Shown here: one piece after another, positions 1 to 64,000 of the stretch
Layout of the letters: the number at the start of each line of letters is the position of its first letter
Numbering within the stretch: position 1 is the first letter of the stretch
Notes under the pieces: generated by a model
Databases searched by the model: none
Told to the model about the DNA's origin: nothing
The model's input: the letters and a program-made list of their open reading frames with translations, nothing else
Source: Verrucomicrobiota bacterium
GTDB taxonomy: Bacteria > Verrucomicrobiota > Verrucomicrobiia > Opitutales > Opitutaceae
Direction: 5' to 3'
NCBI GenBank assembly: GCA_016222805.1
Contig: JACRQG010000018.1
Span: 124,001-188,000, forward strand
DNA length: 64,000 bases
Program-made: the position numbers and the translations under genes

Positions 1-10
1 AACGCCGGCG

Positions 11-709
11 TCAGGTCGCCCCGAAGAAGTCGGGCGGGAGTTCCCGCCATTGGCCCGCCGCCAGTCCCTGCAGATCCAGGGAACCGAATCGTTCGCGATG
101 CAGCGTCACCACGGTGGCGCCGGCGGCAGCGAACATCCGCCGCACCTGGTGATACCGCCCTTCGGTGAGGGTGAGCAACGCCTCCCGCGGGCCAACGAGG
201 TGCAGCTCCGAAGAAGCACAGGGCCCGGCTTCGCCCGCCAGTTGCAGCGTGCCACTGGCGAAAAGCGGCACGAGATCCGGCGAGAGGTCCCGGTCGACGA
301 TCGCCCGGTAGACCTTCGGCACCTTGTGCTTCGGCGACGTCAGCCGGTGCACCAACGGCGCCAGATCCGTCAGCAACAGGAGACCGCTGGTCTCCTTGTC
401 GAGGCGCCCAATGCTGGTCACTGGCGGATTCCGCCGGCGCCAGCGTTCGGGCAGCAGGGAGTAGACGTTGGGCCCCTCCCGCTCGTCGTGCGAACACACC
501 AGGCCGACCGGCTTGTGCAGCAGGAGCAGGAGGCCGTGGGCGTGATCCGGCGCTTCGCCATCGATGCGCACCTGGGCCGGCTCCACCCGATCACCCACGT
601 CATCCGCCGTCCGGCCCCCCACCGCCACCCGGCCCGCCCTCACCCAGTCGCGCGCCTCCCGCCGGCTGCAGTAGCCGAGGTTGGCCAGAAGTTGATCCAG
701 GCGGCGCAT
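11..709 (-). CDS. rsuA: RsuA/RluB-family rRNA pseudouridine synthase
   Basis: A cytosolic enzyme expected to isomerise a uridine in rRNA to pseudouridine. The 232-residue product has an N-terminal S4 RNA-binding domain (about residues 1-45, beginning MRRLDQLLANLGYCSRREAR). The catalytic signature GRLDKETSG follows, with Asp104 the expected nucleophile, and then the family's C-terminal EGRYHQVRRMF motif. The open frame runs far upstream, but S4 homology starts exactly at the ATG at 709, so that start was chosen. Length fits the small RsuA/RluB/RluE class (about 230 residues). Whether the target is 16S U516 or a 23S site cannot be told from sequence, so the symbol is family-level. The gene is divergent from the esterase at 761 with only 51 bp between starts. 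Confidence 0.9.
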   Translation of the reverse strand: MRRLDQLLANLGYCSRREARDWVRAGRVAVGGRTADDVGDRVEPAQVRIDGEAPDHAHGLLLLLHKPVGLVCSHDEREGPNVYSLLPERWRRRNPPVTSIGRLDKETSGLLLLTDLAPLVHRLTSPKHKVPKVYRAIVDRDLSPDLVPLFASGTLQLAGEAGPCASSELHLVGPREALLTLTEGRYHQVRRMFAAAGATVVTLHRERFGSLDLQGLAAGQWRELPPDFFGAT

Positions 710-760
710 CAAGGGTTCGATCTTCTGCCGCTTTGTGCCTTGCTCTGGCGACTCCATTCC

Positions 761-1918
761 ATGCTGCGTTGGCCACTTTTTCTTCTCGCGATCTCGTTGC
801 TGATCCTCGGCTTCCTCACGGTGACGCGCTCGCCCGACTGGTCGCCGTGGAAGCTGGCAGTGCTGGCCGGTGAATTCGGCCACTGGCTCGCGGCCCTGGC
901 CGCGGTGGTCGCCCTCGCGGCCGGCCTCGGGAGCGGGTCGGAACCCTGGATCCGCGGCTCGACGGCTGCGTCGGCCCTCGCGGCTGCGGGCCTGCTGCTC
1001 GTGCCGGCGTGGCAGGCCCGGCGCGTCGCCGCCGACCTGCCGTCGCGACTGGGCGGAGCCTTCGGCCCGGCCCGCCTGGACGCGCCTGCGTTCCGCGGCT
1101 CGGAACTCTTCCTCGGAGAGGATCCGCCGACTCGGCCGCCGCAAACGCTGGAAGTGGCGCCCGGATTGCCGCTCGACTTCTACCGACCGCCAGCCGCCGA
1201 CGGCGATGGTCCGCGGCGCCCCTGCGTGATTCTGATCCACGGCGGCGGCTGGGAGAGCGGAGATCGCGGACAACTCCCGAAACTCAACCACTGGATCGCC
1301 AGCCGGGGCTTTGCCGTGGCGGCGGTTTCCTATCGCCTCGCCCCGGCGCACCGCTGGCCCGCCCAGCGCGAGGATGTGGAACGGGCGATCGCGTTTCTCC
1401 GCGAGAGGGCGCCGGCGCTCGGTATCGACCCCGACCGCTTGGTTCTCGTCGGTCGCTCCGCCGGCGGGCAGATCGCCCAGGTCGTCGCCTACACCAGCCG
1501 GCTCCCGGCAATCCGCGGGGTGGTCGGCCTCTACGCCCCGTCCGATCTCATCTTCGGCTATGTGAACACCCACGAGAACGACATGCTGAAGTCGCCAGCC
1601 CTGATGCGACGGTTTCTCGGCGGCACTCCCGATTCCGCCCGCGCGGCCTACGAATCCGCCAGCGGCTGGTATCACGTCCGGGCGGGGATGCCGCCCACCC
1701 TGCTGCTCCACGGCCGCAACGACGCCCTGGCCTGGTATCGCCACAGCGAACGCCTCGCGGCGCGGCTGGCGGAACATCGCGTGCCCCATGTCTACGTGGA
1801 ACTGCCGTGGGCGACCCACGGCTTCGACTACAACCTTCACGGACCCGGCGGTCAGATCACCCGCTTCGCCCTCGAGTGGTTCCTGCGCCGCGTGACGGAG
1901 CCGCCGGTCCACCCGTAG
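761..1918 (+). CDS. Membrane-anchored alpha/beta hydrolase (HSL/carboxylesterase type)
   Basis: Serine esterase or lipase-like enzyme of 385 residues. Three hydrophobic segments (about 5-22, 38-56, 68-84) come first, then an alpha/beta-hydrolase fold. Visible catalytic elements are the oxyanion-hole HGGG at 160-163, the nucleophile elbow GRSAGG with Ser233, Asp321 in LLHGRNDA and His353 in ATHGFD. This order and the HGGG motif are those of the hormone-sensitive-lipase/BD-FAE group. The ATG at 761 was chosen because it opens directly into the first membrane segment. Upstream codons in the same frame lie opposite rsuA. The substrate is unknown; a role in removing acyl or acetyl groups in the envelope is inference only. 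It converges on msrQ. Confidence 0.85.
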   Translation: MLRWPLFLLAISLLILGFLTVTRSPDWSPWKLAVLAGEFGHWLAALAAVVALAAGLGSGSEPWIRGSTAASALAAAGLLLVPAWQARRVAADLPSRLGGAFGPARLDAPAFRGSELFLGEDPPTRPPQTLEVAPGLPLDFYRPPAADGDGPRRPCVILIHGGGWESGDRGQLPKLNHWIASRGFAVAAVSYRLAPAHRWPAQREDVERAIAFLRERAPALGIDPDRLVLVGRSAGGQIAQVVAYTSRLPAIRGVVGLYAPSDLIFGYVNTHENDMLKSPALMRRFLGGTPDSARAAYESASGWYHVRAGMPPTLLLHGRNDALAWYRHSERLAARLAEHRVPHVYVELPWATHGFDYNLHGPGGQITRFALEWFLRRVTEPPVHP

Positions 1919-1977
1919 CCGCCCCCCCTGTTTCTCCGCCCCCACCCCGCCGCACGGCGCGTCCGCCCGCCCACTTT

Positions 1978-1996
1978 TGTCACCTAATGGGTGACA
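1978..1996. repeat. Perfect 7-bp inverted repeat between convergent genes
   Basis: TGTCACC and GGTGACA are separated by five bases, between the stops of the esterase and msrQ. No T-run follows on either strand, so it is not a clear intrinsic terminator. It could be a weak bidirectional terminator or a protein-binding palindrome. Confidence 0.4.
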
Positions 1997-2038
1997 CCAC
2001 GCCGCTGGCGGGTGGCTGATGGAAGCGGCGAACGAGGG

Positions 2039-2662
2039 TCAAGGCGGCGGTGAGGTGCGGCGGCGTTGCCGCCAGAGGCGCGCGATCTCCAGGACAAGCA
2101 GCGGGCCAAAGATCCACACCACCTGCAGCGGAAAGAGCTTTCGCGCCGCCGCCTGGTGCCAGGCCGCCAGCGCGGCGGCGACGTACGCGAGGCGGTGCAG
2201 GTTCTTCCAGGCGCGTCCACCCATCCAGCGCACCGCGGCGTCGAGGCTCGTGAGTGTCAGGAGAAGCAGGATCACGAGGGCGGCGAGTCCGGTCAGCTGG
2301 AAGGGCTTTTGGATCTCCTTTCCGAAAGTCTCGAAGGTGCCGTCATACACGTGTCGCGTATGCGCGAGAAAGTGCAGCAGCGCGTACGCAAAGGCGCTCA
2401 CCCCGACAAGCCGCCGGTGGCGGTTGAGCGCCTGCGTCACCTCCGATCGGGGCCAGAGCACCCGCAGCGGCGTGAGGGCCAGCACCAGGGCAAGGAGGAC
2501 ACACGCGAGGAAACCCCAGTGATGCAGGATGAACTTCAGCGGGTCGGTCAGCGCCGTAGCATCCTGCTGCACGAACAACGGCCATGCCGGCCAGAGTCCC
2601 GGCAAGACGATCAGGACCCACGCGACACCCTTGGAGCGGAGAATCACGGCGAGCCAGCGCAT
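2039..2662 (-). CDS. msrQ: MsrQ, heme membrane subunit of periplasmic Met-SO reductase
   Basis: Integral membrane b-type heme protein that passes electrons from the quinone pool to MsrP (family knowledge). The 207-residue product has about six hydrophobic helices (starting at WLAVILRSKGVAWVLIVLPG). Conserved histidines sit in membrane contexts (HHWGFLAC, NRHRRLVGV, ALLHFLAH, HRLAYVAAALAAWH), typical of the YedZ ferric-reductase-like family. It lies 62 bp downstream of msrP on the same strand, the normal operon order. The start at 2662 is the ATG that begins the first helix; further upstream the frame runs into the msrP 3' end. Confidence 0.92.
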   Translation of the reverse strand: MRWLAVILRSKGVAWVLIVLPGLWPAWPLFVQQDATALTDPLKFILHHWGFLACVLLALVLALTPLRVLWPRSEVTQALNRHRRLVGVSAFAYALLHFLAHTRHVYDGTFETFGKEIQKPFQLTGLAALVILLLLTLTSLDAAVRWMGGRAWKNLHRLAYVAAALAAWHQAAARKLFPLQVVWIFGPLLVLEIARLWRQRRRTSPPP

Positions 2663-2724
2663 CGGAGTCGTCTTGGTTTCAACCGTCGCCGATCCGGGTG
2701 CGGCGGTCGCGCGGATCGCCGCAG

Positions 2725-3705
2725 TCAGTAATTTTTCCGCAGGTCCATGCCGGCGTAGAGCGCGGCCACCTGTTTTTCGTAGCCATTGAACATCAGGGTG
2801 CGCTGCCGGGCTCCGAGGAGGCCGCCGCCGCCGATCACCCGCTCGCTCGCCTGCGACCAGCGCGGATGGTCCACCTGCGGGTTCACGTTGGCGTAAAAGC
2901 CGTACTCGTGCGGCGTCATCACCTGCCAGGTGTTGCGCGGCTGCTTCGCCACGAAGTCGATCTTCACGATCGATTTGCCGTACTTGAAGCCATACTTCCA
3001 CGGCACGACGAGCCGGAGCGGCGCGCCGTTCTGGTTCGGGATTGGCCGGCCGTAGATGCCGGTGGCGATGAAGGCCAGTTCGTGCCTCGCTTCATCGAGG
3101 CGCAGACCCTCGAAGTAGGGATAGTCCAGATTGTCGCGCCGCTGGCCGGGGGCGCTCTTGGGGTCGAGGAAGGTCGTGAACGTGACGAATTTCGCTTCCG
3201 GCAGGGGGTCGGCGAGGGCGATCAGCTTCGCCAGGGGAAACCCATCCCACGGGATTACCATCGACCAGGCTTCGACGCACCGGAAGCGGTAGACCCGCTG
3301 CTCCGCGCCGCCGAGTTTCGTCACAAGATCGTTGGCATCGATCTTGAAGGGGTTGCGGCAAAGACCGGCGATGGTGACGGTCCAGGGTTCGGTCGTCCAA
3401 CCGCGGTTGGCGAGCACCTTGGGCTCCGCCTTGTCGGTGCCGAACTCGTAGAAGTTGTTGTAGCTGGTGATCAGCTCGTAGGCGGTCGGCTTCAGGTTCG
3501 GATCGCGATGGTCAGGGTTGACCCGCGTGGGGAACCCCGCGGTCGTCGCCCGCGCCGTCCCGGACAGGAGCGCCGCGGCGGCGAGGCCGGCGGCGCCGAA
3601 GCCGGCGGTCTTCAGGAACTCGCGGCGCGGACGGAGGTGGTAATCGCGCTCAGGGGTGACGGCGGATTCGGGCAGTTCCCAATCACGGGGGAGGCGCAAG
3701 TGCAT
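2725..3705 (-). CDS. msrP: MsrP, Tat-exported molybdopterin methionine-sulfoxide reductase
   Basis: Periplasmic catalytic subunit that repairs oxidised methionines using the molybdopterin cofactor, with MsrQ as electron donor. The 326-residue product carries a twin-arginine signal (RPRREFLKTAGF, residues 25-36) followed by a small-residue hydrophobic stretch, then a sulfite-oxidase-type fold. The Mo-coordinating cysteine is expected at Cys143 in YRFRCVEAW. The family motifs PWKYGFKYGKSIVKI and FYANVNP are present. Length matches the E. coli YedY class. It is immediately upstream of msrQ. The pair implies protection of envelope proteins from reactive oxygen or chlorine species, in line with katG elsewhere in the window. 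Confidence 0.95.
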   Translation of the reverse strand: MHLRLPRDWELPESAVTPERDYHLRPRREFLKTAGFGAAGLAAAALLSGTARATTAGFPTRVNPDHRDPNLKPTAYELITSYNNFYEFGTDKAEPKVLANRGWTTEPWTVTIAGLCRNPFKIDANDLVTKLGGAEQRVYRFRCVEAWSMVIPWDGFPLAKLIALADPLPEAKFVTFTTFLDPKSAPGQRRDNLDYPYFEGLRLDEARHELAFIATGIYGRPIPNQNGAPLRLVVPWKYGFKYGKSIVKIDFVAKQPRNTWQVMTPHEYGFYANVNPQVDHPRWSQASERVIGGGGLLGARQRTLMFNGYEKQVAALYAGMDLRKNY

Positions 3706-3813
3706 GGCGGTGGGTGGCGGGGGCTGGCCCGATCAGGCGTGAAATCCGCCCGAGGTCAAATGCGCGGGCGCCTTCGTGGCGGCGCCCGGGTCCCGGCCGC
3801 GGACCGGCCGCGC

Positions 3814-5166
3814 TTACACCGCCCACTTGTCGCGGTAACGGTCGCGCGTGAGCCACTTCGAACTGCCGCCGCTGGCGAAGCGCTTGCGCACCGGATCCCA
3901 TTTGGCATTGGCGCCGAAATGGTACGCGAAGTTCATCACATGGCAGGCGATCACGCTGCTGGCCCCGATGGCGACGTCGCAGATCGGCCGCTTCCGCGAG
4001 ACCACGCAGTCGATGAAATCCTGGAAGTGGCTCTTGCTGTTGTAGAGCTTCACCTTCGCGTCGGCCAGGAACTCGCGCTCGGTCAGCGTCACCTCGCGCT
4101 CCATCGAGGTGCCCTTGTCGATCTCCTTGTCCCAGAACTTGTGAATCGTCTTGCCGTCGCGGATGAACTCGAACTTGCCGCGGTTCACGTGCACCTCGCC
4201 CTCGGTGCCGTAGAAGGAGACGCCCTTGCCGCGCACATGGGTGAGGACGGTGCCGTCGGCGTAGACGAGCTGCGCCCCGCGCCGGGCCTCCTGCCAGTTC
4301 TGCGGCGCCCGCACCTCGACCGGGCCGTTCTCATCCATGCCGAGCCCCCATTGCGCAATGTCGATATGGTGCGCGCCCCAGTCGGTGATCATGCCGCCGC
4401 CAAATTCCCAGGTGTCGCGCCATTTCGGGAAGTGGTTGTGCAGGCCCCGCGGCGAGAGCATCGGGTTGTAGTTCACGAGCGGGCCCGGACCACACCAGAG
4501 ATTCCAGTCGAGCCCCGGCTCCATCTCCTCCGCGGGCATGTTGTACGGTTTCGCCGGGTCGCCAAAGGACACCCCGACCGCATGCACACGCCCGAGCACG
4601 CCGTTGCGCACCAGTTCGGCGGCGACGCGAAACTCCTTCGACGACCGCTGCTGGGAGCCCACCTGAAACACGCGGTTGGCCTTGCGCACCGCCTTTTCCA
4701 GCTCGACCGCCTCGTGCACGTTGTAGGTGAGCGGCTTTTCACAGTAGACGTCCTTGCCCGCCTTCACGGCCGCAATCGCGATGTACGCGTGCCAGTGGTC
4801 GGGCGTGGCGATGAGCACCAGGTCGATGTCCGGCCGCGCGAGCAGCTCGCGGAAGTCGTTGTAGGCGGCACAGCCCTTGTAGGCGGTGTCGTTCTTCTTC
4901 GCGTACGCCTCGTCGGTGATCTTCTTGGCGTTCTCCCGCCGCGTGGTGTCGACATCGCAGACGGCCACCACCTGCACGTCGTCGCGAGGGAGCATGCTGC
5001 GGAGGTGCCCCCCCATCTGCTTGCCCATGCCGATGCAGCCCACATTGAAACGCTTGCTCGGGGCCGAGGCCTGCGCCCAGACGCGCGAGGGCAGGATGAG
5101 GGGCGCGGCGGTCAGCAGCGCGGTGCTTTGCAGGAAGCGGCGACGGGAGAGCGGGGTCGATTGCAT
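3814..5166 (-). CDS. Gfo/Idh/MocA-family oxidoreductase, Tat-exported
   Basis: NAD(P)-dependent sugar or inositol oxidoreductase-like protein of 450 residues. It starts with a twin-arginine signal (SRRRFLQSTALL) ending near WAQA. A Rossmann domain follows (GCIGMGKQMGGH), with the family motif VYCEKPLTYN and a C-terminal alpha/beta domain containing GGGMITDWGAHHIDIAQW. This exported subfamily is abundant in Verrucomicrobia and Planctomycetes; related enzymes act on glycans by NAD-dependent oxidation-elimination (family knowledge, not shown here). The ATG at 5166 was chosen because it directly precedes the Tat motif. It lies 94 bp downstream of the CBM9-like gene on the same strand, so the two may be co-transcribed. 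Confidence 0.9.
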   Translation of the reverse strand: MQSTPLSRRRFLQSTALLTAAPLILPSRVWAQASAPSKRFNVGCIGMGKQMGGHLRSMLPRDDVQVVAVCDVDTTRRENAKKITDEAYAKKNDTAYKGCAAYNDFRELLARPDIDLVLIATPDHWHAYIAIAAVKAGKDVYCEKPLTYNVHEAVELEKAVRKANRVFQVGSQQRSSKEFRVAAELVRNGVLGRVHAVGVSFGDPAKPYNMPAEEMEPGLDWNLWCGPGPLVNYNPMLSPRGLHNHFPKWRDTWEFGGGMITDWGAHHIDIAQWGLGMDENGPVEVRAPQNWQEARRGAQLVYADGTVLTHVRGKGVSFYGTEGEVHVNRGKFEFIRDGKTIHKFWDKEIDKGTSMEREVTLTEREFLADAKVKLYNSKSHFQDFIDCVVSRKRPICDVAIGASSVIACHVMNFAYHFGANAKWDPVRKRFASGGSSKWLTRDRYRDKWAV

Positions 5167-5260
5167 GCGAAAAGAGGAGCAGGAAAGCGGATCCCGGCGG
5201 CGGACCGGCGATCCCGCCAGCCAAGACGCTCGGGGGCGTCGCCGGTTGCGCGGCAAACGC

Positions 5261-6046
5261 TCAACGGCCAAACTCCAGGTACCCGAACCGGACGGGTTGG
5301 TGAAACCCCGGCAGCAAGGGCGGCGACCAGCTGAGCAGTTCCACGGGCAGGCCCTTGGTGCGGTTGTAACGGTAGAAGTTGGCCCTCCAGAGGTCGCCCG
5401 GGCGCGGCGCCGGGCCGCCGAGATCGGAAAAGGGAATCCGCACCTCCACCTGCCAGACCTCGTCACGATCGCCGGAGTTGCCCACCGTGCCTCTCACCTT
5501 CACCCCGCTCTTCATCCCTTTCGCGGTGTAATTCCAGTCACCCTTGAAGGTCTTCGACACCCCGCGTTCATCGAGGGTGTTGGTGATGATGGCATCGAAC
5601 TCGCCGCCGAGCGGATTCCATTGCAGCTCGTAGTACTTCGCCAGTTCGCCGCGGGTGACGAAAAACTCCGCCACCTCCTCCTCCCAGAACTTGCTGTCGC
5701 GTGCGGTGAAGGTCGCCTGGATGTCGATGTCGCGGCACACCCAGCCGAGGTAGAGCGCGCCCTCATCGTACCAGACCCGCACCGTGGTCGCCTCGCGGGC
5801 GGCCCCCTGCCCGTCGGCCGGCACGAAGTTCGGCAGCACCGCGGCCTTGGACCACACCACCTCGTTCAGCTCGCCGTCGAGGGTGACTGTTCCGCTGAGC
5901 TTTGGCACCACGATGCGTTTAGGCGCGGGCAGCGTGGCGGGATCCGGAACCGTTTCCTTCGGCGCGGGGGCCGCCGCCGACAACAGCGCCGCGGGTACGA
6001 GCCAGGCCAGGGTGCGGAAGTTACGGGGCAGGGACTGGGGCATCAT
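5261..6046 (-). CDS. Exported CBM9-like carbohydrate-binding protein
   Basis: Predicted exported protein of 261 residues. A signal peptide (NFRTLAWLVPAALLSAAAPA) is followed by one CBM9-like/DOMON-type beta-sandwich: LDGELNEVVWSKA, then VWYDEGALYLGWVC, then WQVEVRIPFSDLGG. These are the standard landmarks of family-9 carbohydrate-binding modules found alone in verrucomicrobial exported proteins. Two adjacent ATGs (6044-6046 and 6041-6043) could start it; the first is given. It has no catalytic motif, so it probably binds glycans. It precedes the Gfo/Idh/MocA gene on the same strand. Confidence 0.85.
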   Translation of the reverse strand: MMPQSLPRNFRTLAWLVPAALLSAAAPAPKETVPDPATLPAPKRIVVPKLSGTVTLDGELNEVVWSKAAVLPNFVPADGQGAAREATTVRVWYDEGALYLGWVCRDIDIQATFTARDSKFWEEEVAEFFVTRGELAKYYELQWNPLGGEFDAIITNTLDERGVSKTFKGDWNYTAKGMKSGVKVRGTVGNSGDRDEVWQVEVRIPFSDLGGPAPRPGDLWRANFYRYNRTKGLPVELLSWSPPLLPGFHQPVRFGYLEFGR

Positions 6047-6151
6047 GAGCACAAGGGGATGCCGGCCACACAGCACCCAGGCGGGCGAACTTTCAACCCG
6101 GATCCGCGGCACTGCGGTCCCACGATCGCCGCCACCCATGATTCCGAACCT

Positions 6152-6175
6152 CGGCACCAGGCCGCGAGGGTGCCG
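6152..6175 (-). terminator. Hairpin just after the last TIR gene
   Basis: CGGCACC and GGTGCCG form a 7-bp stem around a 10-base loop, starting one base past the TAG stop of the TIR-TPR gene. No U-run follows. The sequence around the stop (GTAGCCGGC on the minus strand) resembles the core of the palindromes at 16594 and 61276, so it may be a repeat-family hairpin used as a 3' end. Confidence 0.35.
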
Positions 6176-6176
6176 G

Positions 6177-8090
6177 CTACGGCGCCGGCGCCGCGGCGAC
6201 GACAGCCTTGAACCGGGCGTCCGCGCGCAACCGATCAAACAACGGGTTTCGTTCCAGCACCGCCCGAGTGATCCCGAAGCTGACGTAGGAATTCTTGAAC
6301 ACCCCACCCACCGCCTCCCGCGCTTTCACTTCCGCCTCCAGGGTCGCCAGCGCCTGCTCCGGTTCCCCGAGTGTCAGGGCCAGACCGGCGAACTTCGCCT
6401 CGGGTGAATAGTACGATGGCGGCTCCCATTTGCGTTGCTTGAGCTGCTGGCGGATTTCGTCGGCCGCGCGCCGTTCGCCCCGCTCGGCCAGGGCCCACGC
6501 CTTCCAGTACAGCGCGTGTCCGTCCCCCGGGGCCACCGCGAGTTCGCGGTCCGCCGCCTGCATGGTCAGCTCCCAGTCCGCCAGCGCCGCCTCGCGGTTG
6601 CCGGCCATCGCGTGGGCCAGCGCCGTCAGGGCCGCGCGGGGTCCGGTGAAACTGATGTCGCGCACGTAGTCGCGCGGGATCTTCTCGTAGATCGCGAGGG
6701 CCTTGTCGGGCTCCCGCCGCCACAGCCGCACCAGACCCGCGAGGCTCGCGCCGCGATCCTCGATAAAGGACCAGGGCGGCCACTGGTCCAGGGCCGCCGC
6801 CGCGGCCTCCAGATCCCCGCGCCAGCAGAGCTTCAGGATCAGGTCCCAGTTCAGCGCCCGGCCGCTCGGGGCCCGGACGAGTGATTTCGCGACCACGGCC
6901 TCCGCGTCCGCGTAGCGACCCGCCGCCAGCAAGTAGGAAACCCCGTCGTTCATCGGGGCGGGATTGCCCCCGGAAAGGGCCGTGGCGCGCTCGAGCAACG
7001 GCATCGCCTCCTCCAGCCGGCCGGCGCGGCCGAGCTTCCGGCCGAGGGCGTAGAGCACCTCCCAGTTGTCCGGCAGCCGGCGTGCCAGATCGCGCAGCAC
7101 GGGCTCTGTCTTGGCGGGATCGAGGCCAAGGTAGTCCGCCGCGGTCGCCTGGGTGACCAGCACGGCCACCGACTCCGGTGCGAGGCGAATCGCATACTCG
7201 GTCTGCTTGCGCATCGCCTCGAGCCGGGCGGGCGTGCGATCGAAGCCGAAGCGATAGAGATCCGCTGAAAGGTGCCCGGAGGCCGCCCAGGCCTCGCCAT
7301 CGGACACGTCCAGCGCGACCGCCCGCTTCAACAGGTCCTCCGCCAGGAAGAAATTCTCCCGCTGCGCATCGTCCTTCACCTGGAAGAGCTCGCGCGCCTT
7401 CGCGACGAGCCGCTTCGTTTCACTGGCCGACTCCGCCGGCGCGCGCAGCGTCCCCGGCTCGCCTCGTCGCCAGGGCTGCCAGGCCAGCATTGCGACCCCG
7501 GCCGCCACCCCGGCAAAGGCGAACGCCAGCTGCCAGCCGGCGGGGCGACGGCGATCGGCAAGTTCCTCTCGTCCCGGTGCCGCCGTCCCGGGGCCGGGGG
7601 CAGGAATGGGGGGCCGCGTGCCGAGGTTCAAAGGAGGCACCGTTCCCGCACCGAGATCCTCCAGGATTCGCTTCACCCGCTCGCAGAAGCCCGGGCTGGT
7701 TTCACCTCCGGGCAGGTGCGTCCACTGCACCGCGTGGAATTCGTCCGGCACCCGCGCCATCTGGCAAGGCGTGTCGTCGACCACGATGGGCAAAAAGAAC
7801 ATCTGATCTCGCGCCATCAGGTGGGAGCGGTCCGCCGCGAGTTTCCACTCCAGGCGGAAGTAGCCCTCGCCCCGGGCCTGGGTGTTGGCGGAGATCACCG
7901 GGGCAAACAACGCGCACTCGCGAATCTGGCGCCGGATGTTCTGATCCCATTTGTCCCCGCCCCGCAGTTCGCTCTGATCAAACCACACCTCGACCCCGGC
8001 CTCCCGCAGGGCCCCGCAAATGCGCCGCGCCGCCTCCACGTCTTGCGACGCGTAGCTCAGGAAGACGGCCTGACTGGAGGAATCCGACAT
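6177..8090 (-). CDS. TIR domain - TM - TPR protein (short paralogue)
   Basis: 637-residue protein. An N-terminal bacterial TIR domain (about 7-125: AVFLSYASQD, VEVWFDQSELRGGDKWD) is followed by a Pro-rich linker, one membrane helix (about 185-204) and tetratricopeptide-type helical repeats to the C-terminus. Glu81 in YFRLEW sits where TIR NADases carry the catalytic glutamate, so NAD hydrolysis or cyclic ADP-ribose-type signalling is possible (inference). The orientation puts TIR in the cytosol and the TPR part across the membrane, if the helix is real. It is the last of four co-directional genes (SIR2-TIR, STAND, long TIR-TPR, this one), 159 bp after the previous stop. It aligns in order with the first ~635 residues of that upstream protein, ending in the same Ala/Pro tail. 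Substrate and partners are unknown. Confidence 0.85.
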   Translation of the reverse strand: MSDSSSQAVFLSYASQDVEAARRICGALREAGVEVWFDQSELRGGDKWDQNIRRQIRECALFAPVISANTQARGEGYFRLEWKLAADRSHLMARDQMFFLPIVVDDTPCQMARVPDEFHAVQWTHLPGGETSPGFCERVKRILEDLGAGTVPPLNLGTRPPIPAPGPGTAAPGREELADRRRPAGWQLAFAFAGVAAGVAMLAWQPWRRGEPGTLRAPAESASETKRLVAKARELFQVKDDAQRENFFLAEDLLKRAVALDVSDGEAWAASGHLSADLYRFGFDRTPARLEAMRKQTEYAIRLAPESVAVLVTQATAADYLGLDPAKTEPVLRDLARRLPDNWEVLYALGRKLGRAGRLEEAMPLLERATALSGGNPAPMNDGVSYLLAAGRYADAEAVVAKSLVRAPSGRALNWDLILKLCWRGDLEAAAAALDQWPPWSFIEDRGASLAGLVRLWRREPDKALAIYEKIPRDYVRDISFTGPRAALTALAHAMAGNREAALADWELTMQAADRELAVAPGDGHALYWKAWALAERGERRAADEIRQQLKQRKWEPPSYYSPEAKFAGLALTLGEPEQALATLEAEVKAREAVGGVFKNSYVSFGITRAVLERNPLFDRLRADARFKAVVAAAPAP

Positions 8091-8249
8091 GGACGCAGGG
8101 GAGGTGGGACCGCGGAGAATGGGAAACCCCGTCCCATCGTGGCGAGTGCATTGTAGCCCTGCTCCGGGGTGGGTTCGGCGACCCAGAGGCGCAGTCAGAC
8201 CGACCGCCGCCGTACCGCCTGCCCCGGTCGTCCGCGGCGGACAGAGCAG

Positions 8250-11200
8250 TCAATGCTCCGTACCTGTGCGTCGCCGCCAGGCGCGGTGTTCCGCCCAGGC
8301 CTGCTCGTACTCGCGGCGACAACCGGCGTCCTCCAGCCACTGCGTGAAGCGAAGATCGTCGCGCACCCCATCGTAGCCGGGAAAGAAGAAATACAGCGCG
8401 GAGTCGGCCCGCCATTCGCCGGGGCGCTCGCGAGCGAAGCGGAACGCCTCCTCGGTCCGGCCGAGGGCCAACGCCAGTCGCACCGCATCACTCAAACGCA
8501 GGTCGGCCGGCTTCGCCAGCCGCGCCTCCGCCTCCTGGATCAGCTCGCCCCGTTCGCCGGCGAGCAGGCGGGCAACGAGGATCCGCAGGTCCCCTGACAG
8601 CGACCGCTTCCGTCCGGCCTCGGCGCGCAACACCTGCCGCGCCTCCTCGAACCGTGACAAACCGATGAGGGCGTGGGCCCGCGCGCCCAAGGTCTGGCCA
8701 TAGTCGGGCGCAATCGCCAGCACCCGGTCCGCCACAGTCAGCACCTCCGGCCAGCGGCGGGCCATGTTCAGGTACAGGGCGTAGTTGCTGGTCACGATGG
8801 GGGAAAACGGATCCAGTTGCGTCGCGAGCTTCATCTCCGCCAGGCCCTCTTCGAGCCGGCCCCGGTTGCAGAGCAAGCGGCCATACCACTGCCGCGCGTA
8901 CGCGTAGTTCGGATTTGCCTGAATCGCCCGCTGAAAGGCCGCCGCCGATTCCACGTAGCGCCGCTCGGCCAGCAGCAGGCGGGCTTGGGTTGCCTGGACC
9001 TCACCGAGCTCCGCGCCCAGAACGAGAGCCCGTTCCACCTCCCGCCGCGCCCGCGCCCCGAGTTCCGCCGCGTCCGGGCTGAAGTTCCGGTAGCGGCCGT
9101 CGAACAACAGCACCCAGGTGTCCGCAAACGCCGCCTGCGCCCGGGCGAAGTCAGGCGCCAGGGCGAGCGCCCGGCCAAACCGGGCCTGCGCCCGCAGCAC
9201 CTCCTCGTCTTCACCCGCGATCCCGCTTCGCCGGCTCCAGGCCTGCAGCCCTTCCAGGTACAGGCGGTACGCCTCCGGGTTCACCGCCGCGACCGCCCCC
9301 GCCGGCGCGGCGCCAAGCTTGAGCGACAGCTGTTGCGCGATCAGCCCGGCCAGTTCCTCCTGCAGCGCGAGGCTGTCCCGGACTTCGCGGTTCAGGTTGC
9401 CCGAGGACCACACCTGCAAGCCATCCGTACCCCTAAGCAGCCGCGCCGTCACCCGCACAGACTGCCCGGACGGGCGCACCGTCCCCTCGACCACGTACGC
9501 GACCCCCAGCTTGCGCGCGATTTCCGGCACCGGCAGGGACTGGCCTTTCACGGAAAACGCCGAGGTGCTGCCGAGCACGAACAACCCCGGCACGCGGCCC
9601 AGGGCATTGCTCAATTCCTCGCTCAAGCCGTCGGAAAAATACTCCTGGTTGCGGTCATCGCTCAGGTTCTTGAAGGCGAGCACCGCGATGGATTTTTCCG
9701 GTGCGGGCCGCTCCGCCGGAGCGGGGTCAGTCGTCAGCTTCTTGGCCGCCCTCTGCGGCGGAGCTGGCGCCGCCGCGAGGAGTTGCTGGAAGGCCGGGGT
9801 CGCGCGCACCGAGTCATAGGCGGGATTCAGCTCCAACGCCGCTCGTGGCGCGGGAAATTTCCGCCCCACCATGTCGACCATCGGATCGCTGTTGAGCCCC
9901 GATGACACTGCTTCGGTGTGGCCCAAGGCGAGGCGCAGGAGCGCCGAAGCGTGCGCACAGGACCAGTACTCATTCCGCAGGGCACCACCCTGTTCAAGAC
10001 TGCGCAGCAGTGCCTCCGCCTCGGCCTTCTCGCCAAGTTTGGCCATCGCCAGGGCCTGCAAGGCCAGCATTCGCTTGAGGGAGGGCTGCTCCGCCACGAC
10101 ACGCGCGGCGACGCGCTTGGCGTTCGCCCATTCGTCACGCGCCGCCTGCGGACGGTTCGCCATCTCGTGGGCCAGGGCCAGCAGCACCGCCTTCGGTCCC
10201 ATGTAATAGGTGTCGAAAAACGAGTCGCGGGCGATCGGGCTGAGCACGGCAATCGCCTTGTCGGGCTCGCGCCGCCAGAGCCAAACCTGGCTCGCCACAA
10301 ACGCACCGCGATCCTCGAGGCGCATCCACACCGGCCATTTTTCGACCACCGCCGCCGCCTCGTCCAGGTCGCCCCTCCAGAAAAGGTCGAGCAACGCCCG
10401 CAAAACCAAAGAACGCCCGGTCACCCGCACCGCGTCCGCCTGGGCGATGGCCGAGTCGATTTCCGCGTAGCGGCCCCACCACTGCAACTGGGCCGCCCCC
10501 ATCATCAAACCCACCGGATCACCGCCCGGCAGGGCATGCGACCGGTACGCGGCCGCCATCGCCCGGTCGATGTCGCCGGCATACGACCAAGCCATGCTCA
10601 ACACGCGGTACGCCTTGCGGTTTTCCGGATCGCGGGCGAGGACTGACTCCATGAGCCGCGTCGCCTCCTCCGCGCTATCCTTGCCCGCCCACTGGAGATA
10701 ACCGCCGTAGGCGATTTGCGATTCGATCGCTTCCGGCGCCAGCTTGTAGGCACGTTCACTCTGTTGGCGCAACAGTTCGTGACGCACGCTCGTGCGCTCG
10801 TAGCCAAAGATGATCATCTGGCGGGAAAGATCGGCCTGTGCGGCCCAGACCTCGGCGTCGGTATTGTCGATGAGCTGCGCTTTTTTCAGGATATCCTCCG
10901 CCAGGAAGATGTCCTCGCGATTCACATAGTCCCCCGAGTCGAACAAAGCCCGCGCCTGGCGAACCAGCTTTCGCGCTTCCGTGAGCGGCGCAGATTTTTC
11001 AGTGGCCGTTGGACGCGCCCCCGCACCCGCCTCCGGCTTCGAACGGAAACTCAGAAATGCAGCGACCACCACGACCGCGGCGAGCCCGAGCGCCGCTGGC
11101 ACGAGCCATGGACGCGCGGATTTGGTTGTCGCCGGCCTCGCCGAAGCCGGCGCGGCTTTCCCGACGCGGCCGGGATCGGCGACCCCGGCGACATCGCCGC

Positions 11201-11654
11201 CGAGCAACTGCTTCACCCGCCGGCAAAACGCGCCCAGTGCCGCCTCGTCGGGCGCCAGCGCGCCGGAGCCCAACGGACGCAGGTGGGTCCACTGCACCTG
11301 CTTGAATTCCGGGGGCACGCGCGCGGCGGCGTCGGTCGTCGCGTCGATGACCACGGGCAGGAGAAAGGCCTTGTCGTGCGCCATCAGGTGGGTGCGGTCG
11401 GCGGCGAGTTTCCATTCGAGGCGAAAATATCCTTCGTCGCGCGCCTGCGTGCTTGCCGAGACGATCGGCACGAACAGCGCGCACTCGGCGATCTGCTTCC
11501 GGATCTTCGCATCCCACGCGTCGCCGCCGACGAGCTCGTTGCGATCAAACCACACCTCCACCGCCGCCGCCCGCAGCGCCTCGGCGATGCGCTCGACCGC
11601 CGCCGCGTCCTGCGACGCGTAGGAAAGAAACACCGCCTTGCTTCCTTCACTCAT
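8250..11654 (-). CDS. TIR - TM - TPR - TolB-like - TPR protein (long paralogue)
   Basis: 1134-residue multidomain protein. A TIR domain (about 1-125) has the candidate catalytic Glu80 in YFRLEW. A membrane helix follows at about 183-203, then TPR-like repeats (about 220-630). Next comes a COG5616/TolB-like domain (about 653-780; KSIAVLAFKNLSDDRNQEYF, GVAYVVEGTVRPSGQ), and a second TPR array runs to the C-terminus. TolB-like domains with TPRs also occur fused to adenylate cyclases and CadC-type regulators (family knowledge). The first ~635 residues match the neighbour at 6177-8090, so the pair arose by tandem duplication with gain or loss of the C-terminal half. Its ATG overlaps the stop of a 35-codon ORF (ATGA), suggesting translational coupling. 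Function is unknown; a sensor or signalling role is inferred. Confidence 0.85.
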   Translation of the reverse strand: MSEGSKAVFLSYASQDAAAVERIAEALRAAAVEVWFDRNELVGGDAWDAKIRKQIAECALFVPIVSASTQARDEGYFRLEWKLAADRTHLMAHDKAFLLPVVIDATTDAAARVPPEFKQVQWTHLRPLGSGALAPDEAALGAFCRRVKQLLGGDVAGVADPGRVGKAAPASARPATTKSARPWLVPAALGLAAVVVVAAFLSFRSKPEAGAGARPTATEKSAPLTEARKLVRQARALFDSGDYVNREDIFLAEDILKKAQLIDNTDAEVWAAQADLSRQMIIFGYERTSVRHELLRQQSERAYKLAPEAIESQIAYGGYLQWAGKDSAEEATRLMESVLARDPENRKAYRVLSMAWSYAGDIDRAMAAAYRSHALPGGDPVGLMMGAAQLQWWGRYAEIDSAIAQADAVRVTGRSLVLRALLDLFWRGDLDEAAAVVEKWPVWMRLEDRGAFVASQVWLWRREPDKAIAVLSPIARDSFFDTYYMGPKAVLLALAHEMANRPQAARDEWANAKRVAARVVAEQPSLKRMLALQALAMAKLGEKAEAEALLRSLEQGGALRNEYWSCAHASALLRLALGHTEAVSSGLNSDPMVDMVGRKFPAPRAALELNPAYDSVRATPAFQQLLAAAPAPPQRAAKKLTTDPAPAERPAPEKSIAVLAFKNLSDDRNQEYFSDGLSEELSNALGRVPGLFVLGSTSAFSVKGQSLPVPEIARKLGVAYVVEGTVRPSGQSVRVTARLLRGTDGLQVWSSGNLNREVRDSLALQEELAGLIAQQLSLKLGAAPAGAVAAVNPEAYRLYLEGLQAWSRRSGIAGEDEEVLRAQARFGRALALAPDFARAQAAFADTWVLLFDGRYRNFSPDAAELGARARREVERALVLGAELGEVQATQARLLLAERRYVESAAAFQRAIQANPNYAYARQWYGRLLCNRGRLEEGLAEMKLATQLDPFSPIVTSNYALYLNMARRWPEVLTVADRVLAIAPDYGQTLGARAHALIGLSRFEEARQVLRAEAGRKRSLSGDLRILVARLLAGERGELIQEAEARLAKPADLRLSDAVRLALALGRTEEAFRFARERPGEWRADSALYFFFPGYDGVRDDLRFTQWLEDAGCRREYEQAWAEHRAWRRRTGTEH

Positions 11655-11758
11655 CCGCCTGCACCTCCGATCACGAGCCGTCGGGCTGGCCGGGCCGGAG
11701 CCTTGGCACCGGCCGGCGCCTTGCGGATGAGGAAGACGGCCGGGCGCGATTCACTCAT
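11651..11758 (-). CDS. 35-codon ORF resembling a TIR N-terminus (fragment or leader)
   Basis: A short frame opens with ATG and encodes MSESRPAVFL followed by a basic, Ala/Pro-rich tail. Its TGA overlaps the ATG of the next gene as ATGA. The first ten residues resemble the downstream protein (MSEGSKAVFL), but the SYAS core of TIR domains is absent. It may be a remnant of a duplicated TIR gene start or a small coupling leader. Expression is unproven. Confidence 0.35.
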   Translation of the reverse strand: MSESRPAVFLIRKAPAGAKAPARPARRLVIGGAGG

Positions 11759-11797
11759 GCGTGCCTATGGCGGAACCGGACAACGCGGGTGGCAGGC

Positions 11798-14700
11798 TCA
11801 GGGGGCCACCCGGGCCAATTCCGCCTCGAGCGTTTCCCGCAGTTCCCGCACCGAGCGCAGCCGCTGCGGCTGCGGGGCCATCCCGTTCACCTCGGAAATC
11901 CCCTGCGCGAACCAACGCCGCTGCTCCGCCGGCGTGGCGGCGAGGAGGCCCTCCCCCAGCGCGATCCAAGCCGTCTGGGTCCGGCTGGCATGGTCGTCGG
12001 CCCCGGCGGCGCGCCGCTCCCGATTGGAGCGGGCGGCGGCACTCAGCAATTCGCGGGCCTCCGCCTTGTCGCCATGGCGCGCCAATGCGACGGCGGCGAT
12101 CGCGCGGTCGGTCGCCAGGTCGTCCAAGGTGCCCGGCGAGGTGTCTCCCAGGGCCGGCCGGCCACGCACCAGATCGCGGGCCGCCTGCGCCGCCTCCGCC
12201 CAGCGGCGCAGCCGCAGCAGCGCCTCGGTCTGCACGCGGGCATTGCCTTCCAGGAGGTACCGGTGGGTCTCTTTCTCGGAACCGGCCACTGGGTTCAGCG
12301 TCCGGAACTTCCCCGCCACCGATCGCGCCACGGTCAGGGCCTCGTCCGGCCGGCCGGTGCGCAGCAGCAATTCCGATCGCTGGTTTTCATTCCAAAGCGG
12401 GGTCACAAACCGGAAATAGTTCTCCGGATCGACCTGGGCGACGGCGAGGGCCCGCATGCGATTCCCCTCGGCGATCGCCGCATCCACATCGGTCACCCGG
12501 CCGAGATCGGCCTCGATCGCGTCCAGCACCTCCGTCTGAAACGCGGCGCCCCGCACCGTGCTCGGCGACCCGCCGGCCGCGATGATCTCCCGGGCGTTCT
12601 CGCGCGACAGCCGGATCGCGGACTCGAACTCCCCGATCCGCCATTGGGCCGCCGCCGCGACTCCCCGGGCCACCCGGCGGTTGTTGCGGGCCGTGTCGTT
12701 GGCCGCGTCGAAGCGGAGGAACTCCGTCCAATCCGCGGCGGTGGCAAGGGCGAGCTTCTCGGCCTCCCGGTACTGGAAGTCATCCATGGCCGCCTGGGCC
12801 TGCCGGCTGCGCAGGAGTGCACGGGACCGCAGGGCCCCGAGGTTGCCCGCCTCGGCCTCGACCGCCTCGTTGGCGATCGGCACGGCCGCCCGCAGGATCT
12901 CCACCGCGTCCGCCACCTGACCGTTCCGGCGCAGGGCTTCGCTCAGCCAGGCACACGCCTCGGCGTACTGCACGCGGGCGCGCTGCCGATGCTGGGGTTC
13001 GTCCCGCAGCTTCTCAAAGATCCCCAGAGCCTGGCGGAGCGCCTCGATCGACTCGGCATGCTGCCGCTCCCGCAGGAGGATGAAGCCGTAGTTCATGGTC
13101 GATCGGCCGTGCTCGAGGCGGATGAAGGCCGGGGCACCGGCGGCGGCCGCCGCCGGCTGCACCAGCGTCACCGCCCGTCGGCCAAGTTCCACCGACAGTC
13201 CGGCGCGGTTCTGCAGGTAGGCATTCCGGCTCTGCTGGCGCACCACCGCGGTGTGTCCGACAATGGTCTCGGGGGAACGATCCCCCTGATCCGCCAGCCG
13301 GCGGAACAACTCCTCCGCCTCCCGCAGCGGATCCTCGGCCTCGAGGGTCTTGCCCTGCTGGGACAACGACAGCCCCAGGCGGCTGAGGGCGATCGCGCGG
13401 AACCGCTCGCTTCGGGCATCGTGAAACTCGGGTGGCAGGGCCGAGAAATACGCCAGGGCCCGCCGGGCCAGTCCGCTGACGATTTCGATCTTCCCGGTGG
13501 GTTCGAGCTCCGTGTACAGGTCGTCGAGCAGGAACGAAACCAGCTTCTCGGCCTCCGCGCGGGACTGTTGCGCGCGATCGCGTTCGCGGGAGGCCCGGAT
13601 CTCCGCCGCGGCGGCCCGTCGGAGATTGACCCAGCCGAACACGGCGCTGCCCGCGGCGCCCAGCATCAGCACGCCCGCCACGGCGGCGGCCAGCCGGGCC
13701 CGGTTGAGGGAGCGTCGGGTGGCCGCCTCGCGTTCGCGTTGCGCCTCCAATTCGCGGCCGGCCTGCTCGAGCGCCTCGCGTTCGTGGCGCAACGTGCGGC
13801 TGGCCTTCACCACGCCGCAAAGCACGTCATGCGTCAGCTCCACGCGGCGCACATCCAGCCGCTCCTCGACCCGCAGCAGGCGGCGGTCGATCAGCAGCGC
13901 GAGGGTATTCTCCGCGGCGCCGGCGGCCGCGAGCCCCTTCCTCACCCGCTCTTCAGCGATGCTCTCGCGGTAGCCGGAATCGGTCAGCAGTTCATCCTCC
14001 AGGAAGGCCCGGACTCCGGCCGGCTGATCCGCCAGCGTGCGCTCGTAAAATTCCGAGAGAATCGTGTCGCGCGAACCCGCGAGCAGGGCGGTGGAGATCG
14101 TGGCCTCGCCCTGCGCCAGCCGGGTGTTGTTCAACTCGCGGCACACCAGGCTGAGGAGCGAGGGCTCGACTTCCGCCCGCTCCACTTCCGCGCCGCCGGC
14201 GACGAAACGCACAATCGCCGCCGCCACCTCGTCGTTCACCAGCGATCCGCCGGGCCCGGTGACCGCGGCGAGGGCCTGCGCCCCGGTCATGCGGGCCAGC
14301 CGCATCCGGTTCTGGGTCACCGACGGCATCCGTGCGCGCAACCCTTCCAGGTGGGCGAGGTAGTCCTCGCGCAGGGCGATCAGAATCCGGTAGTCGGATC
14401 GGCTGAAGTCGTACTTTTCCAGGCCCGCCTCATCGGCCTCCAGACGGGCCTCGAGGGCGCGCGGGGCGCGGTTCTCGACGAGGTCGGCCAGTTCCTCGAT
14501 GAACTCCGCCGCACGCTGCCGGCCATGATCGTCGCCCTGCGCCAACGTGAAGATCTCCTCGAACTGATCGAAGATCAGCAGCGGCACCAGGGTCCGCCCC
14601 TCCGCGTCCCGCAGCACGTCGTCGCGATGGTGCAGGAACTCCCACAGGGACTCTCCGGCCGTGGCAATCCCCGCCCGGGTCCAGTGGCCCGCCGCCTCGG

Positions 14701-15052
14701 TGGCGCGATAGATGGCCAGCTTGATCTGCTCGGCGGGCGGCGGAGACTCGCGACCGTAGTCGAGGCGGACGTACACCGGACAGTACCCTTCAGGCCGGAG
14801 GCGGGGCACCAGGCCGGCCCGCAGGATCGAGGTTTTGCCGAGGCCGGACTGGCCGAAGAGGATGGTGAGCAGCTTGCGCTGCACCCGTCGCCCGAGTTCG
14901 CCGACCTCGTCGTCACGGCCATGGAAGTACGCCCGGGTATCCTCGGTGAACGAGGCGAGGCCGAGCCAGGGATGCTGCGCATCGATCGCGCCGGGAGCCA
15001 GGGCGGAGGAGACCGGCGCGGTCATCGGGGGGCGGGGGGACTCGGCGGGCAT
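11798..15052 (-). CDS. STAND-class NTPase with TM helix and TPR-like C-terminus
   Basis: 1084-residue protein with an N-terminal nSTAND-type P-loop NTPase. The entry motif is YFHGRDDEVGELGRR. Walker A GQSGLGKT is at 67-74 and Walker B LLIFDQFEEIF at 158-168. A winged-helix-like region follows around 340-410 (LRVEER, VELTHDVL). Next come a charged coiled-coil-like stretch, one membrane helix (about 454-475) and a long alpha-helical TPR-like region (about 490-1084). STAND proteins act as signal-triggered oligomerising switches in immunity and regulation (family knowledge). It has no effector domain of its own; the SIR2-TIR protein encoded 8 bp upstream is the obvious partner. Start at 15052 is given; an in-frame ATG at 15025 is a credible alternative. 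Confidence 0.85.
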   Translation of the reverse strand: MPAESPRPPMTAPVSSALAPGAIDAQHPWLGLASFTEDTRAYFHGRDDEVGELGRRVQRKLLTILFGQSGLGKTSILRAGLVPRLRPEGYCPVYVRLDYGRESPPPAEQIKLAIYRATEAAGHWTRAGIATAGESLWEFLHHRDDVLRDAEGRTLVPLLIFDQFEEIFTLAQGDDHGRQRAAEFIEELADLVENRAPRALEARLEADEAGLEKYDFSRSDYRILIALREDYLAHLEGLRARMPSVTQNRMRLARMTGAQALAAVTGPGGSLVNDEVAAAIVRFVAGGAEVERAEVEPSLLSLVCRELNNTRLAQGEATISTALLAGSRDTILSEFYERTLADQPAGVRAFLEDELLTDSGYRESIAEERVRKGLAAAGAAENTLALLIDRRLLRVEERLDVRRVELTHDVLCGVVKASRTLRHEREALEQAGRELEAQREREAATRRSLNRARLAAAVAGVLMLGAAGSAVFGWVNLRRAAAAEIRASRERDRAQQSRAEAEKLVSFLLDDLYTELEPTGKIEIVSGLARRALAYFSALPPEFHDARSERFRAIALSRLGLSLSQQGKTLEAEDPLREAEELFRRLADQGDRSPETIVGHTAVVRQQSRNAYLQNRAGLSVELGRRAVTLVQPAAAAAGAPAFIRLEHGRSTMNYGFILLRERQHAESIEALRQALGIFEKLRDEPQHRQRARVQYAEACAWLSEALRRNGQVADAVEILRAAVPIANEAVEAEAGNLGALRSRALLRSRQAQAAMDDFQYREAEKLALATAADWTEFLRFDAANDTARNNRRVARGVAAAAQWRIGEFESAIRLSRENAREIIAAGGSPSTVRGAAFQTEVLDAIEADLGRVTDVDAAIAEGNRMRALAVAQVDPENYFRFVTPLWNENQRSELLLRTGRPDEALTVARSVAGKFRTLNPVAGSEKETHRYLLEGNARVQTEALLRLRRWAEAAQAARDLVRGRPALGDTSPGTLDDLATDRAIAAVALARHGDKAEARELLSAAARSNRERRAAGADDHASRTQTAWIALGEGLLAATPAEQRRWFAQGISEVNGMAPQPQRLRSVRELRETLEAELARVAP

Positions 15053-15060
15053 GGCAGGGA

Positions 15061-16482
15061 TCAGCGAACCCGCGAGCCGAACAGCTCGGCCAGCCGGCGG
15101 GCGAACTCCGGGGTGACCGTCCCGCCCGGCAACCGCGAAAAGTGCACGGCCTTGAACTTTTCCGGCACGAGCGCCTCGGCCTCGGTGGTGCCGTCGATGC
15201 AAACCGGCAGGATGAACACGGCCCCCTCGGCGATGTTGCGCGAGCGATCCACCGCATAGCTCCACTCCCGCCGGAAATAGGCTTCGAGGCGCCGCTGGGT
15301 CGTGGCGGACACCACCGGCACGAAGAAGGCGCAGCGCCCGATGTTCTGGCGGATTTTGCGATCGTAGTCGTCGCCGCTCTCCAGCCGCTCCATGTCGAAC
15401 CAGGTGGTCACCCCCGCGGCGTCGAGCCCGGCCTTCAAGCGCTGCACCGCCGGCAGGTCCTCGCGCGCATAGCTGATGAACACCGCGTTCTCCGGCATTT
15501 CGCGCTGCGGCGGCAGGAACCGCTGCGGTTCCAGCGCGGGCGCCGCCATCGCCGCGGAACCGGCGTCCCGACCCCGCCGCCGCAGCCAGCGTTCGTGGAG
15601 CTCGGCCACAAACCGTTCCGCACCGGAGTACACGCGCGTGCGCACACTCACCTGCTGCAGGAAGCTCATCAGCCGGGAGTCCTTCGCGGACTGGCTGTCG
15701 GCCACGACTTCACCCACGTCACGGGGATCCGACAGCCGGCGGCGCTTCGCCATGCGCAGGAACAGCCGGGCAAGCCAGTTGGAGAAGTTGCTTCCGATCA
15801 GCAGCAGGTGGTTGTGCTCCAGTTCGTGGAAGAGCTTCTCCGGCGTGAGGTGTTCGCTCTGCAGAGCGCAGACAAACTCCAGGGTGTCCTCGTCCGAGAT
15901 CACGTAGGTCGGCGAGGCGGAGAGGCGACCGAGCAGGTGATAGACGACCGGCCGCTGTTGCCGCTCCCGCTCGACCGTCAGGTCGGCCACGCGGTTGGGC
16001 GCATAGGCAATCACCTCCGTCGAGGCGGCCCCGGCGAACCGCTCCAGGTTGATCGCCTGTTCGAGCAGGGGATCAAACGTGGTGGTGACGAAGAGATCGA
16101 AGTCGGTGATCTGGGCGAGCTGCCGCAGGGCCGGCGGCGGGGCGAAGTTGGTCTCGCGCAGGATGGTCCGCAGGCGCGTGTACGCCTCCTCCCTGCGGCC
16201 GCGGGCGGCCAGGTACCAGCAGACCACATCGTTGAGGGTGGGCGGTGGCGGCAGCTGCCCGAGGTCCACGCCGAGGCGCGCCGCCAGGCGCTCGGCGAGC
16301 CAGTCGTAGAGCAGGCGGGAGCCTCCCTCCGTCTCGACGCGGAGCAGCTCCGGCCCGAGAATCGGGATGACGCGCTTCTCCTCGATGAAGTTGAGCAGAT
16401 CCTCCCACGCGTCGTCGTCAAACGGCGGGACATCTGCACCGGATCCGGCGAAGCCGCCGGTCGCGTCGTGGGGCGAAACCAT
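15061..16482 (-). CDS. SIR2-like - TIR fusion protein
   Basis: 473-residue protein with two NAD-linked folds. The N-terminal SIR2-like domain (about 25-300) starts RVIPILGPELL and contains FDLFVTTTFDPLLEQAI and VVYHLLGRLSASPTYVISDED. A TIR domain follows (about 333-473; AVFISYARED, TTWFDMERLESGDDYD), with Glu406 in YFRREW at the expected catalytic position. In the SIR2 part, the usual TTN(Y/F)D signature reads TTTFD and the GAG-S loop is replaced by ILGPELL. It may therefore sense rather than hydrolyse NAD (inference). It is the first gene of the minus-strand set and lies 8 bp before the STAND gene, so probably co-expressed. The ATG at 16482 is chosen because homology begins shortly after; the frame extends to 16578. 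Confidence 0.88.
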   Translation of the reverse strand: MVSPHDATGGFAGSGADVPPFDDDAWEDLLNFIEEKRVIPILGPELLRVETEGGSRLLYDWLAERLAARLGVDLGQLPPPPTLNDVVCWYLAARGRREEAYTRLRTILRETNFAPPPALRQLAQITDFDLFVTTTFDPLLEQAINLERFAGAASTEVIAYAPNRVADLTVERERQQRPVVYHLLGRLSASPTYVISDEDTLEFVCALQSEHLTPEKLFHELEHNHLLLIGSNFSNWLARLFLRMAKRRRLSDPRDVGEVVADSQSAKDSRLMSFLQQVSVRTRVYSGAERFVAELHERWLRRRGRDAGSAAMAAPALEPQRFLPPQREMPENAVFISYAREDLPAVQRLKAGLDAAGVTTWFDMERLESGDDYDRKIRQNIGRCAFFVPVVSATTQRRLEAYFRREWSYAVDRSRNIAEGAVFILPVCIDGTTEAEALVPEKFKAVHFSRLPGGTVTPEFARRLAELFGSRVR

Positions 16483-16570
16483 GTGGGTGGGTCTCGGGGT
16501 GGGTGGGAGCACGTAGGGATACGGGGTCTGTTCCGCTGCACAACCCAGAAGATCGATCGGGGTCCGGGGA

Positions 16571-16678
16571 GGGCGCATCTGTCGGTCGGCGGTTGTAGCC
16601 GGCCGCGGTGAGGCCGGCCGCCGGGGTCACCGCCCCCGGCTACACCAGACAAATGACCGCCAACCGGCAGATGCGCCC
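16571..16678. repeat. 108-bp nested palindrome in the divergent SIR2-TIR/SLOG promoter region
   Basis: Outer arms begin GGGCGCATCTG at 16571 and end CAGATGCGCCC at 16678. They pair over about 23 bases with only two mismatches, both allowing G-U pairs in RNA on one strand. The right arm carries about 11 extra bases. Inside them, TGTAGCCGG (16594-16602) matches CCGGCTACA (16636-16644) perfectly, and CGGTGA pairs with TCACCG further in. It could be a REP/MITE-type element, a structured RNA or a regulatory cruciform. Confidence 0.75.
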
Positions 16679-16745
16679 GTCCGGGGCAGGCCGGCGGCTT
16701 CGCGGTTGACAGACGCGGGAGCCTCGCGGAGAGACTCCCGCCCGC

Positions 16746-18230
16746 ATGGCCGACCCCGACCAACTGCCCGTGTTTCACGTCGTCGGGTTCACCGGCCACC
16801 GACAGTTGCGCGACCCCGCCGCGGTGGAGCGGACCCTGGGCGAAGTGCTGGGAGGGTTGCGGGCGGAGGAGGGTGTCGAATGGCTCGCGCTCTCCTCGAT
16901 CGCCGAGGGGGCCGACATGCTGTTTGCACGCACCGCGCTGCGCCTCGGGCTGGGCTGGGAAGCGGTGCTCCCCCTGTCCCCGGCGGAATTCCGCGCCGAC
17001 TTCGATCCCGCGCGGTGGCGCGAGGTCGAGACACTCCTGGCCGAGGCGGAACATGCGCGGGTGATCGGAGAGCGGACGGCCCGCGAAGATGCCTATCTCG
17101 ACTGCGGCATGGAAACGGTGAATCACTGCGACGTGCTCCTCGCCGTCTGGAACGGCGAGCCCTCGCGCGGCCGCGGCGGGACCGCGGAGATCGTGGCCTA
17201 CGCCCGCGAGATGGGGCGGCCGGTCATCATCATCGATGCCAACGACCTCTCGGTGCGGCGCGAGAACTTCGACCGACTCAAGGTGGGAGACCGGCATCTG
17301 GCCTATTTCAACCAGTTGCCGACCAGCCCGCGGGCCCCGGTGCACGACAGCCCCGACCGCGGACGATCGCTCGTGCAGGACTTCCAGGCCAAGGTCGACC
17401 ACGCCGCCACCTCGCACGCGCCCCACGATCGCCGCCTCGTGGCCATCACCCTCTGGCTGCACACCGCCGCGACGATGTTGGCGACGGCGGGACTGGCCTT
17501 TCCGGTGCCGCTCGCCGGCCTGCCGTGGTTGAAACTCAGCTGCCTGCTGGTGGCCATCGGCGTGGCCCTGCTCGTGCGCCACCGCCGGGAACAGCACAAG
17601 TGGGTGCGCTGCCGGCTGGCCGCCGAGATCACCCGGAGTGCGTTGGCCACCTGGGGACTGCCCCGTTCGCTCCGGCTCTTCGATGATTTCGACTGGGCGG
17701 GGCTGGAGCCCCTGCGCCGCTCGCTCGACATCCTGCACCGCCGCGGCGCCCGGGCGCAGGCCGCGAGCTTTGACGAGTTCAAGCAGCGCTACCTGCACGA
17801 GCGCATCGACGGCCAGCTCGCCTATTTCGCGGCCCGGCAGCAGGAGGCCGTCCCGGTGCTGGAACGCCTGCGCTGGGGCTTCTTCGTCTGTTCGCTCCTG
17901 GCGCTGTGCTTCACCGCCGCCCATGCTTCGCACACCGCCCTGCCGGAACTGGCCGCCCCCGCCTGGGTGGAAACCTGGGTCTACGCCTTCGGCCCGGTCG
18001 TGCTGCCGGTCCTCGCCGCCACCTTCATCTCACTGATTCACGTGCACGACCTCCATCGGCGCGTGGCGCGTTACCGCGAACTGCAGGTGCGTCTGACCGC
18101 GGCCCGCCGGGAGGCGGCGTTCGTCCAAACCTGGGGTGCGCTGGAACGCGTGGTGGCCAAAGCCGAGCGCGCCCTCCTCCAGGAAGTGTTCGAGTGGCAC
18201 TCGATCACCAGTTTCTCCGAAACCCACTGA
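16746..18230 (+). CDS. SLOG-like domain protein with four TM segments
   Basis: 494-residue protein. The N-terminal Rossmann-like region (about 8-170) has features of the SLOG/LOG superfamily: VVGFTGHR (12-19), a GADMLFA helix and a glycine-rich GRGGTAEIV loop (142-150) that would contact a nucleotide phosphate. Two pairs of membrane helices follow (about 231-252 and 259-277; 376-396 and 411-432) with a charged helical segment between. This resembles SLATT-type membrane effectors associated with nucleotide-sensing SLOG domains in bacterial conflict systems (Burroughs/Aravind families). Sensing of a nucleotide or NAD-derived signal followed by membrane perturbation is inference. It is divergent from the SIR2-TIR/STAND operon across 263 bp holding the nested palindrome. 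Confidence 0.8.
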   Translation: MADPDQLPVFHVVGFTGHRQLRDPAAVERTLGEVLGGLRAEEGVEWLALSSIAEGADMLFARTALRLGLGWEAVLPLSPAEFRADFDPARWREVETLLAEAEHARVIGERTAREDAYLDCGMETVNHCDVLLAVWNGEPSRGRGGTAEIVAYAREMGRPVIIIDANDLSVRRENFDRLKVGDRHLAYFNQLPTSPRAPVHDSPDRGRSLVQDFQAKVDHAATSHAPHDRRLVAITLWLHTAATMLATAGLAFPVPLAGLPWLKLSCLLVAIGVALLVRHRREQHKWVRCRLAAEITRSALATWGLPRSLRLFDDFDWAGLEPLRRSLDILHRRGARAQAASFDEFKQRYLHERIDGQLAYFAARQQEAVPVLERLRWGFFVCSLLALCFTAAHASHTALPELAAPAWVETWVYAFGPVVLPVLAATFISLIHVHDLHRRVARYRELQVRLTAARREAAFVQTWGALERVVAKAERALLQEVFEWHSITSFSETH

Positions 18231-18420
18231 GCGGAATCGAAGGGGGTCCGCTCGGGCCGACGCCCGGCGTCGCGCGGCAACGATGGGGCGATGCGACCAC
18301 TGGGCCGGAGGCGCGACCGCGCTTTCGCCTCGCTCACGGCGCGGCCACCAGCAGGCAGTGGGCCCCTTCACACCGGAACAAGACCGGCTGGTACGACGCC
18401 CTCTGCGCAGCCGGCCACCG

Positions 18421-20541
18421 TCAGGGTAGCTCGTAGATCTCGCAGAGGACTTCGCCCGGAAGTCCGTCGGCGCTGCGCACCACGACGGTGCAGCGACTCC
18501 CCGCCGCCAGCGTCAGCGCGACGGCGGCGTCGCGGCTGCCTGGCACCAGCGCCGGTGCGCCCGCCGCGGCAAACACCGTCTGCAGTTCGGGACTCCAATC
18601 GTCACTGGCCGCCAGCCGGGTCTGATTTGCCGCCAAGACCTCCAACGAAGGGTCGGCCGCGGCCCCAACAACCCCGTACGCCGCCAACTGCGGGCCGAGG
18701 GCCCGGATCAGGACCCGTTTGCTCCCGGTGCCACCGACGCTCAATCCGACAACCAGGACCTGGCTTCCCTCTCCGGCTAACCCGCGGGTGGAGAAATTCA
18801 CCACCTTGGAGCGCGACGTCGGCAGGGGATCGTAGATCTCCGCCAGCACCGCCCCTCCTCCGCTCGTGCGCACCTGTGCAGTCGCCGCCCCCGCGGGTAC
18901 CTGCAGCCGCAGGGCGGCATCCGCGCTGCCCGACGGCAGGGCAAAGGCCCCGACGGCCGCGAACGCCTCCGCCTCCTCCGCCGCCCAGTCTTCATTTGCG
19001 CCGATCCGGACTGCCGCGGCGTCGTAGACTTCGAGCCGTGCATCGGCCGCGGGATTCTCGACTCCGAACTGCGCCAGCGTCGGACCCACCGCCCGCAGCA
19101 GCAGCGTCTTCGCGGCGGTACTCTGCGTCACGAAACCCAAGGTCAGCACCGCCTCCTCCGAGGGCAGCACCGCCCTCACCGCCAGGTTGGAGAGAAAGCT
19201 TTCCTCCGGGGGAGGGGCCGGCGCGGGGGTTGGTGCCGGGGGCACCACCACCGCCAGGCTCAGGTGCGGGCTTTCCGCCGAGCCGAGGGGATTGGTCACC
19301 GTGACCCAATACGCCCCGGCATCCGCCGGGCTGGCGGCTGCCAGGGTGAAGGTCGCGGCGGTCGCCTGCGGCAACGCCACTCCGTCCTTGAACCACTGAT
19401 ACGAAAACGGCGCACTGCCCGCCGTCGTCGCCGTCAGTGCGACGGTCTCCCCGGGCGCCGCGGTCAGCGCGGTGGCGCCGCCATTCACCTGGAGAGAGGA
19501 AGGGGGACCGGGCGGCGCGATGAAGTCGATTTCCCATTTCGAGATTCCCCCGACATACAGGCGCGCCGTCGCGCCGGCCCGGCGATCCGAGCCGCCGGCC
19601 TCCAGCCCCATCACCTGGGGATAGAAGAAGTACCACCCGGGAAACTCCTCCCGATCGAGAATCTTGCGCGGCGTCGTCCAGGCGCCCGGCCGGCTGAGGT
19701 CGGAGGAAAACGAGACATACACCCCTTCCTGCGACCAACCCGGCTCCCCCTGCGCCCGGTTGAGCAGCATCACAAAGCAGTTGAGATGCGTGTTCCAATG
19801 GACCGACGGCCCCCACAAAGCATCCGGCGCCCGCGACTGCCAGCGCTGCACCACCGGCAGGATCGGGGTCATTTTTCCGCCGAGTCCCGGTTCCTTCCAC
19901 TGACCGTCATGGTACTTCCAGACCTTGCCCACCGGGTTGGCTCGATCCTCGAACGCGAGGCGCGCCACGCACACGCCCTGCGTCTCCTTCGCGCCGCCAT
20001 AGTTGTCGAAGAAAAAGTAGAAGTACTTTCGCTCGCGATCGAGCATCACGGTGAAGTCACCGTGACCGCCCGCGAAGTACCCATTCTGCGCGGTGGGATC
20101 GAGCGGATCCCCTGATTCCAGGACGATGCCCAAGTCCCGCAGCGTCCGGCCGCCATCCAGAGAAACAACCGCCCCGATCTTCGGGGCGGTCAGGGTCGAA
20201 TCCGGGAACAACCCGACCGGTTCGCAATGATACCACCCCCAGAGCACCTGGTCGTCCTCCGGCCAGACGGACTCGATCCAGTGCGGCCAGGCGTTGCTCG
20301 TTTCCAAGCTCACTTCGCGGGTTTCCCACGGCCCAAACTGACTACTGCCTTCGCTCAGCAGCGGACGGCCGTGTGAACCAAACCAAAAGAGCCTGCCTCC
20401 TCGCCAGAAAGCCGGGCTGTTGCAGTCAACCTGAGTTGGCATTTCCACCCGTGGTGCCGGGCGTACCTGCGCTTCCTGCGCCACCGCCGCACTCAAAAGC
20501 GCGGAGACAAGCAGGGAGGCAACACCACGGCGGATGATCAT
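18421..20541 (-). CDS. Secreted beta-propeller (GH43-like) protein with Ig-like and two C-terminal modules
   Basis: 706-residue exported protein. A signal peptide (MIIRRGVASLLVSALLSAAV) precedes an N-terminal region (about 30-350) rich in aromatic blades (FWRGGRLFWFGSHGRP, GGHGDFTVMLDRERKYFYFF), suggesting a GH43/GH32-like five-bladed propeller. An Ig-like domain (about 360-440; SYQWFKDGVALPQATA, DAGAYWVTVTN) and a Pro-rich linker follow. The C-terminus holds two copies (448-577 and 578-706) of the module with (L/I)RAxGPxLxxxGV found also at 27419 and 29332, ending EIYELP. A longer frame to 20661 translates the AT-rich promoter region, so the ATG at 20541 before the signal peptide is used. 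Enzymatic activity is not proven. Confidence 0.8.
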   Translation of the reverse strand: MIIRRGVASLLVSALLSAAVAQEAQVRPAPRVEMPTQVDCNSPAFWRGGRLFWFGSHGRPLLSEGSSQFGPWETREVSLETSNAWPHWIESVWPEDDQVLWGWYHCEPVGLFPDSTLTAPKIGAVVSLDGGRTLRDLGIVLESGDPLDPTAQNGYFAGGHGDFTVMLDRERKYFYFFFDNYGGAKETQGVCVARLAFEDRANPVGKVWKYHDGQWKEPGLGGKMTPILPVVQRWQSRAPDALWGPSVHWNTHLNCFVMLLNRAQGEPGWSQEGVYVSFSSDLSRPGAWTTPRKILDREEFPGWYFFYPQVMGLEAGGSDRRAGATARLYVGGISKWEIDFIAPPGPPSSLQVNGGATALTAAPGETVALTATTAGSAPFSYQWFKDGVALPQATAATFTLAAASPADAGAYWVTVTNPLGSAESPHLSLAVVVPPAPTPAPAPPPEESFLSNLAVRAVLPSEEAVLTLGFVTQSTAAKTLLLRAVGPTLAQFGVENPAADARLEVYDAAAVRIGANEDWAAEEAEAFAAVGAFALPSGSADAALRLQVPAGAATAQVRTSGGGAVLAEIYDPLPTSRSKVVNFSTRGLAGEGSQVLVVGLSVGGTGSKRVLIRALGPQLAAYGVVGAAADPSLEVLAANQTRLAASDDWSPELQTVFAAAGAPALVPGSRDAAVALTLAAGSRCTVVVRSADGLPGEVLCEIYELP

Positions 20542-20842
20542 GCGGAGGATTGGGACGTATCCAAATGGACCGCCGTTTCGCTTGTCTGTCCATTTTGTCA
20601 GAGAATTGATAACTTTTTTATCAACAATTACTAAAATGCAGACAAAGTCCCGGACGCCCACGCCCCAGGCTTACCGCCAGCCAACACCCTTGGTGGTTGG
20701 GTCGGCGGGCCGTATCACCGGGACCAATCGGACCCGGTCGTACAGTTGCGCGGCCCGAGGGAGATCGAGCCCTGCCGTGGCAGGAGGCGCCCGTCTAGCC
20801 TGACCGGGATCGGCGCGGCCTAAGCCCCGGACGGAAAGCCGC
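20542..20842. other. Intergenic region upstream of the beta-propeller gene
   Basis: Between two minus-strand genes. The part nearest the propeller gene (20580-20645) is strongly AT-rich for this genome. On the minus strand a plausible promoter is TTGTCT, 17 bases, GATAAA, overlapping the palindrome at 20606. The rest (20650-20842) is GC-rich with no gene I can support. Confidence 0.5.
20606..20624. promoter_or_regulatory. Perfect palindrome TTGATAA-N5-TTATCAA, candidate operator
   Basis: A 7-bp perfect inverted repeat lies in the AT-rich region 65-83 bp upstream of the ATG of the secreted propeller protein. It overlaps the candidate -10 element. Position and symmetry fit a dimeric repressor site; the regulator is unknown. 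Confidence 0.45.
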
Positions 20843-23800
20843 TCAGTTGTCCGCCACTGCCGCGGAAGAGCGCGCCGGGAACTCCGCCAGATCGGCGTCG
20901 ACAATCACCCTGAACCCAACGTCAACCACTCGTTGGAAAGGAAGATAAGCGAGCCGGAAGCCGGCCGCGGCTCGAAAAGGTCGGTCGCGCCACGAACCAC
21001 CGCGGACGACGCGACGCCCCTCAGCCTCGACCTGGTTTCTGCCGTCGTCGTCCCGGTAGGGATAGTCGCGGTAGAGGGATCGCGTCCATTCGGCCACGTT
21101 GCCGTGCATGTCGAACAGTCCCCACCGGTTGGCGTTGAAGCGCCCCACCGGGCCCGAGACCAGCACACCGTCCCGGTAGCGGTCATCCTTCAGGGTGTAG
21201 TCATTCGCGAAGGGCGGATTGGGCAGGGGCACGTGTGCCGTGCGAAGGTAGTTGTTGGCCGCGAATTCCCGCGTCGTCAGGTCGGAGAGGTTTGCATGCA
21301 AGGAGAAGTCCGCGGTGGCGGCGCCAAAACCGTAGGTCGTCACAGTACCGGCGCGGCAGGCGTACTCCCACTGCGCCTCGGTCGGGAGGTCCACGGCCAG
21401 GCCCGTCCGGCGCGCGAGCCACGCGCAAAAGTCCCGGGCCCGGTGCCACGACACCCGCGCGACCGGCTGCGCTCCGTCGTGCAGGGCGTAGCCTTCCACG
21501 CCAAACGCATAGCCCCGCAGGTGTTCCCGGCCCGTGTCGTGCTCCGGATCAAAGCGGGCATACTGGGCATTGGAGATCTCGGTCGTGCTCATCCAGTAGC
21601 CGCGGGGCATCTTCACGGTGTGCACCGGCTGCTCGTCCGGCTGATCCCCGCCCATTGGGAAGCTTCCCGGCGGAACGTAAGTGAACGTCAGCCCCACGCC
21701 GTCGCCGAGTTCGATCCGCTGCAGCGGCCGGTTGCGCTCTCCGCTGCGGGGCGGCTCGGCCGGCCGAGCCGCCGCGGGCGCCACGGCCACCTGCCGTCGG
21801 AAGCGCTCGGGAGACACGGCTGGCGGCAGCGGACGAGAGGCGCTCTCGAGGTGAAACTCCTCCAGGCCGGCAAAGCGCCGGCGTGCCTCCGCCCGGCGCT
21901 CCTCGCAACGGCGCGCCTCTTCCCCGGCGATGCTGCCCCAGTCTCCGTGGAACGGGGCGTTGAGATCGATCCAGGTCACCAGGCGATCCCACTGTTCGGC
22001 GTCGAGCTTCACGCCGTGGTGCCCCTTCCGCAGCATCTGCACGAGTTCGCTGGTGTCGGCATGGAACTCCATCGGGCTGAGGAGACCGATGTTGCTCTCG
22101 ATGCCGGCGGCGTGGACGTAGGGGTAGAGGTTGGCGTAGGCGACCGAGAACTTGCCCCCCAGCTTGGGGTTCTGGCTGCCGGGCAGGATGCTGTGCCAGC
22201 CTTCGAGCGCGACGTCGCCCCGCAGGTTCAGCGTTGGCCGGCCCCGGTGGGTGGTCACGCCGTTGTGACATTCCACGCAGGCCGCATCGAGCACCGGCTG
22301 CACCTCGTGCGCGAACGAGAACCCGCGCGTCGGCCCGCGCCATGGGGTGATTTCCGCCGGACTGACGGAAGCGACCCGTGCGGGTTGCGCCGCGGGCGTC
22401 GTGCGCCGATCCTCATGGCAGCCGACGCAGGAGACCACTTCACCCGGCATGCCGACCAGCCAGCTGCGCATGAGTTGGAGGGCCTTGTCGTCGCGGTCGA
22501 GGGGCTGGAGCGAAAGAGGGGTGTTGGCGGGAATCCGGAAGAACACCGAACCATCCTCCTGCACCGGCACGGTCCCGATGATGCGCCGCATGTCCCAGGG
22601 CCCGTTCATCCCGATGGTGCCGTAGGTGCCGCCGAGATTGCGGTAACCAAATACATACGTGAAGAGGCGGAGCGCCTTTACTTCGCCGCGGGGAATGCCC
22701 ACGAGCCCCGGGCCGGCATGGATGTCCGCGATGAAGACACTCGCGTCCGAACGCTCCGGGTTGACCCGGTCCACGGGCTGCGGCGGCACGGGGCGCGGCG
22801 CCAGCGGAACCGGCTCGAGCAGCGCCATGCCCGGTTCCTCCCGCAGCAGCAGCAGGTTGTCGAAGATGTCGACCAGATACAGCCCCCAGGGGGCGTCCGG
22901 ACCCGGCTGGCACGAGACCAGGAAATACCGGCCGGAACCGGTTCCGTCGGCCCGCCCCAGCGGCCAGGGGTGGAGAAAACGCGGCCAGGAGTCGTCCGCG
23001 AGATTGTCGCGCACCACACGGGCGACCTTGCGCCCGTGGCCGGGGATGCGCTGCACCGCTCCGCCGGTCTCGGTCTGCCCGAGGGCGTTGTCGAACAGCA
23101 CGAGTTCGCCCATGCGCGCCAGGCCGTGGTGCCCCGTCACGATTCCCGCCACCTGCGTGGGCCGGCCCGGGATCGGCCGGGCGTAGAACACCGCGTTGGG
23201 CCAGTAGCCGTTGCTGCCATAGAACGCGGTCTGGCCGGTGCCATCCGGATTCATCTGGAAGAGGCGGCGCCCGTGGGCGTGGGGAATGTCCGCGTACTCC
23301 CATCGCAGATACAAGATGCGCCCGTCCTCCATCACCACCGGCCCCCAGTCGTGTTCCTGGTCGAAACACAGCTGGCGCACCCGGCCCTCCGGACCGAGGC
23401 GGAAGAGGTTGGCCACCGCCGTCTGGCCGTGGACACACGGCACCGCCACCATCGCCGCCGTCGACATGAAGAGGACATCGCCCCGCGGCAGGTAGCAGGC
23501 GTCGTAGTTGTCCACGTCGGGTCCGAGATCCGGCGTCACCTGCCTTAGGGATCCGGCCGGGGCGCCGTCGGCCGCGAGGGAGAGTTCAAACACCTGCCAG
23601 GGCCGGCCGGGCGTCGATTTCGACAGCAGCAGGCGGCGGGCATCCCAATGCAACTCGAGATCCCCGGCGAAGGTCCCATCCGCCGGGCGGTACAGCGTGC
23701 GGCGCGGCACCGTCGCCTCGCGCAAATCCACGGCGGCAATCTCGTTGTCGTAGCCGTCCCGGGGCAGGCTGCAGTTGCTCGCCCAGTTGGTCGGCAGGCC

Positions 23801-24166
23801 GAGGCGCGCGGCGCTCCGTCGCACATGGAGCACCTCGCGGAAGTCGAGCAGCGGGTTGGCGAGCAGCGCGGCGCGCTGCAGCTCCAGCCAGGCCTCCGCG
23901 GCCGGCACCGCCGCCGGGTCGCCCCGGGCGAGGCGATCGCGCAGGCGGGCGAGATCCGGGTCCAGGGCCGCGAGGCGCCGGCGAAAACCAGCCGCGTCAT
24001 AGCGATCGGGAAACGTGGCCGCCAGGTCCTCGATCGCCCGCTGCAGCGCCGCGGGGTCCACCAGCCGGAGCCGGCGCGTCAGCACCCCGGTCTCGGCTGC
24101 GCCGGCGCACCCGGCCAGCACGAGGCAGAACCCACGCAGAACCAGGGCACGCAGGAGCGTTCTCAT
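20843..24166 (-). CDS. HZS-alpha-like lipoprotein with CxxCH motifs fused to FGE-like (SUMF1/EgtB) domain
   Basis: 1107-residue predicted lipoprotein; the signal ends in a lipobox, LAGC with Cys20. A large N-terminal region resembles the hydrazine-synthase-alpha-like beta-propeller (about 110-560; YDNEIAAVDL, VLFMSTAAMVAVPC, ILYLRWEYADIPHAHGR). Two heme-type motifs follow, CVGCH (580-584) and CVECH (630-634), the second in a PSCyt-like context (VQPVLDAACVECHNG). The last ~250 residues form a formylglycine-generating-enzyme-like domain (VPPGSFPMGGDQPDEQPVH, LPTEAQWEYACRAG, GLFDMHGNVAEWTRS). The paired cysteines used by true FGE after RGGS are missing (RGGSWRDRPFRAAAGFR), so sulfatase activation is unlikely. 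Such fusions occur in Planctomycetes/Verrucomicrobia; the substrate is unknown. The ATG at 24166 begins the signal peptide. Confidence 0.85.
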   Translation of the reverse strand: MRTLLRALVLRGFCLVLAGCAGAAETGVLTRRLRLVDPAALQRAIEDLAATFPDRYDAAGFRRRLAALDPDLARLRDRLARGDPAAVPAAEAWLELQRAALLANPLLDFREVLHVRRSAARLGLPTNWASNCSLPRDGYDNEIAAVDLREATVPRRTLYRPADGTFAGDLELHWDARRLLLSKSTPGRPWQVFELSLAADGAPAGSLRQVTPDLGPDVDNYDACYLPRGDVLFMSTAAMVAVPCVHGQTAVANLFRLGPEGRVRQLCFDQEHDWGPVVMEDGRILYLRWEYADIPHAHGRRLFQMNPDGTGQTAFYGSNGYWPNAVFYARPIPGRPTQVAGIVTGHHGLARMGELVLFDNALGQTETGGAVQRIPGHGRKVARVVRDNLADDSWPRFLHPWPLGRADGTGSGRYFLVSCQPGPDAPWGLYLVDIFDNLLLLREEPGMALLEPVPLAPRPVPPQPVDRVNPERSDASVFIADIHAGPGLVGIPRGEVKALRLFTYVFGYRNLGGTYGTIGMNGPWDMRRIIGTVPVQEDGSVFFRIPANTPLSLQPLDRDDKALQLMRSWLVGMPGEVVSCVGCHEDRRTTPAAQPARVASVSPAEITPWRGPTRGFSFAHEVQPVLDAACVECHNGVTTHRGRPTLNLRGDVALEGWHSILPGSQNPKLGGKFSVAYANLYPYVHAAGIESNIGLLSPMEFHADTSELVQMLRKGHHGVKLDAEQWDRLVTWIDLNAPFHGDWGSIAGEEARRCEERRAEARRRFAGLEEFHLESASRPLPPAVSPERFRRQVAVAPAAARPAEPPRSGERNRPLQRIELGDGVGLTFTYVPPGSFPMGGDQPDEQPVHTVKMPRGYWMSTTEISNAQYARFDPEHDTGREHLRGYAFGVEGYALHDGAQPVARVSWHRARDFCAWLARRTGLAVDLPTEAQWEYACRAGTVTTYGFGAATADFSLHANLSDLTTREFAANNYLRTAHVPLPNPPFANDYTLKDDRYRDGVLVSGPVGRFNANRWGLFDMHGNVAEWTRSLYRDYPYRDDDGRNQVEAEGRRVVRGGSWRDRPFRAAAGFRLAYLPFQRVVDVGFRVIVDADLAEFPARSSAAVADN

Positions 24167-24276
24167 CAGCGGCCATGCTGGCAGCCCTCCGGAAAAACGC
24201 GATTCCTTCTTCCTGCGGGCAGCGCCGCCCGCACGCGGCCTCCCGGCCGGGTGCCGCCGGTCCGCCGCGCCCACCC

Positions 24277-24870
24277 TTACTTGCCCAGCTTGCGCAGCGC
24301 CTTGTTGATCTTCTCCAGATCGCAGACCTCGGGATGGTAGTCGGGCCCCAGCCACTCCAGCCACTCGCGCCCCAGGTCCGTGTTGGGTTCCTTGATACAG
24401 GCCAGCATGTCGTGGAAGGCCTCCAGGCCGCCGCAATCCTCCGGCGGGCCGGCGCGCTCCCCCGCAGTGCAGACCGGGTAGTGCAGGCCCTTTTCCAGCG
24501 CGCCGATCTTCTCCACCTTGAGATCGACCTGCCAGCCCTCGCCAAAATGGTAGCCGTAGGAGAAGCGTTCCCGGTGCTCAAGATCGAGATCCGCCAGGGC
24601 CACGTCGCGATCGTCCTCGATCGTGAGTTCCTCGCGCCGCAGGGGATTGCCGAACCGCAGGTCGTCGAGGTTGAACGCGTGGGTCTGGTAGTCGAACCAG
24701 TCGAACGCAATCTGGATGGTGTCGTGCAATCGGGAGAGCCACATGGACTCGCGCACGAGGAGGCGGCGCCAGATCCGGGGTTGGCAGGCGACCACCCGGA
24801 GTTCGAGCGTAAAGACGCGCTCGGGGGGACGCTTGACCCGCGAACCTCGGCCTTCGTGAAGCGAAATCAT
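24277..24870 (-). CDS. Plasmid pRiA4b ORF-3-like family protein
   Basis: 197-residue cytosolic protein of the pRiA4b ORF-3-like family. Its landmarks are VFTLELRVVACQPRIWRRLLV, SRLHDTIQIAFDWFDYQTHAF, YGYHFGEGWQVDLKVEKI, YPVCTAGERAGPPEDCGG and the acidic C-terminal region. The family is widespread, with no established biochemical activity; its two conserved cysteines (in VCTAG and EDCGG) suggest a structural metal site (inference). The start at 24870 matches the family N-terminus; the frame is open far upstream because it runs opposite other coding DNA. It lies 107 bp downstream of the TonB receptor gene and 110 bp upstream of the HZS-like gene, all on the minus strand. Confidence 0.85.
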   Translation of the reverse strand: MISLHEGRGSRVKRPPERVFTLELRVVACQPRIWRRLLVRESMWLSRLHDTIQIAFDWFDYQTHAFNLDDLRFGNPLRREELTIEDDRDVALADLDLEHRERFSYGYHFGEGWQVDLKVEKIGALEKGLHYPVCTAGERAGPPEDCGGLEAFHDMLACIKEPNTDLGREWLEWLGPDYHPEVCDLEKINKALRKLGK

Positions 24871-24977
24871 GGACGGCTCAACAAAGGGGGCGGGACGGCG
24901 CGGCGCAAGCGGAAGGACGCTCCGCCGGAGGCCCGAACGGACAAGGATCCCACGCGTCCAGGGGGGCCGCCCCCGGG

Positions 24978-27110
24978 CTAGAAGCGAAACGTGACCGTCG
25001 CCCCCACCTGGCGGGGATCGGCCCGGTCTTCGTAGCGTCGCTCGGGATAATCCGGATCTTCGTTCCCGAAGAAGAACACCCGTTTTTCGTACCGCACATC
25101 GAGCAGGTTGCGGCCCCAGACCGCGACCGTCCACGCGCGACCCCAGGACCAGCCGAGCGTGGCGTTCAGGACCCGGAAGGCGCGGCGCGCCTCGTTCTGG
25201 TTGTTGGAATCGTACTGCCGCGCGCGTCCCACCTGTTCGATTCGTCCAAAGAGTCCGGTGTCCCCGCGATACCGCAGGGCGAGGGTGTGGCCGTGGCGCG
25301 GCGTGTTGGCCAGGGCGCGGCCCCCTCCGGCGTGGCCGTTCGGGAGGACAAAGGGCTGCAACTCGGACTCCATCCACGCCGCCGACGCCTGCGCGGACCA
25401 GGCCCGGTTGAAGGTCCAGGTGCCGGAGGCCTCCGCCCCGGAGACGGACGCCTTCCGGCCGTTGGCGGTGAAGAAACGGTAATTGCCGCCGAAGCCCGCC
25501 GAGTCCCGCACCTGCGGGTCGCGACGCTCGAGGCGGAAGGCCGTGAACTCCCCGACCAGCCGGCGGTCCGCCCAACTCCCGCGCAGGCCGGCCTCGAAGT
25601 TCCACAGCGTCTCGGTGGCGTAGGTCAGCGGGTCCGCCGGAGGGTTGATCCGGGCATCGACATTGATCCCCCCGGCCTTGTATCCACGCGTCACCGACAG
25701 AAAGGCCAGGTGCTGCGGAGAGAGGTCGTGTTCGAGGCTGAGCTTTCCCCCGGGCAGCGCACCGCTGAAGCCCGGCCGGAACCGCACCACGGGGTCATGG
25801 GTGCCACGGGCCTTGCGGTAGCGGGTTCGCACGCCTTCCCCCGCGAGATCCACCCATTCGGCCCGCAAACCCACGATCAGCCGCGTGTGCGGGGTCAGGT
25901 CCCTCCCTCCCTGGCCGAACAACGCCCCTTGGGTGGACTCGTAGCTGGTCGTGAGGCCCCGCAGGTTGCCCGGGTCTTCATTGGTGTAGGCGCTCGCCTC
26001 GGTCGTGCGCGCCAGATGGGCGCCGAGGGTCCAGCGATCGAGTCCGGGCAGGGCGCCGCGGGCCACCGCCGAATCCAGCCGGAGTTCCTCGCTGAACACC
26101 TCGCGCCGCCGGCGAAGGTCGCTGAACCCGTCATAGGAGGCCGCCGTCCAGTCGTCGTCGTAGCTGTACACCGAATCGACGCGGCTGGCCTGCGACACGG
26201 TCGTGAAGCGCGCGGCCGCGCCCCCACGGTAGGTTCCCCGGAGGCTGGCGGCGGCGGAGCGCTGTTCGTCGCGGCCAGGGCGGTTGCTGAAGGTGTTCCG
26301 CCCGTTGTTGTCGAGGGCGAACTCGTCGTAGCCGTTGGCCACCCGTGAGTGCAGGAGGGCGCCTTCCCAGCGCCAGGCCCCACCCGGGTTGGCGGTAACC
26401 CGCAGCCGCGCCATGCGTTCATCCCGGGCATTGGTGTCGCGCTGCCAGGTGAGGTTGCGGCGGAAGCCGTCGCTGCGGTGCTGGTGGACGGCGAGCCGCA
26501 TCATCAACGACTCCGGATTCGCCCCTGTGCTCAGAGGACCTCCCACCGCGAATCCACCCGATCGCAGCGCGTCTCCGCCGGCCGAAGCCTCGACTTGCCC
26601 CGTCCAGAACGGCGTGGGGGCAGCGGTGACCAATCGTACCAGGCCCCCCGCGGCGTTGGCGCCAAAGGCCCCGGCCTGGGGGCCGCGCAGGACCTCCACC
26701 TGCTGCACGTCGAAGCTGCCCGCGAGTGTCCCGAGGCCGGTGAAGTCGAAGTCATCCACGAGAAACCGCACCGCGGAGTCGGGAGTTTCACCCTCGTACT
26801 GGGAGTTCTCCCCCACCCCGCGAATTTGAAAGTACCGCGGCCGCGACGTACCCCCGCTCCAGGTCAGGTTGGGGATGCCATCGACGAGATCGCCGAAGTG
26901 GCGCACCGCCGCCTCCTGCAGCCATCCCTGGTCGTACACACTCACGCTCGCCGGAATCCGGTCCAGGGGCGACTCCCACAAGTCGGACGTGACCCGAACA
27001 GGGGCGAGCGAGACCGGAGGTGCCGGATGGGGCGCCGCCGCGCGAGCCATTGGCAAACGGACGCAGCCGAGGGCCAGGACGAGGAGGGCGAGGAGGGAAG
27101 GGAATCTCAT
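24978..27110 (-). CDS. TonB-dependent receptor under TPP riboswitch control
   Basis: 710-residue outer-membrane receptor. A signal peptide (about 1-25) is followed by a TonB-box-like APVRVTSD and a plug domain (DRIPASVSVYDQ, RYFQIRGVGENSQYEG, VEVLRGPQAGAFGANAAGGLVR). A 22-strand-type barrel follows, ending in the aromatic C-terminal VTVTFRF needed for assembly. The leader carries a canonical THI element (27185-27286), so expression is predicted to fall when cytosolic thiamine pyrophosphate is high. The likely cargo is therefore thiamine or a phosphate or precursor of it. TPP-regulated TonB receptors are known in Bacteroidetes (OMR1-type). No thiamine gene is adjacent in the window. ATG 27110 begins the signal peptide. 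Confidence 0.93.
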   Translation of the reverse strand: MRFPSLLALLVLALGCVRLPMARAAAPHPAPPVSLAPVRVTSDLWESPLDRIPASVSVYDQGWLQEAAVRHFGDLVDGIPNLTWSGGTSRPRYFQIRGVGENSQYEGETPDSAVRFLVDDFDFTGLGTLAGSFDVQQVEVLRGPQAGAFGANAAGGLVRLVTAAPTPFWTGQVEASAGGDALRSGGFAVGGPLSTGANPESLMMRLAVHQHRSDGFRRNLTWQRDTNARDERMARLRVTANPGGAWRWEGALLHSRVANGYDEFALDNNGRNTFSNRPGRDEQRSAAASLRGTYRGGAAARFTTVSQASRVDSVYSYDDDWTAASYDGFSDLRRRREVFSEELRLDSAVARGALPGLDRWTLGAHLARTTEASAYTNEDPGNLRGLTTSYESTQGALFGQGGRDLTPHTRLIVGLRAEWVDLAGEGVRTRYRKARGTHDPVVRFRPGFSGALPGGKLSLEHDLSPQHLAFLSVTRGYKAGGINVDARINPPADPLTYATETLWNFEAGLRGSWADRRLVGEFTAFRLERRDPQVRDSAGFGGNYRFFTANGRKASVSGAEASGTWTFNRAWSAQASAAWMESELQPFVLPNGHAGGGRALANTPRHGHTLALRYRGDTGLFGRIEQVGRARQYDSNNQNEARRAFRVLNATLGWSWGRAWTVAVWGRNLLDVRYEKRVFFFGNEDPDYPERRYEDRADPRQVGATVTFRF

Positions 27111-27147
27111 GGTCGGTTGGCCCGACCTGCGGCGGACTCCCTGCAAA

Positions 27148-27168
27148 GGGGCGCCGGAACCGCGCCCC
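27148..27168 (-). terminator. Candidate expression-platform hairpin of the TPP riboswitch
   Basis: On the minus strand GGGGCGC and GCGCCCC form a perfect 7-bp stem with a 7-base loop, followed by TTT. It lies between the aptamer and the ATG, 37 bases before the gene. The U-run is short, so attenuation is only a suggestion. Overlapping GGCGCC repeats just upstream could form a competing helix. Confidence 0.45.
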
Positions 27169-27184
27169 ATGGCGCCTTTCGCGA

Positions 27185-27286
27185 CGCCTGCTGTTTCCTT
27201 CGCCGGAATGATCCGAACAGGTTCAAGGGTCGAGCAGCCGATCGCGCCGCAATCTCAGCCCTCCGCGGAGGACACCCCTACAGGCG
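27185..27286 (-). ncRNA. TPP riboswitch (THI element)
   Basis: Read on the minus strand, the leader contains the THI-box order of conserved blocks: AGGGGTGTCC, GGAGGGCTGAGA, then ACCCTTGAACCTGTTCGGAT and CATTCCGGCGAAGG. P1 closes with perfectly complementary CGCCTG (27286-27281) and CAGGCG (27190-27185). The CUGAGA core and the ACCCUUGAACCUG block are diagnostic for thiamine pyrophosphate binding. The aptamer ends 74 bases before the TonB receptor ATG. Confidence 0.95.
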
Positions 27287-27418
27287 AGGCGCAACGAAGG
27301 CGCTTCGTTGCCCCAGCGCAAGCGGAAACACTCGTCGGGGCGGACCACCCCGCACCGGAGATTCCCGGCCGGCTCGCACGAACCGCCTCACCGCCGGCCG
27401 CGGGTCGAGAAGTCCCGC

Positions 27419-29134
27419 CTACGGCAACTCGTACACCTCGAGAAGCGCGGCCCCGGGCGTGCCGTCGGCGCTCTTCACCTGCACGGTGTAGGCACCGGGC
27501 GCGAGCGCGAGCACCAGAGCGGAATCGGCACTGCCTTCATCGATGAGGCGAAACGCCCCGGCACGGTCGAAGGCCTCCGTGAGCAAACCAGCCCGCTCCC
27601 GCTGCGGCCCGGCCCACCCCAGGTTGGTGGCGATCAAACGATCACCCTGGTAGACCGACAGCTGCGGCTTGATCAAGGCATCCGCCACCCCGAAGGCGGA
27701 AAGCGTCGGGCCCACGGCCCTCACCAGCACCGAACGGCTGTTCGTGCTGGAGATGACGAAGCCGCTCACCAGGGCGTCATTGCCCGAGGCGACTTTCGCC
27801 AGGGTAGAGATGTTGACGATCGAGTGCTCCTTGGCCCCCGCCGTCGAGCTGCTGAAGATATGCGTGAGCTTGCGCCCCTCCGTGGCATGGATGCCGAGGA
27901 ACCGGCAGGCCACACTCGAGCCACCATTGTCGTAGACCTCCAGGATGCCGAAGTGCGGGTGCCCCGGGATCACGCCCCCGGAGTAGGGTCCACCCTTGAT
28001 CGATCCCTCCTGGGTAAGCGCTGCCGCGTGCAGCACGGGGAACGCCGCGCCACCGCCGGTCGCATAGTCGGAATTCGTGCCATCGTCGTAGGCGAGCGCA
28101 TGCATGTCGCCAGCGATGACCGCGAGGTTGTTGATCTGGTTGTCGCGAATGAAATTGGCGATCTCCCGGCGCTCGGTCGCGTAATCGTACCAGCCACCAT
28201 CCCCCGGGCTGGTCGAGCCGATCCACGGGTCCGGACAGACCCACACGATCAAGGGGAATCCGTTATCCCGCGCATTGATCAACTCCTGCTTGAACCACGC
28301 CTTCTGGGCAGACCCCATCTTGGTCTTGCTGGCAGAGTCCCGAAGCGTCGGCGTCGAGGCCGCGCTCCGCAGGTCGGTCATCACGAAACGCACGCGCCCG
28401 ACGGTGAAGGCCTGGCCCACCGTTCCACCGGTCGCGCCGAGCGGGTAATGCGGCACCCGCTCGCGATAGACGGCCCGCGCCACATCCCGCCCAAGCGCGT
28501 TGGTGTCGGAATCGTTGCCCGAGAAATCGTGGTCATCCCACATGTAGACCACCGGCATGGAGCGGAACAACTGCGCCTGCGCCCGATGGTCGAGGACGTT
28601 GTCGTAATTGTAGCGGTACTCATCCGCCACCGTGCTGTTGGTGTCGCTGTAGTGCAGGTCGCCCGTATGGATGAAGAGCAGCGGCTTCTCCGCGACAATC
28701 GCGGGAAAGGCGGTCTGGTTGGCGGCCCGAAAATCCCCGCACGAGGCGAAGGCGACGCGGAAGGAGGCCCGGCCCAACGGGAAGGTCCGGAAGCGACCGC
28801 GCGACGCGACCTCGGTCCGCAGGGCCCCACCAACCTCGATGCCGTAGAAATAGTCGGTGTCGGGAACCAGTCCCTGAACCGTCAGCTTGACGGTGTTGCC
28901 GGTGGCCGTGGCGGTCGTCGCCACGGACGAATACACGGCGGCGCCCAGCGCCTCCGACCGGCTGACTTGCAGGCGAACCCGCAGATTGGGCGCCACCAAG
29001 CGGATGCTGACCGTCGCACTGGTTGGAGTGACATTCCCCACCCAAACACCCCCGATGAACAGGGAGTCCGGCTGACCCCACGCGCTGCCGCCAAAGAGGG
29101 CGAGAAGCGCAACCGTGAGCCAGGTACGAAACAT
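27419..29134 (-). CDS. PhoD-like secreted phosphatase/metallophosphoesterase with C-terminal module
   Basis: 571-residue exported protein. The signal peptide MFRTWLTVALLALFGGSAWG precedes a Fn3-like N-terminal domain (about 25-130). The PhoD-like metallophosphatase core follows: FASCGDFRAAN, LLFIHTGDLHYSD, VVYMWDDHDFSGNDSD and VIAGDMHALAYDDG, with Asp/His/Asn residues at the expected metal-binding positions. One copy of the shared C-terminal module ends the protein (about 436-571; LVRAVGPTLSAFGV, ending LLEVYELP). PhoD enzymes are phosphodiesterases or alkaline phosphatases releasing phosphate from organic esters; the substrate here is not known. The ATG at 29134 was preferred to upstream ATGs because it opens the signal peptide. 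It is divergent from the CotH gene (197 bp between starts). Confidence 0.88.
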   Translation of the reverse strand: MFRTWLTVALLALFGGSAWGQPDSLFIGGVWVGNVTPTSATVSIRLVAPNLRVRLQVSRSEALGAAVYSSVATTATATGNTVKLTVQGLVPDTDYFYGIEVGGALRTEVASRGRFRTFPLGRASFRVAFASCGDFRAANQTAFPAIVAEKPLLFIHTGDLHYSDTNSTVADEYRYNYDNVLDHRAQAQLFRSMPVVYMWDDHDFSGNDSDTNALGRDVARAVYRERVPHYPLGATGGTVGQAFTVGRVRFVMTDLRSAASTPTLRDSASKTKMGSAQKAWFKQELINARDNGFPLIVWVCPDPWIGSTSPGDGGWYDYATERREIANFIRDNQINNLAVIAGDMHALAYDDGTNSDYATGGGAAFPVLHAAALTQEGSIKGGPYSGGVIPGHPHFGILEVYDNGGSSVACRFLGIHATEGRKLTHIFSSSTAGAKEHSIVNISTLAKVASGNDALVSGFVISSTNSRSVLVRAVGPTLSAFGVADALIKPQLSVYQGDRLIATNLGWAGPQRERAGLLTEAFDRAGAFRLIDEGSADSALVLALAPGAYTVQVKSADGTPGAALLEVYELP

Positions 29135-29170
29135 GGGGTGAGAGGTTTGATTAATCATCGTCTCAGAGGC

Positions 29171-29227
29171 CCACCCGCGCAAGGTGTTTCTCAACGGCGG
29201 CGGCCGCCCCCTGCGGGTGGTGTTTCT
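29171..29227. repeat. Overlapping inverted and direct repeats in the PhoD/CotH divergent region
   Basis: CCACCCGC (29171-29178) and GCGGGTGG (29213-29220) are inverted. GGTGTTTCT occurs at 29183-29191 and again at 29219-29227, 36 bp apart. It lies 37-93 bp upstream of the PhoD-like ATG, so it could be a regulatory site or leader hairpin. Confidence 0.35.
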
Positions 29228-29331
29228 TCGTACCAGCCCGGGGAACGCCCTCCGTCCCCGCGCCGCGCCACCACCCCATCTCCCAACATCGCCTTAACCA
29301 TTGACGCGCCGCGGCGTCTTTTTACCGCCTC

Positions 29332-32300
29332 ATGACCGGATTTCGCCCGCCAACTTCGATCCGCCTCGCGATTCGAACCCTTGCCATCCTGGCGGGCGCC
29401 ATGGGTTTGCAGGCGGAGCCGGTCATCACCGAGTTCCTCACCGCCAACACCACCAGCCTCACGGACGAGGACGGCGCGCATTCCGATTGGATCGAACTCT
29501 TCAATCCGGACAACGCCCCGTTCGACCTGAACGGGTGGTACCTGACGGACAGCATCTCGAACAAGACCAAGTGGCAGTTTCCGGCCGTATCCCTTCCGGC
29601 TGGGGGCTACCTGATCGTCTTTGCGTCCGACAAGAATCGCCGGGATCCGACGAAACGGCTCCACACCAACTTCGGGCTCGACGACGACGGGGAGTACCTC
29701 GCGCTGGTCAGACCAGACGGTTCGGTCACCTCCTCGGAGTTCGCGCCCAAGTACCCCCGGCAGCAGGACAACGTCTCCTACGGGTTTCCCGGCAGTGCGA
29801 CGTCCGGCGCGCGTGTGTTTCTGCTAAAACCCACACCCGGTGCCGCCAATTCGGCCGCGAGTCCGGTCGGGTTGACCGAAACGGTCACGTTTTCGCGTCC
29901 CGCGGGTCCGTTCTCCAGCACGTTCTCCCTCACCCTTTCAGGGGCCGGCGCCAGCCAGCAGATTCGCTACACGACCACTCCAGCCTCGCGCGGGGCCACT
30001 GCCCCGGAACCGACGGCGTCTTCTCCGGCGTACGCCGCTCCCTTCTCGATCACCGGCGCCACTGTCGTGCGGGCCGCGGTGTTTTCCGGCGATGGCTCGA
30101 CGCGCGGGCCGGTGCGCACGGTCTACTACTCGAAGGCGGGGGCCTCCCTCGCCGCCGCCACGAGCACCCTCCCGGTGCTGGTTCTCGACAGTCTGGGCTC
30201 GGGCCCCCTGACCAAGGACAACCTCGACCACACCAGCTGGGTCGCCGTCTATCCCGCCCGTTCCGGCGGCGCCCCGCTTTTCAGTGTCGCCCCCGAATTG
30301 GCGAGCCCGATCTCCCTCACGGTCCGGGGCTCGTCGTCGGCGGAGTTTCCCAAGAAGGGCTACAACTTCCGGTTTGAGGATGAATTCGGCCACGCCGGTG
30401 CGCCCGAATTCCTCGATCTGACCGAACACGAGAAGTGGGCCCTGGTCGCCCCATGGAAGTACGACCTCTCGTATCTCAACAACCCGATCGTCTACGAATT
30501 CTCCCGCCGTCTCGGTCGCTGGGCCCCCCGCACCCGCCTGGTTGAGGGCTATTTCAACACCGACGGCGGCGACGTCGAGGCCAACGACTACGCCGGCATC
30601 TACCTGGTGACCGACCGCATCGAAGTGGATCGGGAGCGGGTCGACCTCGCCAACCTGACCCCGACCGAGCTGACGGCTCCCGATGTGACCGGCGGGTATA
30701 TCCTGAAGATTGATACAAAGGACGCCGACGAAATCGGCTGGACGACAAGCCGCGGCGTCCCCGGCGGCGGCGCCGCCATCGTGCTCGTCTCCCCTTCCGC
30801 GGCCGAGGTCGCCCCGGCGCAGCTGTCCTACCTCCGGGACTACGTCCAGCGGATGGAAAACGCGCTCGTCGCCAGCCGCGACTCCGGCTGGGCCCAGCGC
30901 ACCTACCTCGACTATCTCGATCGCGCCGCCTGGGTCGACCATCACCTGCTCAACACCTTTGTCGCCAATCCCGACGCGCTGGTGCGAAGCGCGTATTTCA
31001 CCAAGAACAAGAACGGGCGAATCGCCGCGGGTCCGGTCTGGGACTTTGACCGCGCACTCGGTTCCTATTGGGACGAGCGCTCCTACCGGCACGACGTCTG
31101 GGTCGGCGTGGGAGCCGCGGATGTCTGGCGGACTGGCTGGTGGGGGATTCTGGTCCAGGATCCCGAGTTCCTCCAGGACTGGATCGACCGGTGGCAGGGG
31201 CTCCGTCGCACCGAGCTGGCCACGGCGAAACTCGGCCTCCTCGTCGACAACCTCAGCGCGGGCCTCACGACCGCCGCCGCCCGGGACGCCGGCCGCTGGC
31301 CCGACAACGCGAGTCCCTACGGAAGCTACGCGGCCCAGGTCGCCCGGCTGAAGACATGGCTGGCGCAGCGCGCGGAGTGGATCGATCAGCAGTTCCTGGC
31401 CGCGCCGACCGTGACGTCGTCCGGGTCCAACCTGATCTTCACCCCGGCCCCCGGCGCCCAGCTGGCCTACACGCTGGACGGCTCGGATCCGCGTTCCCTC
31501 GGAGGGGACATCGCCCCCAACGCCACCGTGAGCGCCTCCGCGGTCACGGTCCCGGCCGGTTCCAACATCCATCTCCGCAGCTATGCCGCGGGGCGGCAGT
31601 CCCGCACCCTCGTCGATGGCAGTTTTGCCCCGGACACGCCCTGGAGCTCGGCCGTCGGCGGGCCTTCGTCGTCTCCCCTGGCCCCGGCCGCCCGGCTCGT
31701 CAACCTCTCGACCCGCGCGCAGGTGGCGGCGGGCGACAACTCGCTGATCGCCGGTGTGGTGGTGGCCGACACGGAGGCCAAGCGCTATCTCGCCCGTGGT
31801 ATTGGTCCGGCGTTGGGAGCCTTTGGAGCGACGGGCTTCGTGCCGGACCCGCAACTCACCGTCTTCAGCGGGACCGGCCGGGAACTGGCGCGCAACAACG
31901 ACTGGGAGCAGGGCACCGATGCCGCCAAGCTTCCTTCCCACTTTCGGGCGGTGGGAGCCTTTTCCCTTCCGGCGGCCAGCCGCGACGCCGCCCTCACGAG
32001 TGAATTCACCGCCGGATCCTACACCCTTCAGGTTTCGACCGCCACCAGCCAGGCCGGCATTGGCCTCGTGGAACTTTACGAACTCGATGGCAACGGCCGC
32101 ACCCTGAACCTCTCCACCCGCGCCCAGGTACGCAGCGGCGACGGCGTCTTGATCGGCGGCTTCGTGGTTTCGGGTCCTGCCTACAAGCGGGTCCTGATCC
32201 GCGCCATTGGCCCCACCCTGACAGGTTTCGGCGTCAGCGGAACCCTGCGTGATCCCGTGCTCACCCTCTACTCCGGACAGACCGTGGTCGCCACCAACGA

Positions 32301-32493
32301 TCGCTGGGAAGCGGTGACCAACCTCTCCGCCCTCTCCGCGGCAAGCCGCCGGGTGGGCGCCTTTGCCCTCGCTGCCAATAGTGAAGACGCCGCGCTCTTT
32401 ATCACCGTGCCACCGGGGGCCTATACCGTGGAGGTGAAGGGCAAGGACGCCGCAGAAGGGGTTGCCCTGTTGGAAGTCTACGAAGTTCCATGA
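29332..32493 (+). CDS. Secreted LTD - CotH kinase-like protein with two C-terminal modules
   Basis: 1053-residue exported protein. The signal peptide ends near LQAEP. A lamin-tail domain (about 29-160; VITEFLTANTTSL, DWIELFNPDNAPFDLNGWYL) follows, then a beta region and a CotH-family domain (about 280-700). CotH landmarks include SLTVRGSSSAEFPKKGYNFR, NDYAGIYLVTDRIEVDRERV and GPVWDFDRALGS, the DFD probably binding metal and ATP. A chitobiase/Fn3-associated segment (TLDGSDPRS) precedes two copies (about 787-922 and 923-1053) of the module with RAIGPTLTGFGV, ending LLEVYEVP. Some CotH proteins are protein kinases of spore coats, but secreted bacterial ones are uncharacterised. Start ATG 29332 begins the signal peptide. 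Confidence 0.85.
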   Translation: MTGFRPPTSIRLAIRTLAILAGAMGLQAEPVITEFLTANTTSLTDEDGAHSDWIELFNPDNAPFDLNGWYLTDSISNKTKWQFPAVSLPAGGYLIVFASDKNRRDPTKRLHTNFGLDDDGEYLALVRPDGSVTSSEFAPKYPRQQDNVSYGFPGSATSGARVFLLKPTPGAANSAASPVGLTETVTFSRPAGPFSSTFSLTLSGAGASQQIRYTTTPASRGATAPEPTASSPAYAAPFSITGATVVRAAVFSGDGSTRGPVRTVYYSKAGASLAAATSTLPVLVLDSLGSGPLTKDNLDHTSWVAVYPARSGGAPLFSVAPELASPISLTVRGSSSAEFPKKGYNFRFEDEFGHAGAPEFLDLTEHEKWALVAPWKYDLSYLNNPIVYEFSRRLGRWAPRTRLVEGYFNTDGGDVEANDYAGIYLVTDRIEVDRERVDLANLTPTELTAPDVTGGYILKIDTKDADEIGWTTSRGVPGGGAAIVLVSPSAAEVAPAQLSYLRDYVQRMENALVASRDSGWAQRTYLDYLDRAAWVDHHLLNTFVANPDALVRSAYFTKNKNGRIAAGPVWDFDRALGSYWDERSYRHDVWVGVGAADVWRTGWWGILVQDPEFLQDWIDRWQGLRRTELATAKLGLLVDNLSAGLTTAAARDAGRWPDNASPYGSYAAQVARLKTWLAQRAEWIDQQFLAAPTVTSSGSNLIFTPAPGAQLAYTLDGSDPRSLGGDIAPNATVSASAVTVPAGSNIHLRSYAAGRQSRTLVDGSFAPDTPWSSAVGGPSSSPLAPAARLVNLSTRAQVAAGDNSLIAGVVVADTEAKRYLARGIGPALGAFGATGFVPDPQLTVFSGTGRELARNNDWEQGTDAAKLPSHFRAVGAFSLPAASRDAALTSEFTAGSYTLQVSTATSQAGIGLVELYELDGNGRTLNLSTRAQVRSGDGVLIGGFVVSGPAYKRVLIRAIGPTLTGFGVSGTLRDPVLTLYSGQTVVATNDRWEAVTNLSALSAASRRVGAFALAANSEDAALFITVPPGAYTVEVKGKDAAEGVALLEVYEVP

Positions 32494-32551
32494 ACCACGA
32501 CGGCGCTGGGCGGGGGCAGGCGGTGACGACCCCAGAGCGACCGGACCTTCA

Positions 32552-32587
32552 ACAGGAAATCTGATACAGCCTCACGCTGTTTCCTGT
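32552..32587 (+). terminator. Inverted repeat downstream of the CotH gene
   Basis: ACAGGAAA (32552-32559) pairs with TTTCCTGT (32580-32587), with an inner CAG/CTG extension. It lies 58 bp past the CotH stop. No T-run follows, so terminator function is plausible but unproven. Confidence 0.45.
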
Positions 32588-32838
32588 AATCAGCGCCGGA
32601 GAACCTCCCACCGGTCGAACCAGTCTTGATTCCCGAGGCTAGAACCGTGGTAGCCTGCTACGGATCGCGGCCTCGTTGCTGGCTCCCGCGTTCCTCGTGA
32701 CTGGATCCACTCTAGTAATTTTTATTCAATATTTTGCGAAACTAAGTCCGATCATTCCACCCCAAGAGAACTGGGAGCCAGACCAGGAGAATCAGGCATC
32801 ACCGTAGCGCTACTCACGGCAAGCTGCAGACACTACCC

Positions 32839-32868
32839 TTGAAAGAGGTAGGGTTAAAACCCTATAAT
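32839..32868 (+). promoter_or_regulatory. Consensus sigma70-type promoter with internal palindrome
   Basis: TTGAAA (32839-32844), an 18-bp spacer and a perfect TATAAT (32863-32868) lie 81 bp upstream of the receiver gene's ATG. The spacer and first base pairs of the -10 carry the perfect palindrome TAGGGTT-AA-AACCCTA (32849-32864), well placed for a repressor. Confidence 0.7.
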
Positions 32869-32949
32869 CATCTCGTATAGTAAAACTGCGTCACACCCGC
32901 AGGCCAAGTTCCTCTCGTTCGCGCCTTCACTCCCCCATGAAACCACCCG

Positions 32950-33336
32950 ATGTCGCGAATCCTAATCATCGATGACGAAGTCATCATTCGAAACCTGCTG
33001 CGCCGAATCCTCCAGGGCGCAGGGCATGAGGTATTCGAAGCGGAGAACGGAGCAGTCGGCGTCCAAGTATTTAGACAGCATCAGTTTGATTTGGTGATCA
33101 CCGACCTAATCATGAAGGTGCAGGGCGGCTTGAAGACCATCGCTGAGCTTCGCCAGATCGACTCCGCGGTGAAGATCATCGCCATCTCCGGCGGCAGTGT
33201 CACGGCGACCGAAACCCTCGACGACGCGCTGAAAGCCGGGGTTCAACAGGCCATCCGCAAGCCTTTCACGATTCAACAAATCCTCGCTGCCGTGGCACAG
33301 GTGATCGGCGCGCCACCACCGCCCACCCGCACCTGA
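32950..33336 (+). CDS. Stand-alone response-regulator receiver (CheY-like) protein
   Basis: 128-residue single-domain receiver. The acidic pocket Asp8-Asp9, the phospho-acceptor Asp52 (DLVITDLIM), the switch Ser80 (IIAISGG) and Lys104 (RKPF) are all present, so it should accept phosphate from a histidine kinase. There is no output domain, so it must act through protein-protein contact or a phosphorelay. No kinase gene is in the window. Third-position A/T is more frequent than in neighbouring genes and the flanks are AT-rich, which hints at a different history or strong expression constraints. It is the only gene in the window with a near-perfect consensus promoter. Confidence 0.92.
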   Translation: MSRILIIDDEVIIRNLLRRILQGAGHEVFEAENGAVGVQVFRQHQFDLVITDLIMKVQGGLKTIAELRQIDSAVKIIAISGGSVTATETLDDALKAGVQQAIRKPFTIQQILAAVAQVIGAPPPPTRT

Positions 33337-33603
33337 GTGCGAGCCGAGTATCAGCGCCGGCATTAGGCATCGAGGGCACTGCCTTCGTTGAATTTCTGAA
33401 AAAAGGTGTCGCAGGGTGCCCCTGAGTCGTGCGCTCGCGAAGCGGAGCCGGGACGCGAATGAAGGGGATATTTGGCCGAAGCGTTGCCCAACGAACCCGG
33501 GCCAAAGCCGGCGGGACACCTGCAAACTTCCCGTGCCAAGCCGGAAAACGAGAGGTTCAAGACCAAACTCTCATAGCCTTCGTCGACAAATAGAAACACA
33601 AGA

Positions 33604-33626
33604 GCCGCCCCCTTGAAAGGGGCGGC
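33604..33626. terminator. Strong GC hairpin between convergent genes
   Basis: GCCGCCCC and GGGGCGGC form an 8-bp stem with loop CTTGAAA. On the minus strand it is followed by a moderately T-rich stretch (TCTTGTGTTTCTATTTG). It could act as a terminator for the minus direction or bidirectionally. Confidence 0.5.
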
Positions 33627-33670
33627 CCGTGTGACCTAACACCAAGCAAACCGTTAGAACTACAAACACT

Positions 33671-33690
33671 CACTGTCCCTGCGGACAGTG
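33671..33690. terminator. Perfect 8-bp hairpin CACTGTCC-CTGC-GGACAGTG
   Basis: A compact tetraloop hairpin 145 bp past the kamA stop. It lacks an adjacent U-run and may be part of a 3' end or a small structured RNA with the hairpin at 33604. Confidence 0.4.
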
Positions 33691-33835
33691 CTGACTACGC
33701 AAGGATAGACGCGAGGGGATCAAAAACGCTCAATCTTCGCGTCAGAAAAAATCTGAAAACCGAACCCCCGATCCGCGGCCGGTTCGCCGGGTTGGGCCGG
33801 TGCGCTCGCACCTTCGACCGGACATGCCAAGGACC

Positions 33836-35035
33836 TCAACGGTCGCCCCACACCCCTGCCGATTCGGAGCCCATGGAGCCAGCGCTCACCTCGGAGGGGA
33901 CACCCGTCACCATCGGGTAACGGTATTTCCGACCCTCGTAATTGCGCAGGACCACCGCCTCGTCCGAAAGCGACTCCACGTACTCGGGGTTGATGGGGAC
34001 CTTCCCGCCACCCCCCGGTGCATCGATGACAAACTGGGGCACCGCATAGCCCGTGGTGTGCCCCCGCAGCGCCCGGATGATCTCGATTCCCTTGCGGACG
34101 TCCGCCTTGAAGTGGGACCCGCCGGTAATGAGATCCATCTGGTAGAGGTAGTACGGCCGCACCCGCATGCGAAGGAGGCGATGGACCAAGGCCTTCATCA
34201 CCTCGACGTCATCGTTGATACCCTTGAGCAGCACGCTCTGATTTCCGAGCGGCACCCCGGCAAATGTCAGTCTTTCACAGGCGGCGCGTAGTTCGTCGGT
34301 GCATTCCTTCGGATGGTTGACGTGGATGCTCATCCACACCGGCCCGTGCTTCTTGAACACCTCGCACAATTCCGGCGTAATGCGCTGGGGTAGGAAAACC
34401 GGAATGCGCGATCCGATCCGGATGAACTCGACATGCTTGATTGCCCGGAGCCGTGAGATGAGCTGCTCCAGCTTGCGATCGGACAGCAGCAGCGGATCGC
34501 CACCCGAGAGGAGGACATCCCGCACCTCGGGATGGTTTTCGATGTACTGCAGCCCCTGTTCGTACTCCGGGTGAAAATTGTAGTCCTGGGCGTTGGAAAC
34601 CAGGCGGCTCCTCGTGCAGTAGCGGCAATACGAGGCACAACGGTCGGTGACCAGAAAGAGCACCCGGTCCGGGTACCGGTGCACCAGTCCCGACACCGGG
34701 GAGTGCTCATCCTCTCCCAGCGAATCGAGCGCCTCCCCTTCCGACACCACCATTTCATCCGCCCTGGGAATCACCTGCTTGCGGATCGGGCAGTCCGGAT
34801 TCGAACGATCAATGAGGTTGAAGAAGTAGGGAGTGATGGCCAGCGCGAGCTTCTGGTTGGCGTGTTCACACCCGGCCTTTTCCTCCGGAGTCAGCTCCAT
34901 GAGCTCCTCCAGCTGCCGCGTCGTGGTCAGCCGGTGCTTGAGCTGCCAGGCCCAATCGCGCCACTCGTGCTCGGGGACGTGCGTCCATAGACCCTGGCCC
35001 CGGAACCAGGCGGCGCGATCTTCGGTGTAAGACAT
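33836..35035 (-). CDS. kamA: KamA-family lysine 2,3-aminomutase (radical SAM)
   Basis: 399-residue radical SAM, PLP-dependent aminomutase. The Fe4S4 motif CASYCRYC gives Cys133/137/140; SGGDPLLL follows as the SAM-binding GGD element. The PLP lysine is Lys345 in APGGGGKVPI. Asp301 (YQMDL) and Asp338 (VIDAP), which bind the amino group of lysine in characterised enzymes, are present, so interconversion of alpha- and beta-lysine is likely. The C-terminal CxCxxC zinc cluster of clostridial enzymes is absent. Beta-lysine could serve as an osmolyte precursor or for EF-P modification; no epmA or efp is in view. It is divergent from carA (178 bp between starts). Confidence 0.9.
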   Translation of the reverse strand: MSYTEDRAAWFRGQGLWTHVPEHEWRDWAWQLKHRLTTTRQLEELMELTPEEKAGCEHANQKLALAITPYFFNLIDRSNPDCPIRKQVIPRADEMVVSEGEALDSLGEDEHSPVSGLVHRYPDRVLFLVTDRCASYCRYCTRSRLVSNAQDYNFHPEYEQGLQYIENHPEVRDVLLSGGDPLLLSDRKLEQLISRLRAIKHVEFIRIGSRIPVFLPQRITPELCEVFKKHGPVWMSIHVNHPKECTDELRAACERLTFAGVPLGNQSVLLKGINDDVEVMKALVHRLLRMRVRPYYLYQMDLITGGSHFKADVRKGIEIIRALRGHTTGYAVPQFVIDAPGGGGKVPINPEYVESLSDEAVVLRNYEGRKYRYPMVTGVPSEVSAGSMGSESAGVWGDR

Positions 35036-35213
35036 TATTTCCCGCGAGAGTTAGGACCTTCGCCCCCCCATGTCAAACGAGGGTCCAAGAATCCTGGCCC
35101 TGCGATCCGGCACACCACCTCGCAGCCGCCCACCGTACAGGCGCCCATCCGCCGCCAAGTTTTGCAGAAAACCGCTTGGCACCGCCAAACCGAGGCCCTT
35201 TCGTTCGGCTTTA

Positions 35214-36386
35214 ATGTCCACACCGAAACCTGCCGTCCTTGCGCTGGAAGATGGTTCCGTCTTCCGCGGCCGCGCCTTTGGGGCTGACGCCACCGTGTCC
35301 GGGGAGTGCGTGTTCAACACGTCGATGACAGGCTACCAGGAGATCCTCACGGATCCTTCCTATTTCGGACAGATTGTCACGATGACCGCCGTGCAGATCG
35401 GCAACTACGGGGTCAACGACGAGGACACCGAGGCCTCCGCCCCCAAGTGCTCGGGGTTCGTGGTCCGCGAACTTTCCCCGGTGGTCTCCAACTGGCGCAG
35501 CACGCGGTCGCTCGGCGACTATCTCGCGAAGTACGGCCTGCCCGGCATCAGCGAAGTCGACACCCGCGCGCTCACGAAGAAGCTCCGCGTGGACGGGGCG
35601 ATGAAGTGCTGCCTCAGCACGCTGCCCATCAGCGAGGCCGAGGCGGTGCGGCGGGCGCGGTCCTGGCAGGACATGGCCGGCTCGGACTACGTCAAGGATG
35701 TCACCACCAAGGAACCGTTCCTCTGGCGCGCCGATGACGCCGCGAACCACAACCGCCCGTACCTGCCGGTCGGCACGACGATGAACGCACCCGGCGTGCC
35801 GGCGCGGAAGTTCCGCGTGGCCGCGTTCGACTACGGCGCGAAGTACAGCATCTACCGCAAGCTCGTGCACCACGGTTTCGAGGTGCAGGTCTTTCCCGCC
35901 ACCGCGTCCGCGGAACAAGTCCGCGAGCACCGCCCCAACGCCGTGTTTCTTTCCAACGGCCCCGGCGACCCGGCGGCCCTGCCGTATATCCACCGCACGG
36001 TGACAAACCTGCTCCCGGACTTTCCCATGTTTGGCATCTGCCTCGGCCACCAGATGCTCACGCACGCCCTAGGGGGCACCACCTTCAAGCTGAAGTTCGG
36101 CCATCGCGGCGGCAACCAGCCGGTCAAGAACCTCGAAACCGGGCGGGTGTCGATCACCGCCCAGAACCACGGCTTCGCCACCGATCCGAAATCCCTGGAG
36201 GCGCGCGGCGCACGCATCACCGAAATCAACCTCAACGACCAGACGGTCGAGGGCCTGCGGCACAACACGCTGCCGGTCTTCAGCGTGCAGTATCACCCCG
36301 AAGCGGCCCCGGGGCCCAACGACGCGGATCCGTTGTTCGTCGATTTCTACCGGATGGTGGAGGCACGCCAGGCCGGGAAGATCTAG
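35214..36386 (+). CDS. carA: Carbamoyl-phosphate synthase small subunit
   Basis: 390-residue glutaminase subunit that supplies ammonia to CarB for pyrimidine and arginine synthesis. The N-terminal CPSase small-chain domain (LALEDGSVFRGRAFGA, NTSMTGYQEILTDPSYFGQI) is followed by a class I glutamine amidotransferase domain. That domain has the catalytic cysteine in MFGICLGHQ and the histidine/glutamate pair in VQYHPEAAPGP. Length matches the family. The ATG at 35214 agrees with the family N-terminus; the frame is open further upstream only because of base composition. carB is not adjacent. Its TAG overlaps the stop of the convergent gene within one CTAG. Confidence 0.96.
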   Translation: MSTPKPAVLALEDGSVFRGRAFGADATVSGECVFNTSMTGYQEILTDPSYFGQIVTMTAVQIGNYGVNDEDTEASAPKCSGFVVRELSPVVSNWRSTRSLGDYLAKYGLPGISEVDTRALTKKLRVDGAMKCCLSTLPISEAEAVRRARSWQDMAGSDYVKDVTTKEPFLWRADDAANHNRPYLPVGTTMNAPGVPARKFRVAAFDYGAKYSIYRKLVHHGFEVQVFPATASAEQVREHRPNAVFLSNGPGDPAALPYIHRTVTNLLPDFPMFGICLGHQMLTHALGGTTFKLKFGHRGGNQPVKNLETGRVSITAQNHGFATDPKSLEARGARITEINLNDQTVEGLRHNTLPVFSVQYHPEAAPGPNDADPLFVDFYRMVEARQAGKI

Positions 36387-38209
36387 TTCCCCCGTTTCCC
36401 GCGCCACCGTTCGAGTTCCGCCCGAATCCGCCGGTCCAGTTCCGTATCCCCGGCGCGGCCGGCCCCCTCCCGCAACGCGGTTTCCAGCAACTTCTCCGCG
36501 GTTCGAACTCGCCCTTCCGTCGCCGCCCCTTCGGCGATTACGAGTAGCAGCCGCTGCCGGGCCTCGCTGGGAATGGGGGCGCCGCACGTGGCCGCGAGCG
36601 AGCGCCGATACCAACGCCACGCCTCCATCGGCGCCCCCTGCCGTGCATGTTCGAGCGCCCAATTGTAGGCCGCCTCGCTCCAGCCGGGGGCAATCTGCAC
36701 CGCCAGCGCTTGGTGCACGCCCGCCTCGCGCCATCGCTCCTGCCGGCGAAAGTCCCGCGCCAGCTGCGCGTGCAGCGCCGCCGCAAGCGGCACCCCGTCC
36801 GGTGCCGCCCGACCCGCGTCCACCGGAGGCAATCCGAGGTCTTGGGCGAGCTGCACGCTTCGGGCCTGATCACCCTGGTGCGCGTGGTATTTGATCCAGC
36901 GTTCGCCGTACTCCCGCCGCACCGCCGGATGTTCGGCCCGGGTCACAATCCGGGCCATCAGGGTATCGTTGTCCGCCCAGTGCGCGAGTTGCCGGCGCTG
37001 CAGTTCCGCGGCGATCCCGACGGCGAGCGTACCGGCGAGCCCCAGGGCCACTCGTCCGCGCCCGCTCGTCCGGTCCAACGCGACGGCCACGGCGGTGACC
37101 AGCACGATCGACGGCAGATAGTGGTAGCGATCGACCGGGAAGTACGGGCGCTCCGCCCACCCCAGCGCCGGCAGCAACAGGCCGGCGTGCGCCAACCAGA
37201 GCCAAGCCGCGCCCCGCCAGCGTCGGGTCACCGCCAATCCCAACGACACGGCCACCACCACGCCGAGACTCGCCACCGCCAGGCCCCTTACCGCCGCGGG
37301 CTCCACCAGCCAGGTCGGCACCGGGCTGAGGCCTTCCGGCCACCAGGGTTTCACGAGGTAGTACCCCCAGGCCGCCGCGGCCTGCAGAACCCGCTCCCAC
37401 AGGGGAAAGTCCTCCCGGGAGGGAGGTGTCCCCCAAAAACCGGAGGCTCCATGGCCGGCCACCCAGGTGACCGTCGCCACGGCCACCGCCGGACCGAGGA
37501 ACCACACCTTTTCGAGCCAGAGCCGCCGCCAGCCGAACGCGCGCGCACGTTCTCCTTGCGCCGCATCCCAGGCGACCAGCACCACGACCAGTCCCAGGGC
37601 CACCGGATAAGCAAGCAGAGCCCCGAGGTGCAACCCCGCCGCCGCAATCACCCAGCGGCCGCGCGCCGCGCCGGCCTCCCACGCCCGCAGGTAGGCGAGC
37701 ACGGCCAGCAGCGCCATGCATCCGGATACTCCATACATCAGTCCTGAGGCCCACCCCACGGTCTCCGCCCGCATCGGATGCAGCGCCCAGCCCAGCGCCG
37801 CGAGGGCCGCCATCCCCGCCCGCCCGCCGTCCCCCGCCGCCGGCCCTCCGCGCCGCAACACCGCCAGCACCACCGCATACACGAGGCCGGCGTTGATCAC
37901 GTGAACTGCCGCCCCGGCCAGATGATAGCCGGCGGGCGCCAGCCCCGACACCCCATACACCAGCGAGAAAGCCAGCCACGACAGCGGCACGTACCGGCGC
38001 ATGTAGTCCGTGTCCGTGGCGAGCCACGACCAGGTGCCCCACCCCGGGGGCCCAAGATGCGGATTGAAGACCAGGTTGATCCCGTCATCGAGGTCCACGA
38101 AGCCGAAGTCCACCACGCCGTGCACCTGCCACGCCGTCACGACCACCACCAGCAGGGCGCACCACCGCGAGCCATGCGGCCCGAGCCACTCGCGCGCCGC
38201 GGTGCTCAC
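36383..38209 (-). CDS. TMTC-like multi-pass membrane protein with C-terminal TPR region
   Basis: 608-residue protein with about ten membrane helices (first at WCALLVVVVTAWQVHGVV) and a soluble helical TPR-like tail (about 430-608). Landmarks of the bacterial TMTC/GT-C-like group are visible: FVDLDDGINLVFNPHL after helix 1, ALHPMRAETVGWASGL and YFPVDRYHYLPSI. Such proteins are presumed lipid-linked-sugar glycosyltransferases, but no activity has been shown for this group. Translation starts with GTG at 38209, 3 bp after the kdsB stop, so the two are very likely co-translated. It ends in the same CTAG that ends convergent carA. Confidence 0.8.
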   Translation of the reverse strand: MSTAAREWLGPHGSRWCALLVVVVTAWQVHGVVDFGFVDLDDGINLVFNPHLGPPGWGTWSWLATDTDYMRRYVPLSWLAFSLVYGVSGLAPAGYHLAGAAVHVINAGLVYAVVLAVLRRGGPAAGDGGRAGMAALAALGWALHPMRAETVGWASGLMYGVSGCMALLAVLAYLRAWEAGAARGRWVIAAAGLHLGALLAYPVALGLVVVLVAWDAAQGERARAFGWRRLWLEKVWFLGPAVAVATVTWVAGHGASGFWGTPPSREDFPLWERVLQAAAAWGYYLVKPWWPEGLSPVPTWLVEPAAVRGLAVASLGVVVAVSLGLAVTRRWRGAAWLWLAHAGLLLPALGWAERPYFPVDRYHYLPSIVLVTAVAVALDRTSGRGRVALGLAGTLAVGIAAELQRRQLAHWADNDTLMARIVTRAEHPAVRREYGERWIKYHAHQGDQARSVQLAQDLGLPPVDAGRAAPDGVPLAAALHAQLARDFRRQERWREAGVHQALAVQIAPGWSEAAYNWALEHARQGAPMEAWRWYRRSLAATCGAPIPSEARQRLLLVIAEGAATEGRVRTAEKLLETALREGAGRAGDTELDRRIRAELERWRGKRGN

Positions 38210-38212
38210 TCG

Positions 38213-38962
38213 TCAGCTCCCCAGCCAGCGCTCGAAACGGATCGCGTCCTCGGGCGTGTCGACCCCGATCGACGGATCTGCCGTGACGTCACAGGCAATC
38301 TCCAGGCCGTTCTCGAGAACGCGCAGCTGCTCGAGCTTTTCGATCCGCTCCAACTGCCCCGGGGGCAGGGACGCAAAGCGCTCCAGCAGATCGGCCCGGT
38401 ACCCATACAAGCCCAGGTGCTTGAAACAGGGGTGCGCGGTCACCCACGCATCGTCGACCTCTCCGCCCCGGTCCCGCGCGAACGGCATCGGCGACCGCGA
38501 GAAGTAGAGCGCCCGGCGCTTCGTCGGAGCCAGGACCACCTTGACCTGATTCGGATTTCGGAAATCCGCCGCCGTGCGAAACGGAGTCGCCAGGGTCGCC
38601 ATCGGGGCGCCACCCGCCAACAGATCCGCCAGCGCGCGAATTTGCGCGCCGGTCACCAGCGGTTCATCCGCCTGCACGTTGATCACGTGCTCCGCCCGCA
38701 CAACCCGGTTCGCCTCCGCCAGCCGATCCGTCCCGCTTTGGTGGGAGACGCTGGTGGGGATGGCCCGGAAACCGGCGCCCTCGACGCACGCCCGCAGCAG
38801 CTCGTCGTCGACGGCAAAATACAGCGGGAATTCGGGGGCCTCCCGCGCGATGCGCTCCGCCACCCAGAGCAGCAGCGGCCGGCCCTTGATGACATGCAAC
38901 AACTTGCGCGGAAACCGCGTCGACTCGAGCCGGCAGGGCACGATGATTGCAGGGTGAGTCAT
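38213..38962 (-). CDS. kdsB: 3-deoxy-manno-octulosonate cytidylyltransferase (CMP-KDO synthetase)
   Basis: 249-residue cytosolic enzyme that activates KDO with CTP for lipopolysaccharide inner-core assembly. The N-terminal nucleotide-binding signature [20 protein letters not shown] is intact, followed by [19 protein letters not shown] and the family motif [16 protein letters not shown]. Length is typical. The ATG at 38962 matches the family start. It is followed after 3 bp by a GTG-started membrane protein and is divergent from the HPr gene (80 bp between starts). Its presence implies a KDO-containing outer membrane. Confidence 0.95.
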
Positions 38963-39042
38963 CGAGGCGGCAGCCTGACTTCCGGTTTTTGGGTTGCAAG
39001 CCGCCGCCGCGGTGGAAATTTTCGCCGGTCCTTCCCGCCTGC

Positions 39043-39342
39043 ATGAACAAGAGCGAATCTGCCACCACACCCGGCTCCGTCATCAAGGAGTTGGTGGTGC
39101 AGAACAAGATGGGCATCCACGCCCGTCCTGCCGCGATGGTCGTGCGCGTCACCAACCGGTTCAAAGCCGAAGTGTTGGTCGAAAAGGACGACGAGCAGGT
39201 CAATGGCAAGAGCATCATGGGGCTGATGATGCTGGCTGCCGGCAAGGGCTCGAAGGTGAAGTTCATCGCCACCGGAGCGGACGCCGCCGCGATGATCGCC
39301 GAAATCGAAGCCCTGTTTGCGCGCAAGTTTGACGAGGCGTAA
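39043..39342 (+). CDS. ptsH: HPr-family phosphocarrier protein
   Basis: 99-residue phosphocarrier. The active histidine is His26 in MGIHARPAA, and the regulatory serine equivalent of Ser46 is Ser57 in [11 protein letters not shown], offset by an 11-residue N-terminal extension. It could act in a PTS or, in Verrucomicrobia lacking sugar permeases, in a regulatory PTS with HPr kinase; the conserved Ser57 allows the latter (inference). No ptsI or hprK is in the window. It is divergent from kdsB, followed 96 bp later by a membrane protein gene on the same strand. Confidence 0.92.
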
Positions 39343-39438
39343 CCCTCCGGCCTCCCGCCGCCGCCCGCCCGGGTGGCGCGGAAGCCACGCGCGCAGCCAC
39401 GGCCGCCCTTCCTTCCCCGCGCGTCCGGTTTCTTCGGC

Positions 39439-40455
39439 ATGATCGCTCTTCGCCGCGTTTCTCTGGTGGTCGCCGCCTGCGCCGTTGCCGCCGTGCTGTG
39501 GGTGCTGCTGCTGCGCGCGTCGGACCGCGCCCGCTGGCTCCAGGTGGAAATTTCGGATCCAATCGTTCGCGGGCGACCCGTCACGCTGGAGATTACCCTG
39601 GACCCTTCCGTCACGCGGGGCTTCATCCGCGCCGATCTGCACTGGAAAGACACCCGCCGCGTTTCACGCGGAGCGTTGAGCATCGCTGCACCCCAGGCCA
39701 TCGAGCCAGGCGTCAGCCGTTACCGCTTCCAGCTGCTCGTGCCCCCGCGTTCCGACTTTGCTTCCTATGTGTACGGCGTCATCTACGTTTCGCCGACCGG
39801 TGGATGGAGAGAGCGCACCCACGCCTGTCTGCTCGACGAAATCCGCGTTCGCCCGGCCGGCGATTCGCCGTCGAAGCCCGGGCTCCGTCGCGTGACCCCC
39901 CACGAGCAACCGCTCGTCCCCACCCCTCCCCGCCAGGATTCCCGTCCAGTCCGCTGGGCCACGGCCTGCCTGCTCGCCTTGTCCGCCTTCGGTTCAGGGT
40001 GGGTCGGCCGGCGGCGATCGCCTGCCGTCGGCGCGGCCGATCTCGCGATCCGCTGGCGCTGGCTGGCAGTGGCGTGCGCCCTCGGCGCCCTTTGGGAAGC
40101 GAGTGGCGGCGAGGCCTTGCTGGGCCATTGGCTGCGGCAAATCGCCCTGGCCCGCGGCTGGTACGAACACCGGCGGCAACTGCAGGAACTGCTGACCCTG
40201 GGTGTCATCGCCGTCACCCTTGTCCTCGCCGCCCTCGCCCTGCGCCGGGACCACGCCCAACCCGTTTCGCTGGTCTACACATCGGCCGATCTTTTTTGGG
40301 GTATTTCCGCGGTCAGCTTCATCTCGCTGCATGATGCCGACGCCTGGCTGGCCACGCCGCTGTGGAGAATCCCGGTGGCCCAAGTCGTGAAGCTGGCCGC
40401 CGCTCTGGTGGCCGCCGCCGGCGCCGCCCAAGCGGTGGGCCGGGCTCCGAGGTAG
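39439..40455 (+). CDS. Hypothetical membrane protein with periplasmic beta-rich domain
   Basis: 338-residue protein I do not recognise. An N-terminal membrane helix (about 5-26; VSLVVAACAVAAVLWVLLL) is followed by a roughly 150-residue beta-rich domain (WLQVEISDPIVRGRPVTLEI, YRFQLLVPPRSDFASYVYGV), probably periplasmic. The C-terminal third has about five hydrophobic segments. The ATG at 39439 was taken because it opens the first helix; the upstream frame is GC-rich, without signal. It follows the HPr gene by 96 bp and precedes another small membrane protein on the same strand. Confidence 0.65.
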   Translation: MIALRRVSLVVAACAVAAVLWVLLLRASDRARWLQVEISDPIVRGRPVTLEITLDPSVTRGFIRADLHWKDTRRVSRGALSIAAPQAIEPGVSRYRFQLLVPPRSDFASYVYGVIYVSPTGGWRERTHACLLDEIRVRPAGDSPSKPGLRRVTPHEQPLVPTPPRQDSRPVRWATACLLALSAFGSGWVGRRRSPAVGAADLAIRWRWLAVACALGALWEASGGEALLGHWLRQIALARGWYEHRRQLQELLTLGVIAVTLVLAALALRRDHAQPVSLVYTSADLFWGISAVSFISLHDADAWLATPLWRIPVAQVVKLAAALVAAAGAAQAVGRAPR

Positions 40456-40611
40456 CGACGGGCTCCCGGGGGACTCCGGCACCGAGAGCCGGTCCCCCTG
40501 TAACGGCAAGGAACCGCCAATCTGCTTGCCGACGCTCGGCCGCAAGGGTAAATGCCTTCCGGCCGCACTGCCGTCCTCCGAGGAGCTCGCGGCCAGAACG
40601 AAAGGACCGTC

Positions 40612-40827
40612 ATGAAAATGCTGCCAGTTGCCATCGGCGGTTTGGGCGCGGCCGCCCTGTTGATCGGAGTCGTCACTCGACTCCTGAATATCCAAACCAT
40701 GGTAGGCACGACTCCGGGTGGTTTCGTTCGTGGCGCGACCGCCCTGTTCCTGCTGACCCTGGTCGTGATGGTCTACGATCACTGGTATTCGCCGCCCGCT
40801 TCGAAGCCGCCCGAGGCCAAGGTCTGA
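40612..40827 (+). CDS. Small two-helix membrane protein
   Basis: 71-residue product with two hydrophobic segments (LPVAIGGLGAAALLIGVVTR and ATALFLLTLVVMVYDHW) and a Pro/Lys tail. An AAAGGA ribosome-binding site sits just before ATG 40612, which favours this start over the ATG at 40552. No family recognised. It lies between the preceding membrane protein and the GspF-like gene. Confidence 0.65.
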   Translation: MKMLPVAIGGLGAAALLIGVVTRLLNIQTMVGTTPGGFVRGATALFLLTLVVMVYDHWYSPPASKPPEAKV

Positions 40828-40945
40828 TTTCACCTCCAGGGCAACGCACCCCGCCGATAAGGGGGTGGCGGACCCACCGTGCGGCGGGGGTTGCTCCGGC
40901 GCTCTCGTGCTTGACCCGCCCGAGCGCCCGGCAGGAGCGTCGTGT

Positions 40946-41908
40946 GTGCTCTCCCTGCGCCACCGCGCCGCGTTTTATCGCTCCTTGTCCCAGCTGCTGT
41001 CGGCCGGAGCGCCCGTAGCGCCAGCGCTCGAATTTGGTCTCGGCCACTTGCCGGCCCGGCAGCGCTCCGCCGGCGGAGCGATCCTCCGCGCCTCGCTGGG
41101 GCGCGGCGAGGCGCTCAGCCGCGGGCTGCGGGACTCGGGGATGTTCCCGCCCGCGCACGTGGAGCTCCTCGCCCTCGCGGAGAAGAGCGGCCACGGCGAT
41201 CGCCTGCTCGGGGAGTTGGCGGACTTCACCGACGAGATTATCGAAATGCGGCGCGACACCCTTGGCGGGCTGGCGTTGCCCGCGGCCTACTTCCTGGCGG
41301 CGGCGTTCATCGCCCCCGTGCCGGCGCTCGTGCTGGGCGGCAGCCTCGCGCGCTACCTGATCTCATCGCTCGGAACGGTGGCGGCGTTCGCGGCGCTGGT
41401 GGGCGCGCTGGCTCTCCTTTTCCGCCGCGCCCCCGGGAACCTGCTCGATCGGGTTCTGCGCCCGGTGCCCTACCTGGGCACGACCTGGCGCGAGTTCGAG
41501 CTGTGGCAACTGAATCGGACGCTCGCCCTTCTCGCCCACACGAGCATCGGGGTGATCGACGCCGTGCGCTTCTCCGCCTCGGGTTGTCGCAGCTCTCGCC
41601 TCGCCCTGGCCCTCCGCCTTTCCGCGGACGAAGCCGACCGGCGCGGCGTGCCGCTCAGTCCCCTGCTGCGCGCCTCGGGGGAGTTTCCCCTGGAAATGCT
41701 GGCGCTCTGGCACACGGGCGAGCAGTCCGGCCGCCTCGGCGAGACCTTTCAGAACCTCGCGCGACACTACGGTGCCAGTTTCCGACACCGCCTGCGGACC
41801 TTGGTGAGCTGGACCCCGCGTCTGGCCTATGCCGCGGTCGCGGTGTACCTGGTGTGGAAGATCCTCCAGCTCGCCGGCGGCTATCTCGACACGCTCAATT
41901 CCCTCTGA
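40946..41908 (+). CDS. GspF/PilC-type secretion or pilus inner-membrane platform protein (orphan)
   Basis: 320-residue protein with T2SSF domains: a cytosolic helical part (LRHRAAFYRSLSQLLSAGAP, GRGEALSRGLRDSGMFPPAHVELLALAEKSGHGDRLL), then two membrane helices (about 120-170). A second T2SSF repeat follows (LALLAHTSIGVIDAVRFSA, FPLEMLALWHTGEQSGRLGE), then a last helix. GspF/PilC normally anchors the assembly ATPase of a type II secretion or type IV pilus machine. It is shorter than the usual ~400 residues and no other pilus or secretion gene is adjacent. GTG at 40946 is preferred because AGGAG lies 8 bases upstream and homology begins there; a frame from 40865 adds Pro/Gly-rich sequence. Converges on rapA. 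Confidence 0.8.
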   Translation: MLSLRHRAAFYRSLSQLLSAGAPVAPALEFGLGHLPARQRSAGGAILRASLGRGEALSRGLRDSGMFPPAHVELLALAEKSGHGDRLLGELADFTDEIIEMRRDTLGGLALPAAYFLAAAFIAPVPALVLGGSLARYLISSLGTVAAFAALVGALALLFRRAPGNLLDRVLRPVPYLGTTWREFELWQLNRTLALLAHTSIGVIDAVRFSASGCRSSRLALALRLSADEADRRGVPLSPLLRASGEFPLEMLALWHTGEQSGRLGETFQNLARHYGASFRHRLRTLVSWTPRLAYAAVAVYLVWKILQLAGGYLDTLNSL

Positions 41909-41939
41909 GGGGCCAGGAGTTCGTCCGCCCGCCCCGCCA

Positions 41940-44795
41940 TCAGGCCTCGTCCAACTCGCCCACGACGATCAACCGGACCGCGTCCAGCCGCAGCCGAGCC
42001 TGTTCGATGGCGGCCCGTGTGCTGGTGAGCCGTTCCCGCGCGAGGGCAACTTCCTCCGGTCGCACGTGGTCGTTGAGTCGGGAAAGATCGACGAGGCGAT
42101 CGATGGCGGCGCCCAGCACCGAGGCGGCCTTGCCCGCCGCTTCGGTCCGGAGGTGTTTCGCCCGCCCTTCGGCATGCCCGGTGGCCGCAGCCAACAACTC
42201 CTGGAGGATCCCGGCGTGGAATCCGGGTCGCTCGAGAAAGCGGTGAATGTCGCGATCCTCGCACCACCCCGCGAGTTCCTCGGCATCATGCTCCCCGCTC
42301 ACCTCGCCACCCCGGAGGTCCACCACGACGCGCACCGGGACCGGAGCCAGGAACTGATCGACGTGCCACCGTGTGTCGGCCACGGCCTCGAGCACAAACA
42401 CCGCCTCAAGGAGGAGGTTTGGCTCGTCGGCCTCGAGCACGCCGAAGGCCGTCGTCCCCGCCTTGGATTCCAGCAAGAGGTCAATCGCGTCCTCCACGAG
42501 CTGGTGATCCGCAGAGATGAACCGGATGTCCTCCCGCACAAGGGCCCGGCTGCGTTGAAAGGTGGCCAGCATGCCGTCGGCCGGAATCGACGGGAAGCTC
42601 TCGATGTAGGCGTGGCTCGGATCCAGAAACACGTCCCCTTCCTCGTGCTCCTTGATGCGCACGCCGAAGTGGTCGAGCAGCTCGACCAGAAAGTGGCGCA
42701 GGAAGGGATCGGCGTCCGCCGCGCGGACGCGGGCCAAAACCCCCTCCGCGGCCTCGCGGTTGAACGAATTGATTTCCAAGAGGCGATCGCGTCCCTCCCG
42801 CAGTTGGCGCGCCAGCCGCTCCCGGAACGCCGCCGTCTCGGCGATTAGCGCCTCCCGCTCCGGTTTCCCGACCCGGCCGCCTTCCGCATAGGCCGTGGCG
42901 ACCTCGATGACCCGCGCCTTGAACGCCTGTTCGTATTCGGCGCCGCCGTGCAGCGGTGCCTCAAATGCGTCGAGGCCCCGATGGTACCAGTCAACCACCA
43001 CCTCCTCCGCGCTGCCGGCCACGTACGGCACGTGAATGCGGATGGTCTGGGTCTGGCCGATGCGGTCGAGCCGCCCGATCCGCTGTTCGAGCAGCCCGGG
43101 GTTGAGCGGCAGATCAAACAGGATGAGGTGATGCGCGAACTGGAAATTGCGGCCTTCGCTGCCGATTTCAGAGCAGAGCAGGAGCTGCGCCCCCTCCGGT
43201 TCGGCGAACCAGGCCGCCTGCCGGTCGCGCTGCACGAGCGGCAGGCCCTCGTGAAAGAGACCGGTGTTGACGTTGATCCGCTCCTGCAGCGCCGCCGCCA
43301 GCGCCAGGACCTTGCGTTGCGACTTGCAGATGAGCAGCGCCTTGGCCGGTCGGTGCTCCTTCAGGAAGGCCACGAGCCAGTCGAGGCGCGGGTCGTCCCT
43401 GAAGCTGTAGCGGATCCCGGCGTCGTCGCCGCCCTCCTCGGCCCGGAGCTCCCGGGCGATCCGGGCCAGCAGGGTCACGTTGCTCGCGGCGAGCGGCGCC
43501 GGGCAGAACTTGCGCGCCGGGAACCCCGTCATCGCCGACCGTGAATTGCGGAACATCACGCGCCCCGTGCCGTGCTGATCCAGCAGGGTCTGCAAGAGCG
43601 CGGCGTGTGCACCGGGCCGGCCGCGATCCAAGTCGTCGAGATGCCGGGCCAGTCGTTCCGGGTCCTTGTTGAAGATCCGCTGCAGGGCCGCCCGGTCCCG
43701 GGCGGTGAGTCGCTTCCGGTCGACGATCTTGCCCGCGACCTCGGCGACCGCCCCGTAGCCCTTCGCCTCGGCCAGGAAGTGCTCGAAACTGTCGTATCGC
43801 GCCGGATCCAACAGCCGCAGCCGCGCAAAGTGCCCGGCCAGCCCAAGCTGGGTCGGAGTTGCGGTCAGCAACAGGAGTCCCGGCGCGCGTCGGGCCAGCT
43901 CCTCGACCAGCAGGTACTCCGGACTCGCCTGCTCCGGCGTCCAGCCGAGGTGATGCGCCTCGTCGACGACCACGAGGTCCCAGCCCGCCGCCACCGCCTG
44001 CTCCCGGCGGGCGGGATTGCCGGCGAGAAAGGTGACACTGCCCAGGGCAAGCTGGGCGGCCAGGAAAGGGTTCTGCGACGGCTCGCTTTGTTCGCAGGCG
44101 AGACACCGCTCCTCGTCGTAGATGCTGAACCAGAGGTTGAACCGGCGCAGCAGCTCGACGAACCACTGGTGCGTCAGCGACTCGGGCACGAGAATCAGGG
44201 CGCGGCGCACCTGCCCCACCGCCAGCAGCCGCTGCAGAATCAGGCATGCCTCGATCGTCTTGCCGAGGCCCACTTCATCCGCCAGCAGCACCCGCGGGAT
44301 CTGCCGCGCGGCCACTTCGTGGAGGATGTAGAACTGGTGCGGGAGGAGATCGATACGACCGCCCAGGAAGCCGCGGACGTCCGACTGCCGGAAGCGGGCC
44401 TGCGCCTGCAGCGCCCGGTAGCGCAGATTGAATACCTCCCCCGGATCGGTTTGGCCCGCCAGCAGGCGTTCGTGCGGCAGGTCGACACTGGTCACGTCCG
44501 AGATCGCATCCTCCCGCAGGCGCCGGCCCTGACCCACATAGGTCAGCAGGCCGTCCTTTTCCTCGATGCCTTCGATCACGAAGGGCTCCCCACTGCGCGG
44601 CGTAACCGTCTCCCCCGCGCGGAACATCACCCGTTTCAACACCGCGGTGCCGAGCGCATACAGGCGCTGCTCGCGGGTGGCCGGAAACTCGACCGCGATC
44701 CGCTTCGCCGCCGCATCCACGGTCGTGACCACCCCGAGGCCCAACTCGGGTTCCCGCTCGCTCAGGCAACGTTGTCCGACGACTCCAGGAGACAT
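41940..44795 (-). CDS. rapA: RapA-like SNF2 ATPase (RNA polymerase-associated)
   Basis: 951-residue Swi2/Snf2 ATPase. A Tudor-like RapA N-terminal region (about 15-110; GLGVVTTVDAAAKRIAVEFP) precedes the DEAD/SNF2 core, with Walker A in LADEVGLGKTIEA (about 171-183) and DEAH at 278-281. The helicase C domain holds LFDLPLNPGLLEQRIGRLDRIGQ. The C-terminal RapA domain follows. E. coli RapA (968 residues) recycles stalled RNA polymerase; domain order and length match, so an equivalent role is likely. The ATG at 44795 matches the family N-terminus. It is divergent from the M16 peptidase gene (160 bp between starts). Confidence 0.9.
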   Translation of the reverse strand: MSPGVVGQRCLSEREPELGLGVVTTVDAAAKRIAVEFPATREQRLYALGTAVLKRVMFRAGETVTPRSGEPFVIEGIEEKDGLLTYVGQGRRLREDAISDVTSVDLPHERLLAGQTDPGEVFNLRYRALQAQARFRQSDVRGFLGGRIDLLPHQFYILHEVAARQIPRVLLADEVGLGKTIEACLILQRLLAVGQVRRALILVPESLTHQWFVELLRRFNLWFSIYDEERCLACEQSEPSQNPFLAAQLALGSVTFLAGNPARREQAVAAGWDLVVVDEAHHLGWTPEQASPEYLLVEELARRAPGLLLLTATPTQLGLAGHFARLRLLDPARYDSFEHFLAEAKGYGAVAEVAGKIVDRKRLTARDRAALQRIFNKDPERLARHLDDLDRGRPGAHAALLQTLLDQHGTGRVMFRNSRSAMTGFPARKFCPAPLAASNVTLLARIARELRAEEGGDDAGIRYSFRDDPRLDWLVAFLKEHRPAKALLICKSQRKVLALAAALQERINVNTGLFHEGLPLVQRDRQAAWFAEPEGAQLLLCSEIGSEGRNFQFAHHLILFDLPLNPGLLEQRIGRLDRIGQTQTIRIHVPYVAGSAEEVVVDWYHRGLDAFEAPLHGGAEYEQAFKARVIEVATAYAEGGRVGKPEREALIAETAAFRERLARQLREGRDRLLEINSFNREAAEGVLARVRAADADPFLRHFLVELLDHFGVRIKEHEEGDVFLDPSHAYIESFPSIPADGMLATFQRSRALVREDIRFISADHQLVEDAIDLLLESKAGTTAFGVLEADEPNLLLEAVFVLEAVADTRWHVDQFLAPVPVRVVVDLRGGEVSGEHDAEELAGWCEDRDIHRFLERPGFHAGILQELLAAATGHAEGRAKHLRTEAAGKAASVLGAAIDRLVDLSRLNDHVRPEEVALARERLTSTRAAIEQARLRLDAVRLIVVGELDEA

Positions 44796-44955
44796 GCCGG
44801 CACCGTAGCGACCCTCCTCGCGCTGGCCACGCCTTTTCCGGGCCGTCCCAGCTCCCGGTGCCCCCACGCTCGTCCACTCCAACGGCGCCTTCACCGCAAT
44901 CGTCTTGCGGCGTCCGCCGACCGGCGCAATGTGCGCCGCCAACGACCTTCCCGCC

Positions 44956-47796
44956 ATGTCCCGCCTTGCCGTTCTTGCCCTCGCCCTCGCCGCCAGTCTG
45001 TCCACCCGGGCGGCCTCCCCAGTCACCCTCGACGGAGTCACCTACGTCAAGACGGTGGCCGGCATCTCGGAGTACAAGCTCCCGGCCAACGATCTCGCCA
45101 TCCTCCTGCTCGAGGATCACTCCGCCCCGGTCCTCACCTTCATGGTGACCTACCGGGTCGGTTCGCGCCACGAGGTCACCGGCACCACCGGAGCCACGCA
45201 TCTCCTCGAGCATCTCATGTTCAAGGGTTCGAAGAACTTTCACCCCGGGATCGGCAAGGGCTTCGACACGCTGATGGATCGGATCGGCGGCATCAACAAC
45301 GCCACCACGTGGCTCGACCGGACCAACTACTACGAGAACCTCCCGAGCAACCATCTCGAGCTCGCCGTGGAACTCGAGGCGGATCGGATGCGCCACCTGC
45401 TGCTCCGCGAGGAGGATCGCCAACCGGAGATGACGGTCGTGCGCAACGAATTCGAACGGGGCGAAAACGATCCCGCGTCCGCCCTCGACAAGGAGGTCAC
45501 GGCCAACGCCTTCATCGCACACCCGTACCATCACCCGACGATCGGCTGGCGCTCCGACATCGAAAAGGTCTCGATCGAGAAGCTCCGCGAGTTCTACGAC
45601 ACCTTCTACTGGCCCAACAACGCCACGATTACGGTCATCGGCGATTTCCAGCCCGAGACCGCGCTCCGGCTCTTGCAGAAACACTTCGGCGCCATCCCGC
45701 GTTCGCCCAAACCCATCCCGCAGACCTACACCGAGGAACCCGCGCAAAACGGCCCGCGCCGCGTCGTCGTCCGGCGTCCGGGAGAGGTGGGCGCCGTGCA
45801 GATCGCGTACAAGGCCCCGCATGGTCGCCATGCCGACCACGCCCCGCTCGAGGTGCTGTCGGCGATCCTGAGCACCGGCAAGACCAGCCGGCTTTACCGC
45901 GCCCTGATCGACAAGAACCTCGCGATCAGTGCCGAGGCCTCGAAGGGCTTCTTCCACGACGACTTTCTCTTCAGCACCACCGCCCTGCTGGCCCCCGGGA
46001 TCACCCATGATCAGGTGGAGAAGACCATCCTGGCCGAACTGGCCCGGGTGCGCACGGAGGGAGTGAGCGACGCCGAGGTCACCCGCGCGATCAACAAGCT
46101 GCTCGCGTCGATCGCCTTTGGCCGCGACGGCTCCTTCGCCATCGCCGGGCAGATCAACGAAGCCATCGCGGTGGGCGACTGGACGCTCTACTCCGGCCTC
46201 CTCGCGAAACTGCGGGCCGTCACCGCCGCCGACGTGAAACGCGTGGCGGAAAAGTACCTGATCGAGGACCAAAGCACCACCGGCTGGTTCATCCCCCAGG
46301 CGGAGGCCCCGGGAAAAACCGCGGTCACCTTCCGCCGTGAAACGGGCGAGGAAGGCCTCGCGGCATCGACAGCCGCGGCCCGCGGCCCACAATTCTACCG
46401 GGAACCGGGCGCCCCCGCCGATCCCGATGCCCCAGGGTCCCGCACGGCGCCGGCGTCGCTGGTCCCGCTTGCCGCCAACCCTTCGACCCCAGCCGCCGGG
46501 ATGCCAGCGTCCGCCGCGGCCGGCGGAGCCCGCATCGCCCCCCATGTCCGCCGCCGCACCCTTGCCGGCCTCGACGTCCTCACGCTCAAGACTTCGATCC
46601 CGGAGGTGGTCACCCTGCGGGGCGTGGTCGCCGCCGGTGACATCTTCAATCCGCCCGGCAATTCCGCCATCGCGGATCTCACGGCCGGCATGATCGACAA
46701 GGGCACGGTGAAACGCGACAAGTTCGCGGTGGCGGAGGTGCTGGAGCAGACGGGCGCCACCCTCGCCTTCGGCACGGGATCGCACACCCTCAACTTCAGC
46801 GCCAAGTGCCTCCGCAAGGATCTCGCCCTGGTGCTGGGACTCCTGGCGGAGCAACTGCGCACCCCGCGCTTCGATCCCGAGGAATTCGCCAAACTCAAGA
46901 AGCAGCTGGCCGGACGCCACCGGCGCAACATGGAGGACACCGATTTCCGCGGCCAGTCGGCGTTTGCCCGGGCCGTCTTCCCGGAGGGTCACCCCAACCG
47001 CACGCCCTCCGACGAACAGTACCTCGCCGACATCGAGAGCACCACGCTGGAGCAGGTGAAGGCGTTTCACGCGGCGCACTACGGTCCGGCGGGAGCGCGC
47101 CTGGTCGCCGTGGGCGACGTCGACGACGCGGCGATCGATCGCGCGCTGACCGAGGCGTTTGCCGGCTGGCAGGGCGGACGCCCGTTCCCCGCGGCCGCGA
47201 AGGCCCCGGCGCTGTCCGCCGCCCGCACGGAGAAGGTCAACATGCCCGGCAAGACGAGCGTTTCCTTCCTGATCGGCCAGCCTTCCGGCCTGCGTTACGC
47301 CGATGCCGACCATCTGACCTTGAACATGGCGACGGCGGTGCTGGGCAGCGGCTTCTTCTCCGCCCGCCTGCTCGATATCATCCGCAACCGCGAGGGCTTG
47401 ACCTATGGCATCAGCGCCTCGCTCTCCGCGGATACCTATGTCGACGGCTCGTGGGTCATCCACGGCACCTTTGCCCCTGATCTCCTGGACAAAGGTGCGG
47501 CGTCCACCCTGCGCGAACTTCGCCGCTTCCATGCCGAGGGTCTCACCGCAGAAGAGCTCCAAACCTTCAAGGTGACGCTGACCGGCTCCTACAAGGTGAC
47601 CCTCGCCACCACCAGCGGCCTCGCCAATTCCCTGCTCAACGCGGTGCAGCGCGGCTTCGGTCCGGAATGGGTCGACGATTACCCGCAGAAGATCGAGTCG
47701 CTCACGTTGGCCGACGTGAATGCCGCCATCCGGCGCCTGCTGCATCCGGACCGCATGGTCACCGTCCTCGCGGGCAGTATTCCCGCCGGCAAGTGA
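44956..47796 (+). CDS. Two-domain M16 (pitrilysin-type) zinc metallopeptidase
   Basis: 946-residue exported protease. The signal peptide MSRLAVLALALAASLSTRAA is followed by an N-terminal M16 unit with the inverted zinc motif HLLEH (His82, Glu85, His86) and the usual downstream region ELEADRMRHLLL containing the third ligand. The second half is a catalytically silent M16C unit (about 560-940; LRKDLALVLGLLAEQL, YADADHLTLNMATAVLGSGF). Enzymes of this type degrade peptides in the periplasm. ATG 44956 opens the signal peptide; an ATG at 44905 in frame would add a non-signal extension. Confidence 0.92.
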   Translation: MSRLAVLALALAASLSTRAASPVTLDGVTYVKTVAGISEYKLPANDLAILLLEDHSAPVLTFMVTYRVGSRHEVTGTTGATHLLEHLMFKGSKNFHPGIGKGFDTLMDRIGGINNATTWLDRTNYYENLPSNHLELAVELEADRMRHLLLREEDRQPEMTVVRNEFERGENDPASALDKEVTANAFIAHPYHHPTIGWRSDIEKVSIEKLREFYDTFYWPNNATITVIGDFQPETALRLLQKHFGAIPRSPKPIPQTYTEEPAQNGPRRVVVRRPGEVGAVQIAYKAPHGRHADHAPLEVLSAILSTGKTSRLYRALIDKNLAISAEASKGFFHDDFLFSTTALLAPGITHDQVEKTILAELARVRTEGVSDAEVTRAINKLLASIAFGRDGSFAIAGQINEAIAVGDWTLYSGLLAKLRAVTAADVKRVAEKYLIEDQSTTGWFIPQAEAPGKTAVTFRRETGEEGLAASTAAARGPQFYREPGAPADPDAPGSRTAPASLVPLAANPSTPAAGMPASAAAGGARIAPHVRRRTLAGLDVLTLKTSIPEVVTLRGVVAAGDIFNPPGNSAIADLTAGMIDKGTVKRDKFAVAEVLEQTGATLAFGTGSHTLNFSAKCLRKDLALVLGLLAEQLRTPRFDPEEFAKLKKQLAGRHRRNMEDTDFRGQSAFARAVFPEGHPNRTPSDEQYLADIESTTLEQVKAFHAAHYGPAGARLVAVGDVDDAAIDRALTEAFAGWQGGRPFPAAAKAPALSAARTEKVNMPGKTSVSFLIGQPSGLRYADADHLTLNMATAVLGSGFFSARLLDIIRNREGLTYGISASLSADTYVDGSWVIHGTFAPDLLDKGAASTLRELRRFHAEGLTAEELQTFKVTLTGSYKVTLATTSGLANSLLNAVQRGFGPEWVDDYPQKIESLTLADVNAAIRRLLHPDRMVTVLAGSIPAGK

Positions 47797-47959
47797 GGAC
47801 ACCGCGACCCGGGCGTTTCCCGCGATGTTCCGGGTGGTGATGCGGGCCAGGGCGGGCGCCCCCGCAGCGGCCGGCGCGGACGTGGGCGGAACCTCGTCTA
47901 ACCGGCGGATATCCCTTTGACGCTGTCCTCGGTGTGCGCACAGTGCTGCCCCCCTGGCG

Positions 47960-48268
47960 ATGCAACAGCTCGATCCAATCCTCAAGGCCCTGGCGCCGCT
48001 CTGGAAACAGCTCAAGACGCTCTTCGCCGAGCATCACTTCCTCACGATCGTCTGCGCGTTCTTCGCGATCATGATGACGATCAGCTTCTACAAGTTTCTC
48101 CGGAGCATCAGCCCGGCGCTGGTCGGGTTCATCTGCCTGCTCATCCTCACGATGCTCGTCCTGCACTGGACCTACACGCGGACCGAGCCCGCCTTCATGC
48201 GGCCGTTCATCGACTGGCTCGCGCCCTTTTTCCCGGCCGCGCCGACGCCGATCGCTCCGAAGCGCTGA
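47960..48268 (+). CDS. Small membrane protein, unknown
   Basis: 102-residue protein with an amphipathic N-terminus and two hydrophobic helices (FLTIVCAFFAIMMTISFY and ISPALVGFICLLILTMLVL), ending in a Pro-rich tail. No family recognised. Its composition (Phe/Ile/Leu-rich) is unlike random antisense frames, which supports coding. It follows the M16 peptidase gene after 163 bp and converges on the amidohydrolase pair. Confidence 0.6.
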   Translation: MQQLDPILKALAPLWKQLKTLFAEHHFLTIVCAFFAIMMTISFYKFLRSISPALVGFICLLILTMLVLHWTYTRTEPAFMRPFIDWLAPFFPAAPTPIAPKR

Positions 48269-48373
48269 GCCGGAACCATGCAGTCGGGCTGACGCACCTG
48301 CGGGAGTCCACTGACGAAACGGTGACCTGTGGGCGGGGCGACCGCGCCCCGCTCCGCGACGAGGTCGTCGCGG

Positions 48374-49690
48374 CTACATTGCTGCGGTGCACGTCGACTT
48401 CGACTGGATCCGGGCCCCGTCGATCCACGCCATCGTCACCCGCGTCGCCACTTCCAGGGGATCCCCATCCGTGACAATCAGCGTCGCCCGCTTTCCCGGC
48501 TCCAGGGAGCCGAGTTCGCCCGCAACGCCGAGGATCTCCGCGGCGGAGAGGGTCACGGCGCGCAACGCCTGCTCCGGCGGCAGCCCGTGCGCCGCCGCCC
48601 GCGCCGCGTACAAACCGAGGTTGCGGTCCTTGCCGAAGTCGCCCGTGCCTTCACCGGCGATGCAGAAGCGAACCCCGGCCGCATGCAGCCGGGCCGGATT
48701 GGCATAGGCACTCTCGAAATCGTCATCCCGCCGCAAGGGCAGTCGATCGGTGCCGGTGATCACGACGGCGACCTCCGCCGCCTTCAGTTCCTCGGCCAGC
48801 CGCCAGGCATCGATCCCGCCCACAATCGTGATTTTCAGCGCCTGGCGCCGCGCAAACGCCAGCGCGGCCCGGATCTGCTTCACCTCGTCGGCATGGACAA
48901 AGAGGGGTTGCTCGCCGCGCAGGACTGGCAGCATCGCCTCCCAGCGCAAGTCGGTGTCGACCGGCCGCCCAGCCGCCGCCTTCGCCTTTGCATAGGCGCG
49001 GGCTTGCGCGAAGGCCTCGTCGAGCAGCCGGACTTCCGCGGCGGCGCCCTGCCCTCCCCCACCGCCCGCGCCGCCGCGGCGCCCGCCCTCCCCCGACGAC
49101 GCCAGGGTCGGCCAGTACACGTGCATGGCCAGCGCGGGGCGCAGGGTCAGATCCTCCCACGTCCAGCCATCGAGACGGATCAGCACGGAGGAGCCCGCAA
49201 TCAGATTGGCCCGTGCCCCCGTTCCGGCGCGGGAGGCCGGCACCGACAAGGCGGTGAGGATGCCGTTGGCCCGCGTCACCGGCAGGTGATCGCTATCGGG
49301 ATTCAACGCCAGCTGGGCGCGGACATTCGGGTTGATGGCGCTGTTCTCGGCAATGTCCACCGTCTGCCGCAGCCCCGACACCTCTATGAGGCCGAGCTGC
49401 GAGTGGGCGGCGATGAGCCCGGGGTACACCCGCCGCCCTTGAACGTCGATCACCTCGGCCCCCGCCGGCGCGGCGATCTTGGCTCCCACCGCGACGATCC
49501 GGCCATCGCGGAAAAGCACGTCGCCGCGGTCCAGCGCGGGACCGCTCACGGGGACGACTCTGCCACCGGTCAGGAGGATCGGCTTGGCGTTTTGCGAGGC
49601 GGGCAGGATGGTCGGCGCGGCCGCAACCGGCAGGCCGGCGGCCACCAGCGCCCCCAGCAGAAAAGAGAAGGAAAGGACGGGGGTCTTCAT
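48374..49690 (-). CDS. Exported amidohydrolase-like protein with altered metal site
   Basis: 438-residue protein with a signal peptide (MKTPVLSFSFLLGALVAAGL) and an amidohydrolase (imidazolonepropionase-like) fold: composite beta-sandwich (LLTGGRVVPVSGPALDRGDV), TIM barrel and the C-terminal SLEPGKRATLIVTDGDPLEV. The metal-binding HxH after strand 1 is not intact (PGLIAAHSQLGL), and a Gly/Ala-rich insertion interrupts the barrel around 210. It may be non-hydrolytic or use a mononuclear site. Its ATG overlaps the TGA of the upstream 1072-residue amidohydrolase (ATGA), so the two proteins are translationally coupled and may form a complex. Confidence 0.85.
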   Translation of the reverse strand: MKTPVLSFSFLLGALVAAGLPVAAAPTILPASQNAKPILLTGGRVVPVSGPALDRGDVLFRDGRIVAVGAKIAAPAGAEVIDVQGRRVYPGLIAAHSQLGLIEVSGLRQTVDIAENSAINPNVRAQLALNPDSDHLPVTRANGILTALSVPASRAGTGARANLIAGSSVLIRLDGWTWEDLTLRPALAMHVYWPTLASSGEGGRRGGAGGGGGQGAAAEVRLLDEAFAQARAYAKAKAAAGRPVDTDLRWEAMLPVLRGEQPLFVHADEVKQIRAALAFARRQALKITIVGGIDAWRLAEELKAAEVAVVITGTDRLPLRRDDDFESAYANPARLHAAGVRFCIAGEGTGDFGKDRNLGLYAARAAAHGLPPEQALRAVTLSAAEILGVAGELGSLEPGKRATLIVTDGDPLEVATRVTMAWIDGARIQSKSTCTAAM

Positions 49691-52600
49691 GGCTGGTCGT
49701 GGGTCGTGCAGTTGTGGGCGTCGCTGCCGTCGTGATACAGGCCGCGTGTGCTCCCGTCATGGGCCGCCGCGAGTTGCTGCAACACCTGCCAAACGGTGGG
49801 GGCTCCGGGCCGATCCTCACCCCGGCCGCCACCCTCGCCGCCGCCGGGACCACCGGCGCCGAGCACCCGCTGGCGCTCCGGCAGGATCTTCTGAATCAGG
49901 GCAGCCCGTTCCTGCGCCGCGGCCGTGCGCATCTGCGCGTCGTCCTTTCGGTCGAAGTACCGGCGGCCGTCAATCCAGGCCTGCTCGACATGGGCGTAGC
50001 CGGAAAGGGGCGGCGCACTCCAGATCACGAAGTCCGCATCCTTGCCGGCTTCGAGCGAGCCGACGCGGGCCTCGAGCCGCAGCTGCCGCGCCGGGTTGAT
50101 CGTCACGAACTTCAGGGCCTCCACCGGTGACACGCCGCCATACTTCACCGCCTTGGCCGCCTCGGTGTTGAGATGGCGCGCGAGTTCGCGGTCGTCGGAG
50201 TTGAACGACACGATCACCCCGGCTTCATGCATCAGCGCGCCGGCGTACGGAATCGCATCGACCACCTCAAACTTGTACGCCCACCAGTCGGAGAAGCACG
50301 AACCACCCGCGCCGAGCGCCGCGATCTCCCGGGCCACCTTGTAGCCTTCGAGGATGTGCTGGAATGTCGCCACGGGCAGTTTCAGGTCCTGGGCCAGCCG
50401 GATGAAGGCCAGCACCTCGTCCTGGCGATAGGAGTGGATGTGGATCAACCTCTCCCCGCGCAGGATTTCCAGGGCCGCTTCCATCCGGAGATCACGGCGC
50501 GGTGGCCGGGAGGTTCGCCCGGCGCGAAACTCCGTCCACTCCCGCTCGTAGTCGCGGGCGCGCGAAAAGGCGTCGAGCATGATCTCCCGCACGCCCATCC
50601 GCGACACCGGATAACGGGTCGGCAGCGTGGTCGCGCTTTTCCGGGTCACATTCTCCCCGAGGGCGAACTTCACCCCTGGCGGGGCGCCGGCGAACTTCAG
50701 GCCTTCCGCCGACTCGCCCCAGCGCAACTTGATCACCTGATTCTGTCCCCCCATGGCGTTGGCGGAGCCATGCAGCAGGTTGGCCGTTGTCAGCCCGCCC
50801 GCGAGTTGCCGATAGAGGCCGATATCCGTGGGATCGAGCACGTCGCCCACGCGCACCTCGACGGTCACGGAGTGCGTGCCTTCATTCACCCCGCGGTCGA
50901 TCGCCACGTGCGAGTGGCAATCGATCAACCCCGGGGATACGTGCCGGCCGGAGGCGTCCACGATGACCGCATCCGCCGGCGCGGTGAGACCGCGGCCGAC
51001 CCGGGCGATCTTGCCCGCATCGACCAGGACGTCCGCGTTTTCCAGCACACCCGCCGGTCCGCTGGTCCACACCGTGGCATTGCGCACCAGCAGCACCTTG
51101 GGCTGCTCGGGTGGCCCGGCCCGGCCGAAGGCGCCCGCAGGATAACGATTCCCGCTGGCCACCAGGGTCTCCGGCTTCTTTTCCGGAGTCCGGGGCGGCT
51201 CTCCCGCGGCGGTGCGCTCGGCGCGCCAGCGGATCACGCGGCCGTCCGGAAGGTCGCCGGTGCCCACTAACACGGCCCCTTCCACCTGGGCGGTGAGCCG
51301 CGTCGTGCCCCGTTCCAAGCCGAACCACTTTGGCGGCGCCAGGAGCGTCAGCACCGTGCCGTCGGTTCGCGCGCTCGCCTCGACTCCGTCGGCACTCGCC
51401 CGCAGCCGCGACGAACGGCCGGTGATCTTGATCTCGGCCGGGGACTTGCCCGGTGCGCCGGTCCAGGCCACGCGCCAGGCACCGCGCACCTCCTTCCGCC
51501 GCCAGGCCTCCAGTTCGAAGGGCTCGCCATCGATCCACACGAGCTGGATTTCCGCGTCGTCGCTGCGGAACAGGTCTCCGCTCGCGATGGTGAGATTCGC
51601 CGCCTTGCCGGGTGCGATCGAACCATGGCTGCGGGCCAGGCCGAGGAAGTCGGCGGGCGTGGTCGTCAGGGCCGCCAGGGCGGTCGCCGGAGGCAGCCCG
51701 CGTTGCACCGCCGTGCGCACGCGGCTCCAAAATTCGGTTTCGGGCCGTCGAAGTCCCGCCGTGGTCAGGGCCACCGGGGCCCCGGCCTGGGCGAGTCGCG
51801 CCGCATTTCCCGGCGCCAGCTCCCAGTGTTCGAGACGATCGAGGGTCAGGTCGAGGGCGCGGTCCGGGTCTTCCACCTCCGGCGGCTCCGGAAACGCCAG
51901 CGGCACGACCACCGGTACGCCTTTTGGCCAATCGCGCAGGACGCGGTACTCGTACCCGCTCCCCCGGAAGATCGCCTTCAGCTTGAATTCGCCGACCACC
52001 TGCGCCGCCCGGGCGAGATCGAGTTCCGAACCGAGTTCGAAAAACACCGGCTGCTCGCCGCGCACTACGGGGCCGAGCGTCGCCAGGGCCTCGTTCACCT
52101 CCGGACGCGTTCCCCCGGCCTGACGGTGGTGCGCCTGGGCGTCTCCATACCAGCGGGCATCCCACAAGGTCTGCCGCAACAGAGCCGTCGCCCCCATCAG
52201 CGACGCCGGATAGGACGCGATGGGCCCGAAGCCGCCATGCTCGAACGCCAGCCCCTGGGCCATCGTCTCCCGCACGACCTGGCCGTTGAAATCGCCCCGC
52301 CCAAGGCTGACCACCGCGCTCTGGCCGCGAAACACCCCTCGGGCGGGAATCACGTGCGCCAGCGCAAACCCGAGCCGCCGCAGGGCCTCCGCCCCGCGGT
52401 CATCCGCCACCAAGGCCCGGTGCGCCGCGCGCTCGGGCGTGACCCGCGAATTCCACGACCGTGTTCCCGTCGCCGCCTCGGAGGCCGCAGGCGCGGCCGC
52501 GGTCGGCGGTGGCGCCGGTGGCGCGGGCGCCTCTTCGTCGCTGGCCCGGCGCAGCGCTCCCGCCGGTTTCCAGGCGGCCGGCAAGAACAGGGAACTGTCG

Positions 52601-52905
52601 CTCTCGATGAAGCCCGCATAGACCGTGCGCCCCTGGAGGTCCCACACGCGGGCCTCCGCCGGAGTCGCGATCCCGGCCCCGGCCGCCACCACCACTCCGT
52701 CGCGGATCACGATGGTCGCATTCTCCACGACTTCCGTCGGGGTCAGGTGGACGCGCCCGCCCACCAAGGCGTGCACCCGCGGCGCCACTTCGCGCAAGCC
52801 CTCCGCCGGCGCCGCCGGCTCCGCCCCGGGCGCCGGTTGCGCCACGCCGATGGCAAGGGCGAACAGCAAGGCGCGGTGGATTCTCGGAGGGAGCTGGGAG
52901 TTCAT
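49687..52905 (-). CDS. Double-domain amidohydrolase (degenerate N half, intact C half)
   Basis: 1072-residue exported protein (signal about 1-28) containing two amidohydrolase units. The N-terminal unit (about 40-480) keeps the fold landmarks (VVENATIVIRDGVVVAAGAG, GSIAPGKAANLTIASGDLF), but its metal motif reads AGFIESDSS instead of HxH. The C-terminal unit (about 615-1010) has an intact site: GLIDCHSHVAID (HxH), FQHILEGYKV and the catalytic-type aspartate in SFNSDD. SLEAGKDADFVIW follows. Probable peptide or cyclic amide hydrolysis in the periplasm; the substrate is unknown. The tail is Gly-rich. Stop and start of the following amidohydrolase overlap by 4 bases. Confidence 0.88.
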   Translation of the reverse strand: MNSQLPPRIHRALLFALAIGVAQPAPGAEPAAPAEGLREVAPRVHALVGGRVHLTPTEVVENATIVIRDGVVVAAGAGIATPAEARVWDLQGRTVYAGFIESDSSLFLPAAWKPAGALRRASDEEAPAPPAPPPTAAAPAASEAATGTRSWNSRVTPERAAHRALVADDRGAEALRRLGFALAHVIPARGVFRGQSAVVSLGRGDFNGQVVRETMAQGLAFEHGGFGPIASYPASLMGATALLRQTLWDARWYGDAQAHHRQAGGTRPEVNEALATLGPVVRGEQPVFFELGSELDLARAAQVVGEFKLKAIFRGSGYEYRVLRDWPKGVPVVVPLAFPEPPEVEDPDRALDLTLDRLEHWELAPGNAARLAQAGAPVALTTAGLRRPETEFWSRVRTAVQRGLPPATALAALTTTPADFLGLARSHGSIAPGKAANLTIASGDLFRSDDAEIQLVWIDGEPFELEAWRRKEVRGAWRVAWTGAPGKSPAEIKITGRSSRLRASADGVEASARTDGTVLTLLAPPKWFGLERGTTRLTAQVEGAVLVGTGDLPDGRVIRWRAERTAAGEPPRTPEKKPETLVASGNRYPAGAFGRAGPPEQPKVLLVRNATVWTSGPAGVLENADVLVDAGKIARVGRGLTAPADAVIVDASGRHVSPGLIDCHSHVAIDRGVNEGTHSVTVEVRVGDVLDPTDIGLYRQLAGGLTTANLLHGSANAMGGQNQVIKLRWGESAEGLKFAGAPPGVKFALGENVTRKSATTLPTRYPVSRMGVREIMLDAFSRARDYEREWTEFRAGRTSRPPRRDLRMEAALEILRGERLIHIHSYRQDEVLAFIRLAQDLKLPVATFQHILEGYKVAREIAALGAGGSCFSDWWAYKFEVVDAIPYAGALMHEAGVIVSFNSDDRELARHLNTEAAKAVKYGGVSPVEALKFVTINPARQLRLEARVGSLEAGKDADFVIWSAPPLSGYAHVEQAWIDGRRYFDRKDDAQMRTAAAQERAALIQKILPERQRVLGAGGPGGGEGGGRGEDRPGAPTVWQVLQQLAAAHDGSTRGLYHDGSDAHNCTTHDQP

Positions 52906-53110
52906 GGACGGGGGCGGGGCAGAGGTGGCGGTAACGGGGGCGGCTCGCGTTCAACTGGGGAGACCTCGGGGTGGAGGCGACCCACGGCGCCGAGAGGCGA
53001 GGTGAAGCCCCGGAGCAAATCAAGCTCCGAGTGTCGGGTCCGGCGTCCCTCTGCGCCAAACCCTCACTTGCACCGCGCAACGAGTTTACCCATGCAGTTA
53101 CGCGCTGCCG

Positions 53111-54013
53111 ATGACGTCCTCCACCGCGCCGATCCTCGCCGAGTCCTGGCTTGAACTGCCTGACGGCCGCCTTTTCTGGCTCTCCGGTCGCTGCGCCCTT
53201 GGACGCCATCTCGACAACCACCTGATCCTCGAGGCCCCTTCCGTCTCGCGGCACCACGCCCTGCTCACCCCGGAGCCGGCCGGATACCTCCTGAGCGACC
53301 TGCGCAGCAGCAACGGGACGTACGTCAACCGCGCGCCGATCACGCGTCCGACCCTCCTGCACGACGGGGACGAACTTCGCTTGGGAGATGCCGTGCTCCG
53401 TTACCGTTGCACCCGGCGTCCCACGGTTGATCCGGCCATCACGAACCCGGAGCGCACGCGGCGGCTCGAGGACGTGCGCGAGGCCGCCTGCTGGCTGCTA
53501 ATCGCCGATGTCGCCGGCTACTCCACTCTCAACACGGAACTGGGCGGCAAGGCGGCCCTGCAGCGTTTCCAGGGCTGGATTGCGGGGATGCGTCCGTTGA
53601 TCGAGCGCCACGGAGGCCACATCAACAGCTACGTTGGCGATGCCATCTTTGCGTGGTGGTCGGGCGAATCCGCCAAACCGGCCCAGGTCCGGGCGGCCCT
53701 CGCCGCGATCGAACAGTGGCGGCCGCAAAGCCCGGTGGCGTTTCGCGTGGTGGTGCACCACGGCAGCGTCCTGTTCACGCGCAGCGAGCGCGGCGAGGAA
53801 CTGAGCGGCCAGGAGGTGAACTTCCTCTTCCGCACCGAAAAGCTCGCGAAGGGTTTCGGTGCCTCCGCGATGCTCAGCGAGGCGGCGGCGCAATCGCTCC
53901 AGCTCGCCGGGCGCTGCCCCCCGCTCGGTGCCGCGTCGGTCGAGGGAATTCCCGGCCGCTTTGTGTTCTTCGCCCCTCCGCCTGAGCTCGGCATAAATAC
54001 CTCCGCCGGCTGA
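53111..54013 (+). CDS. FHA domain - class III nucleotide cyclase
   Basis: 300-residue cytosolic signalling protein. An N-terminal FHA domain (about 20-100) keeps the phosphothreonine-binding residues Arg32 (ALGRHLDN), Ser46-Arg47-His48 and Asn68 (SSNGTYVN). A class III adenylate/guanylate cyclase catalytic domain follows (about 125-290). Its two metal-binding aspartates, Asp133 (IADVAGYS) and Asp177 (VGDAIFAWW), are present, and VNFLFRTEKLA retains the Asn/Arg pair used in catalysis. cAMP production is thus likely, gated by binding to a phosphorylated protein (inference). It is followed 113 bp downstream by an ECF sigma factor on the same strand. Confidence 0.9.
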   Translation: MTSSTAPILAESWLELPDGRLFWLSGRCALGRHLDNHLILEAPSVSRHHALLTPEPAGYLLSDLRSSNGTYVNRAPITRPTLLHDGDELRLGDAVLRYRCTRRPTVDPAITNPERTRRLEDVREAACWLLIADVAGYSTLNTELGGKAALQRFQGWIAGMRPLIERHGGHINSYVGDAIFAWWSGESAKPAQVRAALAAIEQWRPQSPVAFRVVVHHGSVLFTRSERGEELSGQEVNFLFRTEKLAKGFGASAMLSEAAAQSLQLAGRCPPLGAASVEGIPGRFVFFAPPPELGINTSAG

Positions 54014-54126
54014 CGCCGGTCCGGCAGTCAGCCGAGTTCCGGCTCGCCCTTTCGCGGCGACGACCTAGCCTGCGCCCGAGCTTTCGCCCCGCCCCTTCGC
54101 TCGGGGATTCGACCGCCACCCCTTCG

Positions 54127-54687
54127 ATGCACGACATCACGCTCCTCCTGCAAAAGATCGAGCAGGGCGACACCGACGCCGCCGAAAAACTGCTGCCCCT
54201 CGTCTACCAGGAACTGCGCCGGCTCGCCGCCGCCAAGATGAGTCGCGAGTCGGCGGCGCAAACCCTGCAGCCGACCGCGCTGGTCCATGAGGCCTGGCTG
54301 CGCCTGGGGGGCGACCAGCAGCCGGCCTGGCAGAACCGGGCGCATTTCTTCGGTGCCGCCGCCGAGGCGATGCGCCGCATCCTCATCGACCGCGCGCGGC
54401 GCCGCCGCGCCATCCGCCACGGGGGCAATCAGGTGCGCGCCGAAGAAGCCGAGTTGGAGAACATCGCCGATCTCAGCCGCAACGACGACGAACTCCTCGC
54501 CGTGCACGAAGCCCTCGACCAGTTCGCCCGCGAGGAGCCGCGCAAGGCGGAGCTGGTCAAGCTGCGGTACTTTGGCGGACTCACGCTGGAGGATGCCGCC
54601 GCCGCTCTCGGCGTGCCCGAGGGCACGGCCAAGCGCTGGTGGACCTACTCCCGGGCCTGGCTTTACCGGGAGCTGAACCGGGATTAG
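54127..54687 (+). CDS. ECF-type RNA polymerase sigma factor (planctomycete/verrucomicrobial type)
   Basis: 186-residue sigma factor. Region 2 (about 10-90; LVYQELRRLAAAKMSRESAAQTLQP with TALVHEAWLRL, and HFFGAAAEAMRRILIDRAR) has the distinctive form of the Sig-70_X6/TIGR02999 group. Region 4 (about 125-180; KAELVKLRYFGGLTLEDAAA, then GVPEGTAKRWWTYSRAWLYREL) carries the helix-turn-helix. This group is expanded in Planctomycetes and Verrucomicrobia, often paired with Ser/Thr kinases; here its neighbour is an FHA-cyclase, and no anti-sigma is visible. The next gene starts 129 bp after its stop. Confidence 0.93.
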   Translation: MHDITLLLQKIEQGDTDAAEKLLPLVYQELRRLAAAKMSRESAAQTLQPTALVHEAWLRLGGDQQPAWQNRAHFFGAAAEAMRRILIDRARRRRAIRHGGNQVRAEEAELENIADLSRNDDELLAVHEALDQFAREEPRKAELVKLRYFGGLTLEDAAAALGVPEGTAKRWWTYSRAWLYRELNRD

Positions 54688-54815
54688 CGGAGGCATCCCG
54701 GCCAGTCCTGCGACTGCTAAGGTGCGCCTTCGGGGGCCGCACCCTTGCGCGATCCTCGCCGCCACGGGCATGCTGCTACCCCGGCACCGGCCCGCCGGCC
54801 GCCGCCGCTCTCGCC

Positions 54816-57182
54816 ATGCCTTCCGCGCCCGCCGTTTCCCTCCGCCCCCTGCTCTTCTGCGCCGGAGTCGCCTGGCTGGCTGCCGTCCCGACGCGCGCCA
54901 GCCTCGCCCTGCCCAATCCGGGTTTTGAAACCGGGCTCGAAGGTTGGAAGCCGCTGTTCACGCGTGACCCCCAGTCGGGCCGCGCCACGCCCGACGCCGG
55001 GACCTTTCACGGCGGGCGCGCCGCCGTGCGCCTCGAACACACTGGCGCCCGGGACTGGAGTTTCGAGTCGGCAGAACGCCTCACGGTGGAAGCCGGCGAC
55101 GTGCTGGAATTGCAGGCCTGGCTGAAAGTGCAGAGCGGCAGCGGCCTCACCCTCGGGGTCTCAACGTGGGACGCCTCCGGGCGGAACCTCAGCTGGTCGC
55201 ATGGCGCCCAGACCACCCGCGTCCATTCCGGCTGGCAGCTGGTCCGCGCGCGCTTCGTGGTGCCCGAGGGTGTGACCCGCATACAACCGCGGCTTCTGGG
55301 CAGCGGCCCGATGGTCGCCTGGGCGGACGACTTTTCGCTCGAACGGAAGTTCAACCTGCGCGACCGCCGCGGCACGGGGTTTCCCGCCAAGGTGGCCGTC
55401 GCCAGTCCGACGCTGGCGATCGAATTTCACACGGGCGATGCGACGCTGGTGGTCGTCGATCGTCGACCGGGCGGACGGCAGTGGAGCCAGCGCCGGCAGG
55501 GTCAGGACCTGCTGGTCACGGGAGCCACCGCGAGCCGCGACCGCCTGGAGATTCGCCTCTTCCATGCCACCAGCGGCGTGGACTTCACGGCGGTCCTGCA
55601 GCCCGACCCCGATCAACCGGAACTCCTCGTCACGCTGCGGGGCGAAGGCGCGCTCGGCAGTCCCGTGGTGTTTCCCCACCCGTTCACCGGCGAGCCCGGG
55701 GACTACCTCGTGGTGCCGATGAACGAGGGCATTTCCTACCCGGTCGACGATCCCACGATCGCCCCGATGCGTCTGATCGCCTACGGGGGCCACGGCATCT
55801 GCATGGCCTTCTGGGGCCTGACCGACGGCACCCGCGGGCAGATGGCGCTCCTGGAAACTCCGGACGACGCCTCGATTCGCCTCGATCGCCTCGACGGCCG
55901 GCTGGCCATCGCCCCTTCCTGGGAAGCCCAACGCGGCGCATTCGGGCCGGAGCGCCGGCTGCGCTACGTCTTCCTCAACTCCGGCGGCCATGTCGCCATG
56001 GCCAAGCGTTATCGGGCGTACGCCCGGCAAATCGGCATTCTCAAAACCCTCGAGGAAAAACGACGCGACGTGCCGGCCGTCGAGCGGCTCTACGGCGCCG
56101 CCAACATCTGGTGCTGGGACAAGGACGCCGTCGCGATGGCCCGCGAGCTCCAGGCCGCCGGCCTGCAGCGCCTCCTCTGGAGCAACCGCCAGGGCCCCGA
56201 GGGCATCGCGGCGATGAACGCCCTGGGCATCCTCACCAGCCGGTACGACATCTACCAGGATGTGATGGACCCCGCCCAGTTTCCGCGCCTGCGCGGAGTC
56301 CACGCCGATTGGACGACCGCCGCCTGGCCGAAGGATCTCATTCTCGACCGGGCCGGTCAGTGGATTCACGGCTGGGGTGTCACCGCGAAAGATGGCACCC
56401 AGATTCCCTGCGGCGTGCTCTGCGATCGCCGGGCCCTCGACTACGCCCGCGAACGCATCCCGCCCGAACTCGCCACCCACCGGTACCTCGGGCGCTTCAT
56501 CGACACGACGACGGCCTCGTCCTGGCGCGAGTGCTACCATCCGGATCATCCCATGACGCGCTCCGAAAGCCGTCACTGGAAGATGGAGCTGCTGCGTTAC
56601 ATGTCTGAGTCACAGCACCTCGTCACCGGCAGCGAAACCGGTCACGACGCGGCCGTGCCGTACCTGCACTTCCTCGAGGGCATGATGAGCCTCGGGCCCT
56701 ATCGTGTCCCGGACTCCGGGCGGCGCATGCAGCAGATCTGGGACGAGGTGCCGGAGCGCGTCGCGAAATTCCAGCTCGGCCACACCTACCGGCTGCCCCT
56801 GTTCGAACTGGTGTTCCACGACTGCGTCGTCTCGTACTGGTACTGGGGCGACTACAACAACAAGCTCCCCGCCCTCTGGGACAAGCGCGACCTCTTCAAC
56901 GTCCTCTACGGGGCTCCGCCGATGTACATGTTTGACCGGAAATTCTGGACCGCGCACCGCTCGCGTTTCGTGCAGAGCTACGAAAACACCTGCCCGCACA
57001 TCGCGAAGATCGCCGCCGCCGAGATGACCGACCACCGTTTTCTCACCCCGGATCGCCACGTGCAGGAAACGCGGTTCGGCAACGGCACAACCATCACGGT
57101 GAATTTCGGGAACGCACCGTATACCTTGCCGGACGGCGCCATCCTCGGCGCGGGCCGGTACCGTGTCACCGAGGGAAGGTGA
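54816..57182 (+). CDS. Secreted glycoside hydrolase-like protein with N-terminal CBM
   Basis: 788-residue exported protein. The signal peptide (LRPLLFCAGVAWLAAVPTRA) is followed by a carbohydrate-binding beta-sandwich of CBM4/9 type (about 32-175; LPNPGFETGLEGW, GWQLVRARFVVPEGVTR). A galactose-mutarotase-like beta domain comes next (about 190-400), then a TIM-barrel region (about 430-700; YGAANIWCWDKDAVAMAREL, GILTSRYDIYQDVMDP). Layout and motifs recall GH101-like/DUF5696 proteins that act on O-linked or algal glycans, but I cannot place the catalytic residues. The ATG at 54816 opens the signal peptide; the frame overlaps the sigma-factor 3' end if extended. Confidence 0.8.
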   Translation: MPSAPAVSLRPLLFCAGVAWLAAVPTRASLALPNPGFETGLEGWKPLFTRDPQSGRATPDAGTFHGGRAAVRLEHTGARDWSFESAERLTVEAGDVLELQAWLKVQSGSGLTLGVSTWDASGRNLSWSHGAQTTRVHSGWQLVRARFVVPEGVTRIQPRLLGSGPMVAWADDFSLERKFNLRDRRGTGFPAKVAVASPTLAIEFHTGDATLVVVDRRPGGRQWSQRRQGQDLLVTGATASRDRLEIRLFHATSGVDFTAVLQPDPDQPELLVTLRGEGALGSPVVFPHPFTGEPGDYLVVPMNEGISYPVDDPTIAPMRLIAYGGHGICMAFWGLTDGTRGQMALLETPDDASIRLDRLDGRLAIAPSWEAQRGAFGPERRLRYVFLNSGGHVAMAKRYRAYARQIGILKTLEEKRRDVPAVERLYGAANIWCWDKDAVAMARELQAAGLQRLLWSNRQGPEGIAAMNALGILTSRYDIYQDVMDPAQFPRLRGVHADWTTAAWPKDLILDRAGQWIHGWGVTAKDGTQIPCGVLCDRRALDYARERIPPELATHRYLGRFIDTTTASSWRECYHPDHPMTRSESRHWKMELLRYMSESQHLVTGSETGHDAAVPYLHFLEGMMSLGPYRVPDSGRRMQQIWDEVPERVAKFQLGHTYRLPLFELVFHDCVVSYWYWGDYNNKLPALWDKRDLFNVLYGAPPMYMFDRKFWTAHRSRFVQSYENTCPHIAKIAAAEMTDHRFLTPDRHVQETRFGNGTTITVNFGNAPYTLPDGAILGAGRYRVTEGR

Positions 57183-57275
57183 CTGGCGCCCGGCCGGGCC
57201 GCGCGGATTCGGCCCGACCCGCTCCCTGGAATCCGGGCCGGCCCAGCCGGGCCAGCCCCGCGCGACGGGGCTGCC

Positions 57276-59672
<2,397 letters not shown>

Positions 59673-59709
59673 TCAGTTCTGCTCCTGGGCTTGGCTCCCG
59701 GCGGCACGG

Positions 59710-59795
59710 GCCCGAGTGGTGGAATGGCAGACACTAGGGACTTAAAATCCCTTGGCCGCAAGGCCGTGCGGGTTCGATCCCCGCCTCGGGCACCA
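59710..59795 (+). tRNA. tRNA-Leu (anticodon UAA)
   Basis: Acceptor stem GCCCGAG (59710-59716) pairs with CTCGGGC (59785-59791), followed by A and an encoded CCA. The anticodon stem AGGGA/TCCCT encloses loop CTTAAAA with anticodon TAA. A long variable arm (TTGGCCGCAAGGCC region) marks it as class II. T-loop GGTTCGATCC is canonical. Confidence 0.97.
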
Positions 59796-59837
59796 GGATT
59801 TCACGTGCTGTGCAGGTCCAGCAGGTCATCCCGTCTC

Positions 59838-60272
59838 TCACTTTCCTGATCGGGATCGCGATCGATCCTGCGGGTCGAGCGAACTCCGCGCGTCTGACGC
59901 ACGCTGCGCCCGGGCTCGCCGCGGCTTGCCAGGCGGCTGGCTCTCCTGCAGCGCCGTGTGCTCCTGTTGGAGCGCGTGCAACTGTTCGATCACGCCCGCG
60001 AGCTTGGTGCCGGTGGGCGTGAGCTGGTATTCGACATGGAGGACCGCCGCGGACCGATCGACGCGGGTGGCGAGGCCGTAGTCCACCAGCTTGCGCAGTC
60101 GTTCATTGAGGATCTTGGTCGAGATCCCGGGGATGTAGCGCTCGAGCTGTCCGGGGCGGGACACGCCCCGCCGCAACGCACTGACGACGGCAGCGGACCA
60201 TTTGCACCCCACGACATCCTCGAGGCGACGGTACGTGGTTCGTTCGTCCAAGGTCAGGTGCTTGGCAGGCAT
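59838..60272 (-). CDS. HxlR-family winged-helix transcriptional regulator
   Basis: 144-residue regulator. The HxlR signature is clear: DVVGCKWSAAVVSALRRGV, RPGQLERYIPGISTKILNERL, then LRKLVDYGLATR and HVEYQLTPTGTKLAGVIEQL. A cysteine (VVGC) precedes the recognition region, as in redox-sensing members such as HypR/YodB types (family knowledge; a redox role here is inference). It is divergent from the CPVC thioredoxin-like gene and redoxin with 166 bp between starts, a classic regulator-target layout. The basic, Arg/Ser-rich C-terminal 30 residues are not conserved. ATG 60272 matches the family start; the frame is open further upstream. Confidence 0.9.
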   Translation of the reverse strand: MPAKHLTLDERTTYRRLEDVVGCKWSAAVVSALRRGVSRPGQLERYIPGISTKILNERLRKLVDYGLATRVDRSAAVLHVEYQLTPTGTKLAGVIEQLHALQQEHTALQESQPPGKPRRARAQRASDARSSLDPQDRSRSRSGK

Positions 60273-60438
60273 GCGAGGAATTATGCGAGGGCGCCCGCGC
60301 CCGTCGAGTAGGCACAAAATGGTGCGGACTCCCCGAAAGGTGCCCTCTGCCGTCCCGCCGGGGAATCGGTTATCGTCGGGTGATGCGCCACACGTCGTGG
60401 CGCTATGTCCTCCCCTCCCAACCCACGGAAATAACCTC

Positions 60439-60678
60439 ATGTCCAAACCCACTGCCGTCTTCTATCACGCGGGCTGCCCCGTCTGTCTCGACGCCGAAGC
60501 CGCCGTCACGCGCTACCTCGACCAGGGCAAGGTCGCGCTCGAGATCGTCCACCTCGGTACGTCCAAGAGCCGCGTCGTCGAAGCCGAAGCGGCCGGCGTC
60601 AAGTCCGTCCCGGCGCTCGTCATCGGCGGCCAGACGCTGCACCTCAACTTCGGGGCGGCGCTCAGCGCGCTGAAGTGA
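60439..60678 (+). CDS. Thioredoxin/glutaredoxin-like small protein (CPVC)
   Basis: 79-residue thioredoxin-fold protein. The redox motif CPVC (Cys13, Cys16) sits after strand 1 (AVFYHAGCPVC), and the cis-proline region is KSVPALVIGG. It lacks an export signal, so it should act in the cytosol as a disulfide reductant. It is followed after 4 bp by a redoxin gene and is divergent from the HxlR regulator, which probably controls both (inference). Confidence 0.85.
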   Translation: MSKPTAVFYHAGCPVCLDAEAAVTRYLDQGKVALEIVHLGTSKSRVVEAEAAGVKSVPALVIGGQTLHLNFGAALSALK

Positions 60679-60682
60679 AGCC

Positions 60683-61219
60683 ATGGCCGGCCCACGTGCC
60701 TCCGTGCCAGCGATGACCCGGGGCCGTGAGCCGGCCGTTTCCGCTCCGTTGGCGCCGCCAATCTCGGCGGCGCTCTGGCTGAACACCCCCGAACCGGTGA
60801 CCCTGGCCCAGCTGCGCGGGCGCGTCGTGGTGCTGCACGCGTTCCAGATGCTTTGTCCCGGTTGCGTGACCCACGGTTTGCCGCAGGCGGTGGAAATCCA
60901 GCGCGCGTTCGATCCGGACGCGGTCGCGGTGCTGGGGCTGCACAGCGTGTTCGAACATCACAAGGCGATGACGCCGGCGGCGCTGCGCGCCTTCGTGCAC
61001 GAGTATCGGCTCACGTTTCCCATTGCGATCGACCAGCCGTCCGCGGACGGGCCGGTGCCGTACACGATGCAGGCGTATCGAATGCAGGGCACGCCCACAC
61101 TCGTCTTGATCGACCGGTGCGGCCGCCTCCGTGCACAGCACTTTGGGGTCACCGCCGATGTGGCGGTAGGGGCCGAGATTGGCAGGCTGTTGGCCGAGCC
61201 CGGTATCACCGCACCCTGA
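60683..61219 (+). CDS. Redoxin/TlpA-like thiol-disulfide protein (CPGC)
   Basis: 178-residue redoxin-domain protein. The active site CPGC (Cys58, Cys61) lies in VVLHAFQMLCPGCVTHGLPQ, an AhpC-TSA/TlpA-like setting, and GTPTLVLIDRCGRLR carries the cis-proline. No clear signal peptide, so it is probably cytosolic. The start at 60683 lies 4 bp after the CPVC gene stop, indicating co-translation; an internal ATG at residue 11 is possible. Likely a peroxide- or disulfide-handling partner of the CPVC protein (inference). Confidence 0.82.
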   Translation: MAGPRASVPAMTRGREPAVSAPLAPPISAALWLNTPEPVTLAQLRGRVVVLHAFQMLCPGCVTHGLPQAVEIQRAFDPDAVAVLGLHSVFEHHKAMTPAALRAFVHEYRLTFPIAIDQPSADGPVPYTMQAYRMQGTPTLVLIDRCGRLRAQHFGVTADVAVGAEIGRLLAEPGITAP

Positions 61220-61275
61220 CCTGCATCCCTCCCCGCGCGGATCCAGGCGCGACCGAGGAAAAGGGTCATGGCTGA

Positions 61276-61300
61276 TGTAGCCGGCCTCTCCAAGGCCGGC
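61276..61300. repeat. GTAGCCGGC-type palindromic hairpin between convergent genes
   Basis: GCCGGCCT (61280-61287) and AGGCCGGC (61293-61300) form an 8-bp stem; TGTAGCCGGC leads into it. The same core begins and ends the inner arms of the 108-bp element at 16571. It lies between the redoxin and sulfatase stops, where it could terminate both. Confidence 0.55.
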
Positions 61301-61358
61301 CCGGTTGCCCGGCGGCCAGGCGGACGTGGCTGCTCTCGCAGCCAGCCGCCAGCGCGGC

Positions 61359-62984
61359 CTATGGCGCCGCTGCGTGACCTCGTCGGGCGGTGAGGGTGTC
61401 GAGCCGCTGCCGGAGTTCGACCGCTTTTTCCGGGTACTCGCGGATCACGTTCCGCGTCTCCGCTGGATCAGTCCGCAGGTTGAAGAGCAGCGGTTCGGGA
61501 ATGCGGCTCTCCGCAAAGCGGGTGTCGCGCGGGTTGGCGCCGCTGCCGATGCCGGAGGCCAGTCCGCTCGCGGTGGCCGGCACGTACTTCCAATCCCCTG
61601 CCCGCAGCGACAGGGTGTTGGCAATCCCGTGCAGCACCGTGTCCCCGCGCAGGTTGTCGGTGGTCTGGCCGAGCAGCACCCGCGACAGATCGAGGCTGTC
61701 CGGCGCGGTGTCAGGCGAGAACTTCGACCCCGTGAGGCGCGCCAGTGTGGCATAGAGGTCGACGAGGTTGAACATCTGGTCGGACACCCGGGGCCGAATC
61801 CGCGCCGGCCACCGGGCGATCAGCGGCACGCGGCAGCCGCCCTCGTAGACGAGGTACTTCCAGCCGCGCAGGCCGCCAGCCGGACGATGATCCTTCGTGT
61901 CCTCCTGCGCGCGGTCGTGATAGCCGTCGAAAAGCACCGGACCGTTGTCGCTGGTGAAGATCACGAGGGTGTGCTCCGCCAGCTTCAGACGCTCGAGGGC
62001 CTGCAGGATCTCGCCGGTGATCCAGTCCATCTGCTCGATCACGTCGCCGCGGATGCCGAGCGCCGATGCCCCGGCGAAGGGCGCCGCCGCCACCCGCGGC
62101 ACATGCGGCTCGAACAACCCCACGTAGAGGAAGAAGGGACGCGTGCGGCTGGCCTCGAGGAATTCCACCGATTTCCGGATCACCGTCGCGGGAAGGTCCG
62201 CGTCCTTGAAGCGCGCCGCCTTCCCGCCCTTCATGTACCCGATGCGGCTCACGCCGTGGACGATCGTGCCGCTGTGCTGCCGGTCGGCGCCGACCTTCAG
62301 CAGGTCCGGCCGATCGACACCGTTGGGCTCGATCCCGAAGTCCTTCTGGTAGCTCACCGCGATCGGGTCCGCGGGATCGAGGCCGACCACCCGGTCGTTT
62401 TCGATCCACACCGACGGGACGCGATCCACGGTGGCGGGAATGATGTGACTGTAATCGAAGCCAATCTCCCGGGGACCGGGCTGGATCCGGCCGTTGAAGT
62501 CCACCGCCGCGCGGCCATCGCCCAGGCCCAGGTGCCACTTGCCGACTGCGCCCGTGCGGTAGCCGGCTTCCTGGAGTGCCCGCGGCAGCGTCGGCCGGCC
62601 CGGATCGATGCAGAGCGGGGCGTCGCCGTCGAGAATCGCCGTCTTCTTCTCCGGCTGCCGCCAGCCATACTCGCCGGTCATCAGCGCGTAGCGCGTGGGC
62701 GTGCAGGTCGACGACGGGGCGTAACCCTGGGTGAAACGCACGCCACCGGCGGCGAGCCGATCGACATGCGGGGTGCGGACGCGCGTCGCCCCGTAGCAGC
62801 CGAGGTCCCCGTACCCGAGATCGTCGGCGACAATCAGAACGATGTTGGGCCGGTCCGGCGCAGCCGCGGCCAAGTCCACCGCCGGGGCCAGCAGGCCGAG
62901 GACGGCGAGGCTCCCCACGCGCCGGGCGGCCCGGCCGGAGCCGCGGAGCCCGGAGACGAAACCATGGAACGAAGCGGGCATCAT
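61359..62984 (-). CDS. Exported sulfatase (arylsulfatase family)
   Basis: 541-residue type I sulfatase. The signal region (RRVGSLAVLGLLAPAV) precedes the alkaline-phosphatase-like core: NIVLIVADDLGYGD (metal-binding Asp pair), the modification motif STCTPTRYALMTG with Cys94 to be converted to formylglycine (CxPxR), and GKWHLG. The third metal site is FTSDNGPVLFDG. It needs a maturation enzyme (FGE or anSME) encoded elsewhere, since the FGE-like domain at 20843 lacks its cysteines. It is 32 bp downstream of a TonB receptor gene on the same strand, indicating a sulfated-glycan uptake and desulfation unit. ATG 62984 is taken; 62981 is an adjacent alternative. Confidence 0.93.
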   Translation of the reverse strand: MMPASFHGFVSGLRGSGRAARRVGSLAVLGLLAPAVDLAAAAPDRPNIVLIVADDLGYGDLGCYGATRVRTPHVDRLAAGGVRFTQGYAPSSTCTPTRYALMTGEYGWRQPEKKTAILDGDAPLCIDPGRPTLPRALQEAGYRTGAVGKWHLGLGDGRAAVDFNGRIQPGPREIGFDYSHIIPATVDRVPSVWIENDRVVGLDPADPIAVSYQKDFGIEPNGVDRPDLLKVGADRQHSGTIVHGVSRIGYMKGGKAARFKDADLPATVIRKSVEFLEASRTRPFFLYVGLFEPHVPRVAAAPFAGASALGIRGDVIEQMDWITGEILQALERLKLAEHTLVIFTSDNGPVLFDGYHDRAQEDTKDHRPAGGLRGWKYLVYEGGCRVPLIARWPARIRPRVSDQMFNLVDLYATLARLTGSKFSPDTAPDSLDLSRVLLGQTTDNLRGDTVLHGIANTLSLRAGDWKYVPATASGLASGIGSGANPRDTRFAESRIPEPLLFNLRTDPAETRNVIREYPEKAVELRQRLDTLTARRGHAAAP

Positions 62985-63016
62985 GACAGCGATGACCACG
63001 ATGCCGCGCAGCCGGC

Positions 63017-64000
63017 TCAGAACGAGAACGAATTGGTCACGCTCCACGTGCGCTCGGGCGGGATGCGGAACGTGGCATAGGAACCGTCGGCGTTGGCCGC
63101 GATCGGGATGATGCGATCGCGGGCGTTGAGATTGCGGACATTGACGCCGACGTTCCACGAGACCGAGGTGCCGCGGAGCCGGAACTTGTTCCGGTAGCCC
63201 AGGCTGAGGTCGACCTGGGTGTCGGACGGACCGTAGAGCGGGTGCGCGATGTCGGGGACATACTGCGTGTTGGGGGTCGCGCTGATGTTGGGATAGCCGA
63301 TCCCGACCTTGTCCTGCCAGCGGAGGGCGCCGCCGAGGCTCAAGCCGCGAAGCAGCCCGCGCTGGAATTCATAGCGCGTCACGACGTTGGTGCGCCACTT
63401 GCGGATCTCCGCGGTGGCGACCCCCGACTGGGCGGCGGACGTGCGGATGAAGGTCACGTGCTCGCCGTCATACTGCGCGAGGAAGGTCCCGAGCGTGGCG
63501 CTCTGCACCGGATTGCGCTGGCCGTTAATGAGCGCACCGTTGTCCTTGGCCCGCACGTTGGCCACCCACTCGTTGGCGAAGGCGAGGTCCTGGCGGGCGA
63601 CGTCCGCCTTGACCGCCTCGTTCTCGGCGACGCTGAACGCGAGGCGCCAGCCGGGGAGCGGATTGACGATCGCCTCGTATTCGTTGCCGGTGGACCGCGT
63701 GTCGCTGGTCGAGACCAGGCCCGTGATGGACTCGGGGGTCCACTGCAGCGCGGCTCCGGAGCCGGTAAGGCGCGGATTGAAGTTGTACTCGTTGCCGATG
63801 CGGAGCCGCTTCGGAATCGTGTCGTAAATGGCGCGCGCGACCTGCTCGAAGCTCGCATACGGACTGCTGCCGCTGGCGGTGGTGTAACCGTAGGCGGCGG
63901 GACTGAGGCCGGCGAGGTTGGCCTGGACCATGTTGTTGATCGTCGAGCTGATGTAGCCGAAGGCGTTCCTGACTCCGCTCACGGAATCGTTCTGGATGCG
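63017..64000 (-). CDS. TonB-dependent receptor, C-terminal part (continues past window end)
   Basis: 327 residues of the barrel of an outer-membrane receptor; the 5' part lies beyond 64000. Barrel features are alternating aromatic strands (YEAIVNPLPGWRLAFSVAEN, VVTRYEFQRGLLRGLSLGGA), VNVRNLNARDRI near the end, and the aromatic C-terminus NSFSF. It reads like the large verrucomicrobial TonB receptors encoded beside sulfatases. The stop lies 32 bp before the sulfatase start, so they are probably one transcript. The frame is open to the window edge without a start. Confidence 0.88.
   Translation of the reverse strand, partial: RIQNDSVSGVRNAFGYISSTINNMVQANLAGLSPAAYGYTTASGSSPYASFEQVARAIYDTIPKRLRIGNEYNFNPRLTGSGAALQWTPESITGLVSTSDTRSTGNEYEAIVNPLPGWRLAFSVAENEAVKADVARQDLAFANEWVANVRAKDNGALINGQRNPVQSATLGTFLAQYDGEHVTFIRTSAAQSGVATAEIRKWRTNVVTRYEFQRGLLRGLSLGGALRWQDKVGIGYPNISATPNTQYVPDIAHPLYGPSDTQVDLSLGYRNKFRLRGTSVSWNVGVNVRNLNARDRIIPIAANADGSYATFRIPPERTWSVTNSFSF

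Follow-up and report, generated by a model that had tools for sequence, protein, structure and literature searches.

A TPP riboswitch in front of a predicted thiamine receptor, and a candidate NadR-like thiamine kinase, in Opitutaceae

A TPP riboswitch aptamer and a TonB-dependent receptor gene lie together in the window (the whole stretch of 64,000 nucleotides of Opitutaceae DNA analysed here), and we consider it likely that the riboswitch controls, most probably at translation initiation, a receptor by which thiamine, or thiamine in phosphorylated form, enters a bacterium unable to make it. At low TPP, the aptamer strand GCUCGACC would pair with the leader strand GGUCGGGC and leave the start open. 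The receptor would then deliver thiamine to the periplasm, a PnuT-type permease would move it inward, a NadR-like kinase would convert it to TMP and ThiL would convert TMP to TPP, which would in turn shut off the receptor: with TPP bound, the aptamer would retain its strand, the leader strand would fold locally and the start would be closed. With less assurance, we lean towards a wider proposal, namely that the Opitutaceae hold an unrecognised thiamine kinase, a NadR-like P-loop clade beside a PnuT-type permease that makes TMP from thiamine for ThiL and comes and goes with the TPP-switched receptor, and that the leader RNA reaches into the first nine codons, so that it holds the signal-peptide start M-x-L-P-T-R-I-L in two receptor families.

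The TPP element and the receptor in the window

Both the TPP element and the TonB-dependent receptor proposed in the first-pass annotation are real and lie on the minus strand, as the Infernal match of the one and the Plug and beta-barrel domains of the other attest (Table 1). RF00059 matches the element (27289-27178) over model positions 1-105 of 105 with 52.4 bits and an E-value of 1.2e-9 in a search of 371 bases, or 6.0e-9 in a whole-genome search. This score is below the RF00059 gathering score of 54.3, which is a curator's cut-off rather than a structural feature; because of it, a default Rfam scan of the window passed over the element and returned tRNA only, and scanning on E-value recovered it. 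The Infernal check that had been proposed therefore gives a clear match by E-value, and fails solely at the Rfam default cut-off. A textbook element with a closed P1 had been claimed. The conserved letters CTGAGA and GAACCTG are indeed intact, but "textbook" is too strong for a sub-gathering score and a P1 that in its canonical register consists of CUGU/ACAG alone (27280-27283 with 27191-27194), adjoining a C.C clash; a shifted register, CGCCUG/CAGGCG, could provide an alternative P1 pairing. The distance of 74 bases to the ATG holds if P1 ends near 27186, whereas the covariance match ends 67 bases before the ATG at 27110. TPP elements of same-genus homologues score 53.9 to 62.2 bits, and the window's element is ordinary beside those of its family relatives. 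Among the 150 of 340 first-look candidates that were scored, no second TPP element was found in the 7.9-Mb assembly.

Table 1. Features of the receptor locus, in window coordinates
Feature	Coordinates	Strand	Basis
TPP riboswitch aptamer	27178..27289	-	full-length Infernal match to RF00059
Aptamer strand GCTCGACC, proposed anti-sequestor, can pair with leader 27120-27127	27228..27235	-	8 bp uninterrupted; role inferred
G+C-rich hairpin GGGGCGC/GCGCCCC with TTT after it, resembling a terminator or simply structural	27148..27168	-	predicted fold
Outer helix of AGGGAGTC (27135-27142) with GATTCCCT (27099-27106), encloses the start codon	27099..27142	-	8 bp including G-U
Hairpin GGTCGG-GCCAA-CCGACC, ends directly before the start codon, proposed sequestor	27111..27127	-	predicted fold
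TonB-dependent receptor, 710 aa, predicted outer-membrane thiamine receptor	24978..27110	-	Pfam domains, predicted structure, homologues behind TPP elements

The receptor carries a Plug domain (PF07715) and a TonB_dep_Rec_b-barrel domain (PF00593), both over the Pfam cut-offs. Its predicted structure has a pTM of 0.85, and a Foldseek search matches solved TonB-dependent receptors, the nearest of which are siderophore receptors; neither the fold search nor a sequence search of solved structures narrowed the substrate. The ORF listing offers a further in-frame ATG at 27170, upstream of 27110, and in the aligned leaders the start of the relatives' receptors aligns with 27110, not with 27170. Of the neighbours checked, neither the PhoD-like phosphatase upstream nor the PRiA4_ORF3-like protein downstream is evidently connected with thiamine, and no thiamine gene adjoins the receptor within the window. 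One could read the element as a decayed or chance match in front of a siderophore receptor, as its score under the Rfam cut-off and those nearest solved folds would allow. We regard this as highly improbable, since the element has kept its conserved letters and is found at the same place across genera and, by motif, in proteobacterial homologues.

Elsewhere, positions 6180-18230 of the window look, judging by their predicted proteins, like a defence-type island. On its minus strand this region encodes two TIR-plus-TPR proteins (6180-8090 and 8253-11654) and one that joins SIR2-like and TIR parts (15064-16578); on the plus strand, a protein at 16746-18227 matches SLATT weakly, under the Pfam cut-off. 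Also encoded in the window are a protein of 1,166 aa that combines a formylglycine-generating-enzyme-like domain with a hydrazine synthase alpha middle domain (20846-24343), one large protein with CotH kinase, lamin-tail and Fn3-associated domains (29332-32490), and a lysine 2,3-aminomutase-like radical SAM protein (33839-35035).

Thiamine genes and TPP loci across the family

At an E-value of 0.001, the assembly (51 contigs, 95.6% estimated completeness) gives no match to ThiC, ThiE, the TMP-TENI domain, TPK or ThiK, absences that are provisional because the assembly is in 51 contigs. ThiL is present and over its cut-off (C23:63050-63874). There is thus no visible route for joining precursors or for direct pyrophosphorylation of thiamine, while the step from TMP to TPP is possible, and salvage of intact thiamine or TMP is therefore to be expected. 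This bears out the earlier suggestion of salvage, which had been drawn from the lack of a biosynthesis gene alongside the receptor. The assembly has a single PnuC-family permease (C46:257483-258019), directly followed by an AAA_28/NadR-like kinase (C46:258052-258588). With a switch that senses vitamin B1 in front of it, and in a bacterium that seemingly cannot produce the vitamin, the receptor very probably serves as this bacterium's importer of vitamin B1.

In 150 genomes of the family, 141 have a TPP match, 126 have one over the cut-off, and 48 have a ThiC match. Of the TPP matches, 150 places were listed and 149 of these examined (all but the one in G074), and 111 loci were read. Sixty of these 111 precede homologues of the window's receptor (family A) and 33 precede a second family of TonB-dependent receptors of about 785 aa (family B), which gives no BLAST match to family A at 1e-3. 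A receptor thus stands behind 93/111 TPP loci, which supports the prediction, first made from the riboswitch class, that the window's receptor is a thiamine receptor. The element precedes thiM at ten of the 111 and thiC at three (the latter assigned from ThiC profile coordinates), and five, cut by contig ends, have no assigned target. By coordinates, 41 TPP elements, the three read thiC loci included, lie 391-645 bases before a thiC profile match on the same strand. Family B receptors (e.g. at L042, L046 and L106) have the same kind of TPP leader and apparently alternate with the window's receptor between genomes.

Receptor and ThiC largely exclude each other: ThiC is found in 6/93 receptor genomes versus 42/57 other genomes of the family. 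Within the window's own genus, four genomes including that of the window have receptor, permease and kinase without ThiC; two ThiC genomes (G006 and G139) have a TPP element before thiC and neither a PnuC match nor the kinase, and one (G081) has permease and kinase without a TPP match. The missing ThiC is also what one would see in users of HMP, and the TPP elements before thiM in some relatives would likewise fit a receptor that imports thiamine precursors (HMP, amino-HMP or thiazole), not thiamine itself. Uptake of precursors is nevertheless improbable here, because without ThiE they cannot be joined, and ThiC accompanies ThiE in 46 of the 51 genomes in which ThiE is clear. In three genomes of genus g3 (G051, G080 and G103, the last 65% complete) a TPP element stands before thiM and ThiC gives no match; of the three, G051 and G080 retain ThiE and may require HMP.

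The permease and the NadR-like kinase

If thiamine itself is what the receptor imports, as we favour, a kinase that makes TMP would be needed ahead of ThiL, and the NadR-like protein is predicted to fill this place, working like a thiamine kinase. The profiles name the pair otherwise: the permease is over the NCBIfam cut-off as PnuC, and the kinase matches NadR models below cut-off (the C-terminal part of TIGR01526, 94 versus 341 bits). For this reason the main rival is that permease and kinase serve the salvage of nicotinamide riboside and have nothing to do with the receptor, a reading that we find doubtful and that is also favoured by the related pairs outside the kinase clade in ThiC genomes without the receptor. 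The family kinase resembles the ribosylnicotinamide kinase of NadR in its AAA_28 domain, its sub-cut-off profile match and its adjoining PnuC-family permease. It differs in that it stands alone: at about 180 aa it is the kinase part only, without an NMN adenylyltransferase domain, and hence not a bifunctional NadR. A further difference is that the presence of its clade tracks the TPP receptor. It also falls outside the ThiK and TPK families, its domain being AAA_28, and the genome gives no TPK or ThiK match anywhere.

This tracking argues against nicotinamide riboside salvage. The kinase occurs in 89/93 receptor genomes versus 9/57 others when G012, G057 and G083 are set aside, with clade membership of genomes absent from the tree assumed from an identity of at least 47%; permease and kinase occur together in 88/93 versus 12/57. 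Three of these 12, the ThiC genomes just set aside, have kinases outside the clade. None of the 42 ThiC genomes without the receptor has the kinase, and all six genomes that have both ThiC and the receptor do. Because shared descent makes these counts non-independent, the comparison inside genera is the better guide, and in the six genera that show both states (g1, g2, g19, g30, g46 and g48) the kinase is present in 15 of 16 receptor genomes and in 2 of 14 others. As for the exceptions, nine kinase genomes have no recorded receptor: five have no TPP match, two have a truncated locus, and in two the TPP place was not read.

In the kinase tree, a clade of 27 (support 96/91) includes the kinase of the window's genome together with seven whose pair lies near a TPP receptor; the tree covers 36 family kinases, nine of which are not in this clade. 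The PnuC tree sets the permeases of these seven near-receptor genomes in a separate clade from the group of 20 to which the window's belongs, without settling how the two group. By coordinates, six genomes (G008, G019, G048, G101, G110 and G120) have permease and kinase divergently arranged and immediately adjacent to the TPP receptor, and in a seventh (G089) they are divergent about 3.6 kb from it with two genes between; the six adjacent pairs speak against nicotinamide riboside salvage as well. So does the substitution in G032, the single TPK genome among the 150, in which TPK runs convergently to the TPP receptor and has a sodium:solute symporter after it. G032 and G070 make up genus g32, in which the receptor is present with no kinase, no permease (G032 has just a 4.9e-4 match) and weak ThiL-like matches. 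In G032 the supply of TMP by the kinase would have been made needless by TPK; in G070, a genome 75% complete, a TPK match was not found. The remaining receptor genomes without the kinase are 72% (G087) and 70% (G138) complete. A search of the open-access literature brought up no publication that links a NadR-like kinase with thiamine.

Beyond the family, the comparison took in the best 80 of 235 named relatives of the receptor, with TPP-like elements sought by a simple motif search, not by a covariance model. The motif precedes the receptor in 69 of these 80, and three of the 11 misses have fewer than 30 bases before the match. Among the same best 80 of 235 are 31 proteobacterial loci, with the TPP-like motif before the receptor in 25/31 and a PnuC-family gene after it in 24/31; within the stretch compared, none of the 31 has a match to the NadR-like kinase. 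An APH/choline-kinase-like gene, confirmed by Pfam in the two tested, comes after the permease at the loci of Paraferrimonas, Simiduia, Thalassotalea, Thalassolituus and Oceanobacter, and at those of Methylophaga and Thiomicrorhabdus the gene after the permease is on the other strand. In proteobacterial TPP operons the genes for the receptor and PnuT are separated by an ORF of about 88 aa, seen at 6213-6470 in L193 and with comparable ORFs at L194, L195, L200, L203, L205, L208, L214 and L218; the one tested has no Pfam match, and we take these small proteins to resemble YkoF-type thiamine-binding proteins.

While proteobacterial receptor operons often carry an APH-type kinase after PnuT, the window's family has the NadR-like kinase, usually elsewhere in the genome. 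The position after PnuT thus varies, being taken by TPK, an APH-type kinase or, in the present case, a NadR-like kinase. Bacteroides thetaiotaomicron is reported to have OMthi (BT2390) behind a TPP riboswitch together with pnuT-tnr3; genetics support both transporters in thiamine uptake, PnuT transports thiamine heterologously, single deletions were without effect, and the transcripts of both changed little with thiamine (PMC5613172). By arrangement, that system is like the present one in having a TonB-dependent receptor behind a TPP riboswitch and a PnuT partner, and it differs in having biosynthesis genes and TPK (tnr3), neither of which was found here (PMC5613172). By analogy, the NadR-like kinase and ThiL would seem to stand in for its TPK. 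Omr1 is reported to lie near TPP riboswitches in SAR86 and Flavobacteriales (PMC10881298), and OMR1 is likened to our receptor by this gene context, a TonB-dependent receptor near a TPP riboswitch, and not by sequence. The receptor studied here likewise lies directly behind a TPP riboswitch, an arrangement conserved with homologues at the 60 family A loci. The kind, OMR1/OMthi, is thus known already, and new are these members, the switch platform and the predicted kinase. The original description of OMR1 is said to be the work of Rodionov.

Leader pairings at the start codon

Among the literature matches listed, no publication deals with TPP riboswitches in Opitutaceae. The leaders of families A and B were aligned in 78 rows, with L051 and L071 (genus g32) left out and with other gap classes (genera with longer aptamers) excluded. 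Near the start, these leaders commonly have a strand like GATTTGGGTCGGGC, and their coding start commonly resembles ATGCAACTCCCGACACGAATC, so that families A and B alike have a peptide of the type M-x-L-P-T-R-I-L. For several leaders, folding predicts the stems GAUUUG/CGAAUC, GUCGG/CCGAC and GCAU/AUGC, the last of which contains the start codon. Since RNAalifold on the 78 leaders gave no start hairpin, pairing was tested directly on 77 of them (L077, with no ATG at the expected place, left out) and on 65 control genes. In these 77 leaders, which are related by descent, pairing between the 45 bases upstream of the ATG and the first 33 bases of coding sequence has a mean z of -2.02, 40/77 being under -2, versus a mean z of 0.04 and 2/65 in the controls. 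For pairing of this leader region with the aptamer strand around CTCGACCC, the mean z is -1.95 (38/77 under -2), versus -0.03 (2/65) in the controls. A swap test for covariation was weak, own arms being better in 48/77 leaders. Both pairings use the same leader strand and are thus mutually exclusive, which suggests, from predicted pairing, that control is exerted at the start codon by competition between the two.

In the window itself, the proposed sequestor hairpin likewise excludes the pairing with the anti-sequestor strand of the aptamer, because both use 27122-27127. The window's leader folds no better than shuffles, its leader/CDS pairing is not better than shuffles either (z 0.17), and its aptamer/leader pairing has a z of -1.39. 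Its strand GGTCGGGC keeps 8 bp with the aptamer, with CCGACC directly before the ATG as local partner; the window's copy of the start hairpin is rearranged relative to that of its relatives, and is not significant alone. With forced helices, the aptamer/leader form comes to -98.1 and the form with P2 and the start hairpin to -93.2 kcal/mol; without forcing, the minimum is a different fold, at -105.1 kcal/mol. In this modelling, the energy of TPP binding could tip the balance between the two forced folds.

The G+C-rich hairpin followed by TTT (Table 1) might instead be an intrinsic terminator, such that TPP acts on transcription. A stable hairpin of this kind followed by T is predicted in the window and similar ones in many relatives. 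We nonetheless consider termination unlikely, as many relatives have a T run that is short and interrupted and the start-codon pairing is enriched over the 65 control genes. Control of initiation, as preferred here, has a counterpart in E. coli thiC, where bound TPP leaves the RBS and start codon hidden, and where an alternative long-range anti-P1 pairing frees the start without TPP (PMC5234074). The proposal shares with thiC the sequestration of the start codon with TPP and its release by alternative pairing (PMC5234074). The competitor in thiC is an anti-P1 stem (PMC5234074), whereas we propose the aptamer strand around P2, with the first nine codons as the 3' arm of the sequestor in the window's relatives.

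So what would these findings mean for the Opitutaceae? A receptor left generic by annotation is given a predicted substrate, and the TPP-switched receptor largely replaces ThiC, even inside genera. If the kinase proposal is true, a NadR-family kinase acts on thiamine, even though profiles name the pair as nicotinamide riboside salvage. If the start-codon proposal is true, a TPP riboswitch uses coding sequence as its sequestor and so constrains the signal peptide. Both would bear on the life of vitamin B1 auxotrophs.
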